The translations under genes were made by a program, and so were the position numbers. The notes below the pieces were generated by a model. It saw only the letters and a list, made by a program, of their open reading frames with translations, was not told the DNA's origin and made no database searches. From the IMG/VR virus record IMGVR_UViG_3300048587_000636, positions 1 through 29,389 of that record: a stretch of DNA of 29,389 nt; one strand, written 5' to 3'. The stretch comes from a virus. Positions within the stretch are counted from its first letter, which is position 1; every line of letters begins with the position of its first letter. This document shows, in pieces, positions 1-29,389 of the stretch.

Positions 1-43
1 GCTTCTCCTCATCCGTCCAAAGCCGCTTCGTCCGACGCGCCAC
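1..43 (-). CDS. IS66-type accessory protein TnpA, N-terminal fragment
   Basis: Starting at GTG 43 on the minus strand, the 14 visible codons read VARRTKRLWTDEEK and then leave the window. A basic stretch followed by WTDEEK near the N-terminus is typical of the small HTH protein encoded first in IS66 elements. An overlapping frame starting ATGGTGATGG at about 54 gives no family-like sequence. Only a fragment is visible, so the start codon is a guess; a further upstream start is possible because the frame is open. Confidence 0.5.
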   Translation of the reverse strand, partial: MARRTKRLWTDEEK

Positions 44-52
44 GCCATCACC

Positions 53-82
53 ATAGTGTCCACTATCGATGGTGGACACTAT
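53..82. repeat. 11-bp perfect inverted repeat in the IS leader
   Basis: ATAGTGTCCAC (53-63) and GTGGACACTAT (72-82) are perfect inverted copies separated by 8 nt. The repeat lies inside the IS, about 45 bp from its tip and just upstream of tnpA. It could be a transposase or regulator binding site, or an RNA hairpin limiting read-through from outside. No function is shown by the sequence. Confidence 0.7.
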
Positions 83-91
83 CCGCCTCTC

Positions 92-1273
92 TCAACTCGC
101 GGCAGGGCAGTCAGGCCGGACGCTTACCGAAAACTGCACCTTTTGGATGACAAACTGCTCATCAAGGCCGCGCAGCGGGTCGGCAATACGCACCAGCTGC
201 CCAGATCGCAGCCCAGGGGTGTATGTGTCAAAGCTGCCCTCTGCGATGCTGGCGCTGTAGGCTTTAAGCTCGGCAAATGCGCGCTCGATGGCTTGGTCTT
301 CGGAGGCAATGGAATCGTCGGTGATGGCAAACTCATACTCGCCGTACTCGTCAATCGAGGCGGCAGAGGGGATGTTCACGATGATAGGGGTGAGCGGCTG
401 CCCGGTGATGGCGATGTTGGTGGTGCCGGAGGACGGGACCGGTGGGATATTGCCTGCGGTGAAGCGCAGGTACTTCTGGTTGAAGTCCCACATGCAGTCA
501 TAGCTGGCATCCTCGTTGAGGTACTCCACCCCCACGGTCTGAGCCACCCCGGCCACAGTCACGGTCGGCTTTGCGGCGAACTTGAACTGCGTGGAGAAGG
601 TGGTCGTTTCGCCGTTCCCGGCTAGGTTCACCGTGCGCTCGGGCGAAGGCACATCGCCACCCTGCACGATGATGCGGTTGCGGATCTGGCTGATGTCGCG
701 CGTGACCTTCAAGCTGTCCTGAATGAAAACACCGTCCACCACGTCAAATGGTGCAGCCTCGCCATTGGTCGAGAAAAAGTGCACGTCTTTGTGGTAGTCC
801 ACGTACCAGTTGTAATTCACCAGGTCTGCGAGCTTCCGCAAGCACTCAGACACCGTGATGCGGTTGAAGGCGATAGATGCCACGGTAATGTCCGCAACCA
901 CGCCGGAAACGGTAAAATCTGGCGCGTAGGTGGTCACAAGGTCAGCAATGATGTCTGCAATCGTTTCATCCTCATAGCGGGCCGTCACGAGCTTCCTGTT
1001 GAGCAGGAAGGAGTAGTCTGTGCCGGTTACGGAGAAGCGCAGCGTGTCCGCGCCCACTAGCTCATCGGCAATAGTGGTGATGATGCCGCCAAAGATGCGG
1101 GTGCCGTCGCGGTCCACAATCAACTCGTCATTGAGAGCAGGCACGAAGGTGTCCCCCGGCGCTTTCATCACCGTGAAGTCGAGGGTATCCACCTGACTGT
1201 TGATGGTGTCGGTGATGCTAAAGGTCTCGACCTTCGTCGTGCGGTCGGTGCCGCCGATGGTGAAGGTTATCAT
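92..1273 (-). CDS. Tail hub/baseplate-like protein, C-terminus cut by the IS
   Basis: The 393-residue frame starts with ATG 1273, overlapping the tape-measure stop by 4 nt. It lies directly downstream of the tape measure, where long-tailed phages encode the distal tail or hub proteins. The beta-rich N-terminus (MITFTIGGTDRTTKV), the mid-protein YNWYVDYHKDVHF and the IRNRIIVQGG stretch resemble late-control/hub-type tail proteins. The last 11 residues (VSVRPDCPAAS) are encoded by the IS, which begins at 127, so only about 382 residues are phage-derived. The true C-terminus and the following tail-tip genes are not visible. The protein would attach to the tail tip and help cell contact. Function is by position and general resemblance. 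Confidence 0.65.
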   Translation of the reverse strand: MITFTIGGTDRTTKVETFSITDTINSQVDTLDFTVMKAPGDTFVPALNDELIVDRDGTRIFGGIITTIADELVGADTLRFSVTGTDYSFLLNRKLVTARYEDETIADIIADLVTTYAPDFTVSGVVADITVASIAFNRITVSECLRKLADLVNYNWYVDYHKDVHFFSTNGEAAPFDVVDGVFIQDSLKVTRDISQIRNRIIVQGGDVPSPERTVNLAGNGETTTFSTQFKFAAKPTVTVAGVAQTVGVEYLNEDASYDCMWDFNQKYLRFTAGNIPPVPSSGTTNIAITGQPLTPIIVNIPSAASIDEYGEYEFAITDDSIASEDQAIERAFAELKAYSASIAEGSFDTYTPGLRSGQLVRIADPLRGLDEQFVIQKVQFSVSVRPDCPAAS

Positions 1274-3405
1274 AGACGGCTGTTGTTCTTGAGCTTGCGG
1301 ATAATCATGTCACCCACCTTCTCAGCCATGTCCCGCTCGCCCATGAAGCTGTTGTTGCTGATTGTGATGTAGATCGGCGCGACACCGGCTGGCTGCATCC
1401 GGCCAAGAGCCCCTGCGTTCATGATGCTGCCGGACTGGTTCGGCACGAAAAGCTCTGGACCCTGCTCACCTACGATGTACGGGGTGCTACCCATCACGGG
1501 ACCGCCCACGGCACGTCTGTTCAATAGCGCAGCCACAGAGCCGGTGCTCACCTTGCCACCACTGAGCGTACTCATACTTGAAACGGCGCGATCAAACGCC
1601 TTTTTCATACGCTCAGCCTCAGCCTCAGCCACTTCTCTGGTTTTGGTGATCGCACTCTGCATAGCGGTCTGGGCGGCATTAAACGCTGAGGCAATAGCAT
1701 TGCTCTTCCCCCGCTCAGCAGCAATTTCCAGCTCAATCTCTTGCAAGCGTGCGAGATGTGCTTCCAAGCGCGAGATGCGTTCGCGTTGCATGTCCTCAAT
1801 CTTGCGCTCAAACGCGGTCAGCGAAGCGCGTCGTTCTGCCTCCTCAATTTCGGCACTAAACTGCAACCGAAGATCACGCATGTTAGCCAGGGCAGTTGTC
1901 TCGGTCGCGATACTGGTACGCAATTCCTCGATCTGTCGCTCGTTGGCATCGCTATCTTCAGAACGCTCTAGTTCGCGGAGCTGGCGCTTCTTATCGCTGA
2001 TACCTTGCTCCTGCTCGATGATAGCTTCGGCCACCTGTCGCTTATAATCAGCTTCGTCTCTGCTGGCGTCAGTGAAGATACCCGCTGCTTCCTCTTTCAA
2101 TTTTTTCAGTTTATCAGCGGTGTCAGTAGCGTCATCACCAAGCCCTAGGAGTGAACTGGAAAAATTGTCTACCTGCATCGACTGCCCGGCAAGCGGATCA
2201 ATGAATTGATTTACTGTTGCTTGTAGGTCCAGCACTGTCGCTTTGGTCTGAACGGCTGCAGTACCAACGGTACCGGTGATAACACCGTGTAACCAACCAA
2301 TGGCCCTGCCGATGTTCTGGAGAGTGTTGACCAATCCCATAAAGCCATCAACTACCATCTTTACAGGGAGAAGAACAGCTTTGAAGAGCAGTGGCAGCTC
2401 CTTCCATCTAAAGGCGACTAGATAAACGGCAGCTGCGACGCCTCCCATAGCGGCTATAATGGCCGTGACAGGTGAAAAAAGTATATTGACAGCTACACCT
2501 AGCAATCCCATAGCAACTGTAAGGCCAGCGAGCGCTCCCGCCGCAATGACAATATTACGAGTTAGTACTGGGTTCTTCTCGATAAAGCTCGCGATTGCGT
2601 CAAGTAGCGGACCGAACGCCCTTTGCACCGACGCCAAAACAGGCAGCAGCGTTTTTCCTAGTCTTGCGGACGCATCCTCTGTTGATGCACCAAGCACTCG
2701 GTTTTGGTTAGCGGTACTACCAATAGTCCTAGTGAAATCCCCGGCGGTCACCTCAGTATCGCGCATGACAACTTCCAAACGCAAAAGTCTTTTTTCCTGC
2801 TCCGATAGGCTCGCAACACTCACATCTAATCCCTGTGACAGCAAGTAAGACTGAATAGAAGCATCCGTCACGTCCGCGCTGTATCGGCGGATAGCTTCTG
2901 TCTCACCGCGCAAAGCTTGGTTGATTGCGCTAAGTGCATCGGCCACTGATGTGTTGTGCACCGAAGCCATATCAGCCGCGCGTTTGGTGAGCTCAATCGT
3001 CTTATCGGCCACCTCATCCATACTGAGACCGGTGTCTCGTAACAATGAACCGGTTTGCGTAGACATCTGATTAAATGCAGCATTGGAAATACCCACTGTC
3101 TTTGCCGCGTTTTCACCAAAGCGAAGGATTTCATCGGCACCTTCGCCAAAAACGACCTGTACGGCATTTAAGCTCTCTTCCAGATCGCTCGCGCTTTTCA
3201 TCGCTCGGCCAACGCCGAGGCTGATAGCACCAAAGGCAACCGTTCCGGCGGTTGCCATTTTCTCAAAGGTTGGCTGTAGCTTTTCGAGTTTACCCTTAGC
3301 AATCGTCACATCGTCAGCCACTTTGCTGACGTTTGCTGAAAGCTGGCGAAAGACTTCTTTCGTTTTGTCGAGCGCGTTAATTGTGACGAGTACGTTCGGT
3401 TCCAT
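1270..3405 (-). CDS. Tail tape measure protein
   Basis: This 711-residue protein sets tail length and sits inside the tail tube. It follows the frameshifted chaperone pair, the standard position. Visible features are an alpha-helical N-terminus, a DLEESLNAVQVVFG segment typical of TP901-type tape measures, a hydrophobic stretch at about residues 285-345 with several possible membrane segments, and a long charged coiled coil at about 430-590. Near the C-terminus GGPVMGSTPYIVGEQGPE is the glycine-rich signature found in many tape measures. At about 1.5 angstrom per residue the length implies a tail of roughly 100 nm. The start overlaps the frameshift product by about 29 nt and the stop overlaps the next gene by 4 nt. 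Family assignment is confident. Confidence 0.93.
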   Translation of the reverse strand: MEPNVLVTINALDKTKEVFRQLSANVSKVADDVTIAKGKLEKLQPTFEKMATAGTVAFGAISLGVGRAMKSASDLEESLNAVQVVFGEGADEILRFGENAAKTVGISNAAFNQMSTQTGSLLRDTGLSMDEVADKTIELTKRAADMASVHNTSVADALSAINQALRGETEAIRRYSADVTDASIQSYLLSQGLDVSVASLSEQEKRLLRLEVVMRDTEVTAGDFTRTIGSTANQNRVLGASTEDASARLGKTLLPVLASVQRAFGPLLDAIASFIEKNPVLTRNIVIAAGALAGLTVAMGLLGVAVNILFSPVTAIIAAMGGVAAAVYLVAFRWKELPLLFKAVLLPVKMVVDGFMGLVNTLQNIGRAIGWLHGVITGTVGTAAVQTKATVLDLQATVNQFIDPLAGQSMQVDNFSSSLLGLGDDATDTADKLKKLKEEAAGIFTDASRDEADYKRQVAEAIIEQEQGISDKKRQLRELERSEDSDANERQIEELRTSIATETTALANMRDLRLQFSAEIEEAERRASLTAFERKIEDMQRERISRLEAHLARLQEIELEIAAERGKSNAIASAFNAAQTAMQSAITKTREVAEAEAERMKKAFDRAVSSMSTLSGGKVSTGSVAALLNRRAVGGPVMGSTPYIVGEQGPELFVPNQSGSIMNAGALGRMQPAGVAPIYITISNNSFMGERDMAEKVGDMIIRKLKNNSRL

Positions 3406-3530
3406 CCTTTATGTATTTTAGCACTGCCCTGATAAAGAAGTCGGGCTGGGCGTAGAACTGCCAGTAATCCCAGCCGAAACGCTCGCAGACGACTACGATG
3501 CTGGTGAGGTCGAAGGCATCATTTTTTTTT
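3377..3530 (-). other. Programmed -1 frameshift: slippery A9 and GT-like extension
   Basis: On the minus strand AGCAGC is followed by nine A (3530-3522). Slipping one base back there continues the reading frame as NDAFDLTSIVVVCERFGWDY and onward to TAA at 3379-3377. This adds about 48 residues to the chaperone, giving a product of about 150 residues. The extension is rich in aromatic residues (FGWDYWQFYAQPDFF), as the T domain of lambda gpGT-like proteins often is. It overlaps the tape-measure start. This arrangement is conserved in long-tailed phages; the frameshift itself is inferred. Confidence 0.85.
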
Positions 3531-3828
3531 GCTGCTCTTCGATCTGCTTGTGCACGTATTCATAGTCCGGCTCGTACATCTTCTGCAGGCGCTCGAAGCA
3601 GTTGGCCGTGTCGCCGTCAATCGACACCACGGAGACCTTAAGCAGCTGGTGCTTTGCAGCGAGGGTCATCTTGCCCATGTCCGTCACCTCGATGCTCTTG
3701 CCGTCCTTCGTCTTCACGAAGCTCTGCGAAGCGGTTTCCACCTGCTCACGCTCAGCACCGGTAATCATCGTCTTAATGACGACCTTGTGTCCCGCCACAG
3801 GTGTCTCAATTTCTTTGGTGTATTCCAT
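3493..3828 (-). CDS. Tail assembly chaperone (lambda G-like), zero-frame product
   Basis: This 111-residue protein lies between tail tube and tape measure, the position of lambda gpG. It begins MEYTKEIETPVAGHKVVIKT and ends in MMPSTSPAS after a run of nine A. Such chaperones keep the tape measure soluble and recruit tail tube subunits. The gene starts 1 codon after the tail tube stop (stop at 3832). The A9 run six codons from the end of the conserved part is the slippery site for a longer -1 product, described separately. The assignment rests on position, size and the frameshift arrangement. Confidence 0.85.
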   Translation of the reverse strand: MEYTKEIETPVAGHKVVIKTMITGAEREQVETASQSFVKTKDGKSIEVTDMGKMTLAAKHQLLKVSVVSIDGDTANCFERLQKMYEPDYEYVHKQIEEQQKKMMPSTSPAS

Positions 3829-3831
3829 AGG

Positions 3832-4821
3832 TTACGATGCGTCGTAGTTAGCCTTTTCGTTGACAAGTGACACGGTGATGGCCTTGGCCTCGGTCGTGTC
3901 GTAGTGGGCGGTGAAAGATACCTCTTCGGTCACCACGTCCTCCGCGCTGCGGTTTTCGGTGGTGCTAAGCGTTACCTTCGGCAGGATAATGGTCAGCTCA
4001 GGGTTAGACCCAACGCCGATGTCCTGGGCAGTGTTCACCACACTGATTTGCAGGGCCTTTGACGCCTTGCTGATGCCAAGCGCTTTGTATGTGTCGTCCA
4101 GCTTTTCATGGGTGAAAGAGCCGGTAATGGCGAGGAGCTTCGCCACAAAGTCGAGCGGCGTGTCCGATGAAATGACCACCTTCTCGCGGCTGCCTCGGTC
4201 GATCTCGATACCTGCCTCGGTGGCAGTGATGGCCGATGCGGCCCCAAGCCCTGCCACGTTGTCAGCGAGTTTGATGGTGACCATGTGGTGCGGTGCGAGG
4301 TGGTCGGTAGCGCCATAGGCAGGCGTGAAGTCGGCGGCGGTGGTTTCGGTGATGCCCTTCAAGGTAAGCGAACCGTTGATGACGTCATCAATCGGGAACG
4401 TGAGGCCAAGCTTAGACACGACGGAGCCAGGCACCTGCTTGTGGTCAAAGTCACCACGAGCCATTGAAAGCGAGAGGGTTGGCTGGAGCACAGCGCGGTC
4501 CAGCGTGATGGTGTGGCGGTAGACTGCGGTCTCCCCTGCCTCCACCGCACTGCTGACGCCACCAAGGAGCGACTTGAGGAAGTAGCCGATGGTGCGGAAG
4601 CGCAAGTTTACCGGCACTTCGCCCTCGACCTTCTTCATGGTCACCACAGAACCCTGCGAGGCCACACCAGTAGCTCGGGTTTCTTTGACATCCACGGCCT
4701 CCACGACCGTCTGCACCGTGCCCGGTTCACGGGTTGGCACCCAATCCTGCGCAGCAGCAAACGTGCCGCGTGTCGTCTCTACTGCAACGCCCAAAGCGTA
4801 ATCATCACCACGTACTAACAT
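3832..4821 (-). CDS. Major tail tube protein
   Basis: The 329-residue protein lies directly upstream of the chaperone pair, the place of the tail tube subunit. It is beta-rich with a conserved-looking opening (DDYALGVAVETTRGTFA), and ends with a second beta-rich part (about 235-329). Tail tube proteins polymerise as rings around the tape measure. The length is larger than the usual 150-250 residues, which suggests an added C-terminal surface domain. The start overlaps the stop region of the 56-aa gene at 4824 and has no clear Shine-Dalgarno, so it may be translationally coupled. Confidence 0.85.
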   Translation of the reverse strand: MLVRGDDYALGVAVETTRGTFAAAQDWVPTREPGTVQTVVEAVDVKETRATGVASQGSVVTMKKVEGEVPVNLRFRTIGYFLKSLLGGVSSAVEAGETAVYRHTITLDRAVLQPTLSLSMARGDFDHKQVPGSVVSKLGLTFPIDDVINGSLTLKGITETTAADFTPAYGATDHLAPHHMVTIKLADNVAGLGAASAITATEAGIEIDRGSREKVVISSDTPLDFVAKLLAITGSFTHEKLDDTYKALGISKASKALQISVVNTAQDIGVGSNPELTIILPKVTLSTTENRSAEDVVTEEVSFTAHYDTTEAKAITVSLVNEKANYDAS

Positions 4822-4823
4822 AT

Positions 4824-4994
4824 CTATTTATTGCTACTCTTAAATGCCTCCTTTGCTTTGATAAGTGCCTCATTCATCGACGTGGCACGCACGGTAACCC
4901 CAAGTGATGGAATGTTGAAATCTTGCTCACACTCCACATCAAGAACCATATCCTTTGTGACCGCATCGACCTTTGAATTAATGTCTCTCTTCAT
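4824..4994 (-). CDS. Small conserved-looking protein, 56 aa, unknown
   Basis: An ATG at 4994 opens a 56-residue frame starting MKRDINSKVDAVTKDMVLDV and ending FKSSNK before TAG 4826-4824. It fills the gap between the tail terminator-like gene and the tail tube. It contains a DVECEQDFNIPSLGVTV stretch with alternating hydrophobic residues, followed by a short helix. It is preceded by TATACT exactly 6 nt before the ATG, as at five other gene starts here. No family is recognised. The clean fit between neighbours and the promoter element support a real gene. Confidence 0.65.
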   Translation of the reverse strand: MKRDINSKVDAVTKDMVLDVECEQDFNIPSLGVTVRATSMNEALIKAKEAFKSSNK

Positions 4995-5009
4995 GGCTCA
5001 AGTATATCA
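4995..5009 (-). promoter_or_regulatory. Leaderless-type extended -10 promoter for the 56-aa gene
   Basis: Read on the minus strand: TGA-TATACT-TGAGCC-ATG. The -10 hexamer (5006-5001) with upstream TG lies 6 nt before the start codon, which puts the expected transcription start at or beside the A of ATG. No Shine-Dalgarno can fit. Confidence 0.55.
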
Positions 5010-5435
5010 CGAGCGCGTTTGGTGAACTTTCACCTCGATCTGCATCATCGCCATGCGAAGCGGCACATCACCGCCATCACCGTAGCCCCAAGAGACGTTA
5101 CTGGCGCGCAGCCAGCCGTTTGGCAGCCCTAGCACCCCAGGCTTCTCGAAGACGTCACGGTACAGCTCACCAAGGGCATCGGAGATGGCCTTTTCTGCGA
5201 GGATGCGGGTCTCTTCTGTGTTGCCGTGCTCGTACACCACGTACAGGTTGAACATGAACACCTTCTGATCGGTGGTATTTGACGCCCAGAGATTATCCAC
5301 GCTGGAGTACTCCAAAACATAGGCGGGATAAGCCTCGTACTGCGCCACTGGCGTACGGTAGAAAGCACCGTGCACGGTAGAATTGGCGGTGATGTGGTCA
5401 ATGATGAGGTCGCGTATTTCTTCTGGTAGGTACAT
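5007..5435 (-). CDS. Tail terminator/completion-like protein
   Basis: A 142-residue protein between the HK97 gp10-like protein and the tail tube, where siphophages encode the tail terminator that caps the tube and joins it to the neck. It begins MYLPEEIRDLIIDHI, followed by AYPAYVLEYSSVDN and FMFNLYVVYEH, a layout common in this group (N-terminal helix, then a beta sheet with a conserved aromatic patch). Upstream there is AAGGA about 12 nt before the ATG. The assignment relies on synteny and size and is moderate. Confidence 0.65.
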   Translation of the reverse strand: MYLPEEIRDLIIDHITANSTVHGAFYRTPVAQYEAYPAYVLEYSSVDNLWASNTTDQKVFMFNLYVVYEHGNTEETRILAEKAISDALGELYRDVFEKPGVLGLPNGWLRASNVSWGYGDGGDVPLRMAMMQIEVKVHQTRS

Positions 5436-5444
5436 AAATGATAG

Positions 5445-5816
5445 CTATATATCCTTAATAATGTTCCCGATGATCTTTCTGCGCTCCTGCTCTATGAAGG
5501 TGGCACTGTTGCCCATAGCCATGGTGAGGAATGGCGTTTCCCTCCGCTTTCGCCGGTTCTGGTGGTACGGGTGCCCGTGCACAAAGCCGGAATAGTTGGC
5601 AAAAGACTTCACCACACCCGCCACACCAGCTGAATTGATGAAGCGGATTTGGCGGCGCAGGTTACCGGTCACCACAGGGGCTTCCACCTTCGCCTCTCGC
5701 TCCACCTTGAAGCCTACCCGGTCCGTGAAGTCCCTGAGTGCCTTGGCCGACGCATTTGGAAACCGCTGCACTAAGCGCACCAGCTGAGCATCATCGACAG
5801 AGACAGAAATCCTCAT
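5445..5816 (-). CDS. HK97 gp10-like neck/tail completion protein
   Basis: A 123-residue protein with the pattern of the HK97 gp10-like family: an N-terminal strand and helix (MRISVSVDDAQLVRLVQRFP), a basic helix with REAKVEAPVVTGNLRRQI, then YSGFVHGHP and a final helix. APVVTGNLRR is the family's most recognisable stretch (usually AP.DTG.LR.S). These proteins take part in joining head and tail. Its start overlaps the adaptor stop by 4 nt, which suggests translational coupling. Confidence 0.88.
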   Translation of the reverse strand: MRISVSVDDAQLVRLVQRFPNASAKALRDFTDRVGFKVEREAKVEAPVVTGNLRRQIRFINSAGVAGVVKSFANYSGFVHGHPYHQNRRKRRETPFLTMAMGNSATFIEQERRKIIGNIIKDI

Positions 5817-6115
5817 ACGCCGCGCAAAGTAGCCTCATGGTGCCGCCGCCCGATGCGGAACTTGTACGAAACGGTGGACACCACCTCGTACTTCATGCCG
5901 CCTTGGTCCTCCAGCTTGTCCCCCACCTGCAGCCCAGTCGCAGAAAAGAGCCGGAAGCCCTGCGCCAGGCGCTCGGCAATGCCAGCTTGCAGCTCACCAC
6001 CGCCAATAGGCTGGATGTGGCACCGCAAAGTGCCCACCTCGGTGAAGCTGGTCTTGTACCCCGCCACAGCACGGCGGGAGATGGTCACGGTGTCGGTGAA
6101 GTGTTGGTCGAGCAT
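5813..6115 (-). CDS. Head-tail adaptor (SPP1 gp16-like)
   Basis: A 100-residue protein in the usual place for the small head closure adaptor, after the connector gene. It has the beta-rich form of this group (HFTDTVTISRRAVAGYKTS; later LRCHIQPIGGGE and YEVVSTVSYKFRIGRRHHE). The start follows the connector stop (6119) by 3 nt. Such proteins form a ring below the connector and close the packaged head. Assignment is from size, order and general sequence style. Confidence 0.8.
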   Translation of the reverse strand: MLDQHFTDTVTISRRAVAGYKTSFTEVGTLRCHIQPIGGGELQAGIAERLAQGFRLFSATGLQVGDKLEDQGGMKYEVVSTVSYKFRIGRRHHEATLRGV

Positions 6116-6118
6116 AGG

Positions 6119-6673
6119 CTAGAAGGAGATGCGACGGTAACCGTTCAGGATTTTCATCGCCATGTCGAAGTCTGACCGCTCCTTCTCGTCCTTGTAGGTC
6201 ACGGTGTACGAACCCACAGTCTCAGACTTCACCCCGTCGGTCTGGCGGTTCACCTGGTTCACGATGCCAGCCACGAGGACCGTCACCGCAAACTTAAGCT
6301 GCGCCGGGAGGCTCGCGAAGTAGCCGAAACGTCCCGTCACGGCCACGTTCTGCTGCCCTGCAGTGAAGCGGCTGCCGCTCAAATCTAAGCGGTACCGGCG
6401 CACGGTGTTGGCAGGATAGGCAAAAGGGGTCACCACCACGTCATCCACCGTCACCTCAGTGATGCTCACCACGTCGTCAATGCGAACGGACTGCGTGCCA
6501 TCGCCATCGTAGAGGCGGGTGGTGTCGTCGTCGGCTGCCACCAAAGTGCGCCCGGTGTACTCGTCGGCATAGCGGGACATGGCCTCGATGTACGCAGTGA
6601 GCTGCGTGTCGAAGGCCACATCTATGTTGGTGAGAATGTAGTTCTGCACCGCCGTTTTGTCTGTGTAATTCAT
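6119..6673 (-). CDS. Head-tail connector protein (HK97 gp6-like)
   Basis: A 184-residue protein at the position of the connector ring that docks below the portal. The N-terminal helices (TAVQNYILTNIDVAFDTQL, then YIEAMSRYADEYTGRTL) match the helical start of gp6-like proteins, and the following part is beta-rich (SVRIDDVVSITEVTVDDV). A C-terminal helix ends at RRISF. The start is preceded by TATACT and N6, with no usable Shine-Dalgarno. The adaptor follows 3 nt downstream. Confidence 0.82.
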   Translation of the reverse strand: MNYTDKTAVQNYILTNIDVAFDTQLTAYIEAMSRYADEYTGRTLVAADDDTTRLYDGDGTQSVRIDDVVSITEVTVDDVVVTPFAYPANTVRRYRLDLSGSRFTAGQQNVAVTGRFGYFASLPAQLKFAVTVLVAGIVNQVNRQTDGVKSETVGSYTVTYKDEKERSDFDMAMKILNGYRRISF

Positions 6674-6688
6674 GCCCTAAGTATACCA
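6674..6688 (-). promoter_or_regulatory. Leaderless-type extended -10 promoter for the connector gene
   Basis: Minus strand: TGG-TATACT-TAGGGC-ATG. The hexamer occupies 6685-6680 and the ATG is exactly 6 nt downstream, so transcription should start at the start codon. TAGGG could act as a very short Shine-Dalgarno only if transcription began further upstream. Confidence 0.55.
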
Positions 6689-6689
6689 C

Positions 6690-9620
6690 CTAGCAGCTCT
6701 TCTCTGGGCGGGTCCCTATCGGACCACGTGGACTAAATGGGGATGTCTGCTCGGTACTCACTGATGCGGCTGGTGAGAATGGCGTCGTCATCGCGGTGTT
6801 GGCAGAAAACCGTGGGCAGAATGGGTCGATGATGTCCGGCACCACCAGATCAAAATCAACTGGCGAAGACGAGAGGGAGAAGCCCACCGTGTCCACCGCG
6901 AATGGGCGGCCATACACTGTCGATACATCCAAACCTGCAAGCATAAAGCCCACCGTGTCCACCGGCATACTGCGTCCAGCGATGAAAGTGGCAGCGGTGT
7001 CATAAAACACGAAGCTGGCTGGCTCTGCGTCGATGCGGGAGTGCTTGATGAACTCCACCGCCCCTCCGGTCACGGTGACTGAGGCAGTTTCAGCCTCAAG
7101 GATAAAGACAAACTCAACGGTGATGGCGGTGCCGGTGGTGGTGAAGCTGCCCGGATCGGCTTGCAGGGCGAAATGCTTGGTGAGAGCGGCATCATTCGCG
7201 CCTATGGTAAATGAGCCTGCACCGGCCTCCAGACTGCCGGTCGCTTGAATACCGGCGTCGATAAATGTCGCCTCCAGGCTGCCGGTCTCGGCATTGAGCA
7301 CGTACGCACGGGCAAGCGTGACCTCTTCACCCACCAGGACATATTCAGCCGCAGACGCTGGCAGCACGAGACCTCGCTCCAGGGCGGCAGTTTCTTCTGC
7401 CACCGCAAAGGCCCCAGTCTCTGCAACCATTATGCGCTGGCGCTCGAATAGTGCCGCCACCAGAGACAGGGCAAAAGGCGTAGTCGTGGCTGGCATCACG
7501 TGGGTCCGGGTGAAAGATACCGCTACCCCCTGCAGCGATAACGCTACACCATCGGCTTCCATCACCACCCCACGAGAAACATCGGCCACAACCCCAGAAA
7601 GAGTGAAGGTGCCGGGGTCTGCCGCCAGGACGAAGTTTTTTACCACAGCAGCGTCGGTGCCGGTGGCTGCATACGCTGCCACAGCCCCTACGATGGCGTA
7701 GGTGCGGTCAAAGCTCACCGATGCGGCACTGATAGCAAAAGTGTCAGCCGTTACCGCTACGAGGCGATTATAGGCCACAGCGGCGTCCTGTCCTAAGAGC
7801 GCAAAGGTACCCGGATCGGCAGACATCTGGATAGATCGCGCGAAAGCAATATCGGTGCCTGAGGCGACAAACACACCGGTTGACGCCAGCATCACGCTCG
7901 CGCGCGGGAAGGCTACGGCAAAGGCAGCCAACGAGAAGGTGCCGGGGTCTGCGGTGATGGCAAAGCCCCGCAATAAGGCGGTATCAGCTGCAGCAATAAC
8001 GAACGCACCCGGATCGGCAGGCAGGTTGTAGCTTCGTGAAAATGCCACATCCTGCCCGGTGATGGCGAAAGTACCAGCGGTAACGTCGAGCGTTCGATTG
8101 TATGAAAGAGCAGCATCGGTGCCGGTTACAGTGAAAGCAGCCACTACCGCAGCAAGGTCTCGATTGAAGAGAATGGCGGCGGAGACGCCGCCAAGGGTGA
8201 AGCTTCCCGTGTCACACGTCACCTGATAGCCGCGCAGGAAGTCGGCTGTCACGAAGGTCGCGGCAAAGGCCACAACATCGCACGCGAGGGTGTAGGACTT
8301 AGAAAGGGTGGCAGCAATCACCGTCATGGTGAATGTCGCCACGTCGGCTACTAGGGCCAGGGCGCGGGTGAGGCCGGTTGCAAAGCCAGTGGCGTTAAAT
8401 GTTGCCAGGCTGGCATCCATGGTAAAGCCTGTCGCAGCACTGCCAAATGCAAGGTACCCGACCTTGCGAGCAGTAGCGTCGGCAGTGCTCCAGTTGACGG
8501 TGAAGCCGTCTGAATCGTTCGATACAAAGTCAGCCTCTGCCACGACAACGGGGGTCGCGGCGTTGCTCCACATCATGATGACCTCATCATCCTGATACCG
8601 GCTCTTTGATTGAGAGTCTGCGGTGGCGTCAGAGTCACCCACCCAGATAGCGCGACGTTCCGATGGCCCAGTCGCAGCACCGATACCCATGTTGGCACCT
8701 GCTGTGACCGAGCTTGCTGTCTGGTAGGAAGCGTGTGCGAAAAGGACACCCTCTGGCTCAAAGCCAACACCGGAGATCGCCTGGTTACCCGTCGCGGAAG
8801 GTTGGTCAAAGGTCCCGGCCTTCCACTGGCCGCCTTTGATGGCGAGATAGTTGATGAGGTAGGTTCCACCGGAATTGACCGGGTGAGACAAGGTGAACCC
8901 GTCTGTGTCAGCAGAGACAAAGCCCACTTCATCGACCGCAGTATCGCCAGTCGCTTGAAGCACCACAGCGCACCGATTGTCGTAGAAGGCACGTGACGTG
9001 TTCATGGTCGCCTGTGCGTTCTGACCCTTTATCGCAGAGAACCACTGCCCTCCGGCAGCGGCAGCAACACCAAAGCCAAAGGAGTTGTTGTTGTTCGCAG
9101 TTCCGTTCGCCGCCAACAGAACCACTGAAAAGAAGATTACATCTGGCTGAAAGCCAAGACCGGTAACGGAGAAGTTCGCGGTGCTGTTCGGCATCGCCAC
9201 TTGCCCGCCTTTTGCGTGCGTGATGTCAGCGCCGCCAAGGGCCAGATACGGCAAAATACTTCCCGTCACGTTGGCTGAGAGGTTCAATGTAAAGCCGTCC
9301 GTGTCGAGGCTCGTCATCGTGCCCGTCGTTTGGGCAGTTGTCGCGCCGCCAATGGTTGTTTTCCAAAAGGCCGTACTCAGCAAAGAGCGCACCACATCGG
9401 AAGATGCCGCCGCGTCATTTGCGTTGTAGTACGTGGATAAATCCTCAGCGGCGGTACCGGTGAAACCGATACCGATATGGGCGTCTGACAGCGTGCCTAG
9501 GGCAGTTTGGTTGCCAAAGAAACCAATGAGAGCCTTGGGTTGGAAACCAACACCAGTAACAGCTTTGCTGCCCGTACCGGCTGATGAAGCGTACGAGCCG
9601 ACCTTTGCCTGTAAAGCCAT
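6690..9620 (-). CDS. Giant repeat protein, candidate head fibre/decoration
   Basis: A 976-residue protein between the capsid genes and the connector. Three N-terminal modules of about 130 residues each (around 1-135, 136-265 and 266-393) share the pattern VTGVGFQPKALIGFF / VTGLGFQPDVIFFS / ISGVGFEPEGVLFA plus DTDGFTL. About residues 395-915 are some 23 tandem repeats of exactly 22 residues with the consensus L.ADPGTF.L.G.DAA..R.Y, for example NLPADPGAFVIAAADTALLR. The C-terminus has short TPFSP-type repeats. The regular beta-prone repeat suggests a long rod, such as a fibre or surface decoration. No signal peptide is seen. Function is inferred from position and repeat form; a tail fibre is an alternative. 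Confidence 0.75.
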   Translation of the reverse strand: MALQAKVGSYASSAGTGSKAVTGVGFQPKALIGFFGNQTALGTLSDAHIGIGFTGTAAEDLSTYYNANDAAASSDVVRSLLSTAFWKTTIGGATTAQTTGTMTSLDTDGFTLNLSANVTGSILPYLALGGADITHAKGGQVAMPNSTANFSVTGLGFQPDVIFFSVVLLAANGTANNNNSFGFGVAAAAGGQWFSAIKGQNAQATMNTSRAFYDNRCAVVLQATGDTAVDEVGFVSADTDGFTLSHPVNSGGTYLINYLAIKGGQWKAGTFDQPSATGNQAISGVGFEPEGVLFAHASYQTASSVTAGANMGIGAATGPSERRAIWVGDSDATADSQSKSRYQDDEVIMMWSNAATPVVVAEADFVSNDSDGFTVNWSTADATARKVGYLAFGSAATGFTMDASLATFNATGFATGLTRALALVADVATFTMTVIAATLSKSYTLACDVVAFAATFVTADFLRGYQVTCDTGSFTLGGVSAAILFNRDLAAVVAAFTVTGTDAALSYNRTLDVTAGTFAITGQDVAFSRSYNLPADPGAFVIAAADTALLRGFAITADPGTFSLAAFAVAFPRASVMLASTGVFVASGTDIAFARSIQMSADPGTFALLGQDAAVAYNRLVAVTADTFAISAASVSFDRTYAIVGAVAAYAATGTDAAVVKNFVLAADPGTFTLSGVVADVSRGVVMEADGVALSLQGVAVSFTRTHVMPATTTPFALSLVAALFERQRIMVAETGAFAVAEETAALERGLVLPASAAEYVLVGEEVTLARAYVLNAETGSLEATFIDAGIQATGSLEAGAGSFTIGANDAALTKHFALQADPGSFTTTGTAITVEFVFILEAETASVTVTGGAVEFIKHSRIDAEPASFVFYDTAATFIAGRSMPVDTVGFMLAGLDVSTVYGRPFAVDTVGFSLSSSPVDFDLVVPDIIDPFCPRFSANTAMTTPFSPAASVSTEQTSPFSPRGPIGTRPEKSC
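6870..8430 (-). repeat. Tandem 66-bp (22-codon) protein repeats
   Basis: The repeat part of the large gene is made of 66-bp units that keep reading frame and length almost without exception. Only one unit (near YVLNAETGSLEATFIDAG) is shorter, with a small deletion. Units have diverged strongly in DNA but keep F at position 9 or nearby and R or K near position 20. Strict length conservation with sequence drift implies structural selection on the period. Confidence 0.8.
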
Positions 9621-9666
9621 AAGCGAACGGAACCGCCCCAGCGGTGGCTGCGGCGGTATCTAATTG

Positions 9667-10107
9667 TTACGCGATGGTCAGAACACCGTTGGCGTCGTCA
9701 AAGTTGATGGTGAGACTTTCACCGGTAGCGAGCGAAATAGAGCTACCATAGTCGTAGTAGCCAATCAAAGCATCGGCTGGCGAGGTAGCTGTGTCGTTGT
9801 ACAGATACACGTAGCGGAATGGCCCTACAGCGCCCGATGCAGTGAGGGTGAGGTCGGTGAGGGTGAGCTTGTAGGTGCCAGCGGCCTGCGCCGAAGACGC
9901 CGTGGTGACGTTACGCGACGAAAGGTTCGTGTACGAGATTTGCGTCACGTTTGCGAGGATACAGTTGGCCGTAGCGCCCGTTGGGGGAGTGCTCTCAGAG
10001 CCAGGTGCAGTGTTAGAGAGAGCCACGACAATCTGGTCAGAGCCCAGGTTGTGGACCTTCTCCGCAAGGTGCTCAACGAAACCGTTGAGCTTGTTAAATG
10101 TTGCCAT
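9667..10107 (-). CDS. Phage virion-associated protein, decoration-like, 146 aa
   Basis: This protein starts [20 protein letters not shown] and continues with [28 protein letters not shown] and [16 protein letters not shown]. It resembles a widespread group of small phage proteins with a helix, then a beta-sandwich, encoded near capsid or tail genes; their role is not established and may be decoration or tail assembly. No membrane segment or signal peptide is seen. There is no clear Shine-Dalgarno before the ATG. A TGC-TATACT element lies about 80 nt upstream. Confidence 0.65.
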
Positions 10108-10179
10108 AGGGTGAAGTGGTTAATTCTATAATCAAGCTGTCGTAGCTTGCGGGAATAACTGACAGGTGCCAGCTCCCAT

Positions 10180-10201
10180 TACCACCAGTATAGCACCCGC
10201 C
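10180..10201 (-). promoter_or_regulatory. Possible extended -10 promoter upstream of the 146-aa gene
   Basis: The minus strand has TGC-TATACT near 10195-10187, with no good -35. An ATG 7 nt downstream opens only 15 codons, ending at the TGA near 10132. The element would restart transcription of the surface-protein genes after the moron insert. Weak evidence. Confidence 0.35.
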
Positions 10202-10207
10202 GTCACC

Positions 10208-10987
10208 TCAGTTGGAAAGGTTGAGTCGAATGTAATCGCACCGGGCCGGGATGTCGGTTGAGTTCCACCGGTACTCAACCTCTTTGCCCGTGTACACATC
10301 GGAGCACTGCTCACCGGTAGTGAAGGTGCCTTTGGGGTTGGAAGCCACCGCCAAACGGATAAAGTTCCAATATCGACCTATGTCAGCCTGCTCAAACCGG
10401 TCCAGATATACACCGCCGCAGCCGTCACCGACCGGCCCATCCTTGTCCGTCCGCACCCAAGTCTTTGCGTCATTTCGCGAAAAGTTACCTTTCCAGCTGT
10501 AGGTTGAAATCAAACAGGTCCTGTTTTCAATGTCAGCTGACAGCTCAAAGATGGCTGATAAGGATGCCTTGTCTCTTTTCTCGCACAAGTCCCTCAGCGA
10601 CTTAAGTGTCGCATCCCGATCTGGGGCTTGCATGTACTCGACATCGGTCATTTCGCCCTTCGCCTGCTTAGCATCGACATACTGAACGACGTCGCAGACT
10701 ACAGAGGCATATTCTTCAAGCGCCGCCGGGGTGGCGTTCTCCTCCATTGACGCAGCCACGCGAGCGGCCATTTTTTCTGCTGGGAGAAGCGGGCTCACCG
10801 ACGCACGGAGGAAGCTGCACTCTAAGTCCGTCTCTGACAGCTTCAGACACGAATAGCTAATTCGCTCGTTGAGCTGAAAGTTGTAGACAGAGCCGCCTAT
10901 TGGTGATAACTCGGCCAGCTCTGCGAAAGCAGCACCTGGGGCAAGCAACGCGGTGGCGCAGAGCGCGAAACGGGTGGGGAACGGCAT
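10208..10987 (-). CDS. Secreted cysteine-containing protein, moron candidate
   Basis: This 259-residue protein begins with a clear signal peptide (MPFPTRFALCATALLAPGAA, cleavage after AFA at about residue 22), so it should be exported to the periplasm. The mature part holds about nine cysteines (for example SYSCLK, LECSF, ENRTCLIS, GDGCGG, GEQCSDV, ARCDYI), consistent with disulphides. No domain is recognised. The gene lies between the head and surface-protein genes, has its own Shine-Dalgarno (AGGAG 7 nt before ATG) and has no obvious role in the virion. This is typical of a lysogenic-conversion gene, expressed to change the host envelope. The function is unknown. Confidence 0.7.
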   Translation of the reverse strand: MPFPTRFALCATALLAPGAAFAELAELSPIGGSVYNFQLNERISYSCLKLSETDLECSFLRASVSPLLPAEKMAARVAASMEENATPAALEEYASVVCDVVQYVDAKQAKGEMTDVEYMQAPDRDATLKSLRDLCEKRDKASLSAIFELSADIENRTCLISTYSWKGNFSRNDAKTWVRTDKDGPVGDGCGGVYLDRFEQADIGRYWNFIRLAVASNPKGTFTTGEQCSDVYTGKEVEYRWNSTDIPARCDYIRLNLSN

Positions 10988-10994
10988 GAATGCT

Positions 10995-11019
10995 CCTATC
11001 GGAATGGCTTGACGATAGG
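10995..11019 (-). promoter_or_regulatory. Hairpin overlapping the Shine-Dalgarno of the secreted protein gene
   Basis: CCTATCG (10995-11001) and CGATAGG (11013-11019) are perfect inverted arms with an 11-nt loop. On the mRNA the 3' arm ends in ATAGG of the AGGAG Shine-Dalgarno, so folding would partly hide the ribosome site. A weak promoter (TTGCGT, 17 nt, TATCGT) overlaps the same stretch. Confidence 0.45.
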
Positions 11020-11043
11020 GAGGCTCTGCTGGTCACGCAAGGT

Positions 11044-11085
11044 AGAAAAAGGAAGGGCGACACCGAAGTGCCGCCCCGTTTTAAT
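11044..11085 (-). terminator. Intrinsic terminator with UUCG loop
   Basis: A 9-bp stem (11055-11063 with 11068-11076, one G-T pair) closed by a TTCG tetraloop, followed on the minus strand by TTCCTTTTT. It starts 9 nt after the 35-aa gene stop. On the plus strand the same stem is followed by GTTTTAATT, so it may work both ways. Confidence 0.88.
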
Positions 11086-11192
11086 TAAAGCAGAAGATTT
11101 CTTAAAAGTTCGAAAATCGCAGCGATAACCAGTGCATTAAAGGTGACTTCTAAAGCGAAATCCTTGTATTTTAGTTTAATTGAAACACCCAT
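11085..11192 (-). CDS. 35-aa hydrophobic peptide in a self-contained cassette
   Basis: ATG 11192 opens MGVSIKLKYKDFALEV, followed by a single hydrophobic helix (FNALVIAAIFELLRNLLL) to TAA 11087-11085. A Shine-Dalgarno (AAAGGAAA) lies about 8 nt upstream, a good sigma70-type promoter 75 nt upstream, and a strong terminator right after. The DNA is markedly AT-rich against its neighbours. This promoter-gene-terminator layout between virion genes is typical of a moron. A small membrane-active peptide, toxin or exclusion factor is possible; no family is recognised. Confidence 0.62.
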   Translation of the reverse strand: MGVSIKLKYKDFALEVTFNALVIAAIFELLRNLLL

Positions 11193-11265
11193 TTATATTT
11201 TCCTTTCAATTCAAAGTGTATCCATATGGACCATCCTGGGTTACGTGCGGCCTGACTTTGGCGCA

Positions 11266-11301
11266 CGACTCATATATAGTCGATTCTCGCGCCGACTTCA
11301 A
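11266..11301 (-). promoter_or_regulatory. Sigma70-type promoter of the 35-aa peptide cassette
   Basis: Minus strand: TTGAAG (11301-11296), 17 nt, TATATA (11278-11273). The predicted leader of about 75 nt holds a CGTGCG/CGCACG hairpin and the 10-bp palindrome TCCATATGGA (11220-11229), a possible operator. Confidence 0.65.
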
Positions 11302-11339
11302 GAGAAAAGTAACAACAAAGTAGGAAATAAATAGACAAG

Positions 11340-11365
11340 GGAGCCGACCGAAGTCCGCTCCCCTA
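11340..11365 (-). terminator. Terminator at the end of the head operon
   Basis: GGGAGC...GCTCCC (6 bp) with an inner GAC/GTC extension and a TTCG loop on the minus strand, followed by TTGTCTATTTATT. It lies just after the stop of the small charged protein gene (11370) and separates the head genes from the moron insert. Confidence 0.7.
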
Positions 11366-11369
11366 CCAT

Positions 11370-11621
11370 TTACTCAGCCTTGGCTGGTTTTTCCTTCTTC
11401 TCCTTTTCTTCCTTCTCAGCCTTGGCTGGTTTTTCTGCAGATTTCACAACCTGCGACATCCCGAAGCTGTTTAGTGACATGACCGCGACAGTCTCCACCT
11501 CAGCAGCAGCAGGCGACTTCACCCAGGCACTTAGGTGGAAGCGGCCACCTTCACTACTGACCTTCACAATCTTCGCAAAGGTGCCTTGGTAGTGCTCTAC
11601 AATTTGGCCTTGCTTAAACAT
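11370..11621 (-). CDS. Small protein with charged K/E/A/P tail, 83 aa
   Basis: The gene starts 3 nt after the capsid gene stop. Residues 1-58 form a compact beta-rich domain (MFKQGQIVEHYQGTFAKIVK, then GRFHLSAWVKSP); residues 62-83 are a low-complexity tail with EKPAKAE repeated. The DNA of the tail holds two direct copies of a 19-bp sequence, so it probably grew by slippage. The location suggests a head accessory or decoration protein. No family is recognised. Confidence 0.7.
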   Translation of the reverse strand: MFKQGQIVEHYQGTFAKIVKVSSEGGRFHLSAWVKSPAAAEVETVAVMSLNSFGMSQVVKSAEKPAKAEKEEKEKKEKPAKAE

Positions 11622-11623
11622 AC

Positions 11624-12922
11624 CTATGAAGCAAGGTTAGTCTTGATGGTAGAGAATGTACCGGTCAAGAATGCGCCATCATCGTTTGCACGGACGTACG
11701 ATACGAGGCGGCGGCGAATCTTGAAGGTAACGATGTCCTTCGCAAAGTCGTCAGCGTCAGAGTTGGTAATTTCCACTTCTACACCACCCTTGCGGCGCAC
11801 GTGAAGCTTGCGGAAGTCACCCATGAGGAAGGTACCTGCGGTGATGCCGGTATTTTCGATCACAGTAGCGCCACCAATGCGAGTGCCGTCAGCAGCGATG
11901 AACGGAGGCAGCACGTACTGGCCGGTACTGTCCTTCGTGAGCTCAAGCGCTTCGACATCCACAGGGTTGAGCACGATGTGGGTTGGGCGGAACTTACCCT
12001 TTCCAGCCACACGAATCTTCGTGATACCGATGCGGAGGACGTCAGCATGGGTCGCACCGACAAGCACCTGTGAACCGATGAGGGTGTTGAGGTCTGTCGC
12101 AACACCGAGAACACCCTGGAGCTGCGGCGCGGTGCCGTTACCCGAAAGGAGCTGCTCGTCGGTGACGATGTTTAAGTCCTCTGCGAGGAAGCCCTTGATT
12201 GCACTGACAAGTGCAGGACCATCGTTCAAGATTTCGACCGAGTGCTTGTTGATTACAGCAATCTTCTGCACTGGCTTCTTGAACTCCTGGAAGGCGTAAT
12301 CCTTCTCAGGAATAGCTGCCAATTCAGCGGTTGAGGCTGGTGCACCGGTCTCAGTCACCACTTCCACCCATGACACGTTGTCTGAGGTGGTTTCGGCAGT
12401 GTCTGCGATCTGCTCAATGTACACTTCGCGAACTGGGTCACGAGTGATGGCAGGATCGAGGTCCGGCACGATGACGTCACCGGTGAGGTCGGTCTTTGAC
12501 ACACTCTTCGCGAGGTAATTGAGGTCATCCTTGGTCTGCACTTCAAAAAGCACAGTTGAGCCAGACTTTTTTGCTACCTGCTCAAGGCCAGCCACTACCT
12601 CGTCAGCCTTGAAAGAGGCAGTACGCTGCACTGGAAGAGCAACGTCAGCCTTCTTCGCCTTGGCAGTATCAACAACAGCGTCAAGCATGTCAGTGATAGC
12701 TTCGGTGGCCTTTTCAGTTGCCTCCTTGGTAGCTGCAGCCGATGCGTTTACTGCCTTAGAGACAGCTTCACTCACCATCTTTGCTACTTCATCAACACCA
12801 CTTTCCACATCCTGAGCGGCTGTGTCGGTTGCTGGCACTTCCTGCGTTGCACCATCCTTGAGGGTGAGAACGCCCTTCTCGTCACAGTAAAACTTCTTAC
12901 CGTTAATGAACTTAAAGTACAT
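11624..12922 (-). CDS. Major capsid protein, HK97 fold, with N-terminal delta domain
   Basis: A 432-residue protein. Residues about 25-115 are an Ala/Glu/Lys-rich coiled coil (KMVSEAVSKAVNASAAATKE), the delta domain that acts as internal scaffold and is removed by the protease encoded upstream. The mature part should begin near residue 115-125 and shows HK97-type stretches: GDVIVPDLDPAI, KIAVINKHSVEIL, EQLLSGNGTAPQLQGVL, PTHIVLNPVDVEALEL, GTFLMGDFRKL. The gene order protease, then capsid is standard. A TATAAT stands 13 nt before the ATG (12941-12936), and no Shine-Dalgarno is seen. Confidence 0.95.
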   Translation of the reverse strand: MYFKFINGKKFYCDEKGVLTLKDGATQEVPATDTAAQDVESGVDEVAKMVSEAVSKAVNASAAATKEATEKATEAITDMLDAVVDTAKAKKADVALPVQRTASFKADEVVAGLEQVAKKSGSTVLFEVQTKDDLNYLAKSVSKTDLTGDVIVPDLDPAITRDPVREVYIEQIADTAETTSDNVSWVEVVTETGAPASTAELAAIPEKDYAFQEFKKPVQKIAVINKHSVEILNDGPALVSAIKGFLAEDLNIVTDEQLLSGNGTAPQLQGVLGVATDLNTLIGSQVLVGATHADVLRIGITKIRVAGKGKFRPTHIVLNPVDVEALELTKDSTGQYVLPPFIAADGTRIGGATVIENTGITAGTFLMGDFRKLHVRRKGGVEVEITNSDADDFAKDIVTFKIRRRLVSYVRANDDGAFLTGTFSTIKTNLAS

Positions 12923-12976
12923 AAACTTTGGTTAAATTATAATTGAGCGCCCATTGCAGGGGTGAAGTTATATCGC

Positions 12977-13621
12977 TCACTTCTTGAGTTGTCGGATGGC
13001 CTTGTTCAGCAAGCCAACAGCATTCTGCTTGCGGGTGGCTGATGGGTCTACATCAGTGATGCTGTCCTCGATTTGCGCCTTCACTTCAATGAGTGTATCA
13101 GCGGCGTCAGCAGACTTGATGAGGGCACGGCGGTTCGAGCCAATGCCGACAAGTGAACACTCCATGAGCTCGTTGCTCTTGAGTACGAAGCAATCACGGT
13201 CCTCGTCATAGTCAACAATGTGTGGGATGAAACCGACGGACACCATGTTGAGGTCACCACGCGCGACGTGATCCCACGCGCGACGGATGTCGTCATGCAG
13301 CTCCACCGCAAACTCCGCCTCGCCCATGAGCATCTGCTCGCCAGGACGTTCCGGGTCAGCTTCAAGCCAGACACGCAGCCACTTACCGAGAGGAAACTCA
13401 TTTGAGCGGTGCCCCCAGAAGAAGGCAGGGTTTTTGATGAAGTGCTCAAGCATCCATGAGCTCTGGTCCACCACATCGCCGTGTCGGTCTACTGCAGAGG
13501 TAGACATTACGAACACAGCGGTGTGCTTGTCAGCATTGATAGAAACGCTCTTCTGCGCCACGTCCACGTCGTAGCGCTTTCCCACCATCTCCGCTGCTTT
13601 CTGCTTCATCTCAAGTTTCAT
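12977..13621 (-). CDS. Prohead protease, HK97 (S78) family
   Basis: This 214-residue serine protease cleaves the capsid delta domain and other prohead proteins during maturation. His71 in WGHRSNEFPLGKW and Ser128 in NMVSVGF are at the positions expected for the catalytic pair, and ELMECSLVGIGSNRRAL is the conserved third motif. The N-terminal DRHGDVVDQSSW is also typical. Length is normal for the family. The start is leaderless-like: TATACT lies 6 nt before the ATG. It follows the portal stop by 22 nt. Confidence 0.95.
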   Translation of the reverse strand: MKLEMKQKAAEMVGKRYDVDVAQKSVSINADKHTAVFVMSTSAVDRHGDVVDQSSWMLEHFIKNPAFFWGHRSNEFPLGKWLRVWLEADPERPGEQMLMGEAEFAVELHDDIRRAWDHVARGDLNMVSVGFIPHIVDYDEDRDCFVLKSNELMECSLVGIGSNRRALIKSADAADTLIEVKAQIEDSITDVDPSATRKQNAVGLLNKAIRQLKK

Positions 13622-13636
13622 AAGAGTAGTATATCA
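13622..13636 (-). promoter_or_regulatory. Leaderless-type extended -10 promoter for the protease gene
   Basis: Minus strand: TGA-TATACT-ACTCTT-ATG, with the hexamer at 13633-13628. The spacing of 6 nt places the transcription start at the ATG, and no Shine-Dalgarno is present. Confidence 0.55.
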
Positions 13637-13643
13637 GATGCCG

Positions 13644-15650
13644 TTAAACTGCAGCGCTCAGCACACATCGGCAATTTATTGAATGCTCGCCGGGGTAGTG
13701 CTCACCGTTCGGAAACGCGCCATTCTTCGCGACAATCTTGCCATCGTTCTCCTTGTGCTCCTTGCGCACGTCATCGTCCCCGACGCTGATCCACTCCTTG
13801 CCGGTCACCACGCTGGATTGGTTGTAGGCATCGTTGGTAGCCTTTGAGAGCGCGTAACCCGTCTCGGTGCGAGCGATGGTCATGGAGCGCTTCACGCCCA
13901 TGTCTTTGAAGTAGTCACGCAGGCTGTCTGCAATTTTCGCCACGCCATCACCATTGCCAATACCGGCCACAATCTTGCTCTGCAGCACCTCGTAGGTGGT
14001 ATCCATCATGCTCTCAGTGAAGAACGCTGCGCGGGCCTGCATCGCCGCGATCATCTGCTCATCGGTAAAGAATTGGTCAGTAGACTTGCGGAAAAGGGCA
14101 TCGAGCGCCTCCTGTCCTCCCTTCCGGTAGATGTCCACCACCACCGGGGTGAGGGCATTCTTGGCGGTAATCTTCTCGGCTTGCAGGTCCATGAAGCCGA
14201 CCGGCTGCAAGTCAGTTGCGAGAATACGCTTAAGGAGACCATCGTGGAACTCGTCCACCGCGGCCTTCAACACCTCAGCCTTGCGGTCTGCTTTATCATT
14301 CACCGCTTTGGCGTATGCCTGCTTCATCTCCTTGGTGGCAAAGATGCTGTTCATCGACCGCTTTGGCTGCGTGAGCATCACCAGGTCAACGGTCTTCTCG
14401 ATGGCGTTGAGGCGCTTAGCAAGCCCGTGGCGGCTGCGAATGACCTCCTTAGCCTTAGCCTTCAACTCTGCGGTGTCTTGGCCCGTGGCGGGGCTGTTTT
14501 GGGCCATTGAGAGGGTGTCTGCACCTTCCATAGCCTCGTAGTTGAAAAGGGCACGGCCTTCGTTGGCGGTGATGATGCCTGATTTCTTAAGCTCAGTGGC
14601 TTCTTTGAGGAGCATCTCCCGGTCGAGGGGTGTCGGGTCGGTGAAGTCGAAGAACACCGCAATGTCCATCTGCGGCACCAAGCGGTTGTTGATGACGTCC
14701 ACGAAAGTGGCGAGCGCCGGGATAACCGCCTCCTGCAGGAACATACGGTACGCCTCCTTGGCGTTGGCGAGGTTCACATCGTCACTGGTCACCATTGCTT
14801 TCGGCACGCCAAAGGCTGCGAGGATGTCATCGCGCAAGAAGTGCTGGCTCTGAATGAAGTCCATCTCTTTCGGCGTCTTGTTCAGCTCCTTGACGTCCTT
14901 CACGTTGCCGCCGAAGACACCAAGCTTGCCGCCTTCGTTGCCACCAAAGACACGCTTCCAGTCAGCGCGAGCTTCGTCAGCTGCTTCGGTCGAGACTTCA
15001 CCATCCGCCAAAATGACCACATCTGGTCGGCCTTGGTTTTTGAAGAAGTTGGCCTGGTAGCGAGTAGCCTCCCGCTCCGTGAGGACACGAACGGTGGCCG
15101 GTCGCCCTGCCCCGGTGCCACGTAGCCAGTTGGTCGGGTCGATGTTCTTGATATGCACCACGTCCTCCGGCTTGATGCGCGTGACGGTGGTTGTTTGGTA
15201 CTCATAAGCCACAATGCTGTTGCCGTCGGCATTGAGGATGATCTGCACGTGGTCCGGTCGCAGCGGCATAATGCCGGTGATGGCGGTGCCTGTCCGCTCC
15301 AGGTACCAGAAACAGTCCCCTGCCAGCAGGTAGTGAGCAAGCGACAGCTCGAAGAACTCCCGTTTCGTCATGAAAGGATTGGGGCGGTTGAATAACTGCA
15401 GCAACTGGTGGTCGAGCACTTCTACCACGTCACCACGCTTGTTTTTGATGCGGTACAGCTCCAGGGGCACGCCTGCGCCGCGCTTCGAGATTTTCGATAC
15501 CGCGATGTAGAGGTAAAGGCTATCCTTGTAGTTATTGAGGTTGGCCGTGTCGGAGTAGTGCTCAAAGCCAGCAAACGTATTGCCGTTGGTAATTAGGCTG
15601 ATAGATTTCTGCTTTTGCTTCTTGGAAAACAGCTTTTCGAGGAAACTCAT
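13644..15650 (-). CDS. Portal protein fused to a MuF-like minor head domain
   Basis: The protein is 668 residues from ATG 15650 (a GTG at 15665 would add 5). Residues about 20-400 are an HK97-type portal (for example DSLYLYIAVSKISKRGAGVP, LAHYLLAGDCFWYLER, AAFGVPKAMVTSDDVN), which forms the 12-fold ring for DNA passage. The last 130 residues resemble the Mu F/SPP1 gp7 minor head domain: RSMTIARTETGYALS, RKEHKENDG, NGEHYPGEHSINCRC. In most relatives these are two genes. The ATG at 15650 is chosen because TATAAT stands exactly 6 nt before it. It follows the large terminase stop (15665). Confidence 0.92.
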   Translation of the reverse strand: MSFLEKLFSKKQKQKSISLITNGNTFAGFEHYSDTANLNNYKDSLYLYIAVSKISKRGAGVPLELYRIKNKRGDVVEVLDHQLLQLFNRPNPFMTKREFFELSLAHYLLAGDCFWYLERTGTAITGIMPLRPDHVQIILNADGNSIVAYEYQTTTVTRIKPEDVVHIKNIDPTNWLRGTGAGRPATVRVLTEREATRYQANFFKNQGRPDVVILADGEVSTEAADEARADWKRVFGGNEGGKLGVFGGNVKDVKELNKTPKEMDFIQSQHFLRDDILAAFGVPKAMVTSDDVNLANAKEAYRMFLQEAVIPALATFVDVINNRLVPQMDIAVFFDFTDPTPLDREMLLKEATELKKSGIITANEGRALFNYEAMEGADTLSMAQNSPATGQDTAELKAKAKEVIRSRHGLAKRLNAIEKTVDLVMLTQPKRSMNSIFATKEMKQAYAKAVNDKADRKAEVLKAAVDEFHDGLLKRILATDLQPVGFMDLQAEKITAKNALTPVVVDIYRKGGQEALDALFRKSTDQFFTDEQMIAAMQARAAFFTESMMDTTYEVLQSKIVAGIGNGDGVAKIADSLRDYFKDMGVKRSMTIARTETGYALSKATNDAYNQSSVVTGKEWISVGDDDVRKEHKENDGKIVAKNGAFPNGEHYPGEHSINCRCVLSAAV

Positions 15651-15665
15651 ACTGGAATTATACAC
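15651..15665 (-). promoter_or_regulatory. Leaderless-type -10 promoter for the portal gene
   Basis: Minus strand: GTG-TATAAT-TCCAGT-ATG, with the hexamer at 15662-15657. No Shine-Dalgarno occurs before either the GTG 15665 or the ATG 15650, which favours the leaderless ATG. Confidence 0.5.
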
Positions 15666-16804
15666 TAGGCGAATAGCTTGCCCTGCTTCTTCGCCCCGAT
15701 GCCGTAGCGGATGGCGTCCATGGCATGGTTGTCATAGTCCTGCGCGTTGTTAGTCACCTTCCCCGCCTTATCTGTCAGCCAGAGGTAGTTGCGGTACTCC
15801 TTAAGCAGGTTAGTGGAGCGCTTCGTGACCGACACCTTCTGGTCTTGCAGGAAAGCAATACCCTGAGCGATGCTGCCCGGCCCCTTTGATGCGGCCAAGA
15901 TGTTCGCCCCGTAGCTCTTGATTTCATCAATAGACTTAGGCTCCGCACTGTCCGCGATGATGAGCGCCCGCTCCATGGTCGAAAGAGCGTCAAAGATGGC
16001 CTTGTTGCTCATCCCCTTCTGGTACAGCAGTTCATCAAAGATAAAGCCGCCATTATATTCATAGATCGCGATGGCTGCGGTAGGGTCGTTGGTGTAGCCG
16101 AAGTCGAGGCCGATGCTCTTGAGCCGCGCTTCGTGTGGGATGTCATCCACAAGCTGCCAGCCGGTGTAGATGCGGCCTTCAATCTCACCAAGCTGACCAA
16201 GGCCGTACACCTTCCACCACTGCTCGCGGTTCTTGCGCTGCTCGATAGAGGCTACGGTGCGGGCATCGAGGGCTTCGTTGTCCAGGTAGGTGATGATGAT
16301 GTGGTCCACATCGTCACGCTTGCCCAGCACGTCAGTGTAGAACCAAAACTCCGCCGACGGGTTCCAGTCCATCCACACGCTCTCGGTCGTACGCACCTCC
16401 AGCTGCTCAAAAGCGTCAAAGTCGATGTTGTTGCATTCGTTGAGGTAGAGGCGCTGGCGACGGGCACCACGCAGCTTGTCCGGCTGGTCGGCAGAGAAGA
16501 ACTCGATCTGTGAGCCGGTCTCGAAGGTGTAAATGAAGTCCGACCGGTTCCAGCGGCTGTCATCGTAGTAGCCGTGCTCTTTGAGGATTTTCAGAAAGTC
16601 ACGGATGGCACCACGCTTAAGGTGCGGCAAACTCTCAGACACAACCGAGGTAAGGGTTGGGTGCTCTTTGCTGTCTGACTGCGCCAGGGCAATGAGTACA
16701 AGCAAGATACTGATAGTCTTCGACGCAGAAGTACCACCCTGAATGGCTTTAATGCGCTTCCGTAGCGCTTTAATGCGCCTCGTCGCTGTGGTCTCGATGA
16801 ACAT
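15665..16804 (-). CDS. Terminase large subunit (PBSX/XtmB-like)
   Basis: A 379-residue packaging motor. The ATPase half has a Walker A variant GGTSASKT (23-30) and a Walker B-like LYLNEC (119-124). The nuclease half has an RNase H-like set: Asp234 in GLDFGYTNDP, Asp285 in IIADSAEPKS and Asp363 in NHAMDAIRYG. It pumps phage DNA into the prohead through the portal and cuts it. The length is slightly below the usual 400-450 residues. The gene overlaps the small terminase gene by 35 nt. Confidence 0.94.
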   Translation of the reverse strand: MFIETTATRRIKALRKRIKAIQGGTSASKTISILLVLIALAQSDSKEHPTLTSVVSESLPHLKRGAIRDFLKILKEHGYYDDSRWNRSDFIYTFETGSQIEFFSADQPDKLRGARRQRLYLNECNNIDFDAFEQLEVRTTESVWMDWNPSAEFWFYTDVLGKRDDVDHIIITYLDNEALDARTVASIEQRKNREQWWKVYGLGQLGEIEGRIYTGWQLVDDIPHEARLKSIGLDFGYTNDPTAAIAIYEYNGGFIFDELLYQKGMSNKAIFDALSTMERALIIADSAEPKSIDEIKSYGANILAASKGPGSIAQGIAFLQDQKVSVTKRSTNLLKEYRNYLWLTDKAGKVTNNAQDYDNHAMDAIRYGIGAKKQGKLFA

Positions 16805-17231
16805 TGATGATTGGTTGCGGCAACGGTTTGTCGTCCGTTGTCACGTCGGTCTTCTCCTTCATCCCGTGGTTGGCCGATAGGACGAGCTTGGTGATGAGGG
16901 GATTGTAGTAGCCGGAAAGACCGCCTTTGATGAGCATTTGCCGTTGCTTTTGGTCCAAAAGCTCTAATGCGACGGAAAAAGGTTTATGTTCCTTGCGCCA
17001 CTCTTGAATAGTGTCGCGGTGCACATGCAGCTCTAGTGCCAAACCCTCCACCGTTGGCAGCCCGGCCTCAACAAGCCGCTCGAATGACTCACCTGTGGCG
17101 CTGTAGGACTTTGTGAAGGTAGAGAAGCGATCTTCCGCACCATCTACATACTTCAAAGTAGCTGCGAGGATGTCCTCAGAGTACTTTGTCGGCCTCCCTG
17201 CTTTCTTCGCCGCTGCCTTTGCTTTCGCCAT
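16770..17231 (-). CDS. Terminase small subunit
   Basis: A 153-residue DNA-binding protein just upstream of the large terminase and overlapping it. The basic N-terminus (AKAAAKKAGRPTKYSED) is followed by an HTH-like part (LPTVEGLALELHVHRDTIQEW) and the GGLSGYYNPLITKLVLSANHG stretch seen in small terminases. It would recognise the packaging site and load the large subunit. TATAAT precedes the ATG by 7 nt. Confidence 0.88.
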   Translation of the reverse strand: MAKAKAAAKKAGRPTKYSEDILAATLKYVDGAEDRFSTFTKSYSATGESFERLVEAGLPTVEGLALELHVHRDTIQEWRKEHKPFSVALELLDQKQRQMLIKGGLSGYYNPLITKLVLSANHGMKEKTDVTTDDKPLPQPIINVHRDHSDEAH

Positions 17232-17247
17232 ATACCAAATTATAGCC
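17232..17247 (-). promoter_or_regulatory. Leaderless-type -10 promoter for the small terminase gene
   Basis: Minus strand: TATAAT-TTGGTAT-ATG, hexamer 17244-17239, 7 nt before the ATG. It overlaps the stop of the upstream small gene. It would start the packaging and head transcript. Confidence 0.5.
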
Positions 17248-17545
17248 CATTCTTATTCATAAATCGCCACACCTTGTGGTGCCCACGCTTCACCCGCCGC
17301 AGCTCTATGCCTGTGCTGAAAAGCAAACGCTCCGCGTCCTCGGCCAAGGAGAATTGTTCTTCCTTGCAGAGGTCGCAGAGCGGTACGTCAGACAAATAGC
17401 GCCCCCTCGACATTCGCAGCCGGTAGAGCGCCAGCTTCACATCCTGCACTTTGGTGTCCGTACGCATGACGCTACTGCCCATACGATACAGAAAAACACG
17501 GGCTACTGCCGGGGCTGTGTGGGGATAACTACTCCCCCGCTTCAC
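17240..17545 (-). CDS. Small basic protein, 101 aa, unknown
   Basis: The frame overlaps the membrane protein gene stop by 17 nt and ends 8 nt before the small terminase. Internal starts at Met22 (MGSSVMRTD) or Met27 would give 75-80 residues and are equally possible, since no Shine-Dalgarno is clear. The C-terminal part (LAEDAERLLFSTGIELRRVK, then GHHKVWRFMNKNGL) looks like a small wHTH-type fold, and CDLCKE could hold metal. No family is recognised. It could be a DNA-binding packaging partner. Confidence 0.55.
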   Translation of the reverse strand: MKRGSSYPHTAPAVARVFLYRMGSSVMRTDTKVQDVKLALYRLRMSRGRYLSDVPLCDLCKEEQFSLAEDAERLLFSTGIELRRVKRGHHKVWRFMNKNGL

Positions 17546-18878
17546 TCATTGCCTTGGTTCCTTTCTTGCCGATGTCCATTTCGATACCGTTCGGACCGAT
17601 CTTTGCTGACCCGGCAAAGCCCATGAGCGCACGCAAAGCCAGGGCGCCATCGTCCAACTGTGCGGCACTCCCTTGAGAAGTCGCAAAGAGGTTCTTGGTC
17701 ACCGCGTCGATCCACTCCTTCGGCAGCTCGCCCTTAGCCTCGTGCTTCACCTCGTGGATTGCCTCAATGACCCACGACGCCCGTTCCACGTCAGCGGCAA
17801 AAGCCAGGTTTTCACGTTCGGATCGTAGCTCTTCGTCATAGTAACGCCGGGTCCATGTGGCAGCGGCGGTAAATCCAAAAATGGTTACCAATGTCGAAAG
17901 TACAAACTTCAACATCATGAACCAACGCATTGTTTGGTCTGCAGGGATTGCCGGTGTGCCACTTGCTGCTGACGTGGCAGGGGTGGTGCCAGTAGTCTGC
18001 TCGGATGTAGTTGGCGTTCCACCGCCGCCAGGAGTGCTCGCTGACGTAGAATAACTGGGCGACGGCTTGTTGAGCTCTTGGAACGTGAGATATGTGCCCA
18101 AGGTGCCAGCGCCGCCAAGGGCCATGTACGCAAAGAATACAGATAGGCCAAAGAGGCGGGAGGAGTACCGAGTCGTCTTGTTCTTGCCGGTCTTCTCCAT
18201 GAGGTCGTGTATATTCTTTGTGATCTTCCTGCGTGCCGCCATGGAAGACTGGAGCTCCAGTTTCTCGCGCTCGTTTGCGAGCTCCTGCATCGCAGCCTTA
18301 TGTGCGGCTTCACGCACTTCATCTACAGCGATTGCCTGCGCCTCCAGTTCAGCACGTTTGGCAACCATCGCATCAACAGACTTGTTCAACTCAGCCATCA
18401 TGGAGCGATGAGCAGCGCCGGTACTCATGATGAGTTCGCGCAGAACCGATGGCCCGTCGCCGGTATCAACGCTCGCTACCGGTGTGTCTCGACTAGACAC
18501 AATAGCAAGAACATCTGACACCACATCAAGCTGGTTTTGCCATTGATGCGCCTCACCTGAGAACACGACCCTAACATTGTCGAAATGTGGGGATGGCTTA
18601 TCATCTGCAGCATTTCCGTGCCGCGAGAAGTACACGTGAACATTCTGATTATTCTCTGGATACTGACCACTCCAATGCAGCTCACGTAGTGAGTAAACTC
18701 CAGCCGCCAGCTTTTCTTCCCCATAGGCATCTACGGCACAGTTAAAGCCATGAACTGGTGCCACGTAAATCGTGTCTGTACCATTCACCCTCGCACGGAC
18801 TTCCAGAAGCATCTCATACGCTTGCCGGTCGTCCAATTTATGCAGCTTGAAAATATGTTCGCCTTTGTTAGCCATCAT
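17529..18878 (-). CDS. Two-helix membrane protein with coiled coil, unknown
   Basis: This 449-residue protein has an N-terminal soluble domain (about 1-130), a long charged coiled coil (about 155-235, for example KRAELEAQAIAVDEVREAAH), a membrane helix near 243-262 (GLSVFFAYMALGGAGTLG), a Ser/Thr/Pro/Gly-rich linker, a second helix near 318-340 (MMLKFVLSTLVTIFGFTAAA) and a C-terminal soluble tail. The linker would face the other side of the membrane. No family is recognised. This plan is seen in superinfection-exclusion or abortive-infection proteins but is not specific. AGGTGA lies just before the ATGATG start. Confidence 0.7.
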   Translation of the reverse strand: MMANKGEHIFKLHKLDDRQAYEMLLEVRARVNGTDTIYVAPVHGFNCAVDAYGEEKLAAGVYSLRELHWSGQYPENNQNVHVYFSRHGNAADDKPSPHFDNVRVVFSGEAHQWQNQLDVVSDVLAIVSSRDTPVASVDTGDGPSVLRELIMSTGAAHRSMMAELNKSVDAMVAKRAELEAQAIAVDEVREAAHKAAMQELANEREKLELQSSMAARRKITKNIHDLMEKTGKNKTTRYSSRLFGLSVFFAYMALGGAGTLGTYLTFQELNKPSPSYSTSASTPGGGGTPTTSEQTTGTTPATSAASGTPAIPADQTMRWFMMLKFVLSTLVTIFGFTAAATWTRRYYDEELRSERENLAFAADVERASWVIEAIHEVKHEAKGELPKEWIDAVTKNLFATSQGSAAQLDDGALALRALMGFAGSAKIGPNGIEMDIGKKGTKAMSEAGE

Positions 18879-18884
18879 CTCACC

Positions 18885-18934
18885 TTTTGCACTCGCGGCA
18901 TCCTAGGTATGGCGCTCAGCGGTTGTAAAGCGCT
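18885..18934 (-). promoter_or_regulatory. Weak promoter candidate upstream of the membrane protein
   Basis: Minus strand: TTTACA, 18 nt, TAGGAT, ending just before the AGGTGA Shine-Dalgarno. It overlaps one copy of a 10-bp direct repeat AAAGCGCTCC (plus strand 18927-18936; the other copy is 19051-19060), which contains the palindrome AGCGCT and could be an operator. Confidence 0.3.
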
Positions 18935-19065
18935 CCCCTATCCCCCACCGCTACGTGCCACTTTTTCTCCGCGAAAATGGTCAAGAAGAGGGCACCGGTA
19001 GGGTAGGGAAGTGGTCGGAAGTATCCGAGAAAACCTTATTTTGAGCCACGAAAGCGCTCCACCAA

Positions 19066-19093
19066 GGAAAAGAGCCCCAGAAGAGGGGCTCTT
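19066..19093 (-). terminator. Terminator after the DUF932 gene
   Basis: A 9-bp perfect stem AAGAGCCCC/GGGGCTCTT (19070-19078 with 19085-19093) and 6-nt loop, followed on the minus strand by TTCC. It lies 5 nt after the DUF932 stop and separates it from the membrane protein gene. Confidence 0.8.
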
Positions 19094-19097
19094 GTCG

Positions 19098-19817
19098 TCA
19101 GTTGAGGCGCACGCACACACCGTCGATGATGTCGTGCAGGTCCTTCGTCGCCTTGGGGTTCTCCGTGACCTTGCCGGTGAGGGCAAAGGTGGTGGCATTG
19201 AACAGCCGCCAGGCCGTCCGCTGCTCCCCCCAGTCAAACTGAGGCTTCTCGTAGGCGTCGAGCACTTCCCCGATGCGCGTCACGTTGATGACGTCACGCC
19301 GGTACATCTGCATGATGGCATGGTCAGCCAACAGATCATCGAGCAGCGAAGCTTTGTACCGCTCGAAGGTGTCGAACTGCCGCTTCCGCTGGATGCCCAG
19401 AGGTTCGATGACCTCTGCCACCAGCCCCGGCAGATCGCGCTTGGCGTTCGGCGTGTGGCGCCGCTTGATGACGTGCTCACCCAGGAAAGCGAGGTTGTCG
19501 CAGGTAAAGACACGAGAACCGATGGCGATACCGATCGGGAACTTCTTGTCGTGGCTGTTCCGCAAGCCGACCATATCCGTATAGTCGCCGTACGGAGATT
19601 TCAGCACCAGCACCCCGAAGAAACGGGCACCATCCGGCGTGACGCCGTAGTGTTCTTCCACCAGGTCGTGGCCGAAGAAGCCAAGGCTGTACTTCACCAT
19701 ATCCACCACGCTGTGGTGAGGAATTGGCACGTGTGACATGGTGGCGTCAGGGGTGACGAGTGCGCGCAGGCCAGCATAGTCCGTGGCCTCCGCTCCGGCA
19801 TGAAGCATGAGGGTCAT
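19098..19817 (-). CDS. DUF932 family phage/plasmid-like protein
   Basis: This 239-residue protein resembles the DUF932 group found in many phages and plasmids: ATMSHVPIPHHSVVDMVKYSL, GVLVLKSPYGDYTDMVGLRNSHDK and GSRVFTCDNLAFLGEHV are the family's recognisable stretches. The biochemical role is unknown; it is usually encoded near replication genes. GGAGA lies 8 nt before the ATG. A TATAAT (19858-19853) stands 35 nt upstream. The gene ends at a strong terminator, so it can be a single transcript. Confidence 0.85.
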   Translation of the reverse strand: MTLMLHAGAEATDYAGLRALVTPDATMSHVPIPHHSVVDMVKYSLGFFGHDLVEEHYGVTPDGARFFGVLVLKSPYGDYTDMVGLRNSHDKKFPIGIAIGSRVFTCDNLAFLGEHVIKRRHTPNAKRDLPGLVAEVIEPLGIQRKRQFDTFERYKASLLDDLLADHAIMQMYRRDVINVTRIGEVLDAYEKPQFDWGEQRTAWRLFNATTFALTGKVTENPKATKDLHDIIDGVCVRLN

Positions 19818-19852
19818 TGCAGGTCTCCAATGTGAAGGAACTCACTGCGGTA

Positions 19853-19858
19853 ATTATA
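19853..19858 (-). promoter_or_regulatory. -10 element upstream of the DUF932 gene
   Basis: A perfect TATAAT on the minus strand, 35 nt before the ATG, with a Shine-Dalgarno in the leader. The -35 is poor (CGGCAA at 17 nt). Confidence 0.4.
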
Positions 19859-19860
19859 CC

Positions 19861-20127
19861 CTAGAAGAGTGATAATTGCCGCGACTGGCTGCGGTACTCC
19901 TGCCATGTGGGCAGCTTGGCAGCATCATTCAACCACTCAAGTATGAACGCCTCTACACTGTCCCAGAGCTCTAGCTCCTCGGGCAACATGAAGTGAGATC
20001 GGTAACCGGTTTCAGTAATTGGCAGCGGTTCCGCCGCTTTCACCTCAATGTGGTCAAACGGACCACCGAATGCAGTGGCTGTGTGGGCGTAGGAGAGCGT
20101 GATGCCCTCCCAAACAATGGTGGACAT
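19861..20127 (-). CDS. Small protein, 88 aa, unknown
   Basis: The ATG at 20127 is preceded by AGGAGG at 6 nt spacing, so the start is well supported. The protein is mildly acidic (MSTIVWEGITLSYAHTATAF, then PITETGYRSHFMLPEELELW) and ends with SRQLSLF. FDHIEVKAAEPLPITETGYRS resembles a motif seen in small phage proteins of unknown role. It lies between the primase-like and DUF932 genes and is separated from the first by a terminator. Confidence 0.65.
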   Translation of the reverse strand: MSTIVWEGITLSYAHTATAFGGPFDHIEVKAAEPLPITETGYRSHFMLPEELELWDSVEAFILEWLNDAAKLPTWQEYRSQSRQLSLF

Positions 20128-20148
20128 GACCGCCTCCTATTTTGAAAG

Positions 20149-20170
20149 AAAACCCCGCAATTAAGCGGGG
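20149..20170 (-). terminator. Terminator after the primase-like gene
   Basis: CCCCGC/GCGGGG (20153-20158 and 20165-20170) with a 6-nt loop, followed on the minus strand by TTTTCTTTC. It lies 8 nt after the stop at 20178. Confidence 0.9.
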
Positions 20171-20177
20171 CTATAGG

Positions 20178-20726
20178 TTAGAACTTCCACGACGGGGGCA
20201 GCTGGCACTCAGTGACCCCCACATATCCTGCCAGTTTTCCATTCGCCAACCGCACCGGAATGGCAACTTTTCCTCGCAGGATACCCCGTGGGGCGTAGCC
20301 GATACCGAGACGGTCAGCATCGCCGGGCTCAAAGCCAAGGGCGATAACTGCTTCATGGTCGGCTACAAGGTAGTCCAGGGGCTTAAAGCCATCACTCGGC
20401 TCTCCCCCGTTGTCTTTCTCCTTGGAACGGTTCCCCTTGCTGGGGTTGTCCTGTTTCGGCGGTCCAGACAGCCATGCGGCTGCTTCTTTGACGCCAAGCC
20501 CTTTCACGTGGGACACCAGTTGCAGTTGGTCCCCACCCTTCCCCAGCGTGAAGCAGAAGAAGACGTTTTTGTCAGGTGTGATGACGAGGTTGCGGTCTCC
20601 CGAGCTCTCGCAGACCGGACACTTTCCACGAAGTGACGCGCCACTCTTGTTGAGATTTAGGCCAAGCTTCTCCGCCACCTCCCCGATGGGGTTTGCTGCT
20701 TTAATCTCCTCGAAGTTAAGGAACAT
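20178..20726 (-). CDS. CHC2 zinc-finger primase-like protein without TOPRIM
   Basis: This 182-residue protein starts like a DnaG-type zinc-binding domain: MFLNFEEIKAANPIGEVAEK, then RGKCPVC (Cys36, Cys39) and VFFCFTLGKGGD (Cys58). The fourth ligand of classical CHC2 fingers (CFGCG) is replaced by Leu61. Residues about 125-170 (YAPRGILRGKVAIPVRLANG) resemble the start of the DnaG catalytic part, but the TOPRIM domain is absent. It may prime with a host partner or bind template. A Shine-Dalgarno GGAGG lies 6 nt before ATG, and TATACT is at 20763-20758. Confidence 0.82.
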   Translation of the reverse strand: MFLNFEEIKAANPIGEVAEKLGLNLNKSGASLRGKCPVCESSGDRNLVITPDKNVFFCFTLGKGGDQLQLVSHVKGLGVKEAAAWLSGPPKQDNPSKGNRSKEKDNGGEPSDGFKPLDYLVADHEAVIALGFEPGDADRLGIGYAPRGILRGKVAIPVRLANGKLAGYVGVTECQLPPSWKF

Positions 20727-20744
20727 GATTTACCTCCACCGGTA

Positions 20745-20805
20745 AAGCTCCTCATTCAGTATACACCCGTAACTAATTAGCGAAAAATGTAGTATTATAC
20801 TTACG
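20745..20805. promoter_or_regulatory. Divergent promoter region of primase-like and 72-aa genes
   Basis: Leftward: TATACT at 20763-20758 with a poor -35 at 17 nt. Rightward: TATACT at 20796-20801 (overlapping TATTAT at 20793), also with a poor -35. Between them lies the 8-bp palindrome CTAATTAG (20773-20780). The two genes may share control. Confidence 0.42.
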
Positions 20806-20827
20806 GACAAGCAAAGGAGTAACAACG

Positions 20828-21046
20828 ATGTCCAATGCACCCGTGAAGAAGCTCCGCATCGGCCTCGTGACCGCGACCGTGTGGAAAAATGAAGGGCAAG
20901 AAAAGCCTTTCTACACCGTCCAGCTGCAGCGCCAGTACAAAGATGCAGAAGGGAACTGGAAGGCCGGTGACAACCTCAACCACGACGACCTGCTGAACGC
21001 CGCCCGCGTGCTCACCCGCGCTGAAGCGTGGATTGCAGAACAATGA
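20828..21046 (+). CDS. Small conserved protein, 72 aa, only plus-strand gene
   Basis: AAAGGAG precedes the ATG by 8 nt. The sequence KKLRIGLVTATVWKNEG, then FYTVQLQRQYKD and DDLLNAARVLTRAEAWI matches the pattern of a widespread uncharacterised family of about 70-90 residues in plasmids and prophages (KIR.G.V.ATIW.N...FY.V...R.YKD.......DDLL.LAKVAD.A..WI). The fold looks like a small beta sheet plus helix, and single-stranded DNA binding is one idea. It ends at a bidirectional terminator. Confidence 0.8.
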   Translation: MSNAPVKKLRIGLVTATVWKNEGQEKPFYTVQLQRQYKDAEGNWKAGDNLNHDDLLNAARVLTRAEAWIAEQ

Positions 21047-21052
21047 TCGAAG

Positions 21053-21082
21053 CCCCCTGCCTACGCGGTAGGGGGTTCCTTT
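21053..21082. terminator. Bidirectional terminator between convergent genes
   Basis: A 9-bp stem CCCCCTGCC/GGTAGGGGG (21053-21061 and 21067-21075) followed on the plus strand by TTCCTTT. It ends the 72-aa gene and overlaps the last codons of the replication-relaxation gene read the other way. Confidence 0.82.
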
Positions 21083-22032
21083 ATGCTAACTGGTGGCAAG
21101 CCACCGCGTAGCCACTCGCCAGTGAAGAGCTCAGGATTTGGCTTTGGTGACGTATAGGAACGCTCCTGCACGGCTTGATAGGCGAACAGGAAGTGAGGGC
21201 CTTGGCCGAACAGCTGTGCTGAGATTTCAGCGGCATGCTGCACGCGAGACTTGAGCGGGTAAAGAAAGAGCACGTCAAAGCCCTTCTTGCCTAACTGGCG
21301 AATTGCGCCGGTCTTTCGCACGTCGCTGTACGCCAGCATCTTCCGCATCGAAGAGGAGTCATTGATTTGGGTCCGTGAAACAGGGGACTGGTGCTCAGCT
21401 TCAAGGAGGTAGAGGCGTGAACGGCCATCCGGGTACCGGATTGCGAAAATGGCATCGGGGATGATGGTTGTCTTCACGCGGTCGGTGCCACCATCTGGGC
21501 GACGGAAGACGACAGTGCATGGCAGACGCAGCGCCTTAGCATCCCCTACCCGCTTGATGATTTCAGTGTGGGGGATGAGTGAGCAGCCAGATTGCACCGC
21601 GCCAATTTCGATGGAAGCCAGCGCATCGCATATCATCATCGAATGCTTGAAGGTACGCGCGGGCATTTCAGCTCGCACCCGGCGAAGGTTGGTCGCCTCG
21701 GGCGTCTTTTCGCCCAGGAGCCGGAAGCCGGTATCGGTGATTTCATAGATGTCGCTATCATTCCACGACCGATAGCGGCGTGTCTCGTCACCCACCTCTT
21801 GCTGCCCCGGCTTGGCGACGTAGCCATGGTCGAGTAGCTTCCGCAGGCTGTAGTTGACGGTGCTACGGCCCCACGGTTTCGACAACTCCTGCAGGAAAGT
21901 GCCGCGCAGGTAGCGGTAGCGGGCCAGGTACGACAGAACCAAGCCGTCCACCGGTCGATACTTCCACGGCTTCTTTGCAGCCTCGGGGTCGCGCCGCATC
22001 CTTTTGCGGCGCGGTTTTTCCTCCTTTTTCAT
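21061..22032 (-). CDS. Replication-relaxation family protein
   Basis: A 323-residue protein matching the replication-relaxation (Replic_Relax) group of plasmid and conjugative-element proteins. A lysine-rich N-terminus precedes a winged-helix part: PVDGLVLSYLARYRYLRGTF, then VNYSLRKLLDHGYV and DIYEITDTGFRLL. RTFKHSMMICDALASIE starts the second domain, in which PDAIFAIRYPDGRSRLYLLE resembles a nuclease-like or regulatory core. Such proteins are linked with plasmid replication or mobilisation, not proven in general. TACAAT lies 6 nt before ATG. It is the last gene of the ATPase module. Confidence 0.8.
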   Translation of the reverse strand: MKKEEKPRRKRMRRDPEAAKKPWKYRPVDGLVLSYLARYRYLRGTFLQELSKPWGRSTVNYSLRKLLDHGYVAKPGQQEVGDETRRYRSWNDSDIYEITDTGFRLLGEKTPEATNLRRVRAEMPARTFKHSMMICDALASIEIGAVQSGCSLIPHTEIIKRVGDAKALRLPCTVVFRRPDGGTDRVKTTIIPDAIFAIRYPDGRSRLYLLEAEHQSPVSRTQINDSSSMRKMLAYSDVRKTGAIRQLGKKGFDVLFLYPLKSRVQHAAEISAQLFGQGPHFLFAYQAVQERSYTSPKPNPELFTGEWLRGGLPPVSIKEPPTA

Positions 22033-22047
22033 AGCTTTATTGTATCA
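22033..22047 (-). promoter_or_regulatory. Leaderless-type extended -10 promoter for the replication-relaxation gene
   Basis: Minus strand: TGA-TACAAT-AAAGCT-ATG, hexamer 22044-22039. It overlaps the end of the upstream gene (stop 22037), so the gene may be transcribed alone as well as in the operon. Confidence 0.5.
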
Positions 22048-22438
22048 TCTTGCAGACGAAGTAGTTGCCGTACGTCGGGTCGAAGGTCCAGCTATCGTGC
22101 TGGAGTGCCTCTTCCCTTAGCACTGCTACCATGCGGCCCAGGTACTCCTCTGTGCCAGCCTTGAGGTACTTGAGAGTGGCTTTCGGCTCGTCGCGAGAAT
22201 TGAAGCTGTGGATGTGGAGGATGCTCTCCTCTTCATCGAGCCAAGGCGCGATGCGGGGATAGTCCGACATCTTCGAGATGAAGGAATACTCGCTCTGCCC
22301 CTTGTACTTTCCCATGAGGGGCTTAGCCCAAGTGCGCTCTGAGACCATCGCCACCTTGAAAGCGTTGATGACTACGATGGACTGCCCGACGCAGTAGATG
22401 AAAAAAGTGTCGCCCGAAGAGTGGGGGTGGATAGACAC
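22037..22438 (-). CDS. Small protein, 133 aa, unknown
   Basis: The start is GTG 22438, supported by AGGAGG 7-9 nt upstream. The sequence MSIHPHSSGDTFFIYCVGQS, then YSFISKMSDYPRIAPW and a glutamate-rich middle, ends in WTFDPTYGNYFVCKMIQ. No family, signal peptide or membrane helix is seen. It sits within the module that ends with the replication-relaxation gene. The Shine-Dalgarno lies in a hairpin stem. Confidence 0.65.
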   Translation of the reverse strand: MSIHPHSSGDTFFIYCVGQSIVVINAFKVAMVSERTWAKPLMGKYKGQSEYSFISKMSDYPRIAPWLDEEESILHIHSFNSRDEPKATLKYLKAGTEEYLGRMVAVLREEALQHDSWTFDPTYGNYFVCKMIQ

Positions 22439-22443
22439 GATGA

Positions 22444-22467
22444 AAACCTCCTGATGGCTGGAGGTTT
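22444..22467 (-). promoter_or_regulatory. Hairpin containing the Shine-Dalgarno of the 133-aa gene
   Basis: AAACCTCC (22444-22451) and GGAGGTTT (22460-22467) form an 8-bp stem. On the minus-strand mRNA the GGAGG ribosome site is in one arm, paired with CCTCC. The stem is also followed by TTTTC, so it may act as a terminator. Confidence 0.55.
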
Positions 22468-22548
22468 CCGATTATTCACACATTCTGCTGCCTGTAACGC
22501 TACAGCATGGTTACGATGGCTGCAGTGGTTGCAATGAGACAGCGAGAG

Positions 22549-22716
22549 TCAAACATCAAGTTTTACTTCATTGTTGTTGCGGCGCTTTTCCCAACCCTTC
22601 TTGGCATTCTCACGCGCGGCCTTAGTGCGCGCCTCACTCTTAACAGAAGCGAGCATACTTGCCGGATTAATCTCACCGTGACAGTGCGGACAACGGAACA
22701 CCCTATCCGATTTCAT
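22549..22716 (-). CDS. Small zinc-ribbon-like protein, 55 aa
   Basis: Starts at ATG 22716 inside the end of the upstream gene (stop 22703) and ends at TGA 22551-22549. It reads MKSDRVFRCPHCHGEINPAS, then a basic tail (KAARENAKKGWEKRRN). The CPHC motif with GEINPASML resembles a common class of small single-knuckle proteins in phages and plasmids. Only one Cys pair is present, so metal binding would need His12 or dimerisation. It may bind nucleic acid. Confidence 0.68.
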   Translation of the reverse strand: MKSDRVFRCPHCHGEINPASMLASVKSEARTKAARENAKKGWEKRRNNNEVKLDV

Positions 22717-22981
22717 AGGCAGAAACAGCTGCTAGTAATTTTTGCAGTTGGTCGATTGTGTCAGAATGCTCATCAAGTTCACCGCTCTCGTACTTCGGCA
22801 AGGTCGATAATTCACTCAAAAGCTCACGCAACCACTCAACCTTGCAGTGCAAGACTTCTGACACCTTCCAGTAGCCTCCATTAGCCGAGCTATTACGTAC
22901 ACCATCAACCTCATCCACCTCCCAATTATCCCAACAGAACTCACTTCCAATGGCCTCAAGAGCAATAGTGATTTTTTCCAT
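22703..22981 (-). CDS. Small acidic protein, 92 aa, unknown
   Basis: Begins MEKITIALEAIGSEFCWDNW and continues VDEVDGVRNSSANGGYW; it ends with a helix (TIDQLQKLLAAVSAYEIG). The protein is strongly acidic and no family is recognised. Its start lies 10-15 nt after a pair of competing hairpins. It overlaps the next gene by 14 nt, suggesting coupling. Confidence 0.62.
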   Translation of the reverse strand: MEKITIALEAIGSEFCWDNWEVDEVDGVRNSSANGGYWKVSEVLHCKVEWLRELLSELSTLPKYESGELDEHSDTIDQLQKLLAAVSAYEIG

Positions 22982-22988
22982 AGTTACT

Positions 22989-23020
22989 GACCCCGAAGGG
23001 TTCGGGGCTTAAGCCCCGGA
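22989..23020 (-). promoter_or_regulatory. Two mutually exclusive hairpins before the 92-aa gene
   Basis: On the minus strand GGGGCTTAAGCCCC and CCCCGAACCCTTCGGGG share the same central CCCC, so only one can fold at a time. They lie between the stop of the 42-aa gene and the 92-aa gene start. The arrangement is that of an attenuator or a translational switch, but no ligand site or T-run is evident. Confidence 0.45.
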
Positions 23021-23021
23021 A

Positions 23022-23150
23022 TTAGATGATAATACATGCGACAACTATCGCCGCGAGAGAGACGCCAACATAAGGCAGCATCTTCCTTATCTGTGCGATA
23101 CGGTAGTATCTGCGCCCTCGCCGACGCATTTCAACTTCAAATTCGTTCAT
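23022..23150 (-). CDS. Small single-span membrane peptide, 42 aa
   Basis: ATG 23150 to TAA 23024-23022. An acidic then very basic N-terminus (MNEFEVEMRRRGRRYYRIAQ) precedes one hydrophobic helix (MLPYVGVSLAAIVVACIII) that ends the protein. The positive charges suggest the N-terminus stays in the cytoplasm. It is the first gene after the palindrome-controlled promoter, with no clear Shine-Dalgarno. The function is unknown. Confidence 0.58.
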   Translation of the reverse strand: MNEFEVEMRRRGRRYYRIAQIRKMLPYVGVSLAAIVVACIII

Positions 23151-23176
23151 ATTTATACGCTACTATTAATGATTAG

Positions 23177-23205
23177 ATTATATGCCAGCGCTGGCATAAA
23201 TGCAA
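23177..23205 (-). promoter_or_regulatory. Sigma70-type promoter with an 18-bp palindromic operator in the spacer
   Basis: Minus strand: TTGCAT (23205-23200), 17 nt, TATAAT (23182-23177). The spacer and half of the -10 hold the perfect palindrome TATGCCAGCGCTGGCATA (23181-23198). A dimeric repressor bound there would block polymerase. It drives the small genes and perhaps the replication-relaxation gene. Confidence 0.78.
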
Positions 23206-23241
23206 GTGATGGCAACACTCAGAAACACATTAGAATAAGAG

Positions 23242-25248
23242 TCAATAAAGCTCTGGACTGTCATCAACTGGCGAAGGAGGTGTGGTTGCTGGCGGCGCGA
23301 CACCGGCAGAGGTAAGGTCACGGCAGTACAGCTCATGCAGCTCGGCGCGGAAAGCTTCCATCTCGCGGCTGCTTGTCGGTCTGAACTCACTGCCGTCAAT
23401 CGGCGCAGCTTGCCAAGGCAGTGTCCCAATTCCATCAAAGCGCGCCAGGAAATTACGGCGTTTGATGCCCCTCACTGCTTCCGTCGAAGTGTCGAGGAAC
23501 CGCGCCACCACCGGCACATCCTCGACGCTTGCCACACCCATAATCTTGATGGCAGTGGTCCCGGCAAGAGCACTCTGCAGCGAGCGGCTGAGCTGGCCCA
23601 TGTACTGGTGCGCGAGCACCAACCCAACGCAGTACTTCCTTGCGGTCGTCAGCAGGTCCTTCACGTTCTCATCGAGATATTCATACGCCTCGTCAATGTA
23701 GAGGAAGGTGGGCTGGCGGTTCGTATCGAGCGCACGCTCCTGCATCGACTGCAACGCCATAGCAATGAATAGGCGACCAAAGAGCTTATGCCCGCGCTGA
23801 CCAAGGAGTGACTTCGCGGTGTTGACGCAGATGATGCGGCCCGGCTTCGCCATTTCCTCGTGCATCTTGAACTTGCTCTTTTCGGCCAAGAACATCTGCG
23901 CGAGGACTTGGTTATTCAGAAGCCCCATGATGCGGCGTGACACTTCCCCCTTGGTCGTCTTGTACTCTGTATTAAAATCGTTGCTAAAGAACACCCGCGC
24001 TGGCTCGTCCAGCTTCTCCACATAGGAAAGGTAGTCCGTCAGGCCACCAGGACGACAGACCTCGGCCATCGTGAGGAAGTTTGCACCAGGCACTGAAAGC
24101 AAGAGCTGCGTGAGGTAGACAAATAGACTGCTTTGCTTTTCGGTCATCTCGTCCATGAAGGAACTGAACACGAAGCTGAACAGGTTTTCGACCGATGCCT
24201 TCGCCTGCATCCTCATCTGTGGTGAGTAGTCAGCAAAGCGCTCCTGTCCGATGTCAAACATATTGAGCGCCACCGGGTACTCGACGTCATTCGGGTCCAC
24301 TACCACCAGCCTGTCTTTCGGCGCGATGGCGGTAATTTCTCGTATTAAGTCTTCCTGCCCGTCAATGACAATGACGGTATTGCCAATCTTGATGTCTTCA
24401 AAAATCATAGATTTCAGCAGGTGAGTCTTACCAGAGCCGGGCATCCCCATGATGTGCGTATGCGAGAACCGCAGCTCCTGCGGTACGCCAAACGGGACCG
24501 ATAGCGAAAAAAGAGCTTCAAGTGGTGTGCCGGATAGGTAAGCATCAACCACATCATCACCCTTGTACTTGGTCGGCAGTACGCCCTTCTGCTTCTCCAC
24601 ATTTTCTTCCAGCGTCCGCTGCAAATCACCAAATGCCTCGTCATCGAAAAAGTGCAGCGTCAGCTCTTCTATGAGCGCCGGGAGGTTTGGTATGAAAGAA
24701 GAAATAGGAACGCGAGACGGACCTGCATTCGGGGTGTACTGCACCACCATGCCGATGGCGGCGGCGATGTGTTCAACCAGCTCGCGGACCCGCTCCGGGG
24801 ACCGCGTGGATATTTTCGCCAACCTATCTAGGTAGCGAGCTCCTTCAATACTATCCGCCACCGCTGGGGGCTTCGGGACAGTGCTCGAAACATCGAGTTG
24901 CTTAATGATGCCCTTGCCGATGTGCACGAGCTCCCGCTCGACATCTGTACCGAGGAGGGTGCCTGGAACCTCATACGCCAGCAGCCGCTCTATTACATCA
25001 TCACCGAGACCACCAACAGTGCCTGCAAGTGTCTTCTCATACGCAAGGCCCAAGTGAGCTGCGGCCACGTTCTCTTTTCGCGATGGGTTATCACGCCAGA
25101 ATACAAATCCCGCATACCCCACGCCTGCCGGAATGGCTGCCATGAGTATATAGGGGGTAAGTGTCAGGGCGTAGCTAAGACCATAAAGAGCAGCGAAGCC
25201 GACAACTAACCAGGTGCAGACAGCAATGAGGCCGTCAAAGTCATTCAT
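23242..25248 (-). CDS. TraD/VirD4-like membrane-anchored ATPase
   Basis: A 668-residue protein. Two N-terminal membrane helices (about 8-28 and 32-50) anchor it to the inner membrane. A helical part follows (about 60-260), then Walker A GMPGSGKT (268-275), DGQED at 297-300, Walker B FLYIDEA (515-521) and LAHQYMGQL (545-552). This is the plan of type IV coupling proteins and of HerA/VirB4-like pumps. The C-terminus is proline-rich. It may pump DNA at the membrane. Its stop is 37 nt before the operator-controlled promoter of the following genes. Confidence 0.88.
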   Translation of the reverse strand: MNDFDGLIAVCTWLVVGFAALYGLSYALTLTPYILMAAIPAGVGYAGFVFWRDNPSRKENVAAAHLGLAYEKTLAGTVGGLGDDVIERLLAYEVPGTLLGTDVERELVHIGKGIIKQLDVSSTVPKPPAVADSIEGARYLDRLAKISTRSPERVRELVEHIAAAIGMVVQYTPNAGPSRVPISSFIPNLPALIEELTLHFFDDEAFGDLQRTLEENVEKQKGVLPTKYKGDDVVDAYLSGTPLEALFSLSVPFGVPQELRFSHTHIMGMPGSGKTHLLKSMIFEDIKIGNTVIVIDGQEDLIREITAIAPKDRLVVVDPNDVEYPVALNMFDIGQERFADYSPQMRMQAKASVENLFSFVFSSFMDEMTEKQSSLFVYLTQLLLSVPGANFLTMAEVCRPGGLTDYLSYVEKLDEPARVFFSNDFNTEYKTTKGEVSRRIMGLLNNQVLAQMFLAEKSKFKMHEEMAKPGRIICVNTAKSLLGQRGHKLFGRLFIAMALQSMQERALDTNRQPTFLYIDEAYEYLDENVKDLLTTARKYCVGLVLAHQYMGQLSRSLQSALAGTTAIKIMGVASVEDVPVVARFLDTSTEAVRGIKRRNFLARFDGIGTLPWQAAPIDGSEFRPTSSREMEAFRAELHELYCRDLTSAGVAPPATTPPSPVDDSPELY

Positions 25249-25613
25249 AGCTCAAAGGACTTGCTGGTGCCTGTCGATGCGTTCTCCATGATGTGTGCCT
25301 TCAACACCTGCAGACGCTGGACCAACTCCCCCTCATAACTCTTCGCCTCAAGCGGTGTTGCCACCACGTAGGTATCCTCCCCACGCTTTGCCAACTTGCC
25401 GATAGTAAGGTCAAAGATGTTCAGGTTGTCGCCGGGCTTCACTTTCACATCAGCGGGCGGGTTCCGCTCCATGATGATGTCTTTTTCAAGCTTCCGCTGT
25501 TGAATGATGGCGCGCTCTTCGTTGCTGAACTCCACCTTCAACTTGACGTGAAAGTACTTCGTCTTAAAGATCAGTCCTTCGGTCTTTTCGCTATGCTCTA
25601 TGGAAACACGCAT
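25245..25613 (-). CDS. Small protein between the two ATPases, about 122 aa, unknown
   Basis: ATG 25613 is preferred because GGAGG lies 5 nt upstream; GTG 25616 is possible. The sequence opens MRVSIEHSEKTEGLIFKTKY and has a lysine/glutamate-rich helix (NEERAIIQQRKLEKDIIMER) and a final helix. No membrane segment or signal. It overlaps the TraD-like gene by 4 nt, so the two are probably translated together, and the protein may be a partner of the ATPases. Confidence 0.7.
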   Translation of the reverse strand: MRVSIEHSEKTEGLIFKTKYFHVKLKVEFSNEERAIIQQRKLEKDIIMERNPPADVKVKPGDNLNIFDLTIGKLAKRGEDTYVVATPLEAKSYEGELVQRLQVLKAHIMENASTGTSKSFEL

Positions 25614-25664
25614 CACGTCCTCCGTACAATGTCACTCCAGTAGACGTTGACGTTAGGAAAGCTG

Positions 25665-26816
25665 TCAAGAAAATTGCTGCAACTGCTTTGCTGCATCGCC
25701 CAAAAAAGAGGCACAGTAGTTTCGCCGTAGGTTGGCATCTATCTGCCGAGCACTGGCTTCGTACTGCTGAAAAGAAAGCGGAGCTGTCGTTACGAGCTGC
25801 GGTTTATGGTGGCCGAACACCCATGCCTGATAGGGCTCCAGCTCATACGGCTGCAGCTCCTGGTCACCGAGCTCAGGGAAGGACCGGCTGTCCTCAAACG
25901 ACAATCTGAAAACATACTGGGTACTATTCGCTTTCACGCTTGCGAGGAGGAGCGGGTGCAGTTGCGCGAGGTACTGGTGGACCGTGGTCAGCTGCACATT
26001 GTACTTGCGGATACCGGACAGCATCTCAGCGATGGTGTACGGGGCGAAGGTGTGCACTTCGTCAATGAAGAGCTGGAAGGGGAGAGCCGTGTCCCGGCGC
26101 AGGCACGCTTGGTGTATCTGGACCAAGAGCAAGGAACCGATGAGCGCAGCTTTCTGCACCCCAATTTCTCCTTGGGATAGTCGGATGAAAAGTACCTTGT
26201 CCTTTACATAGTCATCAATACGAAATCCGCTTTTGCGACCAGCGATGGCTCTGATGCGACTATCAGCCATGAGTGCCTGTACCTTGTTCAAAGTACTGTC
26301 CGACTGCTCCAGCTGCTGCTTTTCATTCAAGCTGTCAAACCACTGCCAGTACCGCTTTACTACAGGGTCCTTAATCGCCTCCAGAACGTGCCTTCGGTAC
26401 TGAGATGATGAAAGTATCAAGTACAAGCCAAAGAGCCCCTCATGGGCCTCCATAAGCGCCACAAGGGCATTGTATAAGACACCATCCATGCGCGGTGTCG
26501 GCGTCCGGTCATATTGCCAGGCAGCTTTGATGCTATCAGCGAAGACTGACGCTGTAAGCGGCGGGTTGTCGGTGTCGAGTGGGTTCCACGGGATGGTGTA
26601 GTGCGCCGGGTCGAACACCATGACGTCCTTCCGTCGTCTGGCGGGGATGTAGTGGAGGAGCTCATCAGTATCGTGGCCGTGAGGGTCGATGTAGCAAACA
26701 GCGTGACCATCATGAACAGCAGCAAGGAGCCACTCCTTGGCAAGTGTCGATTTACCGGTACCGGACTGCCCAATGATGTGGTGGTGCGCCATAACGGCAC
26801 CGCGCCAGTCCCCCAC
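25665..26816 (-). CDS. TraG/VirD4-like ATPase, first of two
   Basis: The 383-residue frame from GTG 26816 has Walker A GQSGTGKST (16-24) almost at its N-terminus, Walker B FQLFIDEVH (247-255), and TVHQYLAQL (278-286), as in TraG/VirD4 coupling ATPases. The all-alpha domain seems to lie between 110 and 200. The frame is open upstream to the TAA at 26892-26894 and the upstream codons look coding (VPLRYRR), but they hold no ATG, GTG or TTG; CTG 26891 is the only other option. No membrane segment is visible. The true N-terminus is uncertain. Confidence 0.85.
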   Translation of the reverse strand: MGDWRGAVMAHHHIIGQSGTGKSTLAKEWLLAAVHDGHAVCYIDPHGHDTDELLHYIPARRRKDVMVFDPAHYTIPWNPLDTDNPPLTASVFADSIKAAWQYDRTPTPRMDGVLYNALVALMEAHEGLFGLYLILSSSQYRRHVLEAIKDPVVKRYWQWFDSLNEKQQLEQSDSTLNKVQALMADSRIRAIAGRKSGFRIDDYVKDKVLFIRLSQGEIGVQKAALIGSLLLVQIHQACLRRDTALPFQLFIDEVHTFAPYTIAEMLSGIRKYNVQLTTVHQYLAQLHPLLLASVKANSTQYVFRLSFEDSRSFPELGDQELQPYELEPYQAWVFGHHKPQLVTTAPLSFQQYEASARQIDANLRRNYCASFLGDAAKQLQQFS

Positions 26817-26894
26817 CAGTGCCGTGTGTCGTGCGGTTGATGATGAAGTGCGGCGGTACCGTAATGGAACAGTCCATAAGTATTTTATCAGTTA

Positions 26895-27148
26895 TCAGTG
26901 TGTTGTGGTCCGCTCACTGGTTCGTCCGACCGCTAGGGCGTGACCCAATCCCTTTAACGACGCACGTAAGGCTGTGCCGCGTGGGGAGTGGGCGCTATAG
27001 CGCAAAGGGATTGGGTCACGCCGTTAGGCGGGCGGGCAGTGATGCGGAATAAGTTGATATGAAACCGCTTTCAGCGGAATGGCTCACGGGGGCATATAGC
27101 TACCCGTGAGCAACTAGCAAACAAGCGACAGCGCGCCAGTTTTGGCCG
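26895..27148. other. Gene-free region dense in inverted repeats, candidate origin or transfer site
   Basis: No credible ORF. It holds a 19-bp perfect inverted repeat GGCGTGACCCAATCCCTTT (26937-26955 and 27004-27022) with a 48-nt loop, the palindrome GCGCTATAGCGC (26992-27003) against its right arm, CCGCT/AGCGG (27065-27077) and GCTCACGGG/CCCGTGAGC (27082-27090 and 27103-27111). It separates control genes from the ATPase module. Such clusters mark replication origins, oriT or recombination sites; which one is not shown. Confidence 0.55.
26937..27022. repeat. 19-bp perfect inverted repeat, 48-nt loop
   Basis: Arms 26937-26955 and 27004-27022 are perfect. The loop holds GTGGGGAGTGGG and the 12-bp palindrome GCGCTATAGCGC next to the right arm. 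As RNA the arms would form a very stable long hairpin. Confidence 0.85.
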
Positions 27149-27526
27149 TTAGGCCGCGCGGTACAGGCCGTCAGTGGCGGTCACCAGACCCTTCTTTTTC
27201 AGGTTCGACAAGGCATTGCTGATGCTCTGCTGTGTCGATTTGTCATGTGCGTTCATCTGGCTGATGACAGCACCACGGCTGAGGCCGGTCGGTGATTTCT
27301 TGATGAGGTCCAGTACCTCCTCCGCCACACCGGTGCGCCGGGTACGGGTGGTGGTAGCGTGCTCACCTACGTCATCACTCTCGACGAGGCGGTAGTGGAA
27401 ACCGAGATTGTTTAGGTCAGCCACAGCCTTCTCGGCTGCAGCCAGTGCTTCTTTCTTGGCTTGGCCCATGAGAGCCTGCTTCTGCGCCTCAAGTTGCATG
27501 ATCTGGTCGATGATGGAAGTGGACAT
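27149..27526 (-). CDS. Coiled-coil/winged-helix regulator, 125 aa
   Basis: The start is ATG 27526, with GGAGGG 5 nt upstream; a longer frame to 27589 is less likely. Residues 1-45 form a helix (IDQIMQLEAQKQALMGQAKK) like the N-terminal oligomerisation part of H-NS/MvaT-type proteins. Residues about 65-125 look like a winged helix: VAEEVLDLIKKSPTGLSRGA, then STQQSISNALSNLKKKGLV. It is probably a DNA-binding control protein, possibly the repressor of the module. It faces the inverted-repeat region. Confidence 0.68.
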   Translation of the reverse strand: MSTSIIDQIMQLEAQKQALMGQAKKEALAAAEKAVADLNNLGFHYRLVESDDVGEHATTTRTRRTGVAEEVLDLIKKSPTGLSRGAVISQMNAHDKSTQQSISNALSNLKKKGLVTATDGLYRAA

Positions 27527-27625
27527 AATGCCCTCCAAAAGTAAACGATGAAACAATGTATAGTGAAAATGTAAATGACACAAGTACAAATGAAAGGGGC
27601 GGGGTTGGAACCCGCCCCACCCCCG

Positions 27626-27823
27626 TTAGGGAGTCTCACGCTTGGCAAGCTGCGTGGCAATCCAGGCGTCGATTTCACCTTCCGAAAACAGTACCTTGAA
27701 ACCGACACGGGCGGGCTCTGGGAACCCCACGTGTGCGTATTCCTCACAGAACCGAAACCGGTTGATGTGGGCTCGACTGAACCCGACCTTCTCGCAGACT
27801 TGTTTCATCGTCAGTAGCTTCAT
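27626..27823 (-). CDS. AlpA-type HTH protein (excisionase/regulator)
   Basis: A 65-residue protein from ATG 27823 with GGGAGA about 7 nt upstream (TTG 27829 is an alternative). LLTMKQVCEKVGFSRAHINR and GFPEPARVGFKVLFSEGEID are the helix-turn-helix and wing of AlpA/MerR-like excisionases. Such proteins bend DNA at attachment sites and direct the integrase toward excision, or activate transcription. Its place near the integrase fits this. Confidence 0.88.
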   Translation of the reverse strand: MKLLTMKQVCEKVGFSRAHINRFRFCEEYAHVGFPEPARVGFKVLFSEGEIDAWIATQLAKRETP

Positions 27824-27883
27824 CGCCAATCTCCCGAAGGAGACTCGCGAGCCTCGGTTTATGCCTCGGCAGCTAAGAAGGTA

Positions 27884-28069
27884 TCAGCGGTCTGCTTTTT
27901 TGCTAAGTTCATTTTTCCGGCCAAGGCCACGCATCGAGCGCGACAAAGCATACACACTGTTAGCGACCCGGTTTGGCACCGATGCCCAACCAGGGTCAAA
28001 GAAAAGTATCCACGACCAAAGAGTAAAGAACCACCCCAAGGGCAGCAGCAAGTAGCCAGCGATTGCCAT
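27884..28069 (-). CDS. Small membrane protein, 61 aa
   Basis: ATG 28069 is preferred over GTG 28075, since GGAG lies 8 nt before it, inside the integrase end. A hydrophobic N-terminus (AIAGYLLLPLGWFFTLWSWI) and a basic C-terminus (SRSMRGLGRKNELSKKADR) suggest one membrane helix. No family is recognised. It overlaps the integrase stop region, so it is probably cotranscribed. Confidence 0.6.
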   Translation of the reverse strand: MAIAGYLLLPLGWFFTLWSWILFFDPGWASVPNRVANSVYALSRSMRGLGRKNELSKKADR

Positions 28070-28071
28070 GT

Positions 28072-29115
28072 TCACTCCATCAAAGAAACTAAGTACGTCT
28101 CATAAATCTGCGCCGCGACTTTCATTTCATCAAGGTATTTGTGCTGATTATATACGGACACGACGCCGCCAAACGTGCCACTCACGTGGTTCACCAGCTT
28201 CTCTGCCACATGAAGAGGCGTTCCGATGGCCGCATGGTGCGTGACAAAGGTGCGCCGTAGGTCGTGCAGTGTGTACCCGGTGACACCGGTTGCCTTGTCC
28301 ATACGTGCCTTAGCTTTGCTCCAGCCCTGATAGCGGAATGGTGCAGCTGCCAGCAGCTCCTTTGCCACTGCCCCAATGGGAAAGGTGTGAGGCCGTCCAT
28401 TCTTAGTAACTGATGCCGGAAGGTTGACCACGTCATCACCCACCCACTCAGGCTGAATAGCAGTGATTTCACCACGCCTCTGGCCGGTGAGCAGCATGAT
28501 CTTCACCACATCGGTGAAGGGACGGTCTTCGTACTGCCAGATGGTCTTTATCTCTTCTGCAGAGAGGGCGCGCGTCCGTGGCTGCGGGGATATAGTTAGT
28601 TTCATCCCCTCGATGGGCGAACGGTCGATGTGACCGATGCTCACACACCAATTAAAGTAAGTGCGGATCGTCAGGAATGCGTGACGGTACTCACCTGGCC
28701 GATCTGACAGCTCAAGGAACTTCTCCGCCAGCCTCTCGCGGGTAGGTTTCGCCGGGAGGTGCAGCCGCAGGTGGCGCTCGTAGTCTCTTACCGTTCGGTC
28801 TCGGTTATGCTTACGGCAGTGCGCGAGGAAGTCTTCCACATAGCCACCTAGAGCCGCAGACGCCTCGTCAGGTGTAAGAACCACCTCCCCTGCCCCAAGG
28901 ATCACGTGCGCTTCTTTGCGCGCCTCCTTGAGGCTCTTGTCGGGATAGCGGCCAAGCGTCTTGAGCTGCCGCTTGTGACCGTACATGACAACGAAGCTTT
29001 TGCTGCCGCCTTGCGACACGCGGACACCAAAGCCCGGCAGTGCTTCATCAAAGTAAGTTTTCTGTCCCGTGGCAGGAATCGGTAGCGCACGGATACCTAT
29101 GTCCGTCAGTCGCAT
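28072..29115 (-). CDS. int: Tyrosine recombinase integrase
   Basis: A site-specific recombinase that integrates and excises the element at tRNA-Pro. ATG 29115 gives 347 residues and the usual opening MRLTDIGIRALPIP; an ATG at 29145 adds 10 unusual residues. The N-terminal part (YFDEALPGFGVRVSQGGSKS) is the DUF4102-like arm-binding domain, then a SAM-like domain. The catalytic set appears: Arg in LLTGQRRGEI, Lys in TKNGRPHTF, HDLRRTF, and a C-terminal VNHVSGTFGG with VSVYNQH as nucleophile Tyr. The attachment site lies directly upstream of the gene. Confidence 0.95.
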   Translation of the reverse strand: MRLTDIGIRALPIPATGQKTYFDEALPGFGVRVSQGGSKSFVVMYGHKRQLKTLGRYPDKSLKEARKEAHVILGAGEVVLTPDEASAALGGYVEDFLAHCRKHNRDRTVRDYERHLRLHLPAKPTRERLAEKFLELSDRPGEYRHAFLTIRTYFNWCVSIGHIDRSPIEGMKLTISPQPRTRALSAEEIKTIWQYEDRPFTDVVKIMLLTGQRRGEITAIQPEWVGDDVVNLPASVTKNGRPHTFPIGAVAKELLAAAPFRYQGWSKAKARMDKATGVTGYTLHDLRRTFVTHHAAIGTPLHVAEKLVNHVSGTFGGVVSVYNQHKYLDEMKVAAQIYETYLVSLME

Positions 29116-29154
29116 CGCTAGTCTCACTAGTCGCGCAAATCGCATGTGCTGGGG

Positions 29155-29262
29155 TGAGACAGCATGTCTAGCATGAGACAGCGCCGCAAAGCAATCGCCA
29201 ATGAAACAAGGCGGTTGCGGTCAGTATGGGACAGGGTGTTGCGGGAGAAAATATGGGATTGT
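29155..29262. promoter_or_regulatory. Candidate integrase arm-binding repeats beside the attachment core
   Basis: TGAGACAG occurs at 29155-29162 and 29174-29181 (19-bp spacing, flanked by CATG in inverted order), with TGGGACAG at 29227-29234 and TGGGATTG at 29254-29261. They lie between the integrase gene and the tRNA junction, where arm sites are expected. The two TGAGACAG copies are exact; the other two are looser. Confidence 0.45.
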
Positions 29263-29305
29263 CGGTACCCAAAACCGTCGCGCTACCAGGCTGCGCTACG
29301 CCCCG
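29263..29305 (-). tRNA. tRNA-Pro(UGG), 5' half only, attachment junction
   Basis: The minus strand from 29305 reads CGGGGCGTAGCGCAGCCTGG and continues through the D-arm to an anticodon arm CGGT-TTTGGGT-ACCG with anticodon TGG. Homology stops at about position 42. The expected variable loop, T-arm and 3' acceptor are absent from the adjoining phage-side DNA. This is the truncated half left by integration into, or carried at, the tRNA gene. Confidence 0.78.
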
Positions 29306-29389
29306 ACTGGCGCCTCTCTAACCGCAGGTTGGCGCGTTGAAAAGCCCCAAACGGCAGAAAGGCCGATGAACCTTGCCCAGGCTCTAGGG
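29306..29389. other. Flanking sequence beyond the tRNA 5' end, no gene seen
   Basis: Probably host chromosome upstream of the tRNA gene. It holds GGCGCC and GGCGCG with a weak inverted pair near 29310-29338, but no supportable feature. Confidence 0.4.

What the first reader, a model, noticed from the sequence alone, without database searches (positions are those of the whole stretch)
21061..27149. A conjugation-like module inside a phage genome
Two coupling-protein-type ATPases (Walker A GQSGTGKST and GMPGSGKT; both with a Walker B and an LAHQY/TVHQY motif), one with two membrane helices, are encoded with a replication-relaxation family protein and several small proteins in an element that also encodes terminase, portal and capsid. 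No relaxase, VirB4 or channel genes are seen. The set may act in replication, partition or cell-to-cell transfer of the prophage, or it may be a captured plasmid part. Proof of transfer function cannot come from sequence alone.
Basis: partly seen in the sequence, partly recalled or inferred. Interest (0 to 1): 0.75.

Follow-up and report, generated by a model that had tools for sequence, protein, structure and literature searches.

The report
Phages carrying a plasmid mobilization module
A temperate tailed phage, together with a family of related phages, carries what looks like a complete plasmid-style kit for being handed from cell to cell by conjugation (a DNA-nicking relaxase, a coupling motor and a matching transfer origin), so it may travel both as a virus and, with a helper's channel, as mobilized DNA.

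Summary
The 'replication-relaxation' gene (21061-22032) is a diverged MOBC-type relaxase: relatives match PF13814 like CloDF13 MobC, catalytic residues are shared, and the order T4CP-relaxase is the same. ATPase 1 (23242-25248) is a VirD4/TrwB-type coupling protein. It also missed a 141-bp nested inverted repeat (26909-27049) before the ATPase operon. The same hairpin lies at the same place in 14 other elements; its inner arm GACC-N(3-4)-CCCTTT recurs before the coupling gene of three MOBC plasmids, and the pooled sites also find CloDF13's oriT. It is very probably an oriT. Relaxase + coupling protein + oriT is a complete mobilization module, without mating-pore genes. It is the conserved early region (Int-AlpA-oriT-ATPases-relaxase-CHC2-DUF932) of at least 15 viral contigs with several unrelated virion cassettes, and of a full-looking prophage in an isolate genome. 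Best reading: temperate phages with an integrative-mobilizable-element backbone, mobilizable in trans and possibly replicating from the same nick. Transfer, nicking and replication are not shown. Novelty: new variant of a known kind.

The parts
26909..27049 (-). Candidate oriT: nested double inverted repeat. Inner arms 27004-27022 / 26937-26955 (perfect 19 nt); outer arm TTCCGCATCACTG.. near 27049 pairs with ..CAGTGAGCGGA near 26909. By analogy with CloDF13 the nick would lie about 27014/27015 on the + strand (inferred)
   Evidence: only perfect arm >=12 nt in the window; shuffles at most 13; DNA fold z -7.7
25665..26816 (-). ATPase 2 (ATP2), 383 aa, soluble, coupling-protein/VirB4-like motor; role unknown
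25245..25616 (-). 123-aa partner overlapping the start of ATPase 1; the same gene precedes the T4CP in Rhodobacterales elements
   Evidence: (36% identity, 4e-24)
23242..25248 (-). ATPase 1 (ATP1), 668 aa, T4CP-like coupling protein with N-terminal membrane helix region
22037..23150 (-). Small ORFs between ATP1 and relaxase (42, 92, 55 and 133 aa), no clear family (133 aa: sub-threshold S-AdoMet lyase match)
21061..22032 (-). Replic_Relax / MOBC-type relaxase, 323 aa: winged HTH + PD-(D/E)XK-like domain; H130, P192-D193, E211, E213, Y235
20178..20726 (-). CHC2 zinc-finger primase fragment, 182 aa, part of the conserved early block
19098..19817 (-). DUF932-like protein, part of the conserved early block
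27149..27589 (-). Small DNA-binding regulator (wHTH-like C-terminus); ATG start near 27527 likely
27626..27829 (-). AlpA-type regulator/excisionase
28072..29145 (-). Tyrosine integrase (Arm-DNA-bind_3 + Phage_integrase)
11624..17231 (-). Packaging and head genes: small terminase, large terminase, portal (with Mu-F domain), S78 protease, HK97-type capsid
92..9620 (-). Connector and tail genes incl. tail tube, tape measure, baseplate/hub-like

Best explanation
21061-27049 is a mobilization (MOB) module of the MOBC type that forms the early region of a temperate tailed phage. Proposed mechanism: after excision, the winged-HTH/PD-(D/E)XK relaxase (21061-22032) binds the nested hairpin (26909-27049) and nicks one strand at the GG/GTC core of the inner arm. 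ATPase 1, anchored in the inner membrane, acts as the coupling protein that takes the nicked strand to the mating channel of a helper conjugative element, as MobB and MobC do for CloDF13. CHC2 primase and, in relatives, an ArdC antirestriction protein suit entry of single strands into a recipient. The same nick could also start rolling-circle replication of the excised genome. Shown here by sequence: homology of relaxase and coupling protein, intact active sites, an oriT-like site, conserved order, and co-residence with virion genes in several phages. Inferred: nicking, docking to a helper T4SS, transfer, and any replication role.
For: Relaxase: PF13814 matches CloDF13-type MobC over the whole profile (8e-22) and 26/32 relatives of the window protein. 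PF13814 = MOBC superfamily (PMC5357655); MOBC is related to PD-(D/E)XK nucleases (PMC12857230). H130, D193 and E211 are invariant in 32 relatives and in 5 MobC proteins; P192, E/D213 and Y235 nearly so. Model pLDDT 90, wHTH followed by an alpha-beta-beta-beta-alpha-beta core. Coupling protein: profile match to the T4CPs of five MOBC plasmids, 2e-10; fold search top hits TrwB, then Cag-beta, DotL, VirB4, HerA. Gene order T4CP then relaxase in CloDF13-type and four other MOBC plasmids and in 46 of 60 elements. oriT: nested hairpin in front of the operon in 11 elements, then in L116, L117, L135 and L137. Own arms 89% complementary versus 49% swapped, 0/20000 permutations. Arm GACC-N3/4-CCCTTT on both strands in the window (expected 0.08) and upstream of the T4CP in MOBC plasmids L103, L105 (expected 0.03), L106. 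The pooled sites place CloDF13's own oriT first of 6570 windows, z 5.75. A DNA-only pattern scan found two new long nested hairpins, both followed by T4CP and relaxase. Virion genes.
Against: The window relaxase alone does not pass PF13814; direct profile comparison with MobC is weak (score 29.8, P 0.002; column-shuffled controls up to 20.4). The CloDF13 first rank depends on four sites (L077, L093, L096, L097); without them, or with window-like sites alone, it is lost. No hairpin was found upstream in L115, L118-L122. No T4SS genes were seen in these phages, and VirB4 (PF03135) was found in only 2 of 6 host genomes, not in the isolate LSUCC0112. No transfer data exist. No PDB structure matches the relaxase model with confidence.
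Confidence: 0.68

Rival explanations
1. The module is the phage's replication system: the relaxase nicks the hairpin as a double-strand origin and starts rolling-circle replication; the ATPases unwind or position DNA at the membrane; CHC2 helps prime. Cell-to-cell transfer plays no part.
For: No other initiator, replicative helicase or polymerase was recognised in the early region of the window or of the relatives examined. CHC2 primase is a constant neighbour. ICE relaxases are known to drive replication (established knowledge of ICEBs1). The module is kept across unrelated virion cassettes, as an essential function would be.
Against: A membrane-anchored TrwB-type coupling protein has no known replication role and is the most constant partner. 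The site resembles transfer origins of MOBC plasmids. Plasmids such as Sulfitobacter unnamed1 have repAB and still keep the cassette.
Confidence: 0.2
2. HerA-like motor plus nuclease: a defence or DNA-repair system (HerA-NurA or SIR2/DUF4297-HerA type).
For: DUF87 and PADLOC mads_8 matches of both ATPases; HerA among fold hits; the partner has a nuclease-like fold.
Against: TrwB and other T4CPs rank above HerA by sequence profile and by fold; the partner is a Replic_Relax protein with wHTH, not NurA, SIR2 or DUF4297; the conserved hairpin has no place in such systems.
Confidence: 0.04
3. Plasmid-prophage maintenance (partition/segregation), as proposed for Replic_Relax + FtsK-like genes in Bacillus phages.
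For: PMC9658697 reads a similar gene pair that way; partition or ParA-like genes lie near the ATPase in phages D6E and Mwe-JY31.
Against: The phage carries an integrase and AlpA; no ParA, ParM or TubZ match among scanned window ORFs.
Confidence: 0.04
4. A dead or recently captured plasmid fragment with no function.
For: The relaxase is diverged beyond Pfam's cut-off.
Against: Walker motifs and relaxase residues are intact in nearly all members, arms co-vary, order is conserved across many contigs.
Confidence: 0.04

Closest known systems
CloDF13 MOBC1 mobilization region (oriT, MobB coupling protein, MobC relaxase)
   Same: Order oriT-T4CP-relaxase, own coupling protein without mating pore, PF13814 relaxase with the same catalytic residues, nested inverted repeat with outer arm, 5-nt spacer and inner arm with a GACC/GGTC core
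   Different: Small non-viral multicopy plasmid; here an integrating phage with a second ATPase, AlpA and CHC2 primase; protein identity is low and the window's own hairpin does not single out CloDF13's oriT
MOBC conjugative plasmids (e.g. pR11-698-3, MOBC/MPF_T; L103-L106)
   Same: T4CP gene directly before mobC; in three of four a hairpin with arm GACC-N3/4-CCCTTT upstream of the T4CP
   Different: Some encode or sit on elements with their own mating pore; no virion genes seen in the stretches read
Integrative and mobilizable elements (IMEs)
   Same: Integrase + relaxase + oriT (+ T4CP), no mating pore; a close element without virion genes in the stretch seen is Roseovarius tolerans L077, with the same early genes beside a type I R-M system
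   Different: Here the cargo is a tailed-phage virion module
P1-like phage-plasmids with mob/oriT (PMC10879196)
   Same: Phage-derived element with conjugative mobilization signals
   Different: There mob/oriT occur mainly in plasmids that lost phage function and in only two P1-like phage-plasmids; here integrating phages keep virion genes and the module is the standard early region
Bacillus siphophages Novomoskovsk/Bolokhovo (PMC9658697)
   Same: Replic_Relax plus FtsK-type ATPase genes in phages
   Different: Read there as plasmid maintenance; no oriT described in the passages read

Membership tests
MOBC relaxase (PF13814 Replic_Relax) | Profile match to PF13814 | tested here: met
   Not by the window protein alone; 26 of 32 aligned relatives match, nearest phage L094 9.5e-7 over the full profile
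MOBC relaxase (PF13814 Replic_Relax) | N-terminal winged HTH and PD-(D/E)XK-type catalytic residues | tested here: met
   (MarR-type wHTH hits; weak hits to XisH, YaeQ, nickase); H130, D193, E211 invariant and shared with MobC
MOBC relaxase (PF13814 Replic_Relax) | Site-specific nicking at oriT | not testable with these tools
   needs protein
Type IV coupling protein (VirD4/TrwB) | RecA-type motor closest to T4CPs, with helical insertion | tested here: met
   helical insertion 343-467 in the model
Type IV coupling protein (VirD4/TrwB) | N-terminal transmembrane domain | tested here: inconclusive
   one clear hydrophobic segment 3-28; second weaker
Type IV coupling protein (VirD4/TrwB) | Docks relaxosome to a T4SS | not testable with these tools
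   -
Mobilizable element (MOB+, no MPF) | oriT near the relaxase operon | tested here: met
   nested hairpin at 26909-27049, conserved and covarying; inner arm shared with MOBC plasmid sites. Function not shown; the CloDF13 match depends on relatives
Mobilizable element (MOB+, no MPF) | No mating-pore genes; integrase present | tested here: met
   the record is a fragment
Mobilizable element (MOB+, no MPF) | Transfer by a helper T4SS | not testable with these tools
   needs mating assay
Conjugative element (ICE/conjugative plasmid) | VirB4 and mating-pair-formation genes | tested here: not met
   none among scanned window ORFs
Temperate tailed phage | Terminase, portal, capsid, tail, integrase | tested here: met
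Temperate tailed phage | Makes infectious particles | not testable with these tools
HerA-based defence or HerA-NurA | HerA as nearest relative with NurA, SIR2 or DUF4297 partner | tested here: not met
   partner is Replic_Relax

The most novel reading that the evidence does not exclude
A widespread class of temperate tailed phages is built on an integrative-mobilizable-element backbone: one relaxosome at an oriT serves both as the phage replication origin and as the start of conjugative mobilization, so the same genome can leave its host either in a capsid or through another element's conjugation channel, and the backbone has repeatedly swapped virion cassettes.
Probability: 0.3. Interest if true: 0.93.

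Novelty: new variant of a known kind. Interest (0 to 1): 0.78.

Why it matters
Phages and mobilizable elements are classed by how they move, and mobilization genes are considered rare in phages (only two P1-like phage-plasmids had mob or oriT in PMC10879196). A phage lineage with relaxase, coupling protein and oriT as its standard early region would break that division, could widen host range beyond receptor limits, and offers one defined locus where relaxase-driven phage replication and prophage mobilization can both be tested. It also gives an oriT-site signature with which MOB modules in prophages and metagenomes can be sought.

Tried and rejected
Direct BLAST of the window relaxase to plasmids gave nothing useful. 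A single-sequence profile comparison with MobC was weak, so alignments, motif columns and controls were used. An ungapped PSSM of the hairpin 5' half did not find CloDF13's oriT, because the arm differs by one base in length; local alignment did. Ablation showed that this CloDF13 result rests on four of the sites. MAFFT could not align the whole hairpins, so arms were compared in anchored register. A tight pattern scan of viral contigs with the window-type arm found nothing; the looser scan gave 28 hits, of which only the two with long nested arms lie by a module and the rest look like chance. VirB4 co-occurrence in hosts was uninformative. The old CloDF13 record is poorly annotated, so a modern CloDF13-type plasmid was used for MobB and MobC. 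Rfam: no match. Defence and partition readings were considered and set aside, see rivals.
Full report
OBSERVATION. The window is a whole IMG/VR record of 29,389 bases, a linear fragment. Nearly all genes lie on the - strand. From the right: tyrosine integrase, AlpA, a small HTH protein, a 330-bp gap, ATPase 2, a 123-aa protein, ATPase 1, small ORFs, a 323-aa protein, a CHC2 zinc-finger protein, a DUF932-like protein, then terminase, portal (with a Mu-F domain), protease, capsid, connector, tail tube, tape measure and hub-like genes. The two ATPases are paralogues (23% identity over the motor).

THE 323-AA PROTEIN IS A MOBC-TYPE RELAXASE. Alone it matches no Pfam family. In Sulfitobacter plasmid NZ_CP081110 a 119-aa protein, a 699-aa coupling-type ATPase and a PF13814 protein lie in the same order and are homologous to the window's 123-aa protein, ATPase 1 and 323-aa protein. 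An alignment of 32 relatives has 26 members matching PF13814. PF13814 is the domain of the MOBC relaxases (PMC5357655; CloDF13-type MobC matches it at 8e-22). MOBC relaxases are PD-(D/E)XK-related, with a winged HTH in the prototype TraX (PMC12857230), and CloDF13 belongs to the MOBC1 group of mobilizable plasmids that bring their own coupling protein (PMC7431656). The residues H130, P192-D193, E211-x-E/D213 and Y235 are kept, and they align with those of MobC. The model (pLDDT 90) is a winged HTH followed by an alpha-beta-beta-beta-alpha-beta core with D193 and E211 at the expected strands. Foldseek found only weak hits, but of the expected sorts: MarR-type wHTH, XisH, YaeQ, a nicking endonuclease.

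ATPASE 1 IS A COUPLING PROTEIN. Its family profile matches the T4CPs of MOBC plasmids (2e-10), DotL and TrwB in the PDB, and its model finds TrwB first, ahead of Cag-beta, DotL, VirB4 and HerA. In CloDF13-type and four other MOBC plasmids the T4CP gene directly precedes mobC, the order seen here and in 46 of 60 related elements. ATPase 2 is a soluble relative of unknown role.

A TRANSFER ORIGIN. The gap before ATPase 2 holds the only perfect inverted repeat with arms of 12 nt or more in the window (19 nt, spacer limit 150). Read with its surroundings it is a nested pair of inverted repeats, 26909-27049, that folds far better than shuffles (z -7.7). The same nested hairpin stands in front of the ATPase operon in ten other elements, and later in L116, L117, L135 and L137. 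Arms differ strongly in sequence but each pairs with its own partner: 89% against 49% when swapped, 0 of 20,000 permutations; only GAC is invariant in the eleven. It resembles MOBC origins in two ways. First, arm GACC-N3/4-CCCTTT occurs on both arms in the window (expected 0.08 matches) and on both arms of a hairpin upstream of the T4CP in MOBC plasmids L103, L105 and L106. Second, an unbiased scan of CloDF13 with the eleven sites puts its oriT region first of 6570 windows (z 5.75), with the same layout and, in L077, 14 identical bases (GTCAGGCTCACGCC). The nick string GGGTGGTCGGG, which I recall for CloDF13 and which is not taken from a paper read here, lies there. This second result depends on four sites. 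A DNA-only pattern scan then found two further long nested hairpins, in contigs not seen before; both are followed by T4CP and relaxase, while the 26 short-arm hits show no such genes in the stretches fetched.

IT BELONGS TO PHAGES. Int-AlpA-(site)-ATPases-relaxase-CHC2-DUF932, whole or in large part, recurs in L092-L097, L115-L122, L128 and others. The block is joined to virion genes like the window's (L094, L117/L129, L128), to a different terminase with distant portals (L068, L093), to a terminase phrog_675 / portal phrog_156 set (L096), and to others (L092, L095). In the isolate LSUCC0112 the block is followed by terminase, portal, protease, capsid, tail tube, tape measure and hub, which makes a metagenome chimera unlikely. 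Two relatives carry ArdC antirestriction genes, usual in conjugative leading regions (general knowledge). In Roseovarius tolerans (L077) the same block is followed by a type I R-M system within the stretch seen.

MECHANISM. Relaxase binds and nicks the hairpin; ATPase 1 brings the complex to a helper's T4SS; the strand is transferred and re-closed; integrase re-inserts it. Rolling-circle replication from the same nick is a serious second function or rival, since no other replication gene was recognised. Shown: homologies, active sites, site conservation, order, company. Not shown: nicking, transfer, replication, particles. No mating-pore gene was seen, so self-transfer is not proposed; a helper marker (VirB4) was found in 2 of 6 host genomes.

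VERDICT. New variant of a known kind: MOBC mobilization joined to temperate tailed phages as their standard early region.

Noticed in passing
window 13644-15665: Portal protein is fused to a C-terminal Mu-F-like minor head domain (Phage_portal + Phage_Mu_F).
   Followed up: no
window 22037-22438: 133-aa protein has a sub-threshold match to S-adenosylmethionine lyase (PF23780, 0.0024), a possible antirestriction enzyme.
   Followed up: no
L045-L089 (genome loci): A subfamily of ~850-950-aa coupling-type ATPases never has the relaxase beside it in the loci seen but often has a ~400-aa ATPase 2 relative nearby.
   Followed up: partly
L003/L006, plasmid pRS11DPr5 of Methylomagnum ishizawai: A replication-relaxation gene and the coupling-type ATPase lie on either side of a transposase gene, on a plasmid that also has CHC2 and a multiubiquitin/ThiF locus.
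   Followed up: no
L104, plasmid pZPK-H98 (IncY): An IncY (P1-type replicon) E. coli plasmid typed MOBC and MPF_T carries T4CP-mobC, another possible phage-plasmid/conjugation mix.
   Followed up: no
L094 13802-14659 and L112 7617-8477: ArdC-type antirestriction proteins in two related phages.
   Followed up: partly
L069 7848-7896: Additional short perfect inverted repeats near the candidate oriT.
   Followed up: no
L077 9248-15053: Type I restriction-modification genes follow the same early block in Roseovarius tolerans.
   Followed up: partly
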